A DNA stretch of 64,000 bases from Streptomyces sp. NBC_00289 (GTDB lineage Bacteria; Actinomycetota; Actinomycetes; Streptomycetales; Streptomycetaceae), in the NCBI RefSeq assembly GCF_041435115.1, contig NZ_CP108046.1:186001-250000 (forward strand), read 5' to 3'. Made by a program: the position numbers and the translations under genes. The first letter of the stretch is position 1. The number at the start of each line of letters is the position of its first letter. Under the pieces are notes generated by a model. It saw only the letters and a list, made by a program, of their open reading frames with translations, did not search any database and was not told the DNA's origin. Shown here one piece after another: positions 1 through 64,000 of the stretch.

Positions 1-98
1 CTCCGGTACCCCACCATCCAAACGGTCCCAGCTCGCCGGGGCCACGGGCCCCTAGCGCTGCCGGTCCCTTCTTTCGGTGCTCTGCGCTGATCATGCCG

Positions 99-1834
99 GG
101 TTCTGGATCACTTTCAGTGCTGGGGCCACGGAGGGTCACCGAAACCGCGATCATGAACGGTCGTGGGTGATGTTCTCCTCCAGAACCTGTGGTTCCACCA
201 GGTCCAAGGTGTCGTGATCGAAAACGTTGTGCCTGACGGCGAGTTGGTGGCCGTGCGGGCCCGGGCGGTTGCGGAGCGGGTCGTATGTCCAGCGTGCGGG
301 ACGCTGTCGTCTCGGGTGCACAGCCGGTACGTACGGCGGCTCGCCGACAGCTCGGTCAGAGGGCGTCCGGTGCTGATCGAGTTACAGGTGCGGCGGTTCC
401 GCTGCGGCCAACGTTTGTGCAGACAGGCGACGTTCGCCGAGCAGGTCGACGGACTGACCGTCCGGCACGGCCGACGCAGCGCCGGGCTGCAGACAGTGCT
501 GGAGCGTGTGGCGGTGATGCTGGCCGGCCGTGCCGGTGCCCGCCTCTCCCAGACTCTGGCCGCCGGGGTGAGCAGGTCGACACTGCTGCGGTTGATCCGT
601 CGCCTGCCGGAGCCCGAGACCTCGACACCGCGGGTGCTCGGGGTGGACGACTTCGCGCTGCGCAAGGGCCACAAGTACGGCACGATCCTGATCGACATCG
701 AAACCCGTCAGCCCATCGACCTGCTGCCGGACCGGACGACGTCGACGGTCGCCAAGTGGCTCGCCGACCATCCCGGCATCGAGGTGATCTGTCGGGACCG
801 CTCCACCGCCTATGCCGAGGCCGGACGGCTCGGCGCCCCGAACGCCATCCACGTCGCGGACCGATGGCACATCTGGTCGAACCTTACTGAGGCCGTCGAG
901 AAGACAGTCGTTCAACACCGCGCTCTGCTACGTGAGCCGCACGACGCCGCCACGGCCCAGGCCGTCGCGGACACGGAGAACACGAACCTCGATCCGCCCT
1001 CTCCCAGAGGGCCGCGGACAACCGGCCGACTCTCCGACCGCATCCGGGAACAGCACGCGGCTATCCACGCTCTCCTCGAGCAGGGCATCGGACTGCGCGC
1101 GATCGCCCGCCAACAGGGGCTGGCCCGCAATACCGTCCGCCGCTTCGCCAACGCGGCAAGCGCGGACGAACTCCTGGTTGGCCGGTGGACCGGCCGAGCC
1201 AGCATTCTCGACCCCTACAAGCCTTACCTGCACCAGCGGTGGGCGGAGGGCTGCACCGTCGCCCGCCGCCTGTTCGAGGAAGTACGCGAACGTGGCTACC
1301 CCGGCGGCGAGAACGTGGTGAAGGTCTACGTGGCCAAACTCCGCGAGAACTTTCCGCACGACCCGCCCCACAAGACGCCGTCCGTGCGGAATGTGACCAG
1401 CTGGCTCACCCGCCATCCCGACCGCCTCACCGAGGACCAGACCCAGCAGCTCAAAGCGATCCTGGCTCGCTGCCCCGCGCTCGACCGCACCGCCCACCAC
1501 GTCCGCACGTTTGCCGAGCTCATGAACAACCGTCAGGGCCGGGACCTGAACAAGTGGATCACGAGCGTCCGGGCCGAGGACCTGCCAGCCCTTCATACCT
1601 TCGTCACCGGTCTCGGCCAGGATCTCGATGCCGTCGTCGCCGGCCTCAGCCTTCGCTACAGCTCCGGCGCGGTCGAGGGTCAGAACAACAAGATCAAGAT
1701 GTTGAAGCGGCAGATGTTCGGCCGAGCCAACTTCGACCTGCTCCGCAAACGGGTCCTCCTCACCGCGCGATGCCGTTCATGATCGCGGTTTCGGTGACCC
1801 TCCGTGGCCCTAGCACTGAAAGTGATCCAGAACC
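99..1834 (+). mobile_element. ISL3-family insertion sequence (copy A)
   Basis: The element is bounded by long terminal inverted repeats, 99-160 and 1773-1834. They match over 62 positions with one visible mismatch and begin GGTTCTGGATCAC. The right repeat overlaps the end of the transposase gene. ISL3 elements normally make an 8-bp target duplication; the flanks here (91-98 and 1835-1842) do not match. One flank has therefore probably been lost by deletion or recombination. The right flank is a group II intron remnant. Element and gene look structurally intact. Confidence 0.9.
163..1782 (+). CDS. ISL3-family transposase, intact
   Basis: This 539-residue protein is full length for ISL3 transposases. 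An N-terminal zinc-binding segment (CPACGTLSSRVHSRY, about residues 42-56, with a second Cys pair near 81-86) precedes the catalytic region. Candidate DDE positions are in GVDDFALRKG (about 160), VICRDRS (about 210) and the C-terminal SSGAVEGQNNKIK. A helix-turn-helix-like stretch (IRAIARQQGLARNTVR) sits near residue 310. The first start in frame is GTG at 163, directly inside the left inverted repeat, and the TGA lies within the right repeat. No frameshift is visible. It is related to, but clearly different from, the ISL3 protein at 33811-35388. Confidence 0.92.
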   Translation: MGDVLLQNLWFHQVQGVVIENVVPDGELVAVRARAVAERVVCPACGTLSSRVHSRYVRRLADSSVRGRPVLIELQVRRFRCGQRLCRQATFAEQVDGLTVRHGRRSAGLQTVLERVAVMLAGRAGARLSQTLAAGVSRSTLLRLIRRLPEPETSTPRVLGVDDFALRKGHKYGTILIDIETRQPIDLLPDRTTSTVAKWLADHPGIEVICRDRSTAYAEAGRLGAPNAIHVADRWHIWSNLTEAVEKTVVQHRALLREPHDAATAQAVADTENTNLDPPSPRGPRTTGRLSDRIREQHAAIHALLEQGIGLRAIARQQGLARNTVRRFANAASADELLVGRWTGRASILDPYKPYLHQRWAEGCTVARRLFEEVRERGYPGGENVVKVYVAKLRENFPHDPPHKTPSVRNVTSWLTRHPDRLTEDQTQQLKAILARCPALDRTAHHVRTFAELMNNRQGRDLNKWITSVRAEDLPALHTFVTGLGQDLDAVVAGLSLRYSSGAVEGQNNKIKMLKRQMFGRANFDLLRKRVLLTARCRS

Positions 1835-1837
1835 AGG

Positions 1838-1997
1838 ATTCAGGCGTCGCCGAGACGGATGGAGCCGCCGGACTGACGAAGTCTGCACCTTCTCCTGACC
1901 GCGAGCCCCTGAGGCTTGCTTGAGCCGTGTGCGGTGAACAGCTGCTTGCACGGTTCTGAGGGGGCGGGGACGCAGCGATGCGTCCCCGCTACCCGAC
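1838..1997 (+). ncRNA. Group II intron 3' end remnant (domains V and VI)
   Basis: A domain V hairpin lies at 1922-1956 (starting GAGCCGTGTGCGG and closing with CGGTTC). It is followed by a domain VI stem and the typical bacterial group II intron 3' terminus CTACCCGAC, ending at 1997. The sequence just upstream resembles the segment between the ORF and domain V of the complete intron at 3404-5960. The 5' end, domains I-IV and the ORF are missing, presumably lost where the ISL3 element joins. The remnant runs antisense to the IS630 relic that follows it. Confidence 0.8.
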
Positions 1998-2295
1998 TGA
2001 TGCGGGCCGTGATCCCCGCCCGGCGGACCGTATCGCACGAGACCCCGACCCGGTCCGCGATCACCACCCGCGGAGCGACCGCGCCGGCCGAGGTGTCCAA
2101 CGCGAGCAGCACCCGCGCCCGCCTGATCATCGACGCGCTGCGGACCCCCGTCGTCGTCACGCGCTCCAAAGCCCGACGATCTTCGGCACACAACGCGACC
2201 GGATACTTCTTCTGCGAGGACACGGCACCCCTGCCCGGCCGAACGGAAGCGACAAGTGACGCTCGCTCGGCCAACTCCACCAACCAGGAAGACAC
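1998..2295 (-). pseudogene. IS630-family transposase N-terminal fragment
   Basis: Reading from 2295 leftwards gives about 95 residues of a homeodomain-like IS630 N-terminus (KKYPVALCAEDRRALERV, then a helix-turn-helix ending GVSCDTVRR). Homology stops at the group II intron remnant at 1997; the catalytic domain is absent. It is unlike the other IS630 transposases in the window. It is a relic, apparently hit by an intron inserted in the opposite orientation. Confidence 0.6.
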
Positions 2296-2422
2296 TTAGT
2301 CGCGACAGCCTACTAGTGTCCTGCGCCAGAGATTCGTCGGCAGAGGCGGGCGAGGGAGTCGAGGATCTCTTCGGCTGTCTTGGTCCAGATGAACGGCTTG
2401 GGGTCTTGGTTCCAGTCATTGA

Positions 2423-3305
2423 GGATTTTCAGCAGTAGCTCTCAAGGGTGAGGACGGCTTTGGCTGCGGTGGTGAGCCAGGTGGGGCTGCAGCGGGCTTT
2501 GCGGAAGATCCGCCAGGTCTTCAATCGGGCCATGCCGCGCTCGACCGGGTAGCGCAGGCGGGCATGAGCCCTGTTCAGCGATAGCTGCCGGCGGTTGAGT
2601 TCTTTGCCGGGAGAACGTCGGATCGGGGTGGTGATGGTGCCGCCGGCACCGAGGTAGCCGAGGTCGGCCAGGACCGGGATACCGAGTCTGCGGCAGGTGT
2701 CGATGATCCGGTGGGTGCGGGCGGCGGTGAGGTCGTGGGTGCGACCGGGCAGCGCCTTCGAGATCCATACGATGGTGCCGTCCGGATCGGTGACGACCTG
2801 CAGGTTCACACCGTGACGCCGGTGCTTTCCCGAGTAGTCCCCGCGGCCGTCACCGACCCGGTCGCACTCCGCGAGGGTGCCGTCCACCAGCACGTATTCC
2901 GCCCGGGCCTTCACTTCACGCAGGGCCCGCGTCAGCCCCGGAGCCCGGCGCGCCAGCAGGCCCACCACGGAGCGGACATAGGCGTGCGCGGTCCCGACGC
3001 TGATGCGGAAACCAGCGGCGATCTGGGCCAGCGTGGTGTGCTGGCGCAAGTACACGAGCGCGACAACCGCACGCGCGGACGGACGGAGCTTGCACCGGCG
3101 GTCACCCTCACGAAGGACGATCAGCATCGTGACCGTCTCCACGAGGGCATGCGGGAGGTCGAGTGCGGCAGGATACGTAATCAACGGGGCTCCCCGGCAA
3201 CCGAGATCGCATGTCAGATACCTCTCTCAACTGCCTGGGAGCCTCGTCCGTTGCCCTGCCAGCCATCCCCTTGCATCACTCGATCAGTGGCCACCCTGAA
3301 AACGC
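2423..3305 (-). mobile_element. IS5-family insertion sequence (copy A)
   Basis: Ends are GGATTTTCAG (2423-2432) and CTGAAAACGC (3296-3305), imperfect inverted repeats. They are flanked by a perfect 7-bp duplication TCATTGA at 2416-2422 and 3306-3312. Deleting the element and one duplication copy restores the IS630 reading frame (W-V-N-D-W-N-Q-D-P). That proves it inserted into a functional transposase gene. Confidence 0.92.
2429..3184 (-). CDS. IS5-family transposase, intact
   Basis: A 251-residue DDE transposase of the IS5 group with an N-terminal HTH domain. The start lies before [18 protein letters not shown]. Catalytic candidates are [12 protein letters not shown] (about 95-106), [11 protein letters not shown] (about 172) and [16 protein letters not shown] near the C-terminus. 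The stop codon lies inside the terminal repeat. The same protein type recurs as broken copies at 26245-26769, 47432-48182, 61898-62765 and 63628-64000. This is the only uninterrupted copy of that subtype here. Confidence 0.88.
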
Positions 3306-3403
3306 TCATTGACCCAGGACCGGATGTCGGCTTCGAGGGCCTGAATGTTCTTGTGTGCGCCGCGGCGGATCATCTGGTGGGCGAGGTAGCCGAACCACCG
3401 CTC

Positions 3404-5960
3404 GTCGGGTAGGACCGCTGCATTGCTGCAGCGGTCCCCCCTCAGAACCGGCCGTGCCCGCTTTCCGAGCAACCGGCTCAAGCAAGCCCCTTGGGCTCGC
3501 GGGCGAACAGAAGTGCTGGTCACCGGCCGGGGCCAGTGGCCAGCCGACGCTGGCAGTGGGTGTGTATCAGGCGTGAGGCGGCGGGTTTGTCCGGCTTGCC
3601 GTTGCCCGCATCGGTAGTGATCGCGTGTTTGCGGATCGCGGTGCGGGTGACCTTGAGCCACTGCTCCCACTGGTCGGGGGTTTGCGGCTCGTGGTCGGCG
3701 TGCAGCAGCAGCCCTCCGCAGAGCGGGCATCGGCCGTCTTGCATCTGCAGCAGATGCAAGGTGCCTTGCCCAGCGGGAGTTTGCCGCGGCGGCGCCGCTT
3801 GGCCCAGAAGTCGGCCAGGGCGGGATCGTCGGTTGACGCTCTCCCTGGCACCATCCGGTGCCGGACGATCGGCGTCCAGGCGAACTTGTAGAGGTAGAAA
3901 CCGCTGGTGCGGTCCCCGAATACCCATGTGTCCTGCCTGAACGGGTTGAACATGCCGAAGTACCGGGCGGTCACCCAGCGCATCGGCTTGTTCGGGTGGG
4001 AGAACTTGGCCCACTTGTAGACCAGTCTCCACACGTAGGCGTCCAGCGAGTTGAACGCCCGCTTGGACACCCCGATCCGGTAGTAAGCGACCCAGCCCTT
4101 GATGATCGGGTTGAGCTTGGCGATCACCGCGTCGGCGTTGGCCCCTCGCAGGGCCAGCACTTCGGCGGCAAGCCGTTCCCGGATCCGCCGCAGGGCCGCG
4201 TTGCTCGGCTTGGTCAGCAACTTTCCGCGATAGCGTCGGATGTTGAACCCCAGGAAGTCGCAGCCCTCATCGAGGTGGACAATGCGCGTCTTGTCCTCAT
4301 TGAAAGCCAGCCCCCGGGGCGCGAGCCACGCGGCCAGCCGAGCCTTGACCTGCTCGGCCTGTTCCCGAGAATGACACAGGGCGAGAAGGTCGTCGGCGTA
4401 GACGACCAGAACCGGAGAATCGCGCGCCAGAATCGTGGCATCACTGCCGAGAGCCTGGTAGCGGACTCCAGCGGCCTTTCCCATTCCGTGCAAGGCGATG
4501 TTCAACAACGCGGGACTGATCACCCCGCCCTGGGGAGTTCCCTCCACCGTCGGGGTGAACCAACCTTTCTCGACCACACCGGCCTTCAGCCATCCGGCAA
4601 CCATTCCCCTCGCGGGAAAGTCCCCCAATGACGCGAGCAGGTGATCGTGGTCGATTCGGTCGAATGCCGCTTTCAAGTCAGCGTCGAGCACCCACAGGCG
4701 TTTAGCATTCTTGCCGCTCGCCGTCGTGTGGATGGCAACGATCGCGTCATGGCAGCCGCGACCGGGGCGAAATCCGTAGACCTTCGGTTCCAGCCGTGCC
4801 TCCCACTCGGGCTCCAGTGCATTCAGCGTCAGAGCTTGTAGGCATCTGTCTGCGATCACGGGAATTCCGAGTGGGCGCTGTTTCCCATTCGCCTTGGCTA
4901 TATACACCCGCTTGACGGGCTTGGGCTTCCACGGGGCCGCGTCATGCTGGACCCAGTCGGCCAAATCGGCCTTTCCCTGGGGCAGCAGGACGACTTTCCC
5001 GTCGATGCCCGCCGTCTTGCGGCCATCGTTGACCTCCGTGACCCGCCGCACACTCGCGAGTGTGTTGGCGCGGGAGCGGAGCATCAACTTCTGCAGGTTC
5101 CGGACCTTGGCCAGGTCTCCTGCCTGCGATGCCGTAAAGATGCGTTGCCGCAGACGCCGTACGTCGTCCTCGACCTTCCGCCAGTCGATCGACGGCCAGT
5201 CGGTGATCTCGTCCTCCGGTCCGTTCGCCATGCCGGCTGCGGTCGCAGCGGCTTGCGCCGCCCCAGCCACGTGTGTCGTCACGGCGTCCAACTTGCCCTT
5301 CGGTTCAGGTGTCTTTGGTCATCGTTTCTTCACGGGCTCACCAGACCCACGTCAGCACCTTTTCAGGTCGAGGCATCGGCCCCTATCCGGCCAGTTATGC
5401 GGGAACCGCCGACGGAGGTGTCGGCATATGGTTCCCGGTTTCCTGCTGCCTTTCGGCGACCGGCATTCGCTTGTTGGGTCTTCCTGCATCCGCTGGAGAG
5501 TTGGGCCTTCCTCGCGGTTGGCTTACCAGGCCAGAACTGCATTGCCTGGACTCCATCGGGGTTGTCACGTTCCGCATGAGAGAGATGCTGCCGGGGAGGG
5601 CGCCCTCTGCACCCCGGGGACGGCGGTGCACTCCCGACCGGTCAAGTATCTCCAGTCGGCGCCTGCCGCTTTCCAACGGCCAGTCCCTATCTCCCGCTGA
5701 AACAACCCATCGGCGAGAGTGATCATGACGAGGCATCATCAAGGGTTCATTCGCATTCACCCGTCCGGCATTTCCCAGCCTGTAACCCCCGGATGGAACG
5801 AGGATCCTTGGGCATTTCCTCAGGCTTCGCACCCCGCGATTACTCGCAACGCACGCTGAGGCGGGAACGAGCCTTGCACACTGGCTCGGGTCCTACACCT
5901 TCGACATCGGCCGAACCTCCTTGGTGATTACCACTCTTCTCAAGCGACTTCGTGTCGCAC
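3404..5960 (-). ncRNA. Complete group II intron (ribozyme) within an IS630 gene
   Basis: On the minus strand the intron opens with GTGCGACACGAAGTCGC at 5960 and has the GTGGTAA-type 5' segment of bacterial group II introns. Domain V lies at 3479-3445 (GAGCCGGTTGCTCGG...CCGGTTC). Domain VI follows, and the intron closes with CTACCCGAC at 3404. The encoded reverse transcriptase is inside domain IV. Exon boundaries were set by the host gene: 5961 ends codon 313 and 3403 begins the next codon. It is in sense orientation in the transposase gene, so splicing restores that frame. Confidence 0.9.
3567..5291 (-). CDS. Group II intron reverse transcriptase/maturase (C-terminus frameshifted)
   Basis: A 574-residue intron-encoded protein. 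It shows RT fingers (KRVYIAKANGKQRPLG, 128-143), the palm motif VYADDLLAL with catalytic YADD at 298-301, GTPQGGVISP (251-260), and a maturase X domain with NPIIKGWVAYYR near 390. It should help fold and splice the intron and prime reverse transcription. Around 3762-3775 the frame shifts. The expected C-terminal HNH-type endonuclease (GRCPLCGGLLLHADHEPQTP) is readable only in the next frame, to 3520. The RT and maturase appear intact but the endonuclease is probably not made, which would limit target cleavage. The start at 5291 is the most upstream plausible ATG. Confidence 0.85.
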   Translation of the reverse strand: MDAVTTHVAGAAQAAATAAGMANGPEDEITDWPSIDWRKVEDDVRRLRQRIFTASQAGDLAKVRNLQKLMLRSRANTLASVRRVTEVNDGRKTAGIDGKVVLLPQGKADLADWVQHDAAPWKPKPVKRVYIAKANGKQRPLGIPVIADRCLQALTLNALEPEWEARLEPKVYGFRPGRGCHDAIVAIHTTASGKNAKRLWVLDADLKAAFDRIDHDHLLASLGDFPARGMVAGWLKAGVVEKGWFTPTVEGTPQGGVISPALLNIALHGMGKAAGVRYQALGSDATILARDSPVLVVYADDLLALCHSREQAEQVKARLAAWLAPRGLAFNEDKTRIVHLDEGCDFLGFNIRRYRGKLLTKPSNAALRRIRERLAAEVLALRGANADAVIAKLNPIIKGWVAYYRIGVSKRAFNSLDAYVWRLVYKWAKFSHPNKPMRWVTARYFGMFNPFRQDTWVFGDRTSGFYLYKFAWTPIVRHRMVPGRASTDDPALADFWAKRRRRGKLPLGKAPCICCRCKTADARSAEGCCCTPTTSRKPPTSGSSGSRSPAPRSANTRSLPMRATASRTNPPPHA

Positions 5961-6919
5961 GACCTGGTTGATCCAGGAAGAGCCGGTCGGGGTGAAGTGC
6001 AGCTCGAACCGCGGGTGCTTGGCCAGCCAGGCCTTGATCGCCGGGGTCTTGTGGGTGCCGTAGTTGTCCACGATCAGGTGGATCTGCAGGTGCGCGGGCA
6101 CCGCCTTGTCGATCCGGATCAGGAACTTCTTGAACTCCACGGCCCGGTGCCGGCGGTGCAGGGCGGTGATGACCTCACCGGTGGCGACGTCGAAGGCAGC
6201 GAAGATGGTGGTCAGGCCGTTGCGGACGTAGTCGTGGGTGCGCCGCTCGGGCATGCCCGGCATTATCGGCAGCACCGGCTGGGACCGGTCCAGGGCCTGG
6301 ATCTGCGACTTCTCGTCCACCGAGAGCACCACCGCACCCTCGGGCGGGTTGAAGTACAACCCCACGACGTCATAGACCTTCTCCACGAACAGCGGGTCCG
6401 TCGACAGCTTGAACGTGTCCGCCAGATGCGGCTTGAGCTGGAACTGCCGCCAGATCCGGCCGACGGTCGACTTGGACAGGCCGCTGTGCTGGGCCATCGA
6501 TGTCCGCGACCAGTGGGTGGCGTTCTTCGGGAGCTGTTCCAGCGTGGTGACCACCACCGCTTCCACCTGGTCGACGCTGATGGTGGGCGGCCGGCCCGGT
6601 CGGGGCTCGTCGACCAGTCCGTCCAGTCGCTGGGTGAGGAAGCGTCGCCGCCACTTGCGGACCGTGTCCGCGGTCACCCGCAGATACCGGGCGACCGCGA
6701 CGATCGGCGGGATTTCCGGCCCCGCGCATGCCAGCACGATCCGTGCCCGCAGGGCCAGGGCCTGGGCCGATGTCGCCCGGCGCGTCCACCGCTCCAACTC
6801 TGCCCGCTCGTCATCAGACAGCAGCAACGGCTCGAGTTTCGGGCCCCGACGAGGAACTGACGCACCAGCAGTAGAAGTCACACCACTACTAACGAGCAAC
6901 TACTGGCGCAGGACACTAG

Positions 6920-8361
6920 TAGGGCTTGGTCAGGTCGGTTGTGGTGGTGCGTGTCCTTTGGGCCCGGTGTGGCGTTGAGTGTGTGTGACTCCGGACGAGA
7001 TTGCTGTGGTGCGTGGTGAGTTGGAGGCGTTTGCGGCGGAGGTGTTCGAGCCGTTCGCGCGCAAGGATCAGCGCCGGTGGGGGCAGGTTTATCTGCGGGG
7101 GCTGCTGACCGACGGACAGCGTAAGTCGGTCGAGCCGATGGCCGCCCGGCTCGGCCAGGACGGCAATCGTCAGGCGCTGGCCAACTTCATCACCACCAGT
7201 CCCTGGGACCCGGCACGTATCCGGGCCCAGCTCGCCTGGCGGATGGAGGAGGCGATCGGACCCGAGGCCCTGGTCTTCGACGACACCGGGTTTTTGAAGG
7301 ACGGCCAAGCCTCGGCGTGTGTGTCGCGGCAGTACACCGGAACGGCGGGAAAGGTCACCAACTGCCAGGTCGGCGTCTCGCTCCATTTGGCCTCCGACCA
7401 CGCCTCGGCGGCGGTCAACTGGCGGCTGTTTGTGCCCCAGAGCTGGGATCCGGCCTCGCCGAAGGCCGATGCGGGCAAGGTCGCCCGCCGTGCCGCCTGC
7501 CGGATCCCGGACGATGTGGGGCATGTGGAGAAGTGGCAGCTGGCCCTGGACATGCTCGATGAGACCCGCTCCTGGGGACTCGACGTGCCGCTGGCCGTCG
7601 CGGACGCCGGATACGGTGATGCCGCCGCGTTCCGGCACGGAGTGCAGGCCCGCGGCCTGAACTATGTAGTGGGGATCTCCAGCACGCTGTCGGCCCAGAG
7701 CGCCGACGCGGTGGCGGTGGCTGAGCCGTACTCCGGCAGCGGACGCCCGCCGGTGGCGAAGTATCCCGACACGGCGCGGTCGGTGAAGGAGCTGGTCATC
7801 GCGGCGGGCCGGAAGGCAGCCAGGCCGGTGCAGTGGCGGGAGGGCTCCCGGCCCGGCGCCGGCCCCTCGGGCCGCAAGCGGATGTACTCCCGCTTCGTGG
7901 CCCTGCGGATCCGGCCCGCCGGACGCGAGGTCCGCCAGCACACCGACGGCCCGGAACTGCCCGTGTGCTGGCTGCTGGCCGAATGGCCCGCCGACGCGAG
8001 CGAGCCGGTGCAGTACTGGCTCTCCGACCTGCCCTCCGGCATGCCTTTGACCACACTGGTCCGCCTCGCCAAACTCCGCTGGCGCATCGAGCATGACTAC
8101 CGGGAGATGAAACAGGCCCTGGGACTTGCCCACTTCGAGGGCCGCACCTGGAACGGATGGCACCACCACGTCACCCTCGTCTCCGCCGCGCACGCCTTCT
8201 GCACCCTGCAACGACTGGCCCGCGCCCCAAAAGACGCGGCGCCGGCCTGAGCCTCTACCAGATCGTCCGCGAGCTACAGACACTCCTCGCCCTCTTGACC
8301 GGCGCCTGCCCCACCTGCCACCACGGCATACCCACACCACTACGAACCTGACCAAGCCCTA
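6920..8361 (+). mobile_element. IS701-family insertion sequence, intact
   Basis: Ends TAGGGCTTGGTCAGGT (6920 onward) and the complementary ACCTGACCAAGCCCTA (to 8361) are inverted repeats. CTAG occurs on both sides (6916-6919 and 8362-8365), the classical 4-bp IS701 target duplication. The target CTAG is itself formed by the outer end of the IS630 element to the left, and the right copy starts the next IS630 element. Confidence 0.9.
6979..8250 (+). CDS. IS701-family transposase, intact
   Basis: A 423-residue protein, the usual length for IS701 (IS4-like DDE fold). Catalytic candidates: Asp in ALVFDDTGFLKDG (about 97-108), Asp in VADAGYGD (about 205) and Glu in WRIEHDYREMKQALGL (about 370), the family's C1-type signature. 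SRQYTGTAGKVTNCQVGV is a characteristic IS701 segment after the first Asp. The start is GTG at 6979 or GTG at 6985. No disruption is seen, so it may be active. Confidence 0.92.
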   Translation: MCVTPDEIAVVRGELEAFAAEVFEPFARKDQRRWGQVYLRGLLTDGQRKSVEPMAARLGQDGNRQALANFITTSPWDPARIRAQLAWRMEEAIGPEALVFDDTGFLKDGQASACVSRQYTGTAGKVTNCQVGVSLHLASDHASAAVNWRLFVPQSWDPASPKADAGKVARRAACRIPDDVGHVEKWQLALDMLDETRSWGLDVPLAVADAGYGDAAAFRHGVQARGLNYVVGISSTLSAQSADAVAVAEPYSGSGRPPVAKYPDTARSVKELVIAAGRKAARPVQWREGSRPGAGPSGRKRMYSRFVALRIRPAGREVRQHTDGPELPVCWLLAEWPADASEPVQYWLSDLPSGMPLTTLVRLAKLRWRIEHDYREMKQALGLAHFEGRTWNGWHHHVTLVSAAHAFCTLQRLARAPKDAAPA

Positions 8362-8362
8362 C

Positions 8363-9601
8363 TAGTGCTGGATTCCGCTTTGGTTGGGTATATGTCTTGG
8401 TGGCGGGGTAGTTGATGGTGCTCGGGGGCGGGTGCTGGGCATGGTGTTATGGGCACGGCCGGGCTGTGACGAGGACGAACGGGCAGTTGTCCGTCGGTTG
8501 TCGCGGGCGCGGAAGGCGCCGCGGGATGTGGTGATGCGGGCCCGGATGATCGACCTGAGCTGGTCGGGGCTGCGGGTGCCGGCGATCGCGGTGGAGCTGG
8601 GCTGCAGCGAGAAAACGGTCCGCTGCTGGCTGCACCGCTTCAACCGCTCCGGGCTGGAGGGGCTGGATGATCTGGGCGGGCAGGGCCGCAAGCGGCGGAT
8701 CACCGAGGCCGAGCGATCCCGGATCATCGCTCTGGTCAAACAGGTGCCGCCGGGCCGGCTGCGGTGGGAGCCGGGCGGGGAACTGTGGGCGGCCGACGAA
8801 GCCGGGCCGGCCGAGTGGACGCTGGACTCCCTGGCCGCCCAGGCCCGGCAGCTGGGTATCGAGGTCGGCCGCTCCCAGGTGCGCAGGATCCTGGTTGCCG
8901 AGGGGGTGCGCTGGCGCCGTACCCGATCCTGGACCCGTTCAAAGGACCCGGACTTCGCGGGAAAAGGACGCGGATCATCGGCCTCTACACCCAGCCACCC
9001 GACGGCGCGACGGTGATCTGCGCTGACGAACTGGGGCCGGTGATCCCCCGCACTTTTCCGCCCGCACCGGGCTGGTCACCCGACGGGCACCGGATCAAGT
9101 CCGAGCTCGACTCCGGCCGCGGGCCAGAAAAGACCTGGGTCTACGGGGCTTTACGCATCCGGGACGGCCAGCAGATCACCATGGCCGCATCCTCCCGCAA
9201 CAGCGTCTTCTACCAGCAATTCCTTCAACTGGTCGAGGACGCCAATCCGGCCTCGAGGACGCCAATCCGGCCGGTGAGATCTGGATCGTCACCGACAACC
9301 TGTCCTCCCACAACAGCCTGTCCACCCGGACCTGGCTGGAGGACCACCCCCGCATCCACCACGCGTTCATCCCGGTCGGCGCCTGCTGGCTGAACCTGCA
9401 GGAAGGCTGGTGGCGGATCTTCCGCAAGACCGCCCTGGCCGGACGGTCCTTCGCCAACCCCGACGACATCACCCAGGCCACAGCCGTAGCCACCCGGCAA
9501 CTCAACGCCCGAGCCCGCCCCTGGATCTGGGGCCGGCCAGCCCCGCCCACCCGCCAACTACGACGCCGATATGCGTACATCCAATGAGGAATGCAGCACT
9601 A
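8363..9601 (+). mobile_element. IS630-family element, second type, copy A
   Basis: Inverted ends TAGTGCTGGATTCC (8363) and GGAATGCAGCACTA (to 9601), one mismatch, flanked by TA. It is 1239 bp long. The same element recurs at 22494-23732 (offset 14131) with one base change noticed, in the stop codon region. The element lands in the 3' part of a helicase-associated-domain gene. Confidence 0.9.
8384..9586 (+). pseudogene. IS630-family transposase in three frames (copy A)
   Basis: Frame 1 (8384-8965) holds the N-terminal HTH (ELGCSEKTVRCWLHRF). Frame 2 takes over near 8960 with RIIGLYTQPPDGATVICADE (catalytic Asp region) and runs to about 9245. Frame 3 continues IWIVTDNLSSHNS, then a degenerate Glu region, and ends YAYIQ at 9586. 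The first switch coincides with an in-phase GGGAAAA at 8959-8965, a canonical -1 slippery heptamer, and may be programmed. The second is a perfect 20-bp tandem duplication (TCGAGGACGCCAATCCGGCC, about 9236-9275), which is a true frame-breaking mutation. Confidence 0.8.
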
Positions 9602-10041
9602 CGCCGCGCTGCGCGAGCTCCTGGCCGACGACGCTGAGACCGGTCAGACCGAGGTACTGCCCGACGTCACCGTCTACAGCGTGGACATCGGGAAATGGCT
9701 CGCCAAGCAGCGGAAGCCCGCTGCCTGAGCAACCCTGACGGACGGGCAGCGTAAGCGCCTGAAACAACCCGGCATCACGACGCCACCCCGGAGCCGAAAA
9801 CGGCGGTGAAGCCGTCCACGGCGACCATGAGCGCCTTCGAGAAGGGCGTTGCCGCCCTCGCGCAGTACAAGGCCCGCACCGGCGCCGTGACCGTCCCCAC
9901 AGCCCACGCAGAGACATTGCCGGACGGGTCGGAGGTCAAGCTCGGGGTGTTCCTGTCGAACACGAAGTCAAGGCGCGCCAAGCTCACACAGACAAGCTCG
10001 CTGCTCTCAGCGCCCTCAGACTCGACTGGGCGGAGACGTAA
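9602..10041 (+). pseudogene. Helicase-associated-domain protein, 3' fragment
   Basis: After the IS630 end the sequence reads LPDVTVYSVDIGKWLAKQR, then in another frame AFEKGVAALAQYKARTGAVT and LGVFLSNTKSRRAKL. Finally, in a third frame, it reads DKLAALSALRLDWAET with a stop at 10041. These blocks are typical of the C-terminal helicase-associated domains of large Streptomyces DEAD/DEAH-type helicases, which are common near chromosome ends. At least two frameshifts and the IS630 insertion make it a relic. Confidence 0.65.
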
Positions 10042-10060
10042 CGCTGCCACGAGAAGGAGC

Positions 10061-10100
10061 GGCCCCGGCCACATTGCGCCCCGTCACGGGGACCGGGGCC
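10061..10100 (+). terminator. Hairpin downstream of the helicase relic
   Basis: GGCCCCGG at 10061-10068 pairs with CCGGGGCC at 10093-10100 around an internal GCCCCGTCACGGGG stem. It begins 20 bases after the relic's stop codon, so it is likely its terminator. Confidence 0.5.
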
Positions 10101-10378
10101 CATCCCGCGCACTCCCTACCGGCACGGGCCGAAGCCGAGCGTAGCCCCGTCCAAGCGAGAGGCGGAAAGCTGACCCAAGTACGCATGCAGGGTCTTTACG
10201 GCTGAATCCAATCGCCACACGGCTGACCGTGCCGGTTCCGTCCTGACCAACCGCCAAGAACGCCCCCAGCCGCAGACCAGACCATGACTACAGATGAAGT
10301 AGCGATCACTCACCCAAAAGACGGAACCCCATGATCATCTGGGATGGACACAACAGGTTACCCCCGCAGTGTCAGGCG

Positions 10379-10412
10379 CGGGGTTGTCCCGGCAGGGGCC
10401 GGGACAACCCCG
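10379..10412 (+). terminator. Perfect 15-bp stem hairpin
   Basis: CGGGGTTGTCCCGGC (10379-10393) and its exact complement (10398-10412) enclose an AGGG loop. There is no T-tract, as usual for Streptomyces terminators. It lies between the helicase relic and the amine oxidase gene. The rest of 10101-10668 holds no gene that can be supported. Confidence 0.6.
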
Positions 10413-10668
10413 CAGCCCCAACAACAACGAACAAGCCAGCTGGCTTCAGACGCAGAAGCAGCACTCGTGTGCTTGGTCATCTGAAGGACTGGAAGATCAC
10501 CAGACCAGTGGGTAAGGGCGCGACACAAAATGCCGGTTCTACCCCTCCGAACAGCGCCCACCACTGTCGGCGATAACTGGATGGAGCCAGGCCGGCTAAC
10601 CGTGACTGTCATGCTCTCGTCTTGCAGGCGACCTTCCCTTACCGCTCACCTGAACAGGATTCCTTCGC

Positions 10669-12009
10669 ATGAAGTCACCGAACGAAATCGGGCGCCGCAG
10701 GCTGCTGCTCGGCTCGGCTCTCGCCATGGCCGTCACGGGGACGGTGGCTTCCTGTAAGCCGAGCACAACGCCAAGACGCGGCAACCGGGCGGTTCCGGAA
10801 CCGGTGGCGTACCTACGAACGTCCTGGTCCATCGACCCCTTCGCCCATTGCTCCTACTCCTATCTTGCGCCCAGCAGCCTGGGTGCGCGGGCCCGCACAA
10901 TGCTTGCTGCGCCGGTGGATGACCGTCTGTACTTCGCCGGTGAAGCGACGTCTTCCGAAGCACCTTCCACAGCCCATGGCGCCCTGGAAAGCGGACGACG
11001 CGCAGCCGCACAAGTCATCAGCGCCGCCGAAGAGGGCGAGCACATCGTGATCATCGGGTCCGGATTCGCCGGACTCGGCTGCGCTCGCGCTCTTGTCGAC
11101 GAGGACTACCAGGTGACGGTTCTCGAAGGGCGAAATCGAGTCGGCGGGCGCATATGGACGCGGCACATCGCTGGAGCGCCTGCGGAGATGGGAGCATCCT
11201 GGATCCACGGCTCCTCGGGCAACGTCATGACTAAAATTCTCAGAGAAACCGGCGACCCGAGCTACACCTTCGACTATGAGAATTCCGCTGGCCAACATGA
11301 ACACGCGATGCGTGAACTCGCCCACTATGAAGAGAAACTCGACGATGTCGATGATCCGAACGAAGTCACCGTCGCCTCCGTGATGCCGCACAGTCCTTCA
11401 GCCGCGCTGCGCACCGCGCTAAACATCAACTATCCGTTGGAGTACGCCGCGGAGCCGAGCCAGCTCTCAGTGGAGGCCACTCTCGAGGGCAGGGATCTGA
11501 GGGGCCCCGATCTTCTACTCCCGCGGGGCTACGACCGGATGCTCGCGCACGTCCGCGGCGATATCCCGGTGCGCATACGGCAGGTCGTCGCCAGCATTCA
11601 GTACGGCCCGCACGGGGTGAGCGTGACCCTGCGGGACGGCAACACCGTACAGGCCGACCGCGCGGTGATCACCGTCCCGATCGGCGTACTCAAGGCCGCA
11701 ACCATCGCCTTCGAGCCGGCCCTGCCCGATGCCAAACAGAAGGCCATCAAAGCACTGGGAGCCGGTCTGCTCGACAAACTGTGGCTCGAATTCCCCAAGC
11801 CCTTCTGGGACAAAGACGTCGACGTCATCGAATGGTTCGACCCCAAGCACCCCAACCTATGGTCCTGGTGGGTCAACGGATACAAGGCCTTCGGCAAGCC
11901 TGTACTCCTCGGCCTCAACGGCGGCGATCAGGCTCACCAACTCGCCCGTGCATCCGACGACGAGGTCATCGACAGCGCAATGAGAGCCCTGCACCACATG
12001 CACTCCTGA
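10669..12009 (+). CDS. Tat lipoprotein flavin amine oxidase with permuted domain order
   Basis: A 446-residue flavin-dependent amine oxidase (oxidative deamination of an amine or amino acid; substrate unknown). A Tat-type signal (RRR at 9-11, hydrophobic stretch) ends in a lipobox VASC with Cys29, predicting an exported, membrane-anchored enzyme. Residues 45-120 are the segment normally found at the C-terminus of this family (AYLRTSWSIDPFAHCSYSYL, then LYFAGEATS, 88-96). They are followed by the normal N-terminal Rossmann motif IVIIGSGFAGLG (126-137) and NRVGGRIWT. The chain stops at the point where the C-terminal FAD segment would usually begin. The gene thus looks circularly permuted, with one open frame. 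A weak AGGA lies 11 bases before ATG. Confidence 0.8.
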   Translation: MKSPNEIGRRRLLLGSALAMAVTGTVASCKPSTTPRRGNRAVPEPVAYLRTSWSIDPFAHCSYSYLAPSSLGARARTMLAAPVDDRLYFAGEATSSEAPSTAHGALESGRRAAAQVISAAEEGEHIVIIGSGFAGLGCARALVDEDYQVTVLEGRNRVGGRIWTRHIAGAPAEMGASWIHGSSGNVMTKILRETGDPSYTFDYENSAGQHEHAMRELAHYEEKLDDVDDPNEVTVASVMPHSPSAALRTALNINYPLEYAAEPSQLSVEATLEGRDLRGPDLLLPRGYDRMLAHVRGDIPVRIRQVVASIQYGPHGVSVTLRDGNTVQADRAVITVPIGVLKAATIAFEPALPDAKQKAIKALGAGLLDKLWLEFPKPFWDKDVDVIEWFDPKHPNLWSWWVNGYKAFGKPVLLGLNGGDQAHQLARASDDEVIDSAMRALHHMHS

Positions 12010-12098
12010 CGCGTAAATAGCAGCAGGTCAGGGTGGGGGTAGGCAGGGCTGGGTGCCCGGTGGCTGTGGCGCTCGCCGGGTGTCTGGGTGCGGGTCGG

Positions 12099-13342
12099 TC
12101 AGGCCGCGCCTTCCAGCGGGTTGAGGGTGACGGTGTAGCCGAGCTGATTGAGCGCACTGATCGCGCGGCGGGTGGCGCGTTCGGGGTCGCGCTGGGCGAA
12201 GTAGGTGCCGCCGAGCTCGTGGTAGGTGACGTTGTCGGTGAGCATGTGCCAGATCGCGGTGATGATCGAGTGCTCGACGGCGACCAAGGCTCGCATCGGG
12301 CCGCGGCGGGCGGTGAGCCGCTTGTAACGGGCCTGCAGGTAGGTGTCCTTGGTTCTCACCGCGCCGAGTGCGGCGAGTCCGAGGGCGCCTTTGAGATAGG
12401 GATGCCGGGTCGGACTTTGGTGCTCTTGGTTCGGCCGGCGGACTCGTGGTGGCCTGGGCAGACGCCGGCCCAGGACGCGAGGTGCCTGGCGGAGGCGAAC
12501 CGGCTCATGTCCCCGCCGGTCTCCGCGATGATCACCTCGGCGACGGCCCGGTTGATCCCGGGGATGGTGTCGAGGAGGTCGAGCGAGGGACGAAAGGGAG
12601 CCATCGCCCCCTCGATCCGCTCGTCCAGCTGCCGGATCGCGTCGGTGAGCTGGTCGTAGTGGTCCAGGTGCAGCCGGGCCAGGAAGGCATGGTGGCTGCG
12701 GAAGCGTCCGGTCAGCGCCTCGGTCAGCTCGGGGATCTTGTTGCGGAGCTTGCGTTTGGCCAGCTCCGCGAGGACCTGCGGGCCGCGTTCCCCGCCGATG
12801 AGGGCTTCGAGCATGGCCCGGCCAGAGACCCCCATGATGTCGGAGGCGACCGCGGACAGCTTGATCCCGGTGTCCTCCAGCAGCTTCTCCAGCCGCTGCA
12901 CGATCTGGCCGCGCTCGCGGGTCATCTGGGTGCGAGCCCGGGTCAGGTCTCGCAGCTCGCGCACCGGCTGGGGCGGCACGAACGAGGCCCGCACCAGGCC
13001 ATGCGCACCGAGCTGGGCCAGCCAGGCCGCATCCGAGACGTCCGTCTTGCGGCCGGGCAGGTTCTTGACCTGCCGCGCGTTGACCAGGATCACGTTCAAC
13101 TCCCCGGCCAGAAGGTAGTAGAAGAGCTTCCAGTAGTCCGACGTCGCCTCGATCACGACCAGGGTGACCTCGGCGGCGAGCAGGTGATCGCGCAGGGCGA
13201 GCACCGCGTTCGTCGTCGAACCCCACGTCGTGGTCTCGGTCGCGAAGGCCCCCCGCCGCTTGGTACTCGGGGTGCGGACACACGCCTTGGCATCCTTCTT
13301 GCTGATGTCCACACCGGCGCAGCGCTCGTGCAGCACATCCAC
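12099..13342 (-). pseudogene. IS110-family transposase with one frameshift
   Basis: From 13342, CAGVDISKKDAKACVRTP and VVIEATSDYWK give the DEDD-type N-terminus. RKTDVSDAAWLAQL follows, and the C-terminal helix-hairpin and Ser domain (LDTIPGINRAVAEVIIAETG) ends near 12415. The frame then changes to HPYLKGALGLAAL and runs to 12099. A one-base indel near 12405-12415 splits the protein. Start and N-terminus are normal for IS110/IS1111. The 5' noncoding flank at 13343-13520 would be the left end, where IS110 elements encode their bridge RNA. Confidence 0.8.
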
Positions 13343-13803
13343 GTCCCTGTCCCTCCCTCAACGGCCGAGTGGTACGCCGTTCCGGGGGGACCAAGGTGAA
13401 TCAGGAATTCTGACGCACGTGCTCGCAGCAACACTCCACGGTTCCCGTGGACGGCCCCCAGCACCACGCTGACCTGCGAGCTCACCGGCATCACAGAGCA
13501 TTCGGTTTCGGCCGGAACGAACCCCACCAGCGTCCCGCAGCGGTATCAGCCCGCGTCAGAGGCAGACGGAAGCACCCCAGCGCGCGCCACAGGATTTACC
13601 ACGCCCCCGGCGCGCACCGACGGTGCGCTGGACCGCTGACTTGTTGAATCGACCCCAGACGCGCGATCTGCAGCCGTAGCGTCCAGGGTGCCGACCGGCA
13701 CGGGCTCGCGTGACCTCATGCCGCCCCAACTCGGGCTGGCTCATGATGAGTTTGCCGCCGCCGGCCGGCACCCGCGCGGTGTGGCTCGACAGAGGCGTGA
13801 CCA
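13343..13803. other. Shared upstream region of two divergent IS110 elements
   Basis: There is no credible protein gene in this 461-bp gap. It separates the starts of two IS110-type transposases pointing away from each other, so it should contain both left-end noncoding segments. In characterised IS110 elements this segment is transcribed as the bridge RNA. No structure could be assigned by eye. Confidence 0.4.
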
Positions 13804-14961
13804 ATGGACGCTGAGACTTCAAGTCAGAGTGCCCACCGCACCCCTCCCATCCCGTTCGACCTGGGCAAGGTGCACGTGATCACCATCGGTATCGATCCCC
13901 ACAAGTCGTCCCACACCGCCGTCGCGTCGACGCCGCAGGACACCAGCTCGCCCAGCGCCGCTTCGTCGTCAACGCAGGGACCGGCCGGCAGCTGATGGGC
14001 TGGTGCGAGCGGTGGCCCGAGCACCGCTTCGCCGTAGAGGGTGCCAAAGGACTCGGCCGCAGCCTCGCCCAGCAGCTGGCCTCCACCGGCGAGCATGTGG
14101 TGGACGTGCCCTCCACCCTTTCCGCCCGGGCCCGGCTCCTGGCCACCGGCGGGGACCGCAAGACCGATGCAGCCGACGCCCTGCACGTCTCTCAGGTCGC
14201 CCTCTTCCGGCACGACCTGCGCAAGGTGGAGCCGGAGGACCAGTCGACGATCCTGCGGCTGCTGACCGAGCGGCACGATGACCTGGTCGACGAACGCACC
14301 CGCATCATCAACCGCCTCCATGCCGTGCTGACCTGGTCGACGAACGCACCCGCATCATCAACCGCCTCCATGCCGTGCTGCGAGACCTGCTGCCCGGCGG
14401 TGCCCCCATCCGTCTGTCCGCGGAGAAGGCCGCCGCCCTCATGAAGGGCATCCGTCCAGCCACGGCCACCGACTGCTGCCGCCGTGACCTCGCCTGGGAT
14501 CTCCTCGCCGACCTGCGGCGCGTCGACCGGCAGGTCCGCGATAACGAAGGCCAGATGCGTGACGCCCTGGCCGCCGCCCGCACCGCGCTGACCGCTCTGC
14601 CCGGCGTGGGCACCGTGCTCGCCGCCAAGCTCCTCGGACACGTCGGCGACGCACGCGCTTTCCCACCGAGCACCACTTCGCCAGCTACACCGGTACGGCA
14701 CCGCTGGACGCGTCCAGCGGCAAGAACACCCGCCACCGCCTCAACACCGGAGGCAACCGCGCGTTGAACTCCGTACTGCACATCATCGCGGTCTGCCAGA
14801 TCCGCGACGGCGGCCGAGGTCAGGACTACTACTACCTGCGGAAGATCGCCGAAGGCAAGACGCCTGCAGAGGCCCGCAGGGCCCTCAAACGGCGCCTGTC
14901 GAACGTCGTCTACCGCACCCTTAAACGTGACCGCCATACGACTCTCGCTGCGGCCGCTTGA
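13804..14961 (+). pseudogene. IS110-family transposase with several frameshifts
   Basis: The N-terminus VITIGIDPHKSSHTAVA (first DEDD Asp) shifts frame near 13930 into WPEHRFAVEGAKGLGRSL, and DRKTDAADALHVSQVAL follows. A perfect 50-bp tandem duplication (14280-14379) shifts it again. The next segment, AALTALPGVGTVLAAKLLGHVGDA, shifts near 14660 into FASYTGTAPLDASSGKNTR and ends LAAAA at 14961. About 390 residues would result if repaired, the normal IS110 size. It is dead in the current form. Confidence 0.8.
14280..14379 (+). repeat. Perfect 50-bp tandem duplication
   Basis: Units 14280-14329 and 14330-14379 appear identical, beginning GACCTGGTCGACGAACG. Fifty is not a multiple of three, so the second copy breaks the IS110 reading frame. 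It resembles the 20-bp duplication inside the IS630 copies. Confidence 0.9.
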
Positions 14962-15304
14962 CACACAGAGGCACTCATCAGTCCCACCTGACCCTCTGTC
15001 ACCACACTCCGCATCTCGGGGACGACAGGACGTCCACGGCCGACACGCCGACTTCCGGAACCTGCCGGGACATCCTCTGTTGAGTCAGACCGTGGCCGGA
15101 CACCGGGCCGGCGGCACACCCCGAGCGGGCCAGCCCCGAGAGGCGGCAGGAACCTCACGAGCCATCCAACCCAGCGTCCTAACGGAACGCTACGAGCGGC
15201 CAACCCGACCGCGCTCCGCTACGGCCAATACAAGTCGGAACCTCAAGGCGAAGCGACTCCGGGGTGAGGGTCGGCTGCGGGGGAACCTCGCCGCGACAAC
15301 TGGT
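14962..15304. other. Intergenic region, no gene recognised
   Basis: This is the right flank of the IS110 relic. No supported ORF, RNA gene or inverted repeat was seen. The element's right end is probably within the first 100 bases. Confidence 0.4.
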
Positions 15305-15517
15305 CTACCTGCGACGGGATGCCTGGGCGGCGGCCAGCAGATTCCGGATCTCGATGATGTGCCTACCGGTGCGCATCGCGATCCGGGCTGCCGACTCCCC
15401 ACCCTGGTATGCGGCCACGATCGCCGCGGTCAGGTTCCGGCGAGCCGTGTGGACGGCTTCCTGCGCATCGTGCAGTGCCTGGGCTGCCGTCTCCAGCGTG
15501 TGCTCCTCGCTCGTCAT
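15305..15517 (-). CDS. Small conserved-type protein, possible DNA-binding
   Basis: Seventy residues starting MTSEEHTLETAAQALHDAQ at 15517. The helical N-terminal half is rich in Ala and Glu. The end (ESAARIAMRTGRHIIEIRNL) resembles the helix-turn-helix tail of small Streptomyces proteins that recruit an HTH after a coiled stretch. It is divergent from ssb, with 79 bases between starts, so the two probably share a promoter region. The function is not known. An upstream extension of the frame to 15631 would overlap ssb and is less likely. Confidence 0.55.
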   Translation of the reverse strand: MTSEEHTLETAAQALHDAQEAVHTARRNLTAAIVAAYQGGESAARIAMRTGRHIIEIRNLLAAAQASRRR

Positions 15518-15596
15518 ACGGTCATCGTGCCAGCCAGGGTGCAGGGCCGGTACGGTGGGCGTATTGCGGTGAGCGGACGGCAAAGAGGGTGGCGGT

Positions 15597-16067
15597 ATGG
15601 CGGGCGAGACGCTGGTGACGGTGGTGGGCAACCTGACCGCCGACGTGGAACTGCGCTACACCAACTCCGGTATCCCGGTGGCCGGGTTCACCGTGGCATC
15701 CACCCCCCGCGTCTTCGACCGTGACCGCAATGAGTTCGTCGACGGGCAAACCCTTTTCCTGCGCTGCTCGCTGTGGCGACAGGCCGGCGAAAATGCCGCG
15801 CAGTCGCTGGCCAAGGGGATGCGTGTCATCGTTCAGGGCCGCCTCAAACAACGCACTTACGATGGCAAGGAAGGCCAGCGCCGCACCGTCCTTGAGATCG
15901 ACGTCGAGGAAGTCGCCGCATCCCTGGCGCATGCGACCGCGACCATCACCAAGACCTACCGCCCAGGAATGCCCGCCCAGGGCCAGCCCGCCCCAACGGC
16001 CAGACCCGACTCCGCTCCAGCACAGTCGCCGTCGAGCCCGGCTCCCGCGGAACCGCACCCGTTCTGA
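15597..16067 (+). CDS. ssb: Single-stranded DNA-binding protein
   Basis: 156 residues. The OB-fold covers about 1-110, with [19 protein letters not shown] at the N-terminus, [18 protein letters not shown] in the middle and [20 protein letters not shown] in the beta-hairpin region. A short Pro/Ala-rich linker follows. The last residues are AEPHPF rather than the acidic D-D-D-I-P-F tip that recruits partner proteins, so only the terminal Pro-Phe is kept. This fits a secondary, accessory-type SSB. ATG follows GGTGGCGGT; no strong Shine-Dalgarno sequence is visible. Confidence 0.9.
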
Positions 16068-16620
16068 CCAACAGCTGACCAGTCCCAGAACGCCTGACAC
16101 GGATCGTCCAATAGGGCCAGAGCATCGTCCAGAGACCTGGGCCCTTGCCCCAAGGCCGGGTAGCTACTGGCTTCGGCGCTTCGGGGTCTGGATCTGTGTC
16201 GGGACCAGTGACGCGGTCCGTCCGAGCGGGGGTTAGCCAGGTCAAGCCCCAAGGACGGCTTGCGTAGAGGGCAGAAGGCCGCTTCAGCGGGGCCGCAGGG
16301 GGGTAGAACCGGGAGGTGATGGGTGCTCGGCCCGTACCCCCACAGTACGGGCCGAGCAGCATGAAGCGAGCTGATGCCTGCTGTGATACTCCCCAGTTCC
16401 ACAGGGCAGACAACTCGCCTCCTGTCGAACTGCTCATGCCTGGGACGAGCAGTTCGAACTTTGAGGGTTGTGCTCACCGGAGGGCGCTGCGGGAGATGAG
16501 CGGACCCAAGACACGGAAAAAACAGGACGAGAGGCTGGGCAAGTAGCGGCGGCGAGCGGTATCAGGTCACGTTGGAAAGCCGGCTCCGGGATCATGTGGG
16601 CGGCGGGTGGCGTGGCTGCG
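16068..16620. other. Intergenic region with a terminator-like hairpin
   Basis: No gene can be supported here. The one clear feature is a perfect 13-bp stem at 16325-16357. Confidence 0.4.
16325..16357. terminator. Perfect 13-bp stem hairpin
   Basis: GCTCGGCCCGTAC (16325-16337) pairs with GTACGGGCCGAGC (16345-16357) around a 7-base loop. It lies between ssb and the convergent SSI relic and could terminate transcription from both sides. Confidence 0.6.
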
Positions 16621-16624
16621 CCCG

Positions 16625-17014
16625 GGTTTCAGAAGGCGGAAGACGGTGTTCGCGCTGATGGCTGCGTCCTTCTCGCAGGCGTTGGCGAAGGTGAGCTCCA
16701 GGGATCGTCACGGGCCGGTAGGTCTTTACGCAGGGCCGGTCGTCCGCAAGGGAGAGAAGAGTGCCGACGTCGCCGGCCGTAGCTCTTTGCATGCCACAGC
16801 AGGCAAGGGGTGGGTTCCTGTAGGGCGCGGCGCGCGCACAGCTGAGAGTCACCGCCCGCTCGACAACGGCGTGGGCCCCCTCACCACGGGAGGTAGTCAA
16901 GACGAGCGCCGAGGGCGCATACAGGCCGAAAGACTCAGCGTGAGCGGACGGAACGACCACCGCAAGCCCGGCCGCAGCGAGCGCCGTCGCAGCGAGGCCC
17001 GTGAATTTACGCAT
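16625..17014 (-). pseudogene. Subtilisin-inhibitor-like protein (SSI), degenerate
   Basis: A clean signal peptide (MRKFTGLAATALAAAGLAVV...AHA) leads into LYAPSALVLTTSRGEGA and ERAVTLSC, the signature of Streptomyces subtilisin inhibitors. Frame slips follow after the first Cys. GDVGTLLSLADDRPCVKTYR is the reactive-site loop (P1 probably Lys, trypsin-type). The conserved V-D-G-V-W segment is missing. In a shifted frame LTFANACEKDAAISANTVF gives the C-terminus. The gene therefore has indels and an internal deletion and is not functional. Confidence 0.75.
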
Positions 17015-17576
17015 GAAGGGTTTGCTCCTCCTTTAAGAGTGCCGAGGTCGAAGTGGAGTGAGTCTGTCGTACCCGAGGCACCACCATCACCCGGACCGCC
17101 TCCTTCCAGACGCACGATGGACGCGGGCAGCCAGTGGGAGAACAGGAGAGGATATGTGCAGGTCGTGGGGGACTTGAAAAAGTCACGAAGGAATGTATTC
17201 AGCTACCTCGAACATGACTTGCTCTAGTCTTTGCTTGAGTAAGCCCTTCCTTTTAGTGCCAGGTTGGCCAGAAGTGGGCAAGCTGAGAGACACCTGGCAC
17301 GTGTTGCCGGTCACACCCGAACCGTACGGCCGAGACCTCACAGCACCCCAATATCGCCGACGTACTTCGCGTTCACCGTGGATGCGGTGAAATCGCGGCC
17401 GATCAGGTCCGGGGCCTTCACCGCGGCCGGGTCCGCGACGGTGGTGCGGTGCCGGCGCCGCAGACGCACTCCGGCGAGCCCGACGGCCCGCACGACGCGG
17501 GCGACGCGGGCGACGCGCTTGTGGTTCACGGCCTGGCCGCCGTCGGAGTTCGGCAGTAACCCTGGGGACACCGTAA

Positions 17577-18871
17577 GGGCTCGTAGCGAAACAAGTTATG
17601 AATCAGTCGCGCGGCGCGTACGTTTCCTGCTATGCCGATCGATATGGAGTCCCTGGCCCGGCGCTACGAGGCGATCCGGGATCACCTGACCGAGCGGCAG
17701 CGACGGTTGTGGCTCGGCAACGAGGCTCGTGAGCTGGGTGGCGGCGGTGCACGGATCGTCTGTGAGGCGACCGGGGTGTCCCAGGACACGATCCGACGGG
17801 GCCGCGGGGAACTGGACGATCCGCAGCCGCTGGCGGTCGGGCGGTCCCGGGGCCGGGAGGCGGCCGCAGACGGGCCGAGGTCCTGGACCCGCAACTGGCC
17901 GTGGACCTGGATGCCCTGGTCGAGCCGGAGACTCGTGGTGATCCGATGAACCTCGCTGCGCTGGACCACGAAATCGCTGTCGCACCTGGTTGCCGAGCTG
18001 GTCAATCGGGGACACCGGTGCACCGAGAACGTCGTGGCCCGACTGCTGCACGAGGCCGGCTACTCCTTGCAGGGCAACGCCAAAACCGTCGAGGGCAAGC
18101 AGCACCCCGACCGCGACGCCCAGTTCCGCTACCTCAACGATCAGGTCAGGGCGGCCCTCGCTGCCGGACAGCCCGTCGTGTCCGTGGACTGCAAGAAAAA
18201 GGAACTGATCGGGAACTTCAAGAACGTCGGCAAGGAATGGCGACCGCCTGGGGACCCGGTGAAGGTCAACGTCCACGACTTCCCCGGACCGGCCGGCAAA
18301 GCCATCCCCTACGGCGTCTACGACATCGGCGCCAACGCCGGCTGGGTCAGCGTCGGCATGGATCACGACACCGCCGCGTTCGCCGTGAACACCCTGCGGA
18401 CCTGGTGGAACAACGTCGGCCGGGCCGCATATCCGCAGGCCACGACACTGACGATCACCGCGGACAGCGGCGGATCCAACGGCAGCCGACTACGGGCCTG
18501 GAAGACCGGGCTGGCTGCCCTCGCCGCCGAGACCGGCCTGTCGATCACCGTGCTGCACCTGCCGCCGGGTACTTCGAAGTGGAATCGCATAGAGCACCGG
18601 CTGTTCTCCGCAATCACCATGAACTGGCGCGGGACACCACTGACCAGCCACGAGGCCGCCGTTTCCCTGATCGGTGCGACGACGACCGAGACCGGCCTGA
18701 CCGTGTCCGCGGCCCTGGACACCGGTGTCTACCCCACAGGCATCAAGATCAGCGACAAGGCCATGAAGGCCCTCCCGCTGACCCGTCACGAAACCCACGG
18801 CCAGTGGAACTACACCATCAGCCCACCCGCCGACACTCCCGAACCCGCAGACGTTAAATCACACTGAGCCC
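17577..18871 (+). mobile_element. ISAzo13-family element, copy 1
   Basis: Short inverted ends GGGCTC and GAGCCC, flanked by TAA at 17574-17576 and 18872-18874. It is 1295 bp. A near-identical copy in the opposite orientation lies at 40559-41854 (1296 bp), also flanked by TAA on both sides. Confidence 0.85.
17632..18867 (+). pseudogene. ISAzo13-family transposase, frameshifted (copy 1)
   Basis: MESLARRYEAIRDHLTER and ATGVSQDTIRRGRGEL (HTH) open the protein. A lost G near 17850 and an extra T near 17953, relative to copy 2, put about 100 bases out of frame, with a TGA at 17947-17949. The original frame then resumes from about 17955, giving VVSVDCKKKELIGNFKN, VSVGMDHDTAAFAV, ITADSGGSNGSRLRAW and GTSKWNRIEHRLFSAI to 18867. 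The catalytic half is intact, but the protein is broken at the N-terminal third. Confidence 0.8.
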
Positions 18872-19151
18872 TAAGTCCCGTCCGAGTCCCGGGGGACGTG
18901 GCGCATCCGGGCCGCGAGCCGGGCGGTCCGCCGCCTGGCGGGCGGACCGCCCGGGGGCGGTGCCGCGCCAGGAAGAGAAGCTGGACTGGGTGATGCCGAG
19001 GATGGTGCACAGCCGCTGCCGTGCAAGCAGAATGCAGAACTGCGGCAGGAGCGGGGCCCGACCGGACCGTACGACGCCAGGCCAATGCGGCCCGTCACCC
19101 CCAGCCGGGCGGGTACGGGCTGGGGTTGATGCAGGGTCACTTGTCGTTCGT

Positions 19152-20495
19152 TCAGAACAGCGCCAGGCCTTCACCCCTGGTGTCGGCGATGACCGGCCGG
19201 GACTGGGCGGGCAGGTCGTCCAGGCGGTCGGGTCCGGCCGCGGCGGCCACGGCCGGGGCGGCCTGTGCCAGCCAGATGCGGAACTGCTCGGCGGCTTCGC
19301 GGTAGGGGACTCGCGCCAGGACCCGGTGCTCGCCGGAAGGACAGAAGTCGACGGCAACCGTGAGCAGGCAGGATCCGGGTGCGTTGTGGTCGCCTGTCCA
19401 GGACACGCGCAGCACCCCGCAGGGTTTGCGCCTGCTGGAGCCGCGGGGTGCGCGGTGGGTGGGGCGCAGCGGTCGGCAGGCTATGTGGGCGGTCCAGGCG
19501 GCGAGGTGGGCCAGTGGCAGGGTGGTGCGGGCGCGGCAGCCGCAGCAGCGGTGCCAGTGAGGCAGCCAGTCGGCGACGTCGGTGTCGAAGAGGCGTGTGT
19601 AGTGGCCAGCCACGCGGATGTCGTTGCTGTACAGGTGGTCGGGCCGTTCCTGCGTGTTACAGGAGTGACAGACCGGGGCGCGGACATAGCCGTGTTCATG
19701 GCAGTGATCCAGGACCGCGGCGGGTGCCGTGCGGCAGACAGCACAGGCCCACCCAGCCACCTTGCCGGAGATACCAGGCTTCCTGCTGAGTACCGAGTAC
19801 AACCGGCCCTTCAGCTCCCCGTTGTACAGACGCAGTGCGGTGGCCGGGCCGTTCGTGGTCGTCGTCTCTGGGCCGTCGGCGGTTTGAGCCTGCCGGTGGG
19901 AGGAGGGCGGTTCAGTCACGGCCTCACCTGGCTGCCGTACGGCTTGCAGCCACTGCCTTTCGGCATGCCCGGCGGCGTCCAGCAGCCTGACCACAGAGCG
20001 CGGCAGCCACCATGACCCCGCAGTCCGCCCGTCGGGCTGCTCTACGAGTATCCGGCGCCAGTCGACCCCCGCCGGGTGGTACGACTGGCCGCCTTCACCT
20101 CGTGCCGCCCCCTCAGGGCCAGGCTCCTGCAGTTCCCCGGCCACACGCTGACGCCACCGCAGCAGCATCCCCTCCATACGCTCCTGCCGCGGCAGGCCAC
20201 GGAACGGACCGATACGGACCAGGTCCCGGCGGTCCACCTCCACCGCGCACAGTGCCGCAGCCGCCCGGCGCACCTCCATCTCCACAACACTCCACTGCTC
20301 GGCACCTGCCTTCACCGCCGCCACCACACGACCACCGAGCAGGACATACCCCAGCCGGGCATCAGCAGGAGAGCAGGTGAACGGTGCAGAAGCCGTCGGG
20401 ACAGCACTATCGGCCGTTAAGCTGGCCCACAAGGCGTCCGCAGCGCTCAGGGAGATCAGGCCGCCGCCACTGCCCGGGATGACACGCTCTGACAT
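19152..20495 (-). CDS. Endonuclease VII-domain protein
   Basis: A 447-residue protein of unknown overall function. The centre carries a recombination endonuclease VII-type zinc/nuclease module: C251-x2-C254, LDHCHEHGYVRAPVCHSCN with His264/266 and C276-x2-C279. In phage enzymes this fold resolves branched DNA. Residues 1-190 (one Trp-rich region near 145-185) and 330-447 match nothing I recognise; the tail is followed directly by IS3 debris. A possible second Cys cluster is at CCGCRAR (about 318). No membrane segment or signal is seen. It could be a mobile-element or defence nuclease. Confidence 0.65.
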   Translation of the reverse strand: MSERVIPGSGGGLISLSAADALWASLTADSAVPTASAPFTCSPADARLGYVLLGGRVVAAVKAGAEQWSVVEMEVRRAAAALCAVEVDRRDLVRIGPFRGLPRQERMEGMLLRWRQRVAGELQEPGPEGAARGEGGQSYHPAGVDWRRILVEQPDGRTAGSWWLPRSVVRLLDAAGHAERQWLQAVRQPGEAVTEPPSSHRQAQTADGPETTTTNGPATALRLYNGELKGRLYSVLSRKPGISGKVAGWACAVCRTAPAAVLDHCHEHGYVRAPVCHSCNTQERPDHLYSNDIRVAGHYTRLFDTDVADWLPHWHRCCGCRARTTLPLAHLAAWTAHIACRPLRPTHRAPRGSSRRKPCGVLRVSWTGDHNAPGSCLLTVAVDFCPSGEHRVLARVPYREAAEQFRIWLAQAAPAVAAAAGPDRLDDLPAQSRPVIADTRGEGLALF

Positions 20496-20562
20496 ATCAG
20501 CAGGCTAACGGCGAGCAGCGGCACGTGAAGCTGGTGATCAACATCGGCATCGTGCTGTGCGG

Positions 20563-20742
20563 TCAGCGTACCGGCCACGGGGAGCGGCGGGTGAGGGTCG
20601 TCCACTCCTCGTCCGCCCGGCCGGGCACGGCCCGCCCGGCGCCGGCCCACCGGGCGGCGAGTTCAGTGAAGATCGGCTCCAGCTCGGGGCGGGAAACCGC
20701 ACTGCCACTGTGCTGGGCGCCGGGAAGGGACGGAAGCCGCAT
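20563..20742 (-). CDS. Small hypothetical protein
   Basis: A short frame starting MRLPSLPGAQHSGSAVSRPE, 59 residues, ending RRSPWPVR. It could extend upstream, but a longer start overlaps the STAS gene. ELEPIFTELAARWAGAGR looks like a natural helix and codon use is actinomycete-like. No function is recognised and it may not be real. Confidence 0.35.
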   Translation of the reverse strand: MRLPSLPGAQHSGSAVSRPELEPIFTELAARWAGAGRAVPGRADEEWTTLTRRSPWPVR

Positions 20743-20876
20743 CGTCTTGGTCACACCGGATTCAACGTCTTCCGCACCATCCCAGTCACCCACGGCCGGG
20801 GCGGGCCTCGTGGAGGCCCGCGCGGACAACAGCGGCCGCAGCCACCGCGCGCGTTTCCGATCCCGAGTGGTGGGGT

Positions 20877-21158
20877 CTACGCGATGTTCGTAGCGAACAG
20901 GCGTTGCATCGCCGTGGATACTCCGGTCACCTCCAGCGCGATACCCACCTTCTGGCACATGCGGTGGGCCCGGAGGGCGGCGCTGAGCGTGGCGGGTGCC
21001 GGCTCCCCAGCGGGAACGCTGAGGATCACGCAGCGGGGCCGGCAGGCACGGACGAAGGCCTCGATCTCCTGGACGGCCGCGGCCCGCGTGGCGATGTCGA
21101 GATTGCAGTGCAGGGTCACCCGCAGCACGTCGCCGTCCAGGCTGTGACTGAGCAGCAT
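20877..21158 (-). CDS. STAS-domain anti-sigma factor antagonist-like protein
   Basis: 93 residues from MLLSHSLDGDVLRVTLHCNL; a good GGAGTGGAGG lies just before ATG, which decides this start over a longer frame. The sheet-helix pattern (DVLRVTLHCNLDIATRAAAV...RCVILSVPAGEPAPATLSAA...VGIALEVTG) fits a STAS domain of the RsbV/BldG kind, which binds anti-sigma kinases. The usual phosphorylatable Ser in D-S-S/T-G is not obvious (SVPAGEPAP), so it may be an unregulated or divergent member. It is divergent from the HATPase gene at 21499. Confidence 0.6.
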   Translation of the reverse strand: MLLSHSLDGDVLRVTLHCNLDIATRAAAVQEIEAFVRACRPRCVILSVPAGEPAPATLSAALRAHRMCQKVGIALEVTGVSTAMQRLFATNIA

Positions 21159-21498
21159 GATGGCCTCCACTCCGGCGGTGAACTCACCCCCGTATTCCCG
21201 CTCCGGCCCGGCCCGGGGTTGTCTGACCTGGCAAGGATGACAGCCAGGGCGCGTCACCGCAGCTCACGGCGCGCCCTGCGACCAGCAACCGGCCAGGGGA
21301 AACAACGGCATACCAAACCACCGATTTTTGGTTTTGGGTATGGACTGCTCAGGGAGCCTGCGCTCGACGGGAGTGTGCTGGAAGTACCAGAAGAAGCATT
21401 CCGGCCCCCTTCCGGACAGGCAGTGATCTTGATGACGACCACCACGATCTCCCGCAGCCGGCAGCCCCGCGCCGCACGCCGCCGCGGCCGGTGCGCGC

Positions 21499-21921
21499 GT
21501 GTTCAGCCTGCCACTGGAACACGGACCGCTCGCACCGGCCACCGCCCGCCGTGCCGCCCGCCCCATCCTGGCCTCCTGGGGACTGGACGAAGACCAGCTC
21601 TACGACGCCCTGCTGGTCATCTCCGAACTGGTCACCAACGCCGTCACCCACGCCCTGCCCCCCGTCGCCCTGCACCTGCACACCACCACCAACGGCCCAG
21701 GCCGCGTCCAAGTCCACGTCAGCGACGGCGGCCCCCACACCGCCTCCCCCACCACCAGCTGGGCCACCACCCGCCCCACAGACGAACACGGCCGCGGCAC
21801 CACCATCATCACCACCCTCGCCCACCACACCGGCACCACCCCCAACACCAACAACGACAACGACACCAACACCGACACCGACGGTCTCATCGACCACTGG
21901 GCCGACCTCGGCGCCGCCTGA
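21499..21921 (+). CDS. RsbW-like HATPase (anti-sigma factor/serine kinase)
   Basis: 140 residues with the GHKL ATPase boxes: ELVTNAVTHA (N box, about 43-52), VQVHVSDGGPHT (G1, about 70) and DEHGRGTTII (G2, about 93). Such proteins bind a sigma factor or phosphorylate a STAS partner. Upstream, an ATG at 21432 reads TTTTISRSRQPR, and the Ala-rich bridge to VFSLPLE is one base out of frame. The gene may therefore be frameshifted near its start, or begin at the GTG used here, which has no clear ribosome site. The C-terminus is low-complexity Thr/Asn/Asp. Confidence 0.7.
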   Translation: MFSLPLEHGPLAPATARRAARPILASWGLDEDQLYDALLVISELVTNAVTHALPPVALHLHTTTNGPGRVQVHVSDGGPHTASPTTSWATTRPTDEHGRGTTIITTLAHHTGTTPNTNNDNDTNTDTDGLIDHWADLGAA

Positions 21922-22015
21922 CCCCACCAGGCATCCTGGAAGAACCCCGCCCCACACGCGGGAGCACCAGGAAGCCAGCCAGCCCTGGCCCACCCGAACA
22001 TCTCCGGAGGCGGCC

Positions 22016-22098
22016 ATGCGAGCGGACCAACTGCTCCAGACCCACACCCTGTGGCACGGAGACACCGTCCTGCTCCGCCTGACCGGAGAACTCGCGGC
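22016..22098 (+). pseudogene. STAS gene start, truncated by an IS6 fragment
   Basis: GGAGG stands 6 bases before ATG at 22016. Translation gives LLQTHTLWHGDTVLLRLTGE, the first strand-turn-strand of a STAS domain. It stops being homologous at about 22098, where IS6 sequence begins in a fused frame. It lies 95 bases after the HATPase gene, the usual order of a partner-switching pair. Confidence 0.6.
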
Positions 22099-22493
22099 GT
22101 CATCGTCTCGTATGAGACGGTGCGCCGGTGGTGCCTGAAGTTCAGCCAGGCCTCCTACGCCAACGGCCTGCACCGCCGGCGCCCCCGGCCCGGCGAAAAG
22201 TGGCACCTGGACGAGGTCTTCATCAGGATAAACGGAGACAGAAGTAGCTGTGGTGGGCCGTCGACCAGGACGGCGATGTGCTCGACATCCTGGTCCAGAA
22301 CCGGCGCGACAAGGCCGCGGCCAGGCGTTTCTTCCGCAGACTCGTCAAGGAGACAGGCACGGTACCGCGGGTGGTCGTCACCCACAAGCTCCGCTCCTAC
22401 GGAGCCGCCCACTGCGAGGTAATGCCGTCGATGGAGCACCGCTCCCACAAAGGGTTGAACAACCGGGCCGAGAACTCGCACCAGCCCACTAGC

Positions 22494-23732
22494 TAGTGCT
22501 GGATTCCGCTTTGGTTGGGTATATGTCTTGGTGGCGGGGTAGTTGATGGTGCTCGGGGGCGGGTGCTGGGCATGGTGTTATGGGCACGGCCGGGCTGTGA
22601 CGAGGACGAACGGGCAGTTGTCCGTCGGTTGTCGCGGGCGCGGAAGGCGCCGCGGGATGTGGTGATGCGGGCCCGGATGATCGACCTGAGCTGGTCGGGG
22701 CTGCGGGTGCCGGCGATCGCGGTGGAGCTGGGCTGCAGCGAGAAAACGGTCCGCTGCTGGCTGCACCGCTTCAACCGCTCCGGGCTGGAGGGGCTGGATG
22801 ATCTGGGCGGGCAGGGCCGCAAGCGGCGGATCACCGAGGCCGAGCGATCCCGGATCATCGCTCTGGTCAAACAGGTGCCGCCGGGCCGGCTGCGGTGGGA
22901 GCCGGGCGGGGAACTGTGGGCGGCCGACGAAGCCGGGCCGGCCGAGTGGACGCTGGACTCCCTGGCCGCCCAGGCCCGGCAGCTGGGTATCGAGGTCGGC
23001 CGCTCCCAGGTGCGCAGGATCCTGGTTGCCGAGGGGGTGCGCTGGCGCCGTACCCGATCCTGGACCCGTTCAAAGGACCCGGACTTCGCGGGAAAAGGAC
23101 GCGGATCATCGGCCTCTACACCCAGCCACCCGACGGCGCGACGGTGATCTGCGCTGACGAACTGGGGCCGGTGATCCCCCGCACTTTTCCGCCCGCACCG
23201 GGCTGGTCACCCGACGGGCACCGGATCAAGTCCGAGCTCGACTCCGGCCGCGGGCCAGAAAAGACCTGGGTCTACGGGGCTTTACGCATCCGGGACGGCC
23301 AGCAGATCACCATGGCCGCATCCTCCCGCAACAGCGTCTTCTACCAGCAATTCCTTCAACTGGTCGAGGACGCCAATCCGGCCTCGAGGACGCCAATCCG
23401 GCCGGTGAGATCTGGATCGTCACCGACAACCTGTCCTCCCACAACAGCCTGTCCACCCGGACCTGGCTGGAGGACCACCCCCGCATCCACCACGCGTTCA
23501 TCCCGGTCGGCGCCTGCTGGCTGAACCTGCAGGAAGGCTGGTGGCGGATCTTCCGCAAGACCGCCCTGGCCGGACGGTCCTTCGCCAACCCCGACGACAT
23601 CACCCAGGCCACAGCCGTAGCCACCCGGCAACTCAACGCCCGAGCCCGCCCCTGGATCTGGGGCCGGCCAGCCCCGCCCACCCGCCAACTACGACGCCGA
23701 TATGCGTACATCCAAAGAGGAATGCAGCACTA
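22494..23732 (+). mobile_element. IS630-family element, second type, copy B
   Basis: Same length (1239 bp) and, as far as can be read, the same sequence as 8363-9601, including the 20-bp internal duplication. The one noticed difference (T to A at 23715, corresponding to 9584) turns the last TGA into AGA. Ends TAGTGCTGG...GCAGCACTA. The target is the IS6 transposase gene. Confidence 0.92.
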
Positions 23733-23733
23733 G
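22515..23733 (+). pseudogene. IS630-family transposase in three frames (copy B)
   Basis: Identical architecture to copy A: HTH frame, a slippery GGGAAAA at 23090-23096, catalytic frame, a 20-bp duplication at about 23367-23406, third frame. The changed stop lets the last frame run five codons further to a TAG in the terminal repeat. Because it carries the same inactivating duplication as copy A, it cannot have moved using its own transposase after that mutation. Confidence 0.8.
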
Positions 23734-24166
23734 GTAACGCGAAGGCGCGATGAAGGGCTTCTAGGTCGGCGAAGCCCAACGGTTCGTGGCCGCGTTCAGC
23801 GGCATATCACCCCACTTCCGGCCCGGCCGCCACCGCCTCGAGATGACCATTCGATTCACGATCTGGGACCAGATCACCGGCGCCGCCGGCCTGCCCGCCG
23901 CGGCCTGACCGAGAACTGACAGCCGACTCGACCACGCCCTGACGCACCGCCAGACGCCACACCCACGACAACGTGACGACGCCGGCGCTTGAACATCCAT
24001 AGGGGCATCAACGCCCCGTGGAGAATTCCTACAACTGCGGTGACCTAGATTCGATAAGCGGCTCTGGCGCATAGCGATCAATTGAGCATTATGTACTCGC
24101 GCCAAGATCGGCTCCAGCCGTCAGCATTCGAACAGGCCTTTCCCTCTTGATCTCGAAACGGACTGC

Positions 24167-25381
24167 ATGAAGAATGCTTCAGGTCCCTCATCTGGGCTGG
24201 GCGAACCACCCAGACGCGTGACGTCCGGCCGGGGCTTCCCGTCCGCTGCCGCACGCGGCGGCCGGGTCGACGGGCTCGACGGCCTGAGGACAGTGGCGGT
24301 GGCGATGGTCCTCGTCTACCACGTCAGGCCGGACCTGCTGCCCGGCGGCTCGGTCGCGGTGGACGTGTTCTTCACCATCAGCGGGTTCGTCATCACCCGC
24401 CTGCTGATCGCCGAGTACTCCCGCACGGGCGGCATCGACCTGCGACGTTTCTACCGGCGGCGCCGGCAGAGACTCGTCCCCGCCCTGCTGGCCGTGTGCG
24501 CGGCGTGCGTCGTGCTGTCGCTGACCACATCGCTGTGGGCCTTCGACGGCGCCTCGGCGGCGGCCGGACTCGCGGCGGTCTTCGTCGTGAACATCGTGCG
24601 GGCCGGGGACGACGGCGCGTACTCCGACGTGACTGGTCCGCTGGCGCACACCTGGTCCCTCAGCGTAGAGGAGCAGTTCTACCTGCTGTGGCCGCTCGTC
24701 CTGCTGTTCCTGCTGCGGCGGTTCCGGGCCCGCACGGCCCTGGTGTGGACGGCCGTGCTGTGCGCGGCGCCGGTGCTGTGGCGGTACACGCTGTGGAACC
24801 CGGACGCGGCCCACCGCATCTACAACGGCACCGACACCCGCGCCGACCAGCTGCTCGCCGGCGCCCTGGTGGCCGTCGTCCTGGCCCGCCTCCACGCGGA
24901 CGGCCCCCGGCTGGAAGCCCTGCGCGGATGGGCCGGCCGACTGGCCCCGCCGGCCCTGGGCCTGCTGTGCATGGTCGCCTGGAAGGTACCCGTCACCGGT
25001 GACGAGGGCGCCTGGACCGCCGCCTGGTACACCGTCGGATTCCTGGCGGTCGCGATGGTGTCCGCGACGCTCGTCACGGGACTCGAACTGCGCCGCGACG
25101 GACACCTCTCACGGCTTTTGTCCCTGGCTCCGCTCGCCTGGACGGGCCGCAATCTCAGCTACGGCATGTACTTGTGGCACTACCCGATCGTGCGCCTGCT
25201 GGCCTCCCTCGGCGTACAAGACGGCCGCCTGTCGGCCACGGTCGTGCTGTCCACCGCCATGGCCCTCCTGTCGTACGCCGTCATCGAGGCACCTCTCCAG
25301 CGCCGAGCCCGACGGCTCGGCTCGGTGCCTGGACACTGCTCGGCGCTGGGCACCTCGACAACAGCACCTCCCCCGACATAG
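24167..25381 (+). CDS. OafA/YrhL-type membrane acyltransferase
   Basis: 404 residues, acyltransferase 3 family, predicted to transfer acyl groups (often acetyl) to an extracytoplasmic carbohydrate or secondary metabolite. Signatures: GLDGLRTVAVAMVLVYHV (about 36-53, with the conserved R and H) and VAVDVFFTISGFVITRLL (about 63-80), followed by FYRRRRQRLVPALL. Around ten hydrophobic segments follow, with HTWSLSVEEQFYLLWPLVLL near 165 and LSYGMYLWHYPIVRLL near 335. The last 20 residues are Ser/Thr/Pro-rich and the end may have been trimmed. It is a single gene, with no partner adjacent. Confidence 0.88.
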   Translation: MKNASGPSSGLGEPPRRVTSGRGFPSAAARGGRVDGLDGLRTVAVAMVLVYHVRPDLLPGGSVAVDVFFTISGFVITRLLIAEYSRTGGIDLRRFYRRRRQRLVPALLAVCAACVVLSLTTSLWAFDGASAAAGLAAVFVVNIVRAGDDGAYSDVTGPLAHTWSLSVEEQFYLLWPLVLLFLLRRFRARTALVWTAVLCAAPVLWRYTLWNPDAAHRIYNGTDTRADQLLAGALVAVVLARLHADGPRLEALRGWAGRLAPPALGLLCMVAWKVPVTGDEGAWTAAWYTVGFLAVAMVSATLVTGLELRRDGHLSRLLSLAPLAWTGRNLSYGMYLWHYPIVRLLASLGVQDGRLSATVVLSTAMALLSYAVIEAPLQRRARRLGSVPGHCSALGTSTTAPPPT

Positions 25382-25431
25382 CCCGCTGCCGACCGAGGCG
25401 GCCAACAGCGTCACACCGCCGAACCCGAGGA

Positions 25432-26070
25432 CTGCGATCGCACGGGCTGCGGCCTGGGCCGGTGCGCGACGCGCTGCTGGCGCTGCCGCGCGAGGTGGTG
25501 ATGCCGCAGGCGTACGTGCGGTGCAGAGCGCGTACCGACGGCGCTCATCGAGCAACTCGCATCCGGCGGCCAGCTCCTCGTGCACGTCACCAGCGCGTCG
25601 CCGTCATGGCCGGGCCTCGCCGTCGTGGAGCGCACCTGCGACGGGCGGATCGCGGCGGAGCTGCGGGCCGTGGAGTTCGCGCACCGGGCAGGCCACGGCA
25701 TGGAGCGGATTGGCTGAGCGAGGAATTCCGCCAGCACATCAACGCCGAGCCGGGCACCCGGACTCAGCGAACCATACTGACACCGCCGGCCGACCGACCG
25801 GAGCCTATGGCTGGCCGCGTACCACCTCCTCGGCGGGCTGGTGCGGGACTTCAGCGCCGAGCATCTGGTGATCGGCGCGCCCGCCTGCGGCTCGTGGCTG
25901 CGCGTGGAACCGGTGGGCCACAAGCGCTGGAACGTCACCACCCAGGGGCCGCGCGACATCTGGAAGGCACTTCAGGACCTGGCGGCCCGGTGGCGGGCGG
26001 CCGGCAGCCCCAGCCGTACCGCCTCCACCTCGATCCGAACGGCGGCCAGCGGGCAGCCTCGGCGTGCGAC
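25432..26070 (+). pseudogene. PCMT-type methyltransferase with its core deleted
   Basis: RDALLALPREVVMPQAYVR resembles the start of actinomycete protein-L-isoaspartate-type methyltransferases associated with RiPP maturation. It is followed directly by late-domain sequence in other frames: ALIEQLASGGQLLVHVTSAS, ELRAVEFAHRAGHGMERI, WLSEEFRQHINAEPGTRTQ and HKRWNVTTQGPRDIWKAL. The S-adenosylmethionine-binding core that should lie between is missing (junction about 25525), and at least two more frameshifts occur. Family assignment is moderate. Confidence 0.5.
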
Positions 26071-26242
26071 CGCCGGTGTCGGAGATCCGGCGCTCGTAAC
26101 GACTGTGGACCCGGGCCGACGAAGCCCCGCAGCTAGAGCAGGCAGCCGATAGCTCGCTGCCTCGGACCTGCAGCCGCACCGTCCGGCCGCTCACCCTGAC
26201 GAAGTCGACGTGGAGCCTGACGAAGTGCGGGAACAGAACAGT
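26045..26242 (-). pseudogene. ISL3-family transposase N-terminal fragment
   Basis: Reading leftwards from about 26242: VLFPHFVRLHVDFVRVSG, then CSSCGASSARVHSRYERR, the zinc-binding N-terminus of ISL3 transposases. It is truncated on both sides, by the IS5 remnant at 26245 and by loss of homology at about 26045. Confidence 0.6.
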
Positions 26243-26244
26243 GA

Positions 26245-26769
26245 GCTTCTTCAGCGTTGCTTCTCCAGGGTGAGGACGGCCTTGGCGATTGACGTGAGTG
26301 TGTTGGGGCTGACGCGGGCTTTTGCGGAAGATCCGCCAGGCTTTGAGTCGTGCGAAGGCCCGTTCGACGGGCGAGCGGAGTCGGGCGTGTGCCCGGTTGA
26401 CGGCCTTCTCTTTGACGGTGAGCTCACGGTTTCGGTGTCTTTTGACGGGTGTGGCGAACGTTCCGCCGGCACCCTGGTACGCCTTGTCCGCGAGGGCGGG
26501 GATCTTCAGTCGCTCGCGTAGGTACACGAGCGTGATGAGGGCCCGCTGAGAGGCCGGCAGTTTGCACCGGCGGTCACCCTCGCGGGTGATGATCAGCATC
26601 GTGACCTACTCCACGAGGGCATGCGGAAGGTCGAGTGCGGCAGGATAGGTAACCAACAAGGCTCCCTGACAAATGAGTTGAGACGTGAGATCTCTCGCTC
26701 AACTGTCCGGGAGCCTTGTCCGTTACGAGCCCTTGTCTGTCACCCGATCGGTGGCCAACTCGAAGAAGC
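26245..26769 (-). mobile_element. Deleted IS5-family element (copy B, 525 bp)
   Basis: Ends GCTTCTTCAG and CGAAGAAGC, flanked by CAGTGA on both sides (26239-26244 and 26771-26776). The transposase keeps its start (LDLPHALVE, then an in-frame TAG) and [18 protein letters not shown]. It then jumps straight to ALADKAYQGAGGTF and HARLRSPVERAFARLKAWRI. The first catalytic Asp block is deleted, so it can only move if another copy supplies transposase. Confidence 0.8.
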
Positions 26770-26870
26770 TCAGTGATGAGCTCAGCAACAGTCACCCAGC
26801 ATGATCACGAGTCTTCATGATCGACATCTCGGGTTTCACGGAACTGATGCTGTTGGTGATCTCTAGGCCG

Positions 26871-27602
26871 TCAGCCTTTGGCAGAGCTGCCGGAAGTGGC
26901 TTGGTGGTCGTAGTGAAGCCGATGTGGTGCCGGGCGGGAAGCATTCGCTGAGTCGGACGATGAACCGCCCCGGGTTCGGTAGAGATCTCGGTTGGTGGTC
27001 GTGACCTGGGGTTTCGTGGTTGTCAGGTAGTAGTCGGTTTCGTACTCGACGGGTGGGACGTGGCCTATCTCACCGTGCAGGCGTCGGTGGCAGTACCAGT
27101 CGACCCACTCGGCGGTGGCCAGCTCGACCTGGCTGACGGTCCGGCCGGCGGCGGTGACGGCGGACAGCAGGTGGGCGGCGGGCCCGGTATCGGTGCGCGA
27201 TCCGCGGGCACTCTTGCCGTCCACCGCGACCGTCTCCGCCCCGGCCGGGCCGTGTCCGAGAAAGTCGGCGAGGGCGCCGGGACACACCAGGACCAGCACC
27301 CGGCGCAGAGTGGAGAGCGAGGCCGCACGGCGTACCTGGAGAGGCCCGCGTGCATGAAACCCCGGGCGGGCGAGGGTGTCCTGGGGTGCGTGGCGGGCCC
27401 ACTCGCCGATGGCCAGGTAGGAGCGGGCGCCGGCCAGGACCGCGCACGCGGCGGTCAGTAACACCGAGGTGAGCGTGTGGCGGCGTCCGCGCCGGCCACG
27501 GGGATCGGCCAGGGCACCCAGCCGGGCAGCCGTGTCCGACAGCTCACGCTGCTGACGGGTGGGCGACTTGATCAGACAGATGGTGGCAGACTGGCGGCAC
27601 AT
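26871..27602 (-). pseudogene. Chimeric ORF: ISAs1 N-terminus fused to IS3 C-terminus
   Basis: The open frame starts MCRQSATICLIKSPTRQQ at 27602. Its first about 158 residues are ISAs1-type (LADPRGRRGRRHTLTSVL, IGEWARHAPQDTLA, VAVDGKSARGSRTDTGPAAH). At about 27125 it switches, without losing frame, to the C-terminus of an IS3 OrfB (TAEWVDWYCHRRLHGEIGHV, Glu region) down to about 26990. The tail to 26871 is unassigned. Neither half has a complete catalytic site. Confidence 0.75.
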
Positions 27603-27816
27603 CGAAGCTCCGGTGGTCGGGCGACTTGGTAGGTCTCCCTGATCATCGGAGCTTCGTTGCGTGCGGCATTGCCGGAGTGAAGGTTCGTCACATCCCTGTG
27701 ACCTGCTGGTTCTCGCAGCCGTAAGGACTTTGAATCAGCCCTGATCCACGGGCCGGCCAACTCGACGATGAGCGCCCCGAGTCGACGCCTCGAGATGCCG
27801 TGCAGATGCGATGCAA

Positions 27817-27871
27817 GAGAGCCGTACGGGCCAAGGATCGCTTCACAACCATCCCAACCCGTACGGCTCTC
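27817..27871. terminator. Hairpin with 14-bp perfect stem
   Basis: GAGAGCCGTACGGG (27817-27830) pairs with CCCGTACGGCTCTC (27858-27871) across a 27-base loop. The core GCCGTACGGG also forms the terminator at 61427-61473. Confidence 0.55.
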
Positions 27872-28174
27872 CTCACGTTCCCCACCAGCCAAAACCGCTT
27901 TCGTACACCACACCGTTACTCCAACTCGCCTGCAGCATCATCTGTTTGAGGCGACTCAGAACCTCATTGTGAAACGATCAGTAAGCCGCCCGCAGGAAAG
28001 GTTCCGCTCTTCCGATAGTGGGCATAACTAGAACACGTCCGCCTATACGATTCCGGCGATACGGTACATGCCTACAGCCCTGTGGTCGCCGTGAATGCAA
28101 TTGGCATGTGAGTTCAGCCGTTCCATGCAAGATCCGCCCCGCATTGGGAATGTGCCACAGTCTGATGGTCAATG

Positions 28175-28580
28175 GCACAACCTTGCTCTGATAGTCGACG
28201 GCTTGCCGAGCAGGGCAGATGTCGTGCTGTGATCTCGGCGTCGGCAGGCCCGCTATCGCAGTGACGTTGATCAGTGGCAGGGCGCCACCTTTGATCCTGT
28301 GCAAGTTTCGATGTGATCAACGTTGCCGACTCCGGCGGCCAGCAGCACCGGATATTTCTTCACCTTCGACAAGATTATTCTTGCGCATCTCGCGCAGCCT
28401 GGAAGAGAGTCCGGTGCCGCATATCAAGTTCCTGCCACTGTGGAATAGATACAAAGATCTTGAAATCCGATCCTTCCGTATCGGCCAACGTCGCTCTGAT
28501 AGGAGGTCTGCCGAGATCGCACCAGTACATCTGCCCTGTTCAGCAAGCTATCGACCGGCGCAAGCAGAGTGACGTTGCAC
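28175..28580. repeat. Imperfect about 90-bp inverted repeat
   Basis: The arm around 28193-28248 (with GCAGGGCAGATGT and CTGTGATCTCGG) is matched in reverse complement around 28508-28556 (ACATCTGCCCTGTTCAGCAAG, shortened here). Similarity continues outward through GTGACGTTG-type ends. About 230 bp lies between the arms. It could be a degenerate transposon, or a fold-back regulatory element upstream of the ceramidase gene. Confidence 0.5.
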
Positions 28581-28671
28581 GTAGCGGCAGGCTGGTATTC
28601 ATCGGCAGTTGCGAGTGGTCAGTGCCCTCCGGAAACGAGACCCCCTAACCCGACAGGAGAGGACTGCGCTC

Positions 28672-30693
28672 ATGTCAATGAGTAGGAGGCGTCTACTGAC
28701 CGGTGTAGCCGGCCTGTCGGTCGCCGCCCACGTGTTCAACTCCGCGGCGCCCGTCGCGGCACAAGGCGAGTATCTGGTCGGGCGCGGGATCTCGGATGTG
28801 ACCGGGCCAGGGGCCGAGAACGGCATGATGGGTTACTCCTTGACCCAGCAGAAGACCACCGGGATCCATATTCGCTGCAGGGCTCGGGCGTATGTAGTGG
28901 TGGATTCTTCGGGCCGACGCGTCGTGTTCGTCACCGCCGATCTGGCTGCGATCTTCCAATCCGTGCATCAGGGTGTGCTGGCACGGCTGGCGAAGATGTA
29001 CGGGGGCCTCTACACCGATCAGAACGTTCTGCTGAATGCCACGCACACACACTCCGCGTCTGGTGGCGAATCACATTACGCGCTGTACAATCTTGCGATC
29101 CTCGGATTCCAGCAGCAGACCTTTAGCAGCGTTGTCACGGGGATCGTCGAGGCGATCAGCAAAGCGCACAACGATCTCGAGCCTGGAAGCATGATGATCG
29201 GGCGCACTGAGCTCACCGACGCCAGTGTCAACCGGTCGAGGGTGGCGTTCGAGCGCAACCCTGCAGAAGACAGGACGCAGTTCCCGTTGGCGATCGATCC
29301 CGCTGTGACGGTGCTGCGGTTCAGGCAGGGCGGTCACGATGTCGGTTCGATCAACTGGTTTGCTACGCATGGCACGTCGATGACGGGTGCTAACCGGCTC
29401 ATCAGCGGTGACAACAAGGGCTACGCCGCCTATGCGTGGGAGCATGACTACGCCGGGGTTCGCTACCTCGATGGTGTGCCTGGTTTCGTCGCGAGCTTTC
29501 CGCAGACCAATTCCGGGGACATGTCGCCGAATCTGAACCTTCGACCGGGGTCGGGACCGACGGAGAACGAGTTCGAGAATACTCGGATCATCGGCGACCG
29601 CCAGTTCCGTGCGGCACTGCGCGCATTCGGCTCGGCGACCGAGCAGGTCACCGGAGGGGTGGACTCCCGGCTGTGCTATGTGGACATGTCCGCGGTGGCG
29701 GTGGCCGGGCAGTACACGCCGGACGGGAGACTGCACTCGACGTGTACAGCCGCGATCGGCGTATCCATGCTGGCGGGCAGCACCGAGGATGGACCCGGAA
29801 TCCCCGTGCCGGAAGGTGCCAAGAACCCGCTCGTCGAGGCGCTCGGCGGACTGGACGCGCCGATCCCGCAGGCTCTTGCCGATGCCCAGGCTCCGAAGCT
29901 CGTGGCCCTGCCCACCGGGGCAATGCGGCCATACCCATGGACACCAGATGTGCTGCCGTTGCAGATCCTTCGCATCGGTCAGCTGCACCTCGTCGCGGGA
30001 CCCGCCGAGTACACGATCGTCGCCGGGCTGCGTATCCGCCGAACCGTGGCCGCGGAACTTGGTGTCCCGCTAGAGCACGTGCTCCTCCAGGGGTACGCCA
30101 ACGCCTACAGCCAGTACGTCACGACACCCGAGGAGTACGACTCCCAACAGTACGAGGGCGGATCGACACTCTTCGGCCGCTACACCCTCCCCGCCTACCA
30201 ACAGGAGTTCGCAAAACTCGCGGCCTCGCTCCGCACGGGAACGTTCCCCGACCAAGGCCCCGTCCCACGTGACCTGTCCGGAAGTCAGCTCAACTTTCAG
30301 ACTGGCGTCGTCTTCGACGACCCGACGCCGTTCAGGAACTTCGGTGACGTCCTCACTCCGCCCAAGAGCAGCTACCGTCGCGGTGAGCGGGTCTCAGTGG
30401 GGTTCGTCACCGGCCATCCCAAAAACAACCTGCACCGCGGCGGAACCTTCCTCGAAGTACAACGTCTCACCGGTGGACAGTGGATCCGCCACGCCGACGA
30501 CGGCGACTGGGCCACGAAATACCGCTGGACTCGCACCCTCGGCGCCACCTCCACCGCAACGATCACCTGGGACATCCCCGCGGACACACCCGTCGGCACC
30601 TACCGCATCCTCCACCACGGCGACTGGAAAAACGGACTCACCGGCCACATCACATCCCTCAGCGGCACCTCACATGCATTCACCATCTCTTGA
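28672..30693 (+). CDS. Secreted neutral ceramidase
   Basis: 673 residues from ATG 28672, chosen because AGGAGAGG stands 10 bases upstream; an earlier GTG has none. A Tat-like signal (SRRRLLTGVAGLSVAAHVF, cleaved near VAAQG) precedes the catalytic domain. Motifs: NATHTHSASGG (Zn/His region, about 122), NWFATHGTSMTG (about 235) and QTNSGDMSPNLN with nucleophile Ser285, then a C-terminal Ig-like domain (about 530-673). Neutral ceramidases hydrolyse the amide bond of ceramide to sphingoid base and fatty acid. G+C is lower than in typical Streptomyces genes, suggesting acquisition. The sphingomyelinase gene lies 446 bases downstream on the same strand. Confidence 0.92.
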   Translation: MSMSRRRLLTGVAGLSVAAHVFNSAAPVAAQGEYLVGRGISDVTGPGAENGMMGYSLTQQKTTGIHIRCRARAYVVVDSSGRRVVFVTADLAAIFQSVHQGVLARLAKMYGGLYTDQNVLLNATHTHSASGGESHYALYNLAILGFQQQTFSSVVTGIVEAISKAHNDLEPGSMMIGRTELTDASVNRSRVAFERNPAEDRTQFPLAIDPAVTVLRFRQGGHDVGSINWFATHGTSMTGANRLISGDNKGYAAYAWEHDYAGVRYLDGVPGFVASFPQTNSGDMSPNLNLRPGSGPTENEFENTRIIGDRQFRAALRAFGSATEQVTGGVDSRLCYVDMSAVAVAGQYTPDGRLHSTCTAAIGVSMLAGSTEDGPGIPVPEGAKNPLVEALGGLDAPIPQALADAQAPKLVALPTGAMRPYPWTPDVLPLQILRIGQLHLVAGPAEYTIVAGLRIRRTVAAELGVPLEHVLLQGYANAYSQYVTTPEEYDSQQYEGGSTLFGRYTLPAYQQEFAKLAASLRTGTFPDQGPVPRDLSGSQLNFQTGVVFDDPTPFRNFGDVLTPPKSSYRRGERVSVGFVTGHPKNNLHRGGTFLEVQRLTGGQWIRHADDGDWATKYRWTRTLGATSTATITWDIPADTPVGTYRILHHGDWKNGLTGHITSLSGTSHAFTIS

Positions 30694-31139
30694 AACCTCC
30701 GCGCCGCGCAGAACCCGTAACCGCGAAGGCTGACTTGGCGGATAGACACCCGCATGGAGGGTCTTCGCACGTGGCCGACCGGCTCGGATCCCCGGAGCTA
30801 CTTGCGCGCCCTGGACACCGGAAAACCCATGACCACCCCACCCAGGCCCGCCGCCCGGTCCAAGTACCAGCGGTGAACCAGCCTGCACGCCCAGCCGCCG
30901 ACGCGAAAACCGCCGAGCCTGGGAGCACACCGGGCTTCCTGCCCACTTCTGCCGACAGAACGGTCTCACCGAATAGGGGATGGAAAGCCCCGAGCTGAGC
31001 CGGCCTCAGTCAGACGACTCACGGACACCGTAATCAACCCTCGACGGAAAGTGACACGTCGGAGTCCGAACTGACCCCTTCGAGTCGGATCAGCGGCTGT
31101 CAACAGCGCGTCGCCGGAATCGACAAGAGAGGCATCAGC
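30694..31139. other. Intergenic region between ceramidase and sphingomyelinase genes
   Basis: 446 bp with no supportable ORF or strong hairpin. GAGAGG, 9 bases before 31140, is the ribosome site of the next gene. The length suggests a separate promoter for the sphingomyelinase, though none is recognisable. Confidence 0.4.
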
Positions 31140-32108
31140 ATGAAGACCAGATCCTCCACACTGGCCGTGGCGGCCACTTGTCTCGCGGCCGCCACGGTGT
31201 TCGGCACCACCGCGAGCGCCGAGGCGGCGCCCCGGAGCACAGCCGCCATAGCTCCGTCCCTGAACATCGTGTCCAGCAACACGATGCTGCTCCCGTCCGT
31301 GGTCGTCGACCAGTGGGCGCAGGACTTCCGTGGCGGCCTCATTGGCACATCAAGCTATACGCAGAACCACGACGTCGTCGTCTTCCAGGAACTGTTCGAC
31401 AACAGCGCCTCAAACATCCTGCAGAACAAGATGAAGGCGCAATACCCGTACCAGACGCCGGTGATCGGCCGTTCCACCAGCGGGTGGGACTCCACACAAG
31501 GCGACTACTCCTTCTTCACCCCGGAAGACGGCGGCGTCGGCGTCATGAGCCGCTGGCCGATCACCAAGAAGGTGCAGTTCATCTACAACGAGTCCTGCGG
31601 CAACGACAGCCTCTCCGGAAAAGGCTTCGCCTACGTCCGGCTCAACGTCAACGGAACCGCGGTCAACGTCATTGGAACCCACCTCCAGTCGGACGACGAC
31701 GGCTGCGACGCCAGCGAGCCAGCACGGGTGCGGACGGCCCAGCTCAGGGAGATCCGGGCCTTCGTCGACAAGCTCAAACTCCCGGCGAGCGAAGAAGTCG
31801 TCTACGCCGGCGACATGAACATCGACCGCTACAGGCCCGAGTATTCGACCCTGCTGTCGACCCTGAACGCCGCAGCGCCCTCCTTCGCCGGTGTGCCATA
31901 CACCATGGATCCGGCCACCAACTCGATCGCCAAAGCCCGCTACACCGGCGAGCCACGCCAGTGGCTCGACTACATCCTCTTCAGCAACTCGCACGCCCGC
32001 CCTGCGACCTGGACCAACACTGGGCTCAACGTCCACCCCCACACCTGGACATTGAACGACACGCAGTACTACGACTACTCGGACCACTACCCGATCCAGG
32101 GCTCGTGA
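31140..32108 (+). CDS. Secreted sphingomyelinase C (neutral SMase)
   Basis: 322 residues, close to the bacterial sphingomyelinase/beta-toxin family size. A Sec signal (MKTRSSTLAVAATCLAAATV, cleaved near AEAA) precedes an endonuclease/exonuclease/phosphatase-fold domain. LNIVSSNTMLLP opens the fold; the metal-ligand Glu is in VVVFQELFD (Glu84). VNVIGTHLQSDDDGC, YAGDMNIDRY and WLDYILFSNS follow, and the catalytic His316 lies in YSDHYPIQGS at the very C-terminus. It would cleave sphingomyelin to ceramide and phosphocholine, supplying substrate for the upstream ceramidase. Such enzymes are haemolysins or virulence factors in several Gram-positive bacteria. Confidence 0.92.
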   Translation: MKTRSSTLAVAATCLAAATVFGTTASAEAAPRSTAAIAPSLNIVSSNTMLLPSVVVDQWAQDFRGGLIGTSSYTQNHDVVVFQELFDNSASNILQNKMKAQYPYQTPVIGRSTSGWDSTQGDYSFFTPEDGGVGVMSRWPITKKVQFIYNESCGNDSLSGKGFAYVRLNVNGTAVNVIGTHLQSDDDGCDASEPARVRTAQLREIRAFVDKLKLPASEEVVYAGDMNIDRYRPEYSTLLSTLNAAAPSFAGVPYTMDPATNSIAKARYTGEPRQWLDYILFSNSHARPATWTNTGLNVHPHTWTLNDTQYYDYSDHYPIQGS

Positions 32109-32169
32109 TCAGGCCTTTCACCGCTCGTTCGGGGTCTGTCCAGTAAACGGTGTAAGCGGTTTGGTTTCT

Positions 32170-33055
32170 GGAGCCTTTTCCATGTGTACGGCTGGCGGGT
32201 GAGGTGGTGGGGCGGCGTTGACTGTGGCGTGACGAACGGGGCATCCCGCTGGTTTGGAAAGTCGCCAAACGTATCCTCACCTGCGGAGATGCCCCGTGTT
32301 CTTCTATCCTGCCGCATGCGACCTCGACGAAGAGCTCCTCGAACTGGTGACGATGGCGATCGTCGCGTGTGACGGTGACCGTGCCTGCAAGCTGCGCCCG
32401 TACGATCGGGCCCGGTGCACGCTGGTCTACCTGCGCAAGCACGACACCTTCGAACAGCTCGCCGCAGGGTTTGGTATCGGTGTGGCCACGGCCTGGCGCT
32501 ACACGAACGACACGATCGAGTGCCTAGCTGCTTTCGCCCCGTCGTTGACCGAGGCGCTGACCAGCCATCACGCCGACGGATACGTGCTGCTGGACGGCAC
32601 CGTCGCGGAGACCGACCGGGTCCAGGAGCCAGGCCACTTCTCCGGGAAGGTCCACCGTGAGGGCGTGAACCTGCAGGTCATCACCGCGGAAGAGGGGAAG
32701 CTGCTGTGGCTCTCGCCCGCCCTGCCCGGAGGCACCCACGACGTGAAGGCCGCCCGCGAGCACGGCATCATCGACACCTGCGCACAGCTGGATCTCGAGG
32801 TCCTGGCGGACAAGGGCTACGCCGGAGCCGGCGGCACGGTCATCACTCCGATCAAGCGCCGCCCGAAGACCGAGCTCAGCGACAAGCACAAGAAGTCGAA
32901 CAAGGTCCACGCGGCCCTGCGGGCTCCCATCGAACGGACGATCTCCCGGATCAAGCGGTGGCGGATCTTTCGCCACGCCCGTACCAGTCCGAACAGGCTC
33001 ACGTCAGCCGCCGCAGCGATCCTCACCCTCATGATCTACACGTGAAAAACGCTCC
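32170..33055 (+). mobile_element. IS5-family insertion sequence (copy C), intact
   Basis: Imperfect inverted ends GGAGCCTTTTCCATGTGTA (32170-32188) and TACACGTGAAAAACGCTCC (33037-33055). It lies between the IS256 stop codon (33061) and what looks like the outer IS256 terminus (GTCTGTCCAGTAAACGG, about 32136-32152). It therefore inserted in the 3' noncoding end of IS256. No target duplication was resolved. Confidence 0.75.
32296..33045 (+). CDS. IS5-family transposase, intact
   Basis: 249 residues from GTG 32296 (FFYPAACDLDEELLELVTMA), the conserved family start; an in-frame ATG 14 codons upstream is possible. [26 protein letters not shown] candidates: VLLDGTVAETDR, VLADKGYAGAGG and APIERTISRIKRWRIF. 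No frameshift. It is a different subtype from the other IS5 copies in the window. Confidence 0.88.
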   Translation: MFFYPAACDLDEELLELVTMAIVACDGDRACKLRPYDRARCTLVYLRKHDTFEQLAAGFGIGVATAWRYTNDTIECLAAFAPSLTEALTSHHADGYVLLDGTVAETDRVQEPGHFSGKVHREGVNLQVITAEEGKLLWLSPALPGGTHDVKAAREHGIIDTCAQLDLEVLADKGYAGAGGTVITPIKRRPKTELSDKHKKSNKVHAALRAPIERTISRIKRWRIFRHARTSPNRLTSAAAAILTLMIYT

Positions 33056-33773
33056 TGGGTTCAGATTCGGTTGTTGGTGAGGCGTCCGTCGAAGGCGATA
33101 TCGAAGGCCTGGAGGGCTCGTTTCCAGCGGGTGGTCCAGCGTTTTCGGCCGGTGCCGGTCGGGTCGAGGGACATCACCGCGAGGTAGACGCACTTCAGAG
33201 CGGCGTTCTCGGAGGGGAAGTGGCCGCGGGCCCGGACCGCCCGGCGGATCCGTGCGTGGACCGACTCAATGGCGTTGGTGGTGCAGACGATCCGGCGGAT
33301 CTCCGCGTCGAACTGCAGGAACGGCACGAATTCGGCCCACGCGTTCTCCCACAACCGCACGATCGCAGGGTATTTGCTGCCCCATTCCTCGCTGAATTCG
33401 AGGAACCGGCTGGGGGCCGCGTCCTCGGTCGGCGCCGTGCAGACCGGCTTCAGTGCTTTGGCGATCTTGTCCCAGTCCTGGGGCTGGCATAGCGGAACGA
33501 TGCCCGCAGGAGGTGGACGACGCAGGTCTGGACGACGGCCCGCGGCCAGACCTCGCCGACCGCGTCGGGCAGGCCCTTGAGCCCGTCGCAGACCAGCATG
33601 AGGACGTCTTCGGCGCCGCGGTTTTTCAGCTCGGTCAGGACGCGGAGCCAGTGCTTGGCGCCTTCGCCTCCCTCGCCGCCGGCCCACAGTCCCAGGATGT
33701 CGCGGTGCCCCTCGGCCGTGACTGCCAGAGCCATGTATATCGGCCTGTTGGCGACCTGGCCCTCGCAGATCTT

Positions 33774-35471
33774 GGTTCTGGCGATGATCTTGTGATTCGG
33801 GCGGTGGGGCTCACCGTGTGAGCAGGACGCGTTTGCGAAGGAGATCGAGACTGGCCCTGCCGAACATCTGGCGTTTCAGCATCTTCAGCCGGTTGATGTT
33901 GCCCTCGACGGCGCCGGAACTGTGCGGTAGAGACAGCCCGTTGCGGACTGCGTCGAAGTCGCGGCGGAGGTTGCGCGCGAAGCCCGCAAGCGGAGCCAGA
34001 CTGTCCTGTTCGACGTCGATGATCCAGTCTTCGAGGCGGTCGCCGTGCCGTCCGGTCATCATCGCGGCGAACTTCCTGACGTGAAGAGTGAGCCGGTCAA
34101 GTTCAGGATCGCGCTCACGCAACCGGTGCAGGTTGTCAGCGTCCTCGTCCCGCAGGTGCTCGGGGTGCGTCATGATCCAGGAGGTGACCTCGCGGACCGA
34201 GGGAGGCTTCGGTCCCGGATCGGGTGCGTGTCCGCGCCCGGTCCGGTAACGCCGCAGATGCCGCTGAACGGCCAACTCGCCGCCGGAATAACCGAGTTGC
34301 TTGATCTCCCGGTAGAGCTGGGCAGCGTTTCTGACACCCTCGTTCCAGCGCCGGTGCAGGTAGCCGACGTACGGATCAACGACATGCGCTCGTTGGAGGT
34401 TCTTGGCCACGACATCGTCGGCGGAGCGTGCGTTGACCAGTTTGCGGACGGTGGCCTGGTGCAGCCCGAGCTTCCGGCCGATCGCCGCCTTCGACATCCC
34501 CTGCTGCCACAGTTCGTGGGCGGCAGCATGCTGCTCACGCAGCCGGATCACGATCTTCAGCTCTTTCGGCGGCTGGACCACCTCGGGTTCCACCTCCACG
34601 AGGTCGGGGCCGGAGGCTGAGCCGGGATGCGGTTCGGTCAGGTGGGAGCGATGGGCGTTGACCGTCTTCTCAACCGCTTGGCCGAGGTTGGCCCACAGGT
34701 GATAGCGATCCGCGACCTGTTCGGCCTGCGGCGCCCCGACCCGAGCGCCCTCCCCGTAACCGCTGGAACGGTCTCGGCAAATGACCCTCACCTCTGGGTG
34801 ATCGCGGAGCCAGGCGGCCAGGTCCTCCCCGTCGCGGCCGTCGTAGATGTGCAGCGGACGGTGGGTGGCCATGTCGATCAGGACCGTGCCGTAGTGGCGG
34901 CCCTTGCGGAAGGCGAAGTCGTCGACCCCGAGGATCTCCACCTCGCCGATCTCCGGCTCGGGCAGGGACCTGACCAGCCGCAACAGCGTATCCCTGCCCA
35001 CGGTGAGGCCGACCGCGGCCGCCAAACGGGCTCCTGCCCGGCCGGCCAGGGACAGGCCGATCTGCGTCAACACCCCACGCAGCTGCGGGGTATGTCGGCT
35101 GTGCGGGGTGGTCAGTCCCGCGATCTGCTCGGCAAACGTCACCGCCGTGCAGGCAGGGTTCTCACAGCGGAAGCGGCGTATGCCTAACTCGATCACGACG
35201 CCGAGCCCGCCCACGGCGACATCACGCAGCCGGCGTACATACCGGCCGTGCACCCGTGCCGAGCTTTGGCCGCACCGGCAAGCCGCGGTCGTCGCTCGCG
35301 CGCGCGTCCTCAGCACCACCTTGTCGGGCCGCCGCTGGACCTCCTCGATCAGCAACGCGGACAGGTAGGGAAACAACTCCAACAGCACATTACGAGAGCA
35401 CGCGATGCATGATCGCGAACATCTGAAACGACCTGCACAAGCGTCCGGATCACAAGATCGTCGCCAGAACC
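33774..35471 (-). mobile_element. ISL3-family insertion sequence (copy B), intact
   Basis: Ends GGTTCTGGCGATGATCTTG (33774 onward) and, inverted, GGTTCTGGCGACGATCTTG (from 35471) match over about 30 bp. A perfect 8-bp duplication CAGATCTT flanks the element (33766-33773 and 35472-35479), as expected for ISL3. Removing the element plus one copy rejoins IS256 codons (N-V-K-I-C-E-G). Confidence 0.95.
33811..35388 (-). CDS. ISL3-family transposase, intact
   Basis: 525 residues. N-terminal zinc region: CRCGQSSARVHGRYVRRL, with a second Cys pair in RFRCENPACTAVTF. Catalytic candidates: GVDDFAFRKGRHYGT, VICRDRSSGYGEGA and SSGAVEGNINRLKMLKRQMF near the C-terminus. The HTH-like GRKLGLHQATVRKLV is around residue 310. 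No interruption is visible and its ends and target duplication are intact, so this copy looks recently active. It is about half-similar by eye to the ISL3 at 163-1782. Confidence 0.92.
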   Translation of the reverse strand: MLLELFPYLSALLIEEVQRRPDKVVLRTRARATTAACRCGQSSARVHGRYVRRLRDVAVGGLGVVIELGIRRFRCENPACTAVTFAEQIAGLTTPHSRHTPQLRGVLTQIGLSLAGRAGARLAAAVGLTVGRDTLLRLVRSLPEPEIGEVEILGVDDFAFRKGRHYGTVLIDMATHRPLHIYDGRDGEDLAAWLRDHPEVRVICRDRSSGYGEGARVGAPQAEQVADRYHLWANLGQAVEKTVNAHRSHLTEPHPGSASGPDLVEVEPEVVQPPKELKIVIRLREQHAAAHELWQQGMSKAAIGRKLGLHQATVRKLVNARSADDVVAKNLQRAHVVDPYVGYLHRRWNEGVRNAAQLYREIKQLGYSGGELAVQRHLRRYRTGRGHAPDPGPKPPSVREVTSWIMTHPEHLRDEDADNLHRLRERDPELDRLTLHVRKFAAMMTGRHGDRLEDWIIDVEQDSLAPLAGFARNLRRDFDAVRNGLSLPHSSGAVEGNINRLKMLKRQMFGRASLDLLRKRVLLTR

Positions 35472-35519
35472 CAGATCTTCACGTTGATGCAGTCGATGAA
35501 GACGACCGGGTAGACGCGG

Positions 35520-36751
35520 CGGTTTCCATCAGTGGTTGCGAATCACCTGGTCAATGGGCCTGTGAGGCATTCTTGCATGGCCTCGGCCGGGGTCTTGTCC
35601 CCGAGGACGATGCGGGGTCGGTGGTTGAGTTGGCGGGCGACGGCGCGAAGGTCTTGTGCGGTGTGGACTGACAGATCGGTGCCTTTGGGAAAGTACTGCC
35701 GCAGCAGGCCGTTCATGTTCTCGTTGGTGCCGCGCTGCCAGGGCGAGTGAGGGTCGCAGAAGTAGATCCGGAAGCCGGTGAGGGCCTCGATGTCCTCGTG
35801 GAGCGTCAGTTCGCGCCCCTGGTCCCAGGTGAGGGTTCTCTTCATCTGGGGCGGGATATGCGCGGTCGGCGTGATCAGCGCGTTGCGCACCTGCGGGGCC
35901 TTCCAGCCGCCGGGCAGGTGGATCAGGTGAACGTAACGGGTGGTGCGCTCGACCAGGGTGCCGATCGCCGAGCCCTGTCCGCGGCCGATGATGAGGTCTC
36001 CCTCCCAATGCCCGGGAGATCTGCGGTCGTTGACCTCAACGGGGCGCCGGTGGATCAGCGTCATGTTCTTGATCTTGTTCAGGGTGGGCACGCCGCGACG
36101 CTGCTTCTTGCGTCGGGTTCGGCCGGTGCGGAGCTTGGCGTCGCGCCGGCCGAGGAGGCCGGCAAACAGGGCCCGGTAGATCGTCTCCGGCATGCCCGCA
36201 TCGATGTGTCGTGGGCGTGTTCGCGGGCCAGGTGACGCGAGATCTGCTGAGGAGACCACTTCTCAGTGAGCTTCTCGCGCACGAACGTCCGCAGCGGCTC
36301 GCCGACCCGGATCTTCTCCTCTTGGGACGCCTGCGACGCAGGAGGGCGCGATTGTGGGCCCACCAGGGGTTGTAGCGGCCGTCCGGCTTGCTGTTGCGCT
36401 CGATCTCCCGGTAGACGCTCTGAAAGCTCTTCCCGATCGAGGCCGCGATCCGCTTCACGCTCTGATCGGAGTGCAGGCCGTCGGCGATCGCGATGCGGTC
36501 GTCCTGGGTGAGGAAGCGCGGCGATATCGGGCCGGGGTCAGCAATGATCATGCTCCCAGCATCGATGAACCACAACGAACCGCAGCTCGTGGACACCCCG
36601 ACCTGGCGGGCGGCAGCCGCACCTCGATACCCCGCGTGCAGCAGCTCGAAGTACCTCTTCTTCACCGCAGTCGGCACTCTGTTGGGGGCGTACCTCGGCA
36701 TGCAAACACTCTCCTTCCGGAGCGTTCGCAACAACCAATAGAACTCAAGCA
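35520..36751 (-). mobile_element. IS30-family element with broken transposase
   Basis: Imperfect inverted ends share GTTGCGAA about 20 bases in. CGG at 35517-35519 and 36752-36754 fits a 3-bp duplication in the IS256 gene. The transposase (36698-35543) is in three frames: PNRVPTAVKKRYFELLHAGY and IAASIGKSFQSVYREIERNS (HTH), then REKLTEKWSPQQISRHLARE, then SPGHWEGDLIIGRGQGSAIG, TLTWDQGREL and SPWQRGTNENMNGLLRQYFP with the DDE residues. Frameshifts lie near 36320-36340 and 36190-36210, so it is not functional. Confidence 0.8.
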
Positions 36752-37388
36752 CGGTCGAGAGGACGGCTCTGCCATTCCGCCATGCCGTCCATGACCTTGA
36801 TGCTCCTATCGTTGGTGCGGCAGCGAGCCAGCTGCGATAGGCGTCGGCGAAGGTGTCATCGCGTCGGAGGCCCGTTCGATGTTGGAGATGACGGCGGGCC
36901 AGACGCCGAGGTGGTTCGCTGCGGCGGTGAGCGTGATGTTCTTGGCCTGGCGGGCGAGCCTGAGATCCGCGACCTCAGGAACCTGGACTGCAGTTGTCAA
37001 TAGACGGAAGACCTCCCGGGCGATGGCGCGTTTGAGGAGCCGGATGATTTCCTTCTTCGCCCGACCGGCATCGGTTTGACGCTCCACGTAGTCACGGGTG
37101 CGCTGGTCGCGGCGCATGCGGACGAGCGCAATGCGGTAGAGGGCTCCGTTCGCGGCGCGGTCGCCGCCGCGTGAGAGCCGGTGACGGCTGGTCTTGCCGC
37201 TGGAGGCCGGAACCGGGGCGACACCGCACAGAGCGGCGAAGGACGCTTCGGTGCGCAGGCGGGCGGGGTTGTCACCGGCGGTGTGTCGGCGTACACACGA
37301 TCGTCCCCGGTCGCGTACGAGTGAAAAGGGACGCTTGATGGTGCGGTGAATCGTGGTGCCCGGCACTCTTCTGCTCGTCCGGTGAAGG

Positions 37389-38828
37389 GTGGCGGAGGGT
37401 GGTGACGCGGTGGTTTTGGACCCGCAGCGCTGGCTGGAACTGCGGCGGTTCCGTGCTCTGGTCGAGTCAGGGGCGGTCAGTCTGACCGAGGTGGCCAAGG
37501 AGACTGGGCTGGACCGCAAGACGGTCCGCAAGTATCTGTCGAGCACGGCGGCGTCGGTGCCGCCGAGGCGGACGTCGAACGGCCGGCCCCGGAAGAAGGC
37601 GGTCGACGAGGTCGCCCCGTTGATCGACGCGATGCTGCGGGCAGAGATCCTCATCAAGGGTGCTGTGGTGCACGAACGCCTGGTGAAGGAGTACGGCTCG
37701 ACGATCAACTACCAGCGGGTCAAGCTCTATCTGCAGGAGGCCCGGCCGCGGATCGCGGGTGAACTGGGGATCGAGCCGCGGGAGTTGGCGGGTATGCACC
37801 GCCGCTTCGAGGTGGTTCCCGGGGCCCAGGCTCAGGTCGACTGGGGCGATGAAGGCAAGATCCTCGCCCACCTGGGAATCCCGAAGGTCTACTCGTTCCA
37901 TATGGTGCTGTCGTACTCGCGCGATCCGTTCTGCTGCTTCACCACGAGCCAGGACCTGCAGACCTTCTTCGACTGCCACCGGCGGGCATTTGCGCACTTC
38001 GGCGGGGTGCCGATGTCGATCGTCTACGACCGGACCAAGACCGTCGTGCGCCGGCACGTCGCTCCCGGTGAGGCGGTTCCGCTGCATCCGGAAGCGGTCG
38101 GCTTCGCCGGCCACTACGACTTCGACATCGACGTGCTGGCCGCCTACCGGCCCACCGGGAAGGGTCGGGTCGAACGCCAGGTGTTGATCGTGCGTGATCA
38201 CGTGCTGGCCGGGCGGGCGTTCTCCTCGCTCGAGGAGTTGGATGCCGCGTTCTTGGCGTGGGTGCCGCAGCGACGCGCCCGCACCCACGCCACCCACCAC
38301 GAGGTCATCGGACACCGGGCCGCCCGGGATCACGCCGCCCTGAAGCCGTTGCCGTCCTCGCCCTATCTGGTGGCCGAGCGGCATCTGCGGCCGGTGGGCA
38401 AGGACTGTCTGGTCGCGTTCGGCGGGAACCTCTACTCGGTGCCCGCCCGCAAGGTCCGCCCGCGTCAGCTGGTGGAGATCAGAGCGACGAAATCCCAGGT
38501 CATGCTGCACACGACCGTCCCCGATGCCAGCGGCGAGACGTTGCTGTCCAGCCATCCGCGGGCGGTCGGCCGCGGCGTGGTTGTCAAGCAGGATGAGCAC
38601 TGGGACGGCCTGCCAACCGGCAAGAACCGCCGCACTACGACGGGCGACGAGCCGCCACCACCGCAGAGCGAGTTCCCCGCGGCGGGTCGCATCGGGCCCT
38701 TGCAGGCCCTGTTGAACCGGGCCGCTGCAACCCAGATCGAGGTCGGGCGGCGGCCGCTGTCGGTCTATGACGAACTGACCGGCACCCGGCCCTTCACCAC
38801 CAACTCCCCGACGAAGGAGTCGTCTTGA
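37389..38828 (+). CDS. istA: IS21-family transposase IstA
   Basis: 479 residues, in the IstA size range. N-terminal HTH: LTEVAKETGLDRKTVRKYLS (about 27-46). The integrase-like core has AQAQVDWGDEGKIL (first Asp), FGGVPMSIVYDRTKTVV (second Asp) and, further on, GKGRVERQVLIVRDH (Glu). A beta-barrel domain follows (FGGNLYSVPARKVRPRQLVE). The stop overlaps the istB start, so the two are translationally coupled. The start is GTG 37389 or a nearby in-frame GTG. Intact. Confidence 0.92.
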   Translation: MAEGGDAVVLDPQRWLELRRFRALVESGAVSLTEVAKETGLDRKTVRKYLSSTAASVPPRRTSNGRPRKKAVDEVAPLIDAMLRAEILIKGAVVHERLVKEYGSTINYQRVKLYLQEARPRIAGELGIEPRELAGMHRRFEVVPGAQAQVDWGDEGKILAHLGIPKVYSFHMVLSYSRDPFCCFTTSQDLQTFFDCHRRAFAHFGGVPMSIVYDRTKTVVRRHVAPGEAVPLHPEAVGFAGHYDFDIDVLAAYRPTGKGRVERQVLIVRDHVLAGRAFSSLEELDAAFLAWVPQRRARTHATHHEVIGHRAARDHAALKPLPSSPYLVAERHLRPVGKDCLVAFGGNLYSVPARKVRPRQLVEIRATKSQVMLHTTVPDASGETLLSSHPRAVGRGVVVKQDEHWDGLPTGKNRRTTTGDEPPPPQSEFPAAGRIGPLQALLNRAAATQIEVGRRPLSVYDELTGTRPFTTNSPTKESS

Positions 38829-39595
38829 GCGAGCTGACCGGCAACCGCATCCGCACCACGGCCGGCAAGCTCGGCCTGCCCCACCTGGCGGAGACCATCA
38901 ACGAGTACACCCGCCGAGCCGACGAGGCGAAGATGGGCTACCTCGACTTCCTCGACCTGGTCCTTTCCGAAGAGCTCGCCGTCCGCGACGACCGCCGCTT
39001 CCGCCAGGGCCTGCGACTGTCCAAGCTGCCACACCACAAGACGCTGGACGAATACGACTTCTCGTTCCAGCCCGAGCTCGACCCGCGCAAGGTCAAAGAC
39101 CTCGCCAGCCTCTCCTTCGTCGACGGCAAGGCGAACGCCGCGCTGCTGGGGCCACCGGGAGTGGGCAAGACGCATATCGCTGTCGCTCTCGCTGTCGCGG
39201 CCTGCCGGGCCGGCTACTCGATCTACTTCACCAGTCTCGACGACATGGTCCGCAATCTGAAGGCTGCCGAGTCGGCCGGACGGCTGGTCAACAAACTCGG
39301 CACCTACCTGCGGCCGAGCGTCCTTGTGATCGATGAGGTGGGCTACCAGCCCCTCGAACGGGCCGAGGCGAACCTGGTCTTTCAGGTCATCTCCAAGCGT
39401 TACGAGAAGGGCTCCATCATCCTGACCTCCAACAAGACCTTCAGCGAATGGGGACAGGTGTTCGGCGACGAGGTCCTCGCCACCGCGATCCTCGACCGGC
39501 TCCTCCACCACTGCGAAGTGATCGCGATCAACGGCCCGAGCTACCGGCTCAAGAACCGCCTCCAGGCCATCGAGCGGGAGAACGAAGTGGCCTAA
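38825..39595 (+). CDS. istB: IS21-family helper ATPase IstB
   Basis: 256 residues of a DnaC-like AAA+ ATPase that assembles on target DNA and stimulates IstA. Walker A is LLGPPGVGKTHIAVAL (about 111-126), Walker B is VLVIDEVGYQPL (about 165) and a sensor-like ILTSNKTFSEWGQ follows. The TTG start at 38825 overlaps the istA TGA (TTGA) and follows AAGGAG. ATPase motifs are complete, so the element may be mobile. Confidence 0.92.
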   Translation: MSELTGNRIRTTAGKLGLPHLAETINEYTRRADEAKMGYLDFLDLVLSEELAVRDDRRFRQGLRLSKLPHHKTLDEYDFSFQPELDPRKVKDLASLSFVDGKANAALLGPPGVGKTHIAVALAVAACRAGYSIYFTSLDDMVRNLKAAESAGRLVNKLGTYLRPSVLVIDEVGYQPLERAEANLVFQVISKRYEKGSIILTSNKTFSEWGQVFGDEVLATAILDRLLHHCEVIAINGPSYRLKNRLQAIERENEVA

Positions 39596-40558
39596 CACCT
39601 GGGGACGTTCAAACGTACCGGCCCGGCCCGAAGCGAGAGTACGCCGACACGGTGATCAGTAGTTGCGTAGCGGTGTCGGGACCGATGCCGTAGGTGGCAC
39701 GCAGGCCAGGGTTGAGTCGCGTGACCAGGACGTCCAACTCCGCGGTCAGAGCGGCGTGTTCGGTGGTCAGATTTTCAACGCGTTGTGCGAGCACGCGCAG
39801 AGAGATCAAGATCGGGTCGCTGCCGGCCCGGAGCCGGACCAGGGCGTCGATACGCCTGTCACCGCGCAGCACCTCGTACTTCGCGCGGATATTCTCGGGC
39901 GCGCTGATCAGGATGTGTCCGATCTGGTTCAGCGCTGCTGTACGGGCCTTGATCGCGGATCGTGCCGCATTGTGCAGAGCCCGGATTCCGGCAATGGCAT
40001 CGCCTTGGGAGCACTGCTGGCCCGGCCGGACACGACCGCACGAGCTGCGGCGTAGGCATCAATCGGATCAGATTTCCCGATCCTGCGGCGCTCGGCCTTG
40101 TCCGGCCCGTTGACTTCGACCACGGTGACGCCGGCCTCGCGGGCCGCGCGCGTGAAGCCCGCCCCGTAGGAGGACGTGCCCTCCACCCCGACGGCAGCAA
40201 CGCTGCCGTGGGCTGCGAGGAAGGCCAGAGCAGCCTTGTATCCGGCGGCCGTTGTGGGAAACTCAGCATCAGCGACCTGCCCACCGCGGTCTGTCACCAC
40301 GGCGACGTGGACAGTGTCGGCATGAGAGTCCACACCGCCGATCACCACGTGCTCGATAGCTGCTGCAGTGTCCGTTCCTGTCATGCTGAAGATGCCTTCC
40401 TGACCGGAGGTGGCTCCAGCCGGGTGGGGCAGACAGGACAGTGATGGGGCCTCTGACCAGGCTCCTATGAGGTCATGATCCACCCGGCCGGGGCCTCGGG
40501 AACGGGCCCCGGCAGCCGGACAGACCAAGGCGAAGACAGTCCAGCAGGACGTCAGTAA

Positions 40559-41854
40559 GGGCTCAGTGTGATTTAACGTCTGCGGGTTCGGGAGTGTCGG
40601 CGGGTGGGCTGATGGTGTAGTTCCACTGGCCGTGGGTTTCGTGACGGGTCAGCGGGAGGGCCTTCATGGCCTTGTCGCTGATCTTGATGCCTGTGGGGTA
40701 GACACCGGTGTCCAGGGCCGCGGACACGGTCAGGCCGGTCTCGGTCGTCGTCGCACCGATCAGGGAAACGGCGGCCTCGTGGCTGGTCAGTGGTGTCCCG
40801 CGCCAGTTCATGGTGATTGCGGAGAACAGCCGGTGCTCTATGCGATTCCACTTCGAAGTACCCGGCGGCAGGTGCAGCACGGTGATCGACAGGCCGGTCT
40901 CGGCGGCGAGGGCAGCCAGCCCGGTCTTCCAGGCCCGTAGTCGGCTGCCGTTGGATCCGCCGCTGTCCGCGGTGATCGTCAGTGTCGTGGCCTGCGGATA
41001 TGCGGCCCGGCCGACGTTGTTCCACCAGGTCCGCAGGGTGTTCACGGCGAACGCGGCGGTGTCGTGATCCATGCCGACGCTGACCCAGCCGGCGTTGGCG
41101 CCGATGTCGTAGACGCCGTAGGGGATGGCTTTGCCGGCCGGTCCGGGGAAGTCGTGGACGTTGACCTTCACCGGGTCCCCCAGGCGGTCGCCATTCCTTG
41201 CCGACGTTCTTGAAGTTCCCGATCAGTTCCTTTTTCTTGCAGTCCACGGACACGACGGGCTGTCCGGCAGCGAGGGCCGCCCTGACCTGATCGTTGAGGT
41301 AGCGGAACTGGGCGTCGCGGTCGGGGTGCTGCTTGCCCTCGACGGTTTTGGCGTTGCCCTGCAAGGAGTAGCCGGCCTCGTGCAGCAGTCGGGCCACGAC
41401 GTTCTCGGTGCACCGGTGTCCCCGATTGACCAGCTCGGCAACCAGGTGCGACAGCGATTTCGTGGTCCAGCGCAGCGGGTTCATCGGATCACCACGAGTC
41501 TCCGGCTCGACCAGGGCATCCAGGTCCACGGCCAGTTGCGGGTCCAGGACCTCGGCCCGTCTGCGGCCGCCTCCCGGCCCCCGGGACCGCCCGACCGCCA
41601 GCGGCTGCGGATCGTCCAGTTCCCCGCGGCCCCGTCGGATCGTGTCCTGGGACACCCCGGTCGCCTCACAGACGATCCGTGCACCGCCGCCACCCAGCTC
41701 ACGAGCCTCGTTGCCGAGCCACAACCGTCGCTGCCGCTCGGTCAGGTGATCCCGGATCGCCTCGTAGCGCCGGGCCAGGGACTCCATATCGATCGGCATA
41801 GCAGGAAACGTACGCGCCGCGCGACTGATTCATAACTTGTTTCGCTACGAGCCC
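40559..41854 (-). mobile_element. ISAzo13-family element, copy 2, with broken transposase
   Basis: GGGCTC/GAGCCC ends flanked by TAA on both sides (40556-40558 and 41855-41857). The transposase (41799 to 40563) opens with MESLARRYEAIRDHLTER and keeps the region that is broken in copy 1. One additional G in the run near 41178 (five versus four) shifts the frame just after VGKEWRPPG, so VNVHDFPGPAGKAIPYGV onward is in another frame. The two copies therefore carry different lesions. Confidence 0.85.
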
Positions 41855-42541
41855 TAAGTGATCGAGCCACGACCACCGGGAACCCGGATACCACTATCAC
41901 TGTCGGTGATGGTGGAGATGGTCTGCTTGGAGACCTCCGCCCCGTAGACCTCGGCCAGGTGAGCGGCGATCTCCCCATGGGTGAGGCCCTTCGCCGAGAG
42001 CGACAGGACCATCTCGTCGACTCCGGTCAGCCGCCGCTGTCGCTTCCTGACGATCTGCGGCTCGAACGTGCCCGAGGTGTCACGCGGGACCTTGACCTCG
42101 ACCGGCCCGACGTCGGTCAGCACGGTCTTGGCTCGGCTCCCGTTGCGGGAGTTGCCGCTGCCCCGGCCGCCGGCATCGTGCTTCTCATAGCCGAGGTGAT
42201 CAGTGATCTCACCTTCCAGGGCAGATTCCAAGACCCGCTTGGTCAACTGCTGCAGCAGCCCACCCTGCCCGGTCAACTGCAGTCCCTCCGACCGGGCCCG
42301 TTCCACCAACATCGCGACCAGCTGCTCATCGGACACGGGCGCAGGCTTCCCGGACGGGACGCTCTCGACAGGTTCCACGGTCTCCAACTCCACGGCGGTG
42401 TCGGTCACTTGACGTCTCTCCCATGATCGTCGGATCCGCCGTTAGATTTACACTCCCCCGGGCGAGGAAGGTAATGACCGATGTCGGCCCGGTGGTGGTG
42501 AACGTGCCCGTGACCGGCTCGGGACCTTCCGTCCCGGACTG

Positions 42542-43525
42542 CTACGGCAGCTGTAGATAGCCGCTGCTGAGTTCTGATAATGGTGTGGCGTCGGCGTATG
42601 TGTGCCAATTCCGGTGGCAGAGGCGGGCGCGGTGTTGATGGCGGCGGCGCCAGATGGACCACCACAGCAGGTGGTCGGGGTCTCGTCGGGGTGGCGGAAG
42701 GATCAAGACCCGTAGCAGGCGGAGGAGTTCGTGGCTGCTGAGCGGGACGAGGTCGGCTTCGGCGGGGTCGTCGCGGGTGGTCTGGGCGGCGCGTTCGAGG
42801 GCGGCGGTGACGGCCGGGAAGGCGTAGGCGACCAGGGCGATCACGTTTCAGCGGTGCCAAGAGTTCCAGCAGGTGACCTGCCTTTGTCGAGGTGGCAGGT
42901 CTCCTTCGCGTCCTGGAAGTCGTCCTCTACCCGCCACCTGCGGCACACCAGTGACACCAGTCGCGCCAGCGTTACCGGCCCGGGGGCGAAGCAGCGGTAG
43001 TGGGACACGGTGCGGGTGTAGCGGTGCCGGCGGACCAGCAGCACGGACGTCCCGTGTCGTGATCGTGCCCGCCGGGGGTGTCGTCGGCGGTGACCTCGAT
43101 CATCGCCCAGTCGTAGTCGCGTACGCCCTTCTGGCCCGCGCCGGTCCGCATCCGCTGCCAGGCCCGCTTGGGCAAGAGGGTGACGGCCTGGGCCACGCTC
43201 AGCTTCGTGGCCGGGGTGGTGACCTGGTGATTGGAGCGCACTGCCACTAGCCCAGGCCCAGCTCGCGGCAGGCGGTATGCAGTTCCCGTCCTCCGTAGAC
43301 CTCATCCCCGAGGAAGAACGAGGCGGATACGCCGCCCTGCCCGATGGCGCTGCGGAGCATGTCCACCGCGAGCTGAGGCTTGGTCGCAAAGCACAGCTCG
43401 TCGGGGACACCGGTCAGCTCGCGGCGTTCCTCGTCACCGGCCCATTCCTTGGTGAAGTACAGGCGCCGGTCGATCAGGCAGTGCCCGGCGGCTGTGGCGA
43501 AGGTGAGGTGCACAGCGACTGGCAC
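42542..43525 (-). pseudogene. IS701-family transposase C-terminal fragment, frameshifted
   Basis: From 43525: HLTFATAAGHCLIDRRLYFT, EWAGDEERRELTGVPDELCF and FFLGDEVYGGRELHTACREL (second Asp). Then LPKRAWQRMRTGAGQKGVRD follows in another frame, RRWRVEDDFQDAKETCHLDK (Glu region) in a third, and VAYAFPAVTAALERAAQTTR with a basic tail to 42542. At least three frame changes. The N-terminus is cut off by the ISAzo13-like element at 43547. Confidence 0.75.
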
Positions 43526-43546
43526 AGATCCACGCCGCCGAGGGCC

Positions 43547-45265
43547 TGTCCATAAATAACTTTCAGAGTTGACCTGCGAGATGGTCGTCAGTGGGACGCT
43601 GGAATGTGACTGTGCCTTCGCAAGTCCGTTTTCCCGCTGCCGAGTTGCAGTGCAGGTTCGAGCAGGTTCTGCCGCATCTCGATGAGCGCCGTCGCCGGCT
43701 TTACCTCGCCAGCGAGGCCGTCTCGCTCGGTCATGGCGGAATCACCCTGGTAGCTGCCGCCTCCCGAACCAGCACCGCCACCATCGCGCGCGGCATCGCC
43801 GAACTGGAGACGCACGTGGCGCCGACGCACCGTATCCGGGCTCCGGGAGGCGGGCGCAAGCCGTTGACGGCCACCGACACCGGTCTGCTGCCGGCTCTGG
43901 AGATGCTGATCGAGCCGCATACCCGCGGCGATCCAGTCTCCCCGCTCCGCTGGACCACACTGTCGCTGCGGAGCTTGGCCCGGGCCCTGTCCGCGCAGGG
44001 GCACCTGGTCGGCGCTACGACCGTCGGACGTCTGCTGCACGCGATGGGATATAGCCTGCAAGGCACGGCCAAATCATTGAAGGCGCACGCCATCCGGACC
44101 GCGACGCCCAGTTCGCCCAAATCAACGCCACCGCCACCGCCTTCCTTGACGACGGCGAGCCGGTGATCAGCGTTGACACCAAGGCCAAGGAGTGGATCGG
44201 CAACCGCGACCGGCCCGGCCGTGTCTGGCGCCCCGGCAAGGACCCGATCAAGGTGGACTGTCACTCCCACCTCTTCGATGACGACCAACCGGCGGCCATT
44301 CCCTATGGGGTCTATGACCTGGCCACCAACACCGGCTGGGTCAACGTCGGGATCGACCATGACACCGCCGAGTTCGCCACCGAATGCATCCGCCGCTGGT
44401 GGCACCGCCGCGGGCGAGTGGACCATCCGGATGCGGACCGGTTGCTGATCACCGCGGGACGCCGACGGCTCGAACAACCCCCGCTACTGGACCTGGAATA
44501 AGCAGTTGCACACCTTCGCCCGCGAGAGCGGACTGGAGATAACCGTGTGTCACTTTTCCGCCGGGTACTTCGAAGTGGAACAAAATCGAGCACCGAATGT
44601 TCTGCCATATCACCGCCAATTGGCGCGGTCGGCCGCTGACCAGCTACCAAGTCGTGCTCGAGACCATCGCCGCAACGACCACTGCGACCGGGCTGAGGAT
44701 CGGTGCCGAACTGGACACTGGCGACTACGCCCTCGGCACCACCGTCACGACCGCCGAGTTCCACGCCCCCTGCCGATCACACCCGATGCGTTCCACGGCA
44801 ACTGGAATTACGTTCTGGCCCCGGATCCCCCAAGCCCTTCCGAAGCACCGGCGACTCGTCGGCCGATCGATCCCGCTGTGACCTCGATGCTTTCCGATCC
44901 GGCGCTGACCGGCATGGCTCGCTCCGAGTTCGCACGCCTCGTGGCGATCTCGGAACCGTACTGGGACGCCCTGGCCGAGGCAGCCTTCCAGCGTCGCTTC
45001 CACTGCCCACGGGGCTACCTCCTCGCCGCCGCAAGGCCGCAAGGCCGCAAGGCCGCAACCAGCACCCTGATGGCTCAGATCCTGAGCGTCACACGCACCA
45101 ACCTGTCCAACCTGTTCCAGGACGGCCACCGAATTCTCGACCTGCACCGCATCCCCGTCACGCCGATACCCGGCTCACCAGCACGCACGCTCCAGCAACT
45201 GCAAACTCGTCTAACGTCCGTGGAGAACACCCCCACAGATCAACTCTGACAGTTATTTACGGACA
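43547..45265 (+). mobile_element. ISAzo13-like element, second type
   Basis: 26-bp inverted ends starting TGTCCATAAATAAC (43547) and, from the other side, TGTCCGTAAATAAC (45265), with two mismatches. It is 1719 bp. No clear target duplication. It sits between two IS701 fragments in opposite orientation. Confidence 0.8.
43591..45249 (+). pseudogene. ISAzo13-like transposase, multiply frameshifted
   Basis: VLPHLDERRRRLYLASEAVS (N-terminus) and HTRGDPVSPLRWTTLSLRSL run to about 44090. VISVDTKAKEWIGNRDRPGR and GWVNVGIDHDTAEF are in a second frame to about 44450. FARESGLEITVCHFSAGYFE and a degenerate KWNKIEHR block follow in further frames. A C-terminal extension (LTGMARSEFARLVAISEPYW ... NLFQDGHRILDLHRIPVTPI) ends at 45249. 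That extension is not in the other ISAzo13 copies and resembles an added DNA-binding or regulatory tail. A 9-bp motif (CCGCAAGGC) is repeated three times near 45030. Confidence 0.75.
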
Positions 45266-45424
45266 AGCTGTCGGTGACGTGCGCAACTGCCAGGTCATGG
45301 TGATGCTCACCTACGCCTCCCGCGCATACACACCTTCATCGACCGGCGCCTGTACCTGCTCCATGAGTGGGCCGACGACCCCGAGCGCCGCCGCGAGGCC
45401 GGTGTCCCCGACACCGTCAGGGGT
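45266..45424 (+). pseudogene. IS701-family transposase internal fragment
   Basis: VRNCQVMVMLTYASRA, then in another frame TFIDRRLYLLHEWADDPERR and EAGVPDTV: the segment around the IS701 D-R-R-L-Y signature. It is truncated on the left by the ISAzo13-like element and on the right by an ISAs1 fragment. Confidence 0.6.
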
Positions 45425-45499
45425 CTGTCGTTCTCGCGATTGGCGGGGAATGATCAGTTGAGTCCGAGGGCGGTCGGCGGCCGGGTCATGCCCGCCCGT

Positions 45500-46056
45500 G
45501 ACTACAGGGTCCTCATTCGACCAACCAGCCCACCGCCCACCGTCAGCCGGCGGCCCTGCCGTGGCGGGACATCCCCGTCCAGCACACCGCCTCCGGGGCA
45601 GGACACGGCAGGCGCGAGTCCCGCTCGATCAAGACCTGCGCCGTCGCGGACGAACTCGGCGGGATTGCCTTTCCCTACGCCCGCCTGGCCATCCGCGTCC
45701 ACCGCCGCCGCAAGCAGACCGGCAAGCGCGAGACCCGTGAGAACGTCTACGCCGTCACCAGCCTCGACGCCCACCAGGCCGGCCCGACAGACCTGGCCGC
45801 CGCAATCCGCGGGCACTGGGGAGTGGAGAACTCCTCGCACCACATCAGAGATGTCACCTTCGCCGAGGACGCCTGCACCGTCCACGCCGGAACCGCACCA
45901 CGGGCCATGGCGACCCTTCGCAACCTCGCCATCGGCGTACTGAAGACCCTCGGAGCCGACAACATCGCCAAGACCACCCGGGTGATCCGCGATGAACCCC
46001 AGCGAGCACTCCCCATCCTGGGCATCACCAACGATCCGGACACCTACGGAACTTGA
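45500..46056 (+). pseudogene. ISAs1-family transposase C-terminal fragment
   Basis: AALPWRDIPVQHTASGAGHG and RRESRSIKTCAVADELGGIA, then in the next frame VYAVTSLDAHQAGPTDLAAA, AIRGHWGVENSSHHIRDVTF and MATLRNLAIGVLKTLGADNI, ending at 46056. This is the conserved C-terminal half, including the H-W-x-V-E-N catalytic Glu motif. The N-terminal half is absent. Its sequence differs from the ISAs1 at 49143-50472. Confidence 0.75.
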
Positions 46057-46108
46057 TCAAGCCCTGGCACCTTCACCCCACAGAGACAGGATGGAAACGG
46101 CTCAATGA

Positions 46109-46231
46109 GCCTCTTCAGCGGGCACTCCCCAAGGTGAATGGGTGCCCGAAGGTTGACCGCGGCACGGCCTGCAGCGATCGGCAAGCTTTGCGGAGACGGC
46201 CGTCACCCGATCGGTGCCAAGCTGAAGAAGC
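46109..46231. mobile_element. 123-bp IS5-derived miniature element (MITE-like)
   Basis: Inverted ends GCCTCTTCAG and CTGAAGAAGC match the IS5 ends of copy B. TCAATGA (46102-46108) and TCAATCA (46232-46238) flank it, a near-perfect 7-bp duplication. It has no coding capacity and carries the subterminal CACCCGATCGGTG typical of this IS5 group. It adjoins the stop codon of the SRPBCC gene. Confidence 0.65.
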
Positions 46232-46235
46232 TCAA

Positions 46236-46685
46236 TCACGCGTTTCGGCAGGCTTGATCGAATTCTTGATCTATCGCCAGACGCAGCCGCTCCATCCCTT
46301 CCGGGACGCCGCCTTCCATCCCTGCAGAAACGGCCGCCTCGTAATCTTTTGCCAACTCCCCATGCAATGATAGAACCTGAGAAATCTTACACCCTCTGGG
46401 CAAGGTGGGCGAGGAGGAGAATACCCACTTGGCAAGAAGTTTCGTCCTGGGGACTGGGAACATTATTTCCGCCTGCGATCCCTTAATTACGTTCACTATT
46501 TCCCAACGTACGGGATCGCCTTCTTTGGTCACGGTAACGCCTTGACCACCAATGGAAAAAGTACCCTCCAGGCGGACCTCAATAATCGCCGGATCTACGT
46601 TCACCCAATTTTCGACGTTCGACCAAAAGTCCCAAGCGAACTTGCGGGACGCCTTGGTTTCAATTTCACTAGAGAATGACCACAC
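46236..46685 (-). CDS. SRPBCC/START-like small-molecule binding protein
   Basis: 149 residues from GTG 46685, chosen for the AAAGGAA eight bases upstream; the frame itself is open much further but without family similarity. WSFSSEIETKASRKFAWDFW, VENWVNVDPAIIEVRLEGTF and KLLAKWVFSS outline the helix-grip fold used by polyketide cyclase/dehydrase and lipid-binding proteins. The ligand is unknown. The coding region is clearly poorer in G+C than its neighbours, suggesting transfer. Its TGA lies inside the target duplication of the miniature element, so that element marks the gene's end. Confidence 0.65.
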   Translation of the reverse strand: MWSFSSEIETKASRKFAWDFWSNVENWVNVDPAIIEVRLEGTFSIGGQGVTVTKEGDPVRWEIVNVIKGSQAEIMFPVPRTKLLAKWVFSSSPTLPRGCKISQVLSLHGELAKDYEAAVSAGMEGGVPEGMERLRLAIDQEFDQACRNA

Positions 46686-46976
46686 TGACGGAATTCCTTT
46701 AATGGGATGAATCCTGAGAGATGCGGGCAATATTACCGGACCGCCTGGGCTCGTGGGACTGATCCTTTTCAGCCTGGCGTGTGTGCCGGTGGGAAGAGAT
46801 TGCCGGAGGCCTTTTACTGAGGTCTTCTCACCGAAACTTATTGCCAGGTGTTGTTGAGGGCGCGGGCGGTGGTGGGGCGGGGCATGGGGGTGCTGGCAGA
46901 CGGTGCGGGTGCCGAGATCAACGGAGCCGCCAGGATGAGAAAATACGTCAGGCCGCGCATTGTAGTGTGCTGATCT
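46686..46976. other. Intergenic region with a possible short secreted ORF
   Basis: No established gene. On the minus strand, 46960-46838 encodes 40 residues starting MRGLTYFLILAAPLISAPAP, which looks like a signal peptide followed by a short Pro/Thr-rich tail. No ribosome site is visible, so it may be the cut-off start of a secreted protein or chance. Confidence 0.3.
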
Positions 46977-47280
46977 ATGTGGACCCGTACCCTGCTCGAT
47001 GAACGCGGCCTGCACGGCCGGATTGCGCGCAAAGGCGAAAAGGCGCCGGTCCAGGCAAGCCGGAGGTGGCACGTGGAGCGCACCCATGCCTGGCAGAACG
47101 CCTTCCACCGCCTCGCCCGCTGCTACGAGCGCCGGGCCACCGTCATCGACGCCTTCTTCGATCTCGCCGACACAATCATCACCGTCCGCAGCCTGATCCG
47201 CCAGGCATGGACAACCCACCGCTGGGACGAACGCCCCCACCGCCGTCCATCAGTACACGCCTATCTGCGCGACCTCTTAA
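46977..47280 (+). pseudogene. IS5-type transposase C-terminal fragment
   Basis: RTLLDERGLHGRIARKGEKA, WHVERTHAWQNAFHRLARCY (catalytic Glu block) and FFDLADTIITVRSLIRQAWT are typical of the C-terminus of IS5-group DDE transposases in actinomycetes. The start of the gene is missing. The fragment runs directly into the tRNA remnant at 47269. Confidence 0.75.
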
Positions 47281-47315
47281 GCCGTAGGCCGTGGGTTCGA
47301 GCCCCACCCGCCCCA
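47269..47315 (+). tRNA. tRNA-Lys(CUU) 3' fragment (probable attachment-site copy)
   Basis: The anticodon arm (GCGAC, loop CTCTTAA with CTT at positions 34-36, GCCGT), a 5-base variable region, a perfect T arm (GTGGG TTCGAGC CCCAC) and the 3' acceptor strand CCGCCCC plus discriminator A follow in correct order and spacing. The D arm and 5' acceptor strand are missing; the upstream sequence is transposase debris. Such 3' fragments are the att sites left by integrases that use tRNA genes. An IS5 starts 5 bases after it. Confidence 0.75.
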
Positions 47316-47319
47316 CTGA

Positions 47320-48188
47320 GCTTGTTCAGTTCGGCTACTGATCGGGTGAGGTGTGGTGAGGGCGGAACGGGCAGAGCCCCAGGGCTGTTGAGCGAGGTGT
47401 CTACGCTCAACTCTTCAGCCTTGGGGCTCTGTTGGTTCCTTATCGTGCCGTACTCGATGTTCCGCATGCCCTGGTGGAGTGGGTCACGATGCTCATTGTC
47501 ACCCGTGAAGGTGACCGCAGGTGCAAGCTGCCAGCGTCCGAGCGCGCCCTGGTCGCACTGGTATACCTGCGGAAGAACGACACCCTGCGTCAGCTCGCGG
47601 CCGGCTTCGGTATCAGCCTGGGCACCGCACACGCCCACGTGCACGCCGTGATCGGCCACCTCGCAGAGCTCGCGCCCGGTCTGACCGCGGCCCTGAGATC
47701 GCCCCGACGCCCGCTACCTGCTGCTGGACGGGACACTCGCCGAGTGCGACCGGACCGGCGACGGCCGGGCGGACTACTGGGGAAAGCACCGCCGGCACGG
47801 CGTGAACCTGCAGGTGGTGACCGCTCCCGACGGCACGCTGGTGTGGATCTCGCCCGCGCTGCCCGGCCGGACCCACGATCTGACCGCGGCCAGACGGCAC
47901 CGGATCATCGCTACGTGTATCCGCCTGGGCATCCCGATCCTGGCCGACCGCGGCTACCAGGGCGCCGGTGACATCGTCGTCGTGCCCCACAGACGACGAC
48001 CGGGCAAAGACCTCACCGTCAAACAGAGAAGCGTCAACCGGGCGCACTCGCGTCTGCGGTGGTCCGTCGAGAGATCCATCGCATCGGTCAAGACCTGGCG
48101 GATCCTCCGCAAAGCCCGCTGCAACCCGAGCCGGATGACGTCAATCGCCAGAGCCATTCTCACCCTGGAGACTCACCGCTGAACAAGC
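47320..48188 (+). mobile_element. IS5-family element (copy D) with frameshifted transposase
   Basis: Ends GCTTGTTCAG and CTGAACAAGC, flanked by CACTGA (47314-47319 and 48190-48195). The transposase starts at 47432 ([20 protein letters not shown]) and slips near 47700, after [11 protein letters not shown]. It continues as [40 protein letters not shown] and SVERSIASVKTWRILRKARC to 48182. A single indel separates it from an intact gene. The partial copy at 63622-64000 is very similar to it. Confidence 0.85.
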
Positions 48189-48296
48189 TCACTGATTCCT
48201 AATGCCGATTGTCAAGTAAGCATTCAGAAGGTCGGCCGTGCGTCCGTCTCCTGACGATGTGACAGGTGCGGGGTGGGTGCGGCAGGATCCGTGGTC

Positions 48297-48540
48297 ATGC
48301 TGTCCGGGCTGGAGTCTGCGTCGCGTGAGGATCTCCTCGCGATCGGGCTGCTTTAGCGACAGGTGGCGGCCGTGGAGGCTCAGGCGGCGGAACTGGCCGC
48401 GGCCAACGATCGGTTGACGGCGCGGGTGGCGGAGCTGGAGCGTCGCCTGGGGCGTAACTCCGGGAACTCCTAGATGCCGCCGTCCTCGGACACCTTCGGC
48501 TGCGGTTTGGTGCGGAAGGCTGGATCCGAGCGGCCGCGGG
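48297..48540 (+). pseudogene. IS66-family transposase N-terminal relic
   Basis: MLSGLESASREDLLAIGLL, then a coiled-coil stretch (VEAQAAELAAANDRLTARVA) and ELERRLGRNSGNS followed by MPPSSDTFG: the leucine-zipper and N-S-x-N-S-S-x-P-P-S-S-D signature of IS66 TnpC. Two in-frame TAG codons interrupt it and only about 80 residues remain. Confidence 0.65.
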
Positions 48541-48569
48541 CGAAGTGATGGGCAGGGGTGTAAGGAGTC

Positions 48570-49035
48570 GCGTGCATTCGGGTAGTACACGCGGCCGTCG
48601 GTCCACACCGTGGTCACAGTGGCAACGCCGTTGTCCGTCTTGCCCAGCCGGCCCAGCCACTGCCCGCCCACGTGCGCGGTCGCCGTGCCGTCCTTGCGGT
48701 CCCCGCAATCGTCGACCACGATGACTCCGCCGTCGTGCGGAGCCGTCGCCGACTCCTCGCGCAGCAGCTCAAGCCGCCGCTCGTTGACCAGCTCGGCCTC
48801 CCACGGCGACTCCGACAGGAAGAACTTGCCACTGCACCCCCGGCATCCCCGCGCCTGCCACCGGCTCTGCTCCTGCCAGGCAGGTGATCGTCTTGTTCCG
48901 CTCCCGCGGCGCCAGCAACCCGGTCAGATACTCGCGAAATCCTCGCCGCTGGGCCAGGCTGAAGAAGAGGTCGTCGAACCGGGCCGCGTACTCCTCCAAC
49001 GGCCCCGGCGCAGGCGGGACACGGACGGCGAGCAG
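48570..49035 (-). pseudogene. IS701-family transposase N-terminal fragment
   Basis: Reading leftwards: EEYAARFDDLFFSLAQRRGF, REYLTGLLAPRERNKTITCL, then after frame changes VDDCGDRKDGTATAHVGGQW (first catalytic Asp region) and NGVATVTTVWTDGRVYYPNA. Homology ends at about 48575. This is the 5' part of an IS701 gene unlike the intact one at 6979. Confidence 0.7.
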
Positions 49036-49142
49036 TCATCTTCAGCCCCCGGCAAAGCAGTTGACTCCTACCACCGGCCTACGACCAACCCGACCTGCCA
49101 CCAACCCACACCACCACCGAATTTAACGAACTACCGGTAACG

Positions 49143-50472
49143 CAGGGCGATTGCAAAGTCCTTCGATCGTGTGTCGCGCAGGTCAGTTGAGGCCGAGTAG
49201 GGCCAGTGGCCGCTCGTAGGGGCGGAGGGCTGTGGTGCGGAGTCCGGCGGCGATGTTGGTGTGGCCGGCGTCGCGGAGTTGGTTGATGGCGAAGCTGCGG
49301 AGGGTGGCCATGTTCTCCGGGCTGTGCCCGGTGCGGATCTTGGAGGCGTCTTCGCGGAAGGCGGTGTCGCGGACGAAGTGGAGCCTGTTTTCGATCACCC
49401 AGTGCGTCCTCAAGATCGTTGCGATCCGTTCGGGAGACGCCTGGCGGCTGGTCAGGTCGGTGATCACGTAGACCGTTTCCCGGCTCTGCTTGCCGGTCTT
49501 GGTGTCGGTGCGGTGGCGTACGACCTTGGCGACCTGGGCGGCGTGGGGGAAGTCGACGCCGAGGCCGGTGACGGTCAGGGCCTGCACGACCCGGGTCTCC
49601 TTACGTCCGTGGCCGGTGGTGCGGTCGTAGAACTTCGCCGCCGCCTGCCCCCAGGGCAGGGTCCGCAGCTGCTCGTAGAGGTTCTTCTGGTTCCGCTTCA
49701 CGGTGAAGGCGTAGTGCGCCTTCTTGACGTCGACGAGGAAGCGGGCGTGCTCGCGCTGGGTGTGCAGAGCATCGCCGGTCACGGTGACACCCTGCAGGTC
49801 AAGGGGTCCAGCAGGGCGGCGAAGCAGGTGATTTCGTTGGTCTTTTCCGGAACCCGGAGCTGGGTGACGGTCATCCCGGTGCCGGTCATCGCGGCCAGCA
49901 GGTGCGCGGCCGGGGTGGTGCCGTGGCGCGAGCCGCGGGCGCTCTTGCCGTCCAGGGCCAGGGTGTCGGTGCCGGCCGGGTCATGGCCGAGGAGGTCGGC
50001 CAGGCCGCCGGGGCAGGTGTCCTTGACGACCCGACGGATGGTCGCGCCGCTGGGCGGGACACGTACGGACAGGTCGGTCGCGGTACGGGCACCGAGCCGG
50101 GCCAGGACATCCTGCGGGGCCTCGGCCGCCCACTCGCTGATCGCCACGAAACTCCTCGCACCGGTGACCACGGCGGAGCAGGCGATCAGCAGCACTGCCA
50201 CGAAAGGGTGACGCTTCCCGCGCCGGTACCGCGGATCGGCAAGTGCCCGCAGCCGCCCGGCCAGCAGACCCGTCGCACCATGTTGACGGGTGGGCGACTT
50301 GACCAGACAGACGGGCAGACTGACGGCACATCGAAGCTCCGTTGCGGGACGGCGACTTGGGAAGGTCACCCCCACAACGGAGCTTCGTTGCGTCCGGTCG
50401 CGCACCCGACCAGCATCCACACCGCCGTGACATGCGCATCCGAGAGATCACCACGACTTTGCAATCGCCCTG
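49143..50472 (-). mobile_element. ISAs1-family element with frameshifted transposase
   Basis: Perfect 18-bp inverted ends CAGGGCGATTGCAAAGTC, flanked by an exact 8-bp duplication CGGTAACG (49135-49142 and 50473-50480). The transposase begins near 50330 (LVKSPTRQHGATGLLAGRLR), with ALADPRYRRGKRHPFVAVLL and LALDGKSARGSRHGTTPAAH. It slips near 49790 and continues VTGDALHTQREHARFLVDVK, THWVIENRLHFVRDTAFRED and TLRSFAINQLRDAGHTNIAA to 49183. The exact flanks show it arrived relatively recently. Confidence 0.9.
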
Positions 50473-50648
50473 CGGTAACGCCATGTAAGTAAGGGCTGCT
50501 CACGTTTTGCGATCTCTGTTTTGAGATCCTGCAGATCCGGGTTGCTGGCGGACGGATTGGTTCAGGTGGAGGGCAGTCCGGCCTGTGCAGTCCGTTGTCC
50601 GTGTTTGCTGGTGTTGTGCACGGGTTGGCGGTTAGAGAGGGACGTTCA

Positions 50649-51096
50649 TGGAGGCGGGTTGCAGATCCGGGTGGGTCGGGGTTGCGGCCGGTGTGGGGCG
50701 GCGGGCGGTGGTGAGGGACGGACTGGCCGTTGCTGGGCCGTGACGGTACTGGCGGGCTGCGGCAGACGGGAGAAGCAGGGCGCGGTGCGGTAGGAGGCGG
50801 CTGCTGCGGCTGCGGAGCTGGCGCGTGGGGATGAGGTGCCTCGGGGCGGGGGCTGGTGGCGCCCGCTGGCAATGTGGTGCTTGCGCGCGGCGAGGACGGC
50901 GAGCTGTGCGCTTTTTTTGGTGGTGTGCACGCATGCGGGATGCGTGGTGGCCGAGGTGGCTGATGGAGAAATTCTCTGCCCGTGCCATGGGGACCGGTTC
51001 GCTCCGGCGGCGGAGAGGCCGGTCCGCGGCCTGGCCAGGAAACTGCTGCGGAAAGTGTCCGTCGCTGAACCTGATGGGGTGATCGTCACTCGCTGA
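50649..51096 (+). pseudogene. Rieske-type 2Fe-2S lipoprotein relic
   Basis: The start (MEAGCRSGWVGVAAGVGRRA, then AVTVLAGCGRREKQ) looks like a Tat/lipoprotein signal with a lipobox Cys. VCTHAGCVVAEVADGEILCP and CPCHGDRFAPA are the two Rieske cluster-binding boxes (C-x-H and C-x-x-H). The end SVAEPDGVIVTR is typical of Streptomyces Rieske lipoproteins. Three frames are needed to read it (shifts near 50740 and 50920), so it is not functional. Confidence 0.7.
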
Positions 51097-51296
51097 GTTC
51101 CTGGCAATTGACCTTTTCCAGCGGTCGCTCCTGGGTGAACGGTCCTCTTAGCCTCGATCGTTCATGAGTCCTTGTCGGTTTGTTGACGGGGACTCTGCGT
51201 TTGTGTGGTGGGGTCTTTTCGGGGCTGGGGCAGGCCGAGGGCCCGGCTCTCGCGTCGGATGGGCGCCGGGTTCCACTTCACCGGTGTGGTGGTGCG

Positions 51297-52812
51297 GGTT
51301 TGTCGGGACGGGCGATGTGGCTGGTCAACCGGGGTTCGGCAGGGCGTGGAGCCTGACGATCGCGTGGCTGATGACAGCGGTCCAGGGCCATCGGGCGGGC
51401 AGGCGGAGCCAGCGGCGACGGCCGGTGTTCACGAGCTGAGCGGCGGCGGAGAACAGCCGCAGCCGGAGCTTCTTGGGTTCCCAGCGGCGGGCCTCGCCGG
51501 TCAGCGCGAGCATCGGCATCCAGGCGAGGAGGTCGAGCGCGAGGGAGACGATCTCCAGCCAGATCTGGTTCTGGGCCGTGTCGTGCAGGGGCAGATTGCG
51601 CAGGCCGGTGGCACGGGCGCCTCGGATGCGGTCCTCGCAGCGTGCCCGTCTGCGGTGACGCAGTTCGAGGTCGGCGAGCTGGCCGCCTTTCGTGTTGGTC
51701 GCGAAGCAGGTGAGCCGGTTGCCGTCGAGGTCGGTGAAGCGCAACTGGGCGCCGGGGTGCGGGCGTTCTTTGCGGACGATCAGCCGCATGCCCGTGGGCC
51801 AGGTACTCAGGTCGGGCATGTCGGTGATCTCGGCGACCCAGGCGCCGGGCCGCTCGGTGCCGTCGGCGTCGTAGGCGGGTGTCCATGCCTTCTTCGGGAT
51901 CTTCAGTACGGCCTGGTGGATGGCGTCGGTGGTGGTCATTCCGACGGAATACGACAGCCACCGGCCCCGGCGGGAGAGCCAGTCGAGGAAGGTGTGGGTG
52001 CCGCCGGCGGAGTCGGTGCGGATCAGTGTCTGCCGTCCCCGCCGCAGGTGTTTGGGCAGTTGGGCCAGGGCGAGTTGGGCGGTTTCGATGTGGTCGGCGG
52101 CGGTGTTGGAGCCCGCGTTGCCGGGCCGCAGCAGGGCGGCCACCGGTTCCCCGGATCCGGCTGGGCCGTGGTCGACGAACGCGACGAGCGGGTGATGGCC
52201 GAAGGTCTTCTTCCAGGTCGGGGTGGCGTCCTGCTTCTCGGAGTGTGCGAGCACCAGTACCCCGTCGATGTCCACGATCACTTGGCCGTCGGCGGCCGGA
52301 CTGCTTGTCCCGGCCAACTCCCAGACCCGCGTGCGTACTTCGGAACGTGCGCCCCGGATTGCCGCAAGAGCCTTCGGGCCGGAGGCGGCGAGCGCGTCGA
52401 CGAGGCGGGAGACGGTCGGATCGGAGGCCACCGGGCCGAACACAGCCGGCTCGGCCCGCAGCATGCCGACGTCTGCCAGACAGTTGCCGCCGAGCGCGAC
52501 GGCCAGCGCCACATCCAGCAGGATCTTGCCTGGGTCGTGCACGGCCCGCGGCTTGCGCCACGGTGCCAGTGCCGCCGCTATCGCACCGTCCAGGCCACAC
52601 TTGCGGGCCGTCTCGACCAGCAGCACCGCCCCGGCCTGCGAGACCACCCCGCGGCCGCCGCCCTCGACACGGACGCGCGGGTACGACCCGCTACTCTTCT
52701 TCACCTGGAGAGTGCTTCTTTCCTTGCAGTGACAGGACCCTCGACAAGTCCCATCGTTGCAGGTCAGCAGCACTCTCCGCTTTTTTGATCAAGACCCGGA
52801 CAGACCCACTCG
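51297..52812 (-). mobile_element. IS1380-family insertion sequence
   Basis: The limits are approximate: GGTTTGTCGGGACGGGC-like sequence near 51297 is mirrored by GGTCTGTCCGGGTCTTG (reverse complement of 52787-52803). It contains one intact transposase gene filling most of the interval. Confidence 0.6.
51325..52773 (-). CDS. IS1380-family transposase, intact
   Basis: 482 codons from the first ATG; the more likely start is GTG near 52704 (VKKSSGSYPRVRVEGGGRGV), giving about 459 residues. Characteristic blocks: LLDVALAVALGGNCLADVGM, DGQVIVDIDGVLVLAHSEKQ (first Asp), LIRTDSAGGTHTFLDWL (second Asp), RRRARCEDRIRGARATGLRN (Glu region) and a C-terminal LALDLLAWMPMLALTGEARR. No frameshift. It lies upstream of, and divergent from, the FKBP gene. 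Confidence 0.9.
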   Translation of the reverse strand: MLLTCNDGTCRGSCHCKERSTLQVKKSSGSYPRVRVEGGGRGVVSQAGAVLLVETARKCGLDGAIAAALAPWRKPRAVHDPGKILLDVALAVALGGNCLADVGMLRAEPAVFGPVASDPTVSRLVDALAASGPKALAAIRGARSEVRTRVWELAGTSSPAADGQVIVDIDGVLVLAHSEKQDATPTWKKTFGHHPLVAFVDHGPAGSGEPVAALLRPGNAGSNTAADHIETAQLALAQLPKHLRRGRQTLIRTDSAGGTHTFLDWLSRRGRWLSYSVGMTTTDAIHQAVLKIPKKAWTPAYDADGTERPGAWVAEITDMPDLSTWPTGMRLIVRKERPHPGAQLRFTDLDGNRLTCFATNTKGGQLADLELRHRRRARCEDRIRGARATGLRNLPLHDTAQNQIWLEIVSLALDLLAWMPMLALTGEARRWEPKKLRLRLFSAAAQLVNTGRRRWLRLPARWPWTAVISHAIVRLHALPNPG

Positions 52813-53191
52813 CGAAAGCGCGAGGTTAGTAGGTTGGCTTCCTCCCGACCTGTGGCAGGAGTCGGCTCCTGCCGGAAGCAGCTGTTACCCGATCGGTGGT
52901 CACTTCGAAAAAGGTTTGCGGCTTAGCCGGGGTTCTGGCCGCCCCAAGTGTGGTGTTCGGGCCCGTCGGGGAGTCGGTGATTTTTGGTCCCGCCGGTGGG
53001 GGTATGCATTCCGTCGGTTTCATTCGGTTGCCGTTATAGGCCGAATGGGTTGGCGGCCTCTGCTGAGGAATCCCGCCGCGCAGAGTCCTGGCGAGGATAA
53101 CGCTCGAGGCTCTCGATTGCTGTGCCGGTCTCATTCGCGTGATTCGGATGGTGGATTCCGTAAACCTTTCCCTTTGTATGTTTGAGCGGTA
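52813..53191. other. Upstream region of the FKBP gene
   Basis: 379 bp with no gene. An isolated IS5 subterminal sequence (CCCGATCGGTGGTCACTTCG, 52888-52907) shows a decayed IS5 end. The last 150 bases are less G+C-rich and probably contain the promoter, but no consensus can be pinned down. Confidence 0.4.
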
Positions 53192-54220
53192 TTGAGAGGC
53201 GTGATTGTGGCTGGCTGGTTGCGGTATCGGCGGTTTTGGTGTGTGCCGGTGGTGGTGTTTGCGGTGGGTGTGGCTGGGGGCTGTGATGCGGGTGCGGGTG
53301 GGGGGCGGTCGGCTGCTGCCCGGCATTCCCCGTCTCCGGTTGCGGTGCCGGCGCCGGTGGCTTCTGCTGCGGTGCTGCCTGTGGTGTCGGGGAAGGCGGG
53401 CGGCAGGCCGGTGGTCGGGATTCCGCGTGAGGCGCCGGGTAGGGCGTTCGTGGTGCGTACCGTGTCGGCCGGGAAGGGGCCGGAGGTTCGGAAGGGCCGG
53501 GTGGTGGTGGCGCACTATGTGGCGAAGGTGTGGAAGTCCGGCCGGACGGTGATGGATTCCCGGCGCGGTGGCGGGAGGCCGCAGGTGTTCACTGCGGGTG
53601 GGGGTTCGCTGTTGCCCGCTTTGGAGCGGGCGGTGGCCGGCCGGCGGGCGGGGAGCCGGGTGATGGCAGTGGTTCCGCCGGGTGGGGTGTTCGGCCTGGA
53701 CCGGTTGCAGTCGGCCGGTGTGTCGGCGAAGGACACACTAGTTTTTGTTCTTGACATTGCCGCGGTGATCGATCCGGTTACGGCGGTGGCAGGCACCGCG
53801 CGTCCGGCTGCGGGTCTGCCGCGGGTGGACAGTTCGGCGCCGGGGCAGTTCGCCCTGACGGTGCCGGAGGGTTCGCCGCCCCGGCGTCTGGTGGCCCGCA
53901 CGCTGATCGCGGGTTCGGGCCGGCCGGTGGGGCCGCGCAGCAGGGTGTTGGTGCACTACGCCGGAGCCGTCTGGGCGTCCGGCCGCGGCAAGCCGGCCGA
54001 GGTGTTCGACTCCACCGCCCAGCGGGGGCAGCCGGTGCTGGTGCGTATGGGTGCCGGTGAGGTGATCAAGGGCTGGGAGGAGGGGCTGCGCGACCAGAAG
54101 GCCGGCAGCCGGGTCCTGCTCGTGGTCCCTCCGGGCAAGGCGTACGGGACGCGGTCACACGCCGGCGTCCCGGCGGGCTCCACTTTGGTGTTCGCCGTCG
54201 ACATCCTTGCCGTCCTGTAA
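53192..54220 (+). CDS. Two-domain FKBP-type peptidyl-prolyl isomerase lipoprotein
   Basis: 342 residues. A signal peptide ends in the lipobox VAGGC (Cys about 31), followed by a Ser/Pro/Ala-rich linker, predicting an extracytoplasmic lipoprotein. Domain 1 (about 85-190) has VVVAHYVAKVWKSGRTVMDS and GGGSLLPALERAVAGRRAGS but a degraded active site. Domain 2 (about 230-342) has VLVHYAGAVWASGRGKPAEV, GAGEVIKGWEEGLRDQKAGS and VVPPGKAYGTRSHAGVPAGS, close to the FKBP consensus, so it is probably the catalytic one. It speeds prolyl isomerisation in exported proteins. The RHS gene starts 198 bases downstream on the same strand. GTG at 53201 is an alternative start. Confidence 0.88.
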   Translation: MRGVIVAGWLRYRRFWCVPVVVFAVGVAGGCDAGAGGGRSAAARHSPSPVAVPAPVASAAVLPVVSGKAGGRPVVGIPREAPGRAFVVRTVSAGKGPEVRKGRVVVAHYVAKVWKSGRTVMDSRRGGGRPQVFTAGGGSLLPALERAVAGRRAGSRVMAVVPPGGVFGLDRLQSAGVSAKDTLVFVLDIAAVIDPVTAVAGTARPAAGLPRVDSSAPGQFALTVPEGSPPRRLVARTLIAGSGRPVGPRSRVLVHYAGAVWASGRGKPAEVFDSTAQRGQPVLVRMGAGEVIKGWEEGLRDQKAGSRVLLVVPPGKAYGTRSHAGVPAGSTLVFAVDILAVL

Positions 54221-54255
54221 CTGCCGGAATCTGTTGTTTCCAGCGCGTGAGAATT

Positions 54256-54302
54256 CCGACCCTCGCCACCTCCGTGTTGGGGAAATCGAGGTGGGAGGTC
54301 GG
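54256..54302 (+). terminator. Imperfect hairpin between the FKBP and RHS genes
   Basis: CCGACCCTCGCCACCTC (54256-54272) pairs with GAGGTGGGAGGTCGG (54288-54302) with small bulges. It could end the FKBP transcript or attenuate read-through into the RHS gene. Confidence 0.45.
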
Positions 54303-54418
54303 GGTGTGAGGGGCTCTTCGAGGGTCCTGCTTTCGGCGCGGTGCGCGAAGTGACTGGGCAGGCCGGTCGCCAGGTGCTGCGCCCTTTCTTGTTTTCCTCT
54401 TCTTCTGAAAGTCGTGTC

Positions 54419-57400
54419 ATGTGGAAATTGAAGAGACGGTTGTTGAGATCGTCGGTGGCGGCGGGAGTTGCTGCTGCTCTGGTGGGGTCGATTGGACCGG
54501 TGGTGTTTGCGCCGGGTGCGGTTGCGGCCGATGGCCCGCCGGTACCGAAGCATCCTCTGCCGGTTCCGTCGGGTGATCCCGCGGCGGCGGCGAAGGCGGG
54601 TTATCTGCCGGGTTCGGGGAGTGTGGGGCCGAACGGGGCGTTTACCTATGGGATGCCGCTGACTGTGCCCGAGGGCCGGGCCGGGGTGCAGCCGCAGCTG
54701 TCGTTGAACTATTCCAGCAGCGGGGGTGATGGGGCTTTCGGGCTGGGCTGGTCGTTGTCGGGGATGGGCTCGTCGATCACCCGGTGCGCCACGGCTCCGG
54801 ACAGTGAGGGCGCCCGGTCGGGTATTTCCTACGACAAGAAGGACCGGTACTGCCTGGACGGGGCGAAGCTGGTCGGTGTGGGTGCGTCCGGGCCGGGGCA
54901 GTCCGGCGAGTACGGGGCTGACGGCACCGAGTACCGGACCGAGAGCGACGGTTTCGCCAAGATTGTTTCGGTGAACGCCAATAATCCGGATATGGGCCCG
55001 GACAAGTTCCTGGTCTACGGCAAGGATGGCCGGATCAGCACGTATGAGGCGCAGGCGGCGCTGCGTACCACCGATTCCGTCAATCTGGCGAAGGAGTGGG
55101 AAGAGCTCAGGACGGAGGTGTATCACACCCCGGACGGGACGGTTTTCACCAAGCGGATACCGGACATCATGTCCGCGCCGTATGTGAAGCAGCATTCGAC
55201 GGTGCATTCGATGCCGCGGGTGATCTGGCTGCTGAAGAGTGTGAAGGACCGTTCGGGCAATGAGATGCGGTACACCTATGACCCGACGACGTCTGCTCAG
55301 TTCGGCAACAAGTATCCGCTGAAGAAGATTGATTACACGTTCGGGCCGGGCCGGGATGCGGCCCGGAGTGTCGAGTTCGCCTACGAGTCCCGTCATGATG
55401 CGACGTCCGCGTGGGTGAACGGGGTGCGGTACGTCAACGACGAACGCGTCAAGTCCGTCACGATGAAGGCGCCCAACCCGACGGCCACCACCGCGGTGCG
55501 CACCTACAATTTCACCTACCGGGGTGCGGGCACCGCGGACCATGACAAGACGCGCAGTCTGTTGTGGAAGGTCCAGGAGTGCGGGGCGAAGGGCGGCTGC
55601 CTGCCGTACAGAGAATTCAGGTGGACGGGGGCGGAGGATCTGCCGTCGTTCACCACCTCATCTTTGGGGAACTGGAATCCTGCTTCCGAGCCGAGCCCCG
55701 ACGGCCTGCGTCCGTCTGCGCAGGTGCTGGACGTGGACGGTGACGGCAGCGACGACCTCCTGACCCAGAACAGCAGTGCCACCGGACGGCAGGTCGAGGC
55801 GCGGCTGGGTTCGCGCAATGCGGCGGGAGTTGTCTCGCCGCTTGCGGACCGGCGGCAGGTCAGCGGGGTGGGAGGGTTCCCGGACGTCCTGCCGGTCGGT
55901 AACGCGCCGGGGCTGGACCTGCGGGAGGGCCGGCCGGTGGACATCGAGGGTGATGGCACACCGGAGTTCATGGTCAAGACAGTGGATCTGACCGGGACGC
56001 ATGAGCGGATGCTGCGCTGGAACAAGGGGGCGCACCGGTTCGACAGCACCAGTCTGGTCTTCGACGCCGACGGCTATTTCTCCGATTTTGCGGACCTTGA
56101 CGGCGACGGTTTGATGGACCGGATCTCGGCGGATGTTCCCAGCGCGAGTCCGGATGAGGGCAACCGGCGGACCTTGTCGGTGCGGATGAACAAGGGCGGT
56201 GGCACCTTCGGTCCCTCGGTCAACTCCGACATCCCCGGCAAGTGCCCGGGGGCGCGTGTGTCCGACACTGATGGTGACGGACGAGCGGACCTGATCCTGG
56301 ACAAGCCGCTGACCACCCCCGACTACAACGGCAAGTTCGCGTGTTCGACGGGGCAGCACACCGTTGCGGTGCGTGCCGGCAGTGACGGCTCGGGCGCTCT
56401 TCAGGCTGTGCCGGGCAAGGGCGCGGATGACGCCGTGGGGACGGGCGGCTGGAAGTTTTCACCCCTTGCGCCGCAGGGAGTGTCTTCGCGGAAGGTTTCC
56501 TCACCGGACGACGCCGAGGGTGGTCTCTATCTCGGCTACAGGTTCAATGCACTGGCCAATTGGATTATCCGGCCCGGGGACTATAACGGCGACGGCCTGC
56601 AGGACACTCTGATGATGTCCAAAGTGCAAGGTGCGGACAGTGTCATGCTGTGGAACACCGGTGCCGGTCTCTTCTGGGACGGCAAGGCCGTGCAGATTCC
56701 TCTGGGGAGCCTTCCCGCCACGGAAGAAAATGTTCAGGTCGCCGACGTGAACGGTGACGGCCGGGACGACGTCGTCGGTTTCCGGTCGGAAATCGACGGT
56801 CCGGTGCAGAAATATGTGGCCATCATGCTGTCGAAGGGGGACGGCACGTTCTCGGTCGATGAGGTCACGGCCGGTCCGATCGACCGGATGGCGAAGCTGG
56901 GTGACTTCAACGGCGACGGCCTTCTCGATCTGCTGCGTGCCGAGAAGACCGCACTGAAAGTCATGATCCAGAACGCGCCTCAGTCCGGCGGAACGCGGAT
57001 CAGTGATGTGCGCGACGAGGATGCACCATATTCCCGGAATGTAGTCACTTACTCGCAGGAGTGGAATGACCACCCGGATCTGATGGGTGAGGACACCTGC
57101 CAGGCACCGTTGCAGTGTATGCGGCGGGGGATGACGGTGGTGCGGGAGCTGCTCACCCGTGAGCACGGGCTGATGACGTCGCTGGGTTCGAGTGAGTACT
57201 TCTCCTACCGGGATCCGGTCGCGCATGTCCGGCAGGGTTTCCTCGGTTTTGGTGAAGTAACCAGCTGGAAGCCCACCCGGCCGTCGCAGACGGTCACCAC
57301 CTACGATCTGCGGACCACGTTCGACGGGGGGAAGCGGTATCCGTTCGCGGGGCGCCCCAAGACGGTGACCACGGTGACGCCGATCCTCAGCCAGAACGAG

Positions 57401-60400
57401 GTGGCGGACAAGCCGGCCGCGGCGAATGCCCGGATTTCGGTGACCGGCAGCAGTGACGAGTACCGGCCCGGCAACGGCGGCAAGACGTTCGCGGTGTTCC
57501 CGAAGAACACCGGCACCGACGTGTGGGATCAGAGCGTCGCGATCAACTGGGGCGAGTCACTGGCCGGCTCTGAGAATGCACAGCACGTCGAGTGGGTGGA
57601 GCACCAGCCGCAGAGCGGCCCCGACAAGCAGGTCAAGGCCTCGAGCACGTATGACTCCTACGGCAATCTCACCGACACCACCAGTGCCACGACCGGTGGG
57701 GTCAGCGGCAGCACACACACCGATTTCGACCTCTCGCCGCAGCGGCAGCTCGACTGGCTGGTCGGCCTGCCCGAGAAACAGACCGCACAGCAGACCGAGG
57801 CCGGCACCAGCAGCCCGGTGACCACCGTCACCGGTTTCGAGCACGACGAGCGTGGTCTGCCCACCGCAGTGCACACCGAGCCGGGCAATACGGACGAGCT
57901 GCGCAGCAGTGCGCGCACCGAGTTCGACGGCCTGGGTGTGCCGGTCAAGATGACGGCGAGTGCGCCAGGCCGGCCGGACCAGGTCACCCACCTCGAATAC
58001 GACAACGGCAAAATGTTCGGCTCGACGCAGCCGGATGAGCGGATCTACCCCTCGCAGACCTGGCAGGAGTATGCGGTGGCCGCCTACCGGCCCACCACCT
58101 GGCAGGCGGTCCACCCCGCGCTCGGCGTCACGGTTGCGACCGAGGACGTCAACGGCACCGGCTCCACGACATCCGTCGATGACCTGGGCCGCCCGGTGCG
58201 CAGCGAGGCCGACGGTACTCAGCCGACCACCCTCGCCTACGCCCCCTACAAGGTCACTGCGGGCGGGAACGTGCTGGGCATGCAGGTGACGGCCACCACC
58301 GGCCAGAACGTGACGAAGACGGTCACGGCGCCGGCGGGCAACACCCACCTGACCACCACCACCGGTTTCGCCGGGGAAACGGTCACCACCGCCACCGGCT
58401 ACGACAACCTGGGCCGCGTCGCCTACACCACCCGGCCCTCCGCCGGCACCCCGGACCCGTCCGAGGCGACGTCCGTCTTTTACGACAGCCTGGACCGGCC
58501 GACCGAGACCGAGTACCCGGACGAGACCAACTCGAGCGTGACCTACCCCTCGTTCTTCACCACCCAGACCGAGGATCCCCGCGGCGCGAAGACCGTGACC
58601 ACCACCGACGTCGACGGCCGGATACGCACCACCGTCGGCAAGCTCCGCAAGCCGGGCGGCACCACCGCAGACGTCACCACCACCTACGCCTACAAGCGGC
58701 TGCAGAGCGTTGTCACGGACGACAAGGGCAACAAGACCACCACCGACTTCGACATCCTGGGCAGGCCCACCAAGCTGACCGACCCCGACCGGGGAACATC
58801 CACCACCAGCTACTACGGCAACGGACAGGTCAACACGACCACCCGTCCCGGCCAGCAGACCGGCTACCACTACGACGCCCTGGGCCGCCCCACCTCGACC
58901 GTCGCTGACGTCGGCGGCACCAAACGCACCGACACCTACGTGTGGGACACCGCCCAAAACGGTGTGGGCCAGCTGGACCGTGCCACCAGCGGCGACAACA
59001 TCACCACCGCCTACCGCTACGACGACATGGGCCGCCCCATCGGCACCGACTACACCGATGCGGCCACCAACACCACCTACAAGACCGACCAGCACTACGA
59101 CGCCCAGGGCCGTCCCGACACGATGACCTACCCGGCCGTTCCCGGCCGCAACCGCCTGAGCGTGTCCCCCACCTACAACACCTACGGTCACATCAGTGAC
59201 ATCAAGGACACCACCGACCCGCAGGCCCCCAAGCAGCTGTGGCACGCCACCGCCCGCAACGCGGACATGGCCCTGACCGCCGCCACCCTGGGCGCCGGCG
59301 CAACCATCAGCCTCAGCAACACCTACAACCCGCAGACCGGCCGGCTGGAGAAGTCCACCGCCGAACGGGCCTCCGACAAGGCAGTCCTGCAAAACCGCGG
59401 ATACACCTACTACGACGACGGCATGGTCCACACCCGCACCCAGACCGACACCACCGCCAACCGCAGCGAAACCTTCACCTACAACGACTTCGACCAGCTC
59501 ACCGGCTGGAACCTCACCAACGGCCCCGACCCCCAACTCACCACCAGCTACGGCTACAACACCATCGGCAACCTCGAGACCGTCACCAACAACAAGGGCC
59601 TGACCGACACCCGCACCTACGGCCGCAACGACGGCACCCTGCCCCACGCCCTGACCAGCCGCACCACCACCGGCGGCGAACCCGCCGTCGACGAGACCTA
59701 CACCTACGACACCCTCGGCCGCCAGGAAGCCACCAAGAAAACCACCACCACCCTCAGGGCCACCACCTACACCCCCTTCGACCTGCCCCGCACCGTCACC
59801 AAAGACGGAAAAACCACCACCTTCGCCTACGACGCCTTCGGCACCCGCATCAAGAAAACCGGCCCCGACGGCACGTCCTTCACCCTCCCCGGCCTCTTCG
59901 AGGACCGCACCGACACCGCCGGCAAACACTCCTACGTCTTCTACCTCACCGGCCCCGAAGGTGCCATCGGCCAGGCCGTCCACGACGCCACCGGCACAAA
60001 AATCGACTACACCCTCACCGACCAGCTCGGATCCGTCTCCACCACCGTCAACGACACCGGCCAGATAGGCCAGACCTTCTTCTACGACCCCTACGGCGCC
60101 CGCACCACCGCCGCCGGCACCCGCACCACCACCACCGGCAGCCACACCCACGGCTACACCGGCCAGGAACACGACGACAACCTCGGCCTCATCAACATGA
60201 ACGCCCGCGCCTACGACCCCGACCAAAACCAGTTCCTCACCCCCGACACCGTCCTGAGCAACCACCCCTACAACTATGCAAACGCCAGCCCCCTCAACCA
60301 CACCGACCCCACCGGCAACGACCCCACCTGCCCCCTCGGCCTCTGCCCCAGCAACAACGTCACCGCCGGCATCATGACCGCCGGCGCCATCGGCACCGGC

Positions 60401-61297
60401 CAATACCAGTCCGGCTACGAAACCCCCGGCGGCCCCGGCGGCATGTCCGGCCTCGGCGGCGGAAACTTCGGCTTCGGCAACCCCTACGGAACCTTCGGCA
60501 ACGCCGGCTCCGACGGCGGCTCCTTCACCCCCATCATCAACAACACCCAACAAATCCTCGACGACATCAAAGCCACCTACGACGACTACGTCTACACCTG
60601 GGACCGCCTCCGAAACGAAGGCATCTCCTACAGCCTCACCGACCCCTACGACGAACTCGCCGGAATCAACCGCGAAACCTACAACACCAACGTCGGCGCC
60701 GTCATCGACACCGCCGCCATAACCGCCGCAGCAGCCAGTCTCGCGTATGGCACTGCGGAAGTTTTGACCCACACCGGCATAGGGAATCTCGACTATTCGG
60801 CATGGCAAGCTGTGGGCGATATCGTTGACATCTTGGACGAAGGTCAGAAACTAGGCGGTTCATTTTTGGAACCGGTTCTTGATCCGACGACAGATGGAGT
60901 CAACCCTTGGTGTGGCACCTATAACTGCATAGGAGCCTCGATTGCGGACGATGCCACGGCGAATAACCACCCCGCCCTCGCAGTTCCAGCTTACGAAGAG
61001 AAGGATGCAGGGTACGTCTGGGATATTGAAGATTATCAAAGGTCTCTAGGCATTAAAGAAGGCGTACTGACGGCCAGCAATAACAGTCAGCTTGAGCGGA
61101 GAATTCGCAGCATGGGAGACGGTTCCCGCGCCATAGTAGTTGGACACAATCACTCCATACCTAAAACTCTAAACCACACATTCACCGTCAGGAACGTGGG
61201 TGGAATTATTGAATGGCGAAACCCGCAACGAGTTGCTGTCGATATAGAGAGGAGGGCTCGCGGATATAGAGGTTTCTGGATATTTCGTACCAAATAG
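54419..61297 (+). CDS. Secreted RHS/YD-repeat polymorphic toxin with papain-fold tip
   Basis: 2292 residues from ATG 54419; the frame is open 26 codons further up without a signal or ribosome site. A Sec signal (MWKLKRRLLRSSVAAGVAAA...AVAADG) precedes a SpvB-like domain (YGMPLTVPEGRAGVQPQLSL). Seven FG-GAP/VCBS calcium loops of the D-x-D/N-G-D-G type follow (residues about 437-835), then a TcdB-middle-like part (GEVTSWKPTRPSQTVTTYDL). YD repeats span about 1080-1910, and the RHS core motif is GLINMNARAYDPDQNQFLTP (about 1922). The variable tip (about 1965-2292) ends in a papain-like fold: Cys2170 in YNCIGASIAD, His2253 in NHTFTVRNVGG and Asn2268 in WRNPQ, resembling Tox-PL/glutamine deamidase toxins. 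The last about 560 bases are much lower in G+C. Confidence 0.9.
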   Translation: MWKLKRRLLRSSVAAGVAAALVGSIGPVVFAPGAVAADGPPVPKHPLPVPSGDPAAAAKAGYLPGSGSVGPNGAFTYGMPLTVPEGRAGVQPQLSLNYSSSGGDGAFGLGWSLSGMGSSITRCATAPDSEGARSGISYDKKDRYCLDGAKLVGVGASGPGQSGEYGADGTEYRTESDGFAKIVSVNANNPDMGPDKFLVYGKDGRISTYEAQAALRTTDSVNLAKEWEELRTEVYHTPDGTVFTKRIPDIMSAPYVKQHSTVHSMPRVIWLLKSVKDRSGNEMRYTYDPTTSAQFGNKYPLKKIDYTFGPGRDAARSVEFAYESRHDATSAWVNGVRYVNDERVKSVTMKAPNPTATTAVRTYNFTYRGAGTADHDKTRSLLWKVQECGAKGGCLPYREFRWTGAEDLPSFTTSSLGNWNPASEPSPDGLRPSAQVLDVDGDGSDDLLTQNSSATGRQVEARLGSRNAAGVVSPLADRRQVSGVGGFPDVLPVGNAPGLDLREGRPVDIEGDGTPEFMVKTVDLTGTHERMLRWNKGAHRFDSTSLVFDADGYFSDFADLDGDGLMDRISADVPSASPDEGNRRTLSVRMNKGGGTFGPSVNSDIPGKCPGARVSDTDGDGRADLILDKPLTTPDYNGKFACSTGQHTVAVRAGSDGSGALQAVPGKGADDAVGTGGWKFSPLAPQGVSSRKVSSPDDAEGGLYLGYRFNALANWIIRPGDYNGDGLQDTLMMSKVQGADSVMLWNTGAGLFWDGKAVQIPLGSLPATEENVQVADVNGDGRDDVVGFRSEIDGPVQKYVAIMLSKGDGTFSVDEVTAGPIDRMAKLGDFNGDGLLDLLRAEKTALKVMIQNAPQSGGTRISDVRDEDAPYSRNVVTYSQEWNDHPDLMGEDTCQAPLQCMRRGMTVVRELLTREHGLMTSLGSSEYFSYRDPVAHVRQGFLGFGEVTSWKPTRPSQTVTTYDLRTTFDGGKRYPFAGRPKTVTTVTPILSQNEVADKPAAANARISVTGSSDEYRPGNGGKTFAVFPKNTGTDVWDQSVAINWGESLAGSENAQHVEWVEHQPQSGPDKQVKASSTYDSYGNLTDTTSATTGGVSGSTHTDFDLSPQRQLDWLVGLPEKQTAQQTEAGTSSPVTTVTGFEHDERGLPTAVHTEPGNTDELRSSARTEFDGLGVPVKMTASAPGRPDQVTHLEYDNGKMFGSTQPDERIYPSQTWQEYAVAAYRPTTWQAVHPALGVTVATEDVNGTGSTTSVDDLGRPVRSEADGTQPTTLAYAPYKVTAGGNVLGMQVTATTGQNVTKTVTAPAGNTHLTTTTGFAGETVTTATGYDNLGRVAYTTRPSAGTPDPSEATSVFYDSLDRPTETEYPDETNSSVTYPSFFTTQTEDPRGAKTVTTTDVDGRIRTTVGKLRKPGGTTADVTTTYAYKRLQSVVTDDKGNKTTTDFDILGRPTKLTDPDRGTSTTSYYGNGQVNTTTRPGQQTGYHYDALGRPTSTVADVGGTKRTDTYVWDTAQNGVGQLDRATSGDNITTAYRYDDMGRPIGTDYTDAATNTTYKTDQHYDAQGRPDTMTYPAVPGRNRLSVSPTYNTYGHISDIKDTTDPQAPKQLWHATARNADMALTAATLGAGATISLSNTYNPQTGRLEKSTAERASDKAVLQNRGYTYYDDGMVHTRTQTDTTANRSETFTYNDFDQLTGWNLTNGPDPQLTTSYGYNTIGNLETVTNNKGLTDTRTYGRNDGTLPHALTSRTTTGGEPAVDETYTYDTLGRQEATKKTTTTLRATTYTPFDLPRTVTKDGKTTTFAYDAFGTRIKKTGPDGTSFTLPGLFEDRTDTAGKHSYVFYLTGPEGAIGQAVHDATGTKIDYTLTDQLGSVSTTVNDTGQIGQTFFYDPYGARTTAAGTRTTTTGSHTHGYTGQEHDDNLGLINMNARAYDPDQNQFLTPDTVLSNHPYNYANASPLNHTDPTGNDPTCPLGLCPSNNVTAGIMTAGAIGTGQYQSGYETPGGPGGMSGLGGGNFGFGNPYGTFGNAGSDGGSFTPIINNTQQILDDIKATYDDYVYTWDRLRNEGISYSLTDPYDELAGINRETYNTNVGAVIDTAAITAAAASLAYGTAEVLTHTGIGNLDYSAWQAVGDIVDILDEGQKLGGSFLEPVLDPTTDGVNPWCGTYNCIGASIADDATANNHPALAVPAYEEKDAGYVWDIEDYQRSLGIKEGVLTASNNSQLERRIRSMGDGSRAIVVGHNHSIPKTLNHTFTVRNVGGIIEWRNPQRVAVDIERRARGYRGFWIFRTK

Positions 61298-61303
61298 TTG
61301 GCT

Positions 61304-61423
61304 GTGGAAATTAAGGATCTTGCCGCAAGGCTCCGCGGTTACCCAGCCACTCAGTCCGGTAACAGGGCTATCGCCCACGACGTGATGCACGATATCGGTC
61401 GCGGGGTCGGAGTCTTGACATAA
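61304..61423 (+). CDS. 39-residue ORF directly after the toxin gene
   Basis: GTG at 61304, six bases after the RHS stop. The ORF reads VEIKDLAARLRGYPATQSGN, then RAIAHDVMHDIGRGVGVLT, and ends just before a terminator hairpin. In RHS systems the next gene normally encodes immunity; this is too short for a known immunity fold. It may be a truncated start of one, a minimal immunity peptide, or chance. Its lower-G+C composition matches the toxin tip. No similarity is recognised. Confidence 0.4.
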   Translation: MEIKDLAARLRGYPATQSGNRAIAHDVMHDIGRGVGVLT

Positions 61424-61426
61424 AGA

Positions 61427-61473
61427 GGGCCGTACGGGTTGAGCGTGTGGGACGAACCTCGCCCGTACGGCCC
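61427..61473 (+). terminator. Terminator of the FKBP-RHS locus
   Basis: GGGCCGTACGGG (61427-61438) pairs with CCCGTACGGCCC (61462-61473) and is followed by TTTCTC. It starts four bases after the 39-residue ORF. Confidence 0.7.
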
Positions 61474-61532
61474 TTTCTCATCGCATCTGTACCGACGTCT
61501 CCCCGGACGTAACTTGGCCGGCCCACTCAGCT

Positions 61533-61690
61533 TCTTCGAGTTGGCTACCGATCAGGTGAGGTTCCGCGAGCGCAACGAGCGAGGCCCCCGAGCCGTTGAT
61601 CGAGATGTCTGACGTCTCAACCAGCTGCCCGGACGCCTCGTTGGTCATCTATCCTGCCGCACTCGACCTACCCCATGCGCTCGTAGAGTG
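61533..61690 (+). pseudogene. IS5-family 5' end fragment
   Basis: An IS5-type end (CAGCTTCTTCGAGTTGGC) and leader lead to [15 protein letters not shown] followed by a TGA. This is the first about 160 bp of an IS5 element, cut off where ISAzo13 sequence begins. Confidence 0.6.
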
Positions 61691-61897
61691 AGTCTGATTC
61701 GACGCCGGGGACCCGGTGATCGGCGTCGATACGAAGAAGAAGGAAATCGTGGGGTCGTACGGGAACGGCGGCCGCGAGTGGCGGCTCGCAGGCGACCACG
61801 TGCAGGTCAGCACCCATGACTTCCCGGACAAAGTACTCGGGAAGGCCGTGCCCTATGGCATCTATGACCTGGCTGCGAACACCGGCTGGGTCAGTGA
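61691..61897 (+). pseudogene. ISAzo13-family transposase internal fragment
   Basis: GDPVIGVDTKKKEIVGSYGN, REWRLAGDHVQVSTHDFPD and VPYGIYDLAANTGWVS are the central catalytic region of an ISAzo13 transposase. It is interrupted by the IS5 starting at 61898 and truncated on the left. It differs from the other ISAzo13 copies. Confidence 0.7.
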
Positions 61898-62765
61898 GCT
61901 TGTTCAGTTCGGCCACTGATCGGGTGACGTGTGGTGAGGGCGGAACGGGCAGAGCCCCAGGGCTGTTGAGCGAGGTGTCTACGCTCAACTCTTCAGCCTT
62001 GGGGCTCTGTTGGTTCCTTATCGTGCCGTACTCGATGTCCCGCATGCCCTCGTGGAGTGGCTGACGATACTGATCGTCACCCGGGAGGGTGACCGAAGAT
62101 GCAAGCTGTCCCCGTCGCGGCGGGCCCTGGTCGCACTGGTGTACCTGCGGAAGAACGACACCCTGCGACAGCTCGCGGCCGGTTTCGGCATCGGTTTGGC
62201 ACCGCCCACGCCCATGTCCACGCGGTCGTGGCACTTCTGGCCGATCTTGCACCGGGATTGACAGCGGCCCTGAGATCGGCCGACACCCGGTACGTTCTTC
62301 TGGACGGGACACTCGCCGAATGCGACCGAACCGGCGACGGCCGCGCGGACTACTCGGGCAAACACCGCCGACACGGCGTGAACCTACAGGTCGTGGATAG
62401 CACCAGATGGAACACTCGTCTGGATTTCGCCTGCTCTGCCGGGTCGTACTCACGATCTCACCGCGGCCCGCCGACACCGGATCATCGCCACCTGTATCCG
62501 TCTCGGCATCCCTGTCATCGCAGACCGGAGCTACCAGGGCGCCGGCGACATCGTCGCCGTCCCGCACCGACGCAAACCCGGGAAAGACCTCACACTCAAA
62601 CAGAAATGCGTCAACCGGGCCCACTCCCGACTTCCTTGGCCTGTCGAACGGACCATCGCGGAGATCAAGACCTGGCGCATCCTCCGCAAAGCGCGCTGCC
62701 ACCCCACCGCAATCACGTCAATCACCAAAGCCATCCTCACCCTGGAGACTCACCGCTGAACAAGC
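61898..62765 (+). mobile_element. IS5-family element (copy E), multiply frameshifted
   Basis: Ends GCTTGTTCAG and CTGAACAAGC. The left flank TCAGTGA (61891-61897) is not repeated on the right (TCAATTG), so a flank has been exchanged. Transposase fragments: [51 protein letters not shown] and [20 protein letters not shown], then further shifts from about 62395. WRILRKARCHPTAITSITKA-like coding, shifted, precedes the right end. Confidence 0.8.
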
Positions 62766-62806
62766 TCAATTGCTCCGCACCCAACCCGGTTGTAACCTGC
62801 CAGCTC

Positions 62807-62871
62807 AACGACCCCGCCCCGGCAACACCTGTCTTGTGCGAGAACTCGTCAGGTTACCGAGCGGGGTCGTT
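62807..62871. terminator. 11-bp stem hairpin with long loop
   Basis: AACGACCCCGC (62807-62817) pairs with GCGGGGTCGTT (62861-62871). It is possibly a terminator or part of the adjoining intron remnant's structured RNA. Confidence 0.35.
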
Positions 62872-62924
62872 GCGGTTGACCAAGGGGTGGAAGCCTCCCC
62901 GTGGGCTTGTGAATAACCCTCCTG

Positions 62925-63400
62925 GTGAAGGCATTCCTCAAAGCGGGCATCCTCGGCGAGGATCGCGGACTGCGAGAAACCAGCGCCGGAACCCCAGGGT
63001 TCGATCTTGTCGCCGTTGCTCAGCAACGTGGCCCTGTCGGTCCTGGACGAGTACGTCGCCCAGGGACCGGGAGCACCCGGAAGCAGCAAGCTGGGGCGGG
63101 AAGAGCGTCGCCTGATGGGACCTCCGCCGCCGCTACTGCGGGGGTGGTTGGCGGCCAGTTGGAGAGGAACGGACGCTGTTCGACCCCGGAAAGGTGCGCA
63201 CAACACGCTACCGCTACCGGGGCGCGGCCATCCCTTCCCCCTGGCCGACCACGGCATGAGGACGATCATCAACAGCAAAACGGGACTTGTGGAGCGCCCG
63301 GTGCCATGAGAGTGGCACGCCGGGTGCGGGAAGCGGCCCGAAGAAACGGCTCGATTGAAAGAGGAGACCGTGCTTCGGGCCGACTTCACCGCCCCAAGGC
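62925..63400 (+). pseudogene. Group II intron remnant (third lineage): RT pieces and 3' domains
   Basis: VKAFLKAGILGEDRGLRETS (with SAGTP) and ILSPLLSNVALSVLDE-like sequence in a shifted frame are RT palm segments before the Y-A-D-D box, which is missing. A deletion near 63110 joins them to LRRRYCGGGW and LFDPGKVRTTRYRYRGAAIP, the distal end of the protein. Downstream, GAGCGCCCGGTGCC with GGCACGCCGGGTGC (63290-63330) fits a domain V, and GCGGCCCGAAG with CTTCGGGCCGAC (63332-63395) fits domain VI. It is not related to the intron at 3404-5960. Confidence 0.65.
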
Positions 63401-63429
63401 ATACGCCCCGGACCCCTTCGACCAGCCGA

Positions 63430-63621
63430 GCCCCGACCTCTCCCCACGCTGACCGCCCTTCACGAGGCCCAGCGTGAGACGCACGTGGACAAACGACGCG
63501 GCCACCGGCCACGCGCCAAGGGCGACGGCAACACGTCTCCTGGCCGCCGTCCTTTATTACCGGCACGGCCTACCCCAGATCGCTATCGCCGCCCTGTTCC
63601 ATGTCCGGCCCGAGACACTGA
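63430..63621 (+). pseudogene. Transposase N-terminal fragment (DDE type, helix-turn-helix)
   Basis: TALHEAQRETHVDKRRGHRP and RAKGDG, then in another frame LLAAVLYYRHGLPQIAIAAL and FHVRPETLS: the N-terminal HTH region of an actinomycete IS5-like transposase. It is broken by a frameshift near 63535 and by the IS5 starting at 63622. The group II remnant ends immediately upstream, so the intron probably inserted in this element. Confidence 0.55.
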
Positions 63622-64000
63622 GCTTGTTCAGCGGTGAGTCTCCAGGGTGAGAATGGCTCTGGCGATTGACGTCATCCGGCTCGGGTTGCAGTGGGCTTTG
63701 CGGAGGATCCGCCAGGTCTTGACCGATGCGATGGATCTCTCGACAGGCCACCGCAGACGCGAGTGCGCCCGGTTGACGCTTCTCTGTTTGACGGTGAGGT
63801 CTTTGCCCGGTCGTCGTCTGTGGGGCACGACGACGATGTCACCGGCGCCCTGGTAGCCGGGGTCGGCCAGGATCGGGATGCCCAGGCGGATACACGTAGC
63901 GATGATCCGGTGCCGTCGGGCCGCGGTCAGATCGTGGGTCCGGCCGGGCAGCGCGGGCGAGATCCACACCAGCGTGCCGTCGGGAGCGGTCACCACCTGC
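63622..64000 (-). mobile_element. IS5-family element (copy F), cut by the window end
   Basis: The left end GCTTGTTCAG follows ACACTGA (63615-63621). The transposase C-terminal 123 residues (from the window edge to 63628) read [40 protein letters not shown] and PVERSIASVKTWRILRKAHC. They are nearly the same as copy D at 47802-48182 (for example RCNPS versus HCNPS). No frameshift is visible in the part shown. Confidence 0.85.

What the first reader, a model, noticed from the sequence alone, without database searches (positions are those of the whole stretch)
28672..32108. Two-step extracellular sphingomyelin degradation locus
A secreted neutral ceramidase (Ser285 in the N-S-G-D-M-S-P-N motif) and a secreted sphingomyelinase C (Glu84 and His316 sites) are adjacent, same-strand and signal-bearing. 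Together they would yield phosphocholine, fatty acid and sphingosine from host membranes. Sphingomyelin is absent from bacteria and plants, so an animal-, insect- or other eukaryote-associated lifestyle is suggested. IS elements flank the pair and G+C is lower, consistent with acquired virulence or scavenging genes.
Basis: partly seen in the sequence, partly recalled or inferred. Interest (0 to 1): 0.8.

Follow-up and report, generated by a model that had tools for sequence, protein, structure and literature searches.

The report
Mobile sphingomyelinase–ceramidase gene pair
A Streptomyces carries, side by side near both ends of its linear chromosome, two genes for secreted enzymes that should break the eukaryotic membrane lipid sphingomyelin down in two steps; both enzyme kinds are known, but this pairing is rare, looks mobile, and its sphingomyelinase has a shortened membrane-docking loop.

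Summary
28672-30693 encodes a neutral ceramidase and 31140-32108 a sphingomyelinase C, same strand, with export-type N-termini and intact active sites, among transposase genes. The host is a Streptomyces; the pair occurs twice, in a large terminal inverted repeat. The same pair sits on a linear Kitasatospora indigofera plasmid and, judging from shared contig length, in Streptomyces sp. NPDC005574. Pairwise dN/dS is low for both genes. Their histories differ: the ceramidase groups with Amycolatopsis/Saccharopolyspora, the sphingomyelinase with a mostly Streptomyces clade whose beta-hairpin is 4 residues short and lacks the aromatic tip. In 14 of 80 related ceramidase loci a different sphingomyelinase-like gene follows directly. 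The animal-lifestyle and virulence reading is not supported: sphingomyelinase C occurs in 180 of 392 congeners, the two families co-occur no more than chance, and the G+C dip is ordinary. Likeliest role: an exchangeable two-step sphingolipid-scavenging module. Adjacent genes of this kind are already known from Pseudomonas aeruginosa (plcH/cerN).

The parts
28672..30693 (+). neutral ceramidase (673 aa), exported; in-frame ORF opens at TTG 28609 but ATG 28672 is the likely start
   Evidence: PF04734 597.8 bits, PF17048 180.3 bits; 2zws 668.2 bits; start shared with K. indigofera homologue; dN/dS 0.143
28672..28764 (+). twin-arginine-type signal region (MSMSRRRLLTG...VAAQ)
   Evidence: sequence read, no predictor run; an RRx[LFIVM][LMIVF] N-terminus occurs in 59 of 120 homologues
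29524..29526 (+). codon of Ser285 in NSGDMSPN
   Evidence: Ser in 114 and Thr in 6 of 120 homologues
30694..31139 (+). 446-base intergenic region; its 3' half (from 30910) is conserved with the Kitasatospora plasmid, so a separate promoter for the sphingomyelinase is plausible
   Evidence: blastn pieces 28642-30730 and 30910-32108; no sigma-70-type consensus site found
31140..32108 (+). sphingomyelinase C (322 aa), exported
   Evidence: TIGR03395 316 bits over cut-off 248.2; 7cne 291.6 bits; model pLDDT 89.6, best fold matches 7cne and 3i5v; dN/dS 0.253
32046..32069 (+). shortened beta-hairpin (W303-Y310, apex N306-D307) where Bc-SMase has the W284/F285 tip
   Evidence: strands 303-305 and 308-310 in the model
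28194..28555 (.). 362-base palindromic element (arms 28194-28269 and 28486-28555) just upstream of the ceramidase, not found in the K. indigofera plasmid
   Evidence: (fold z -8.5)
27983..28135 (.). upstream block shared with the plasmid (74.5%)
26871..27602 (-). transposase fragment (DDE_Tnp_1_assoc plus a sub-threshold rve_3 match)
32254..33045 (+). DDE_Tnp_4 transposase
33811..35388 (-). ISL3-type transposase

Best explanation
The two genes form a laterally exchanged two-enzyme module of Streptomycetaceae for extracellular use of eukaryotic sphingolipids. The sphingomyelinase C, exported by Sec, cleaves sphingomyelin to phosphocholine and ceramide; the ceramidase, exported by Tat, cleaves the ceramide to a fatty acid and sphingosine. 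Shown by computation: family membership, complete active sites, adjacency, duplication in the terminal inverted repeat, presence of the same pair on a linear plasmid, low dN/dS of both genes, and different tree positions of the two genes. Inferred: the export routes (from N-terminal sequence), the reactions themselves, that the two act in sequence, and the role (scavenging of phosphocholine and fatty acids from dead or living soil eukaryotes rather than virulence). Because the sphingomyelinase hairpin is truncated, I expect it to work better on dispersed or disrupted lipid than on intact membranes.
For: Families and active sites. Predicted structure matches Streptomyces griseocarneus sphingomyelinase C 7cne (TMt 0.94) and beta toxin 3i5v (TMt 0.97-0.98). 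Same pair, order and strand on K. indigofera plasmid NZ_CP108209.1, with strong similarity limited to the pair; it is the only record common to the 18 plasmid records with a sphingomyelinase match and the 8 with a ceramidase match. Streptomyces sp. NPDC005574: both homologues (82% and 85%) listed with a 4,059-base contig. dN/dS 0.143 and 0.253. A comparable arrangement with another sphingomyelinase-like gene in Amycolatopsis/Tamaricihabitans, 14 of 80 loci. Second own copy inside a terminal inverted repeat. In P. aeruginosa a neutral ceramidase encoded next to PlcH increases its haemolytic activity (PMC8634861, passages; PA0844/PA0845, PMC5150637, passages).
Against: No activity data. Among the 25 other genomes of the genus draw that carry both families none shows them adjacent, and co-occurrence is not above chance, so the enzymes do not need each other. 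Three short-hairpin sphingomyelinases whose surroundings I read (G294, G210, G1073; 3 of 3) have no ceramidase within about 9 kb. The 446-base gap speaks against tight co-transcription. The ceramidase scores 684 bits against a 1200-bit cut-off for NCBIfam's neutral ceramidase equivalog. In the NPDC005574 pair the motif serine of the ceramidase is Thr. A 362-base palindrome upstream of the window's ceramidase could have altered its promoter. Tenacibaculum maritimum has both enzymes under well-separated locus numbers (PMC5561996, passages), so linkage is not the rule elsewhere either.
Confidence: 0.7

Rival explanations
1. Acquired virulence or host-damage genes: the pair attacks membranes of an animal or insect host.
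For: Family members include haemolysins; the plcH/cerN pair of P. aeruginosa acts this way; mobile surroundings; a large SpvB/FG-GAP/RHS protein lies 22 kb away.
Against: Sphingomyelinase C is ordinary in the genus (180 of 392); the aromatic hairpin tip tied to liposome binding and haemolysis in Bc-SMase is missing; no call ties the host to animals. Caveat: M-SMase2, in which PMC9710629 found no hairpin, still gave moderate clearing on blood agar.
Confidence: 0.12
2. The two genes are neighbours by accident in an IS-rich subtelomeric region and work independently (two unrelated acquisitions).
For: Different tree positions of the two genes; 446-base gap; 0 of 25 other two-family genomes shown adjacent.
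Against: The arrangement is kept on the K. indigofera plasmid with dS about 0.4-0.5 while the flanks differ, probably also in NPDC005574, and a similar arrangement exists in Amycolatopsis.
Confidence: 0.13
3. The phosphodiesterase's real substrate is another sphingophospholipid of soil eukaryotes (ceramide phosphoethanolamine or inositol-phosphoceramide) and the ceramidase processes the resulting ceramide. (Not exclusive of the module reading.)
For: The ceramidase-linked enzymes lack the usual hairpin tip; the two Amycolatopsis/Tamaricihabitans partners scanned (2 of 14) score far under the sphingomyelinase equivalog cut-off (117 and 112.5 against 248.2 bits).
Against: The window enzyme itself passes that cut-off (316 bits) and keeps the 12 catalytic or metal-related positions examined.
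Confidence: 0.15

Closest known systems
Streptomyces griseocarneus sphingomyelinase C (PDB 7cne) and the TIGR03395 family
   Same: Fold, length, catalytic and metal residues; 48% identity in the fold match
   Different: Hairpin 4 residues shorter, apex Asn-Asp instead of the Trp-containing tip
Staphylococcus aureus beta toxin 3i5v (entry titled 'beta toxin 275-280')
   Same: Closest fold match by TM-score of the target, TMt 0.97-0.98; same shortened hairpin region in the alignment
   Different: 3i5v looks like a laboratory construct (inferred from its title); here the short form is natural and shared by a clade of 22 rows
Pseudomonas aeruginosa neutral ceramidase CerN (PDB 2zws)
   Same: 668.2 bits over the enzyme; zinc ligands conserved
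   Different: Under NCBIfam's narrow equivalog cut-off; twin-arginine-type N-terminus here (that of CerN not examined)
plcH/cerN gene pair of P. aeruginosa
   Same: A gene for a sphingomyelin-cleaving enzyme next to a neutral ceramidase gene
   Different: PlcH belongs to another phosphoesterase superfamily (abstract start of PMC2673038 in a search listing); there a sphingosine regulator SphR controls cerN, none was looked for here
Ceramidase + sphingomyelinase-like gene pair of Amycolatopsis/Tamaricihabitans
   Same: Same order and strand, phosphodiesterase downstream, related ceramidase (68-75% identity)
   Different: Alignment of the partner begins 16-96 bases behind the ceramidase; partner only 30-36% identical to the window's, without a hairpin in all 14; the 2 scanned are under the TIGR03395 cut-off

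Membership tests
Sphingomyelinase C (TIGR03395 equivalog) | Score over curated cut-off (248.2 bits) | tested here: met
   316 bits
Sphingomyelinase C (TIGR03395 equivalog) | Catalytic and central-metal residues (Bc N16, E53, H151, D195, N197, D295, H296) | tested here: met
   N47, E84, H181, D225, N227, D315, H316; each kept in 118-120 of 120 listed proteins, the window's own included
Sphingomyelinase C (TIGR03395 equivalog) | Edge-metal residues (Bc N57, E99, D100) | tested here: met
   N88, E129, D130
Sphingomyelinase C (TIGR03395 equivalog) | Aromatic beta-hairpin for membrane contact (characteristic rather than defining: absent in some accepted members) | tested here: not met
   W284/F285 positions fall in a gap; residual 3+3-residue hairpin in the model
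Sphingomyelinase C (TIGR03395 equivalog) | Hydrolysis of sphingomyelin | not testable with these tools
   needs an enzyme assay
Neutral/alkaline ceramidase (PF04734 + PF17048) | Both Pfam domains over gathering scores | tested here: met
   597.8 against 32.1 and 180.3 against 30.5 bits
Neutral/alkaline ceramidase (PF04734 + PF17048) | Zinc ligands (Pa H97, H204, E411, Y448; labels recalled) | tested here: met
   H125, H233, E446, Y482; 120 of 120 homologues
Neutral/alkaline ceramidase (PF04734 + PF17048) | Ser of the GDxSPN motif | tested here: met
   Ser285; Thr in 6 of 120 homologues
NCBIfam NF041649 neutral ceramidase equivalog | Score over curated cut-off (1200 bits) | tested here: not met
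   684 bits; so not filed under this narrow equivalog
plcH/cerN-type linked sphingomyelin degradation module | Adjacent genes for a sphingomyelin-cleaving enzyme and a neutral ceramidase | tested here: met
   28672-30693 and 31140-32108
plcH/cerN-type linked sphingomyelin degradation module | Induction by sphingosine or synergy of the two enzymes | not testable with these tools
   no expression or activity data; works-like claim only

The most novel reading that the evidence does not exclude
A neutral ceramidase gene has been linked to a sphingomyelin-type phosphodiesterase with three different partners (PlcH superfamily, the Amycolatopsis sphingomyelinase-like enzymes, the Streptomyces short-hairpin sphingomyelinases), by separate pairings or, in the two actinobacterial cases, by a swap of the partner. 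Both actinobacterial partner lines lack the aromatic hairpin tip, as if a linked ceramidase, by drawing ceramide off, relieves the enzyme of holding on to the membrane. In Streptomycetaceae the pair would travel as a scavenging cassette on linear plasmids and chromosome ends.
Probability: 0.2. Interest if true: 0.5.

Novelty: new variant of a known kind. Interest (0 to 1): 0.35.

Why it matters
It adds a plasmid-borne and telomere-region example of a linked sphingomyelinase-ceramidase pair outside Pseudomonas, names a natural clade of sphingomyelinases with a truncated hairpin as material for testing what the hairpin does, and shows that sphingomyelinase genes are common in Streptomyces and should not by themselves be read as marks of virulence.

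Tried and rejected
Rejected: G+C as evidence of transfer (75 of 606 stretches as low). Rejected: general co-occurrence of the two families in the genus (26 of 392, p 0.21; the counts take every match at E <= 0.001, weak and partial ones included). Rejected: an obligatory link of short-hairpin sphingomyelinases to ceramidases (0 of 3 neighbourhoods; Streptomyces sp. NPDC047108 has both, P0011 and P0126, listed with contigs of different length). Led nowhere: phage records (6 matches, all Staphylococcus phages, 5 annotated as sphingomyelinase or hlb and one without annotation); Rfam on 27600-32300 (none up to E 0.5); promoter scan (0 promoter-like sites); plasmid relatives of the palindromic element (none) and genomes of 20 relatives (0 of 20); my first listing of genes downstream of ceramidases took the longest ORF and often picked wrong frames, replaced by tblastn. 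Phylum draw: ceramidase family in 27 of 396 genomes (24 over cut-off), TIGR03395 in 6 of 396 (4 over cut-off). In the hairpin count one fragment (P0050) had no hairpin segment; the script binned it as 'short' (25), I count 24, and it was left out of the tree. Protein searches list only the best 120 of 167 and of 2366, with 7988 candidates scored; only the best 80 of 151 ceramidase loci were kept. The paper on Pseudomonas sp. TK4 sphingomyelinase, recalled as possibly relevant to adjacency, is not held, so nothing is claimed from it.
Full report
What is there. 28672-30693 (+) is a complete neutral ceramidase and 31140-32108 (+) a complete sphingomyelinase C. The ceramidase matches PF04734 over its whole profile (597.8 bits) and PF17048 (180.3 bits), and P. 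aeruginosa neutral ceramidase 2zws over residues 55-693 of the TTG-started frame with 668.2 bits. It does not reach NCBIfam's narrow equivalog (684 against 1200 bits). The sphingomyelinase passes its equivalog (316 against 248.2 bits). Mapping through the printed alignments keeps the zinc ligands (H125, H233, E446, Y482) and, of 14 Bc-SMase positions, the 12 that are catalytic or metal-related; the two hairpin-tip positions fall in a gap. Ser285 was located by its motif. The four zinc ligands are kept in 120 of 120 ceramidase homologues, the serine in 114 of 120, with Thr in 6.

Where it lies. The window is C1:186001-250000 of an 11.0 Mb genome. C1 is 10,626,179 bases long. Both genes occur a second time in mirror position, with 100% identity of the sphingomyelinase. 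A 20,001-base alignment from the other end is 99.985% identical to window 22168-42166, and 19,835 bases around C1:250-269 kb match their mirror without a mismatch. A repeat element from window 63000-63900 gives 42 matches, of which 40 form 20 mirror pairs out to about 626 kb and two (438,957 and 685,123) have no listed partner; 40 of 232 candidates were scored. So the pair sits in a terminal inverted repeat that I followed by samples to about 270 kb and that probably exceeds 600 kb; the outermost 186 kb were not read. No further sphingomyelinase C or ceramidase of these families was found in this genome. The genus is Streptomyces by inference: one congener of the draw, G311, has its sphingomyelinase at exactly the coordinates of Streptomyces sp. 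BHT-5-2.

How common the parts are. TIGR03395 matches 180 of 392 genomes of the genus draw (168 over cut-off), PF04734 47 of 392. With the window sphingomyelinase as query, 238 of 394 genomes of the family draw have a match, many weak. In the genus draw 26 genomes have both families, which is not more than expected (Fisher p 0.21). In the 25 other than the window's own, none shows the genes adjacent: for 20 the listed places are on different contigs or far apart, and the remaining five have no sphingomyelinase match in the 1.5 kb flanks of their PF04734 match, a flank that in the window's own locus shows 188 residues of the sphingomyelinase. These are partly draft genomes, so a contig break could hide a case, and for genomes with two sphingomyelinase matches not every place was listed.

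The same pair elsewhere. Kitasatospora indigofera NBC_00106 carries it on a 92,044-base linear plasmid, same order and strand, about 6 kb from one end, with an IS256-family transposase gene nearby. It is the only plasmid record in both lists (18 records with a sphingomyelinase match, 8 with a ceramidase match). Nucleotide similarity covers 28642-30730 (84.9%) and 30910-32108 (80.9%), plus a short upstream block at 27983-28135 (74.5%) and weak matches in other stretches. dN/dS between the two is 0.143 (ceramidase) and 0.253 (sphingomyelinase), which points to purifying selection. Streptomyces sp. NPDC005574 has homologues of 82% (P0003) and 85% (P0123), both listed with a 4,059-base contig; the pair needs about 3.4 kb, so adjacency is nearly forced, but I did not read that contig. 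A 97% ceramidase (P0122, Streptomyces sp. NPDC057909) is on a 5,424-base contig with no listed sphingomyelinase.

Two ancestries. In a 111-row tree (quick method, midpoint root) the window and K. indigofera ceramidases form one clade (99) that groups with Amycolatopsis, Tamaricihabitans, Kribbella sandramycini and Saccharopolyspora (support 92, below the 95 star), apart from the 29 Streptomyces ceramidases of the genus draw (49-65% identical to the window's) and four further named Streptomyces. Against a simple donor story, a Streptomyces sp. NPDC047108 ceramidase (P0126, 76%), not in the tree, is as close to the window's as any Amycolatopsis one, so this lineage may have been in Streptomyces for some time. 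The sphingomyelinase belongs to a clade of 22 rows (99) with the short hairpin, whose named members are Streptomyces and Kitasatospora; two other short ones (P0116, P0119) fall elsewhere. I infer that the pair was put together from a Pseudonocardiaceae-like ceramidase and a Streptomyces-type sphingomyelinase.

The hairpin. Of 120 listed proteins, 95 have the long segment and 24 the short one; one is a fragment without the segment. The 30 sphingomyelinases fetched from the genus draw (the best-scoring ones) are all long. The AlphaFold2 model (pLDDT 89.6) shows only strands 303-305 and 308-310 there, and Foldseek's best PDB matches are 7cne and the beta toxin entry 3i5v. Published work, read in passages (PMC9710629), ties the Bc-SMase tip to liposome binding and haemolysis. 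The same paper reports metagenomic enzymes with hairpins 4 residues shorter (M-SMase1, M-SMase3) or none, and tested two: M-SMase5 (full-length hairpin, tip substituted) and M-SMase2 (none). Both had sphingomyelinase activity, and M-SMase2 cleared blood agar moderately. A short hairpin is therefore known as such and does not rule out haemolysis.

A parallel case. Of 80 loci found with the window ceramidase, 14 (13 Amycolatopsis, 1 Tamaricihabitans) have a sphingomyelinase-like gene on the same strand whose alignment begins 16-96 bases behind the ceramidase, and a 15th (L074) a fragment. The 8 of 14 that I aligned are clear homologues of the sphingomyelinases (hhalign probability 100; solved sphingomyelinases at E down to 9.1e-34) and keep N33, E71, H173, D216, N218, D302 and H303. 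The 2 of 14 scanned score 117 and 112.5 bits, under the equivalog cut-off, and all 14 lack the hairpin. Because the ceramidases of the two cases are related, this may be a separate pairing or a swap of the partner. In P. aeruginosa cerN lies next to plcH and enhances its haemolysis (PMC8634861, passages; PMC5150637, passages). Tenacibaculum maritimum has both enzymes under separate locus numbers, MARIT_1748 and MARIT_2033 (PMC5561996, passages).

What is in print. Full-text searches for sphingomyelinase + ceramidase + Streptomyces (9 papers), neutral ceramidase + Streptomyces (5), ceramidase + Amycolatopsis (1) and broader sets (15 listed of 15; 12 of 47; 12 of 46) showed, by titles and abstract starts, no description of this pair in actinobacteria. 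The library holds open-licence papers only.

Judgement. I put 0.7 on a two-step sphingolipid-scavenging module (the rivals are not all exclusive of it); catalysis, order of action and ecological role are inferred.

Noticed in passing
28194-28555: Palindromic 362-base element (arms about 70-76 bases, fold z -8.5) present, relative to the K. indigofera plasmid, between a conserved upstream block and the ceramidase; no match in plasmids, in 20 relatives, or elsewhere in the genome apart from its terminal-repeat copy. It may be a MITE-like insertion altering the promoter.
   Followed up: partly
1-64000 (whole window; C1:186001-250000): The window lies in a large, nearly perfect terminal inverted repeat, followed as 20 mirror pairs of a repeat element out to about 626 kb.
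   Followed up: partly
54341-61297: 2,318-aa ORF with SpvB, FG-GAP and RHS-repeat matches and a signal-like N-terminus; part of the stretch (53-61 kb) with unusual GC and AT skew.
   Followed up: no
3567-5291: Group II intron reverse transcriptase/maturase on the minus strand.
   Followed up: no
47309-48191, 61892-62773 and several places in L209: A roughly 0.9 kb element repeated several times, at 84-99% identity, in this part of the terminal repeat.
   Followed up: no
P0123 (Streptomyces sp. NPDC005574) and five other ceramidases: Thr replaces the motif serine (GDxTPN) in 6 of 120 homologues while all zinc ligands stay, which bears on whether that serine is the essential nucleophile.
   Followed up: no
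24167-25381: Acyl_transf_3 membrane acyltransferase gene about 3 kb upstream of the pair.
   Followed up: no
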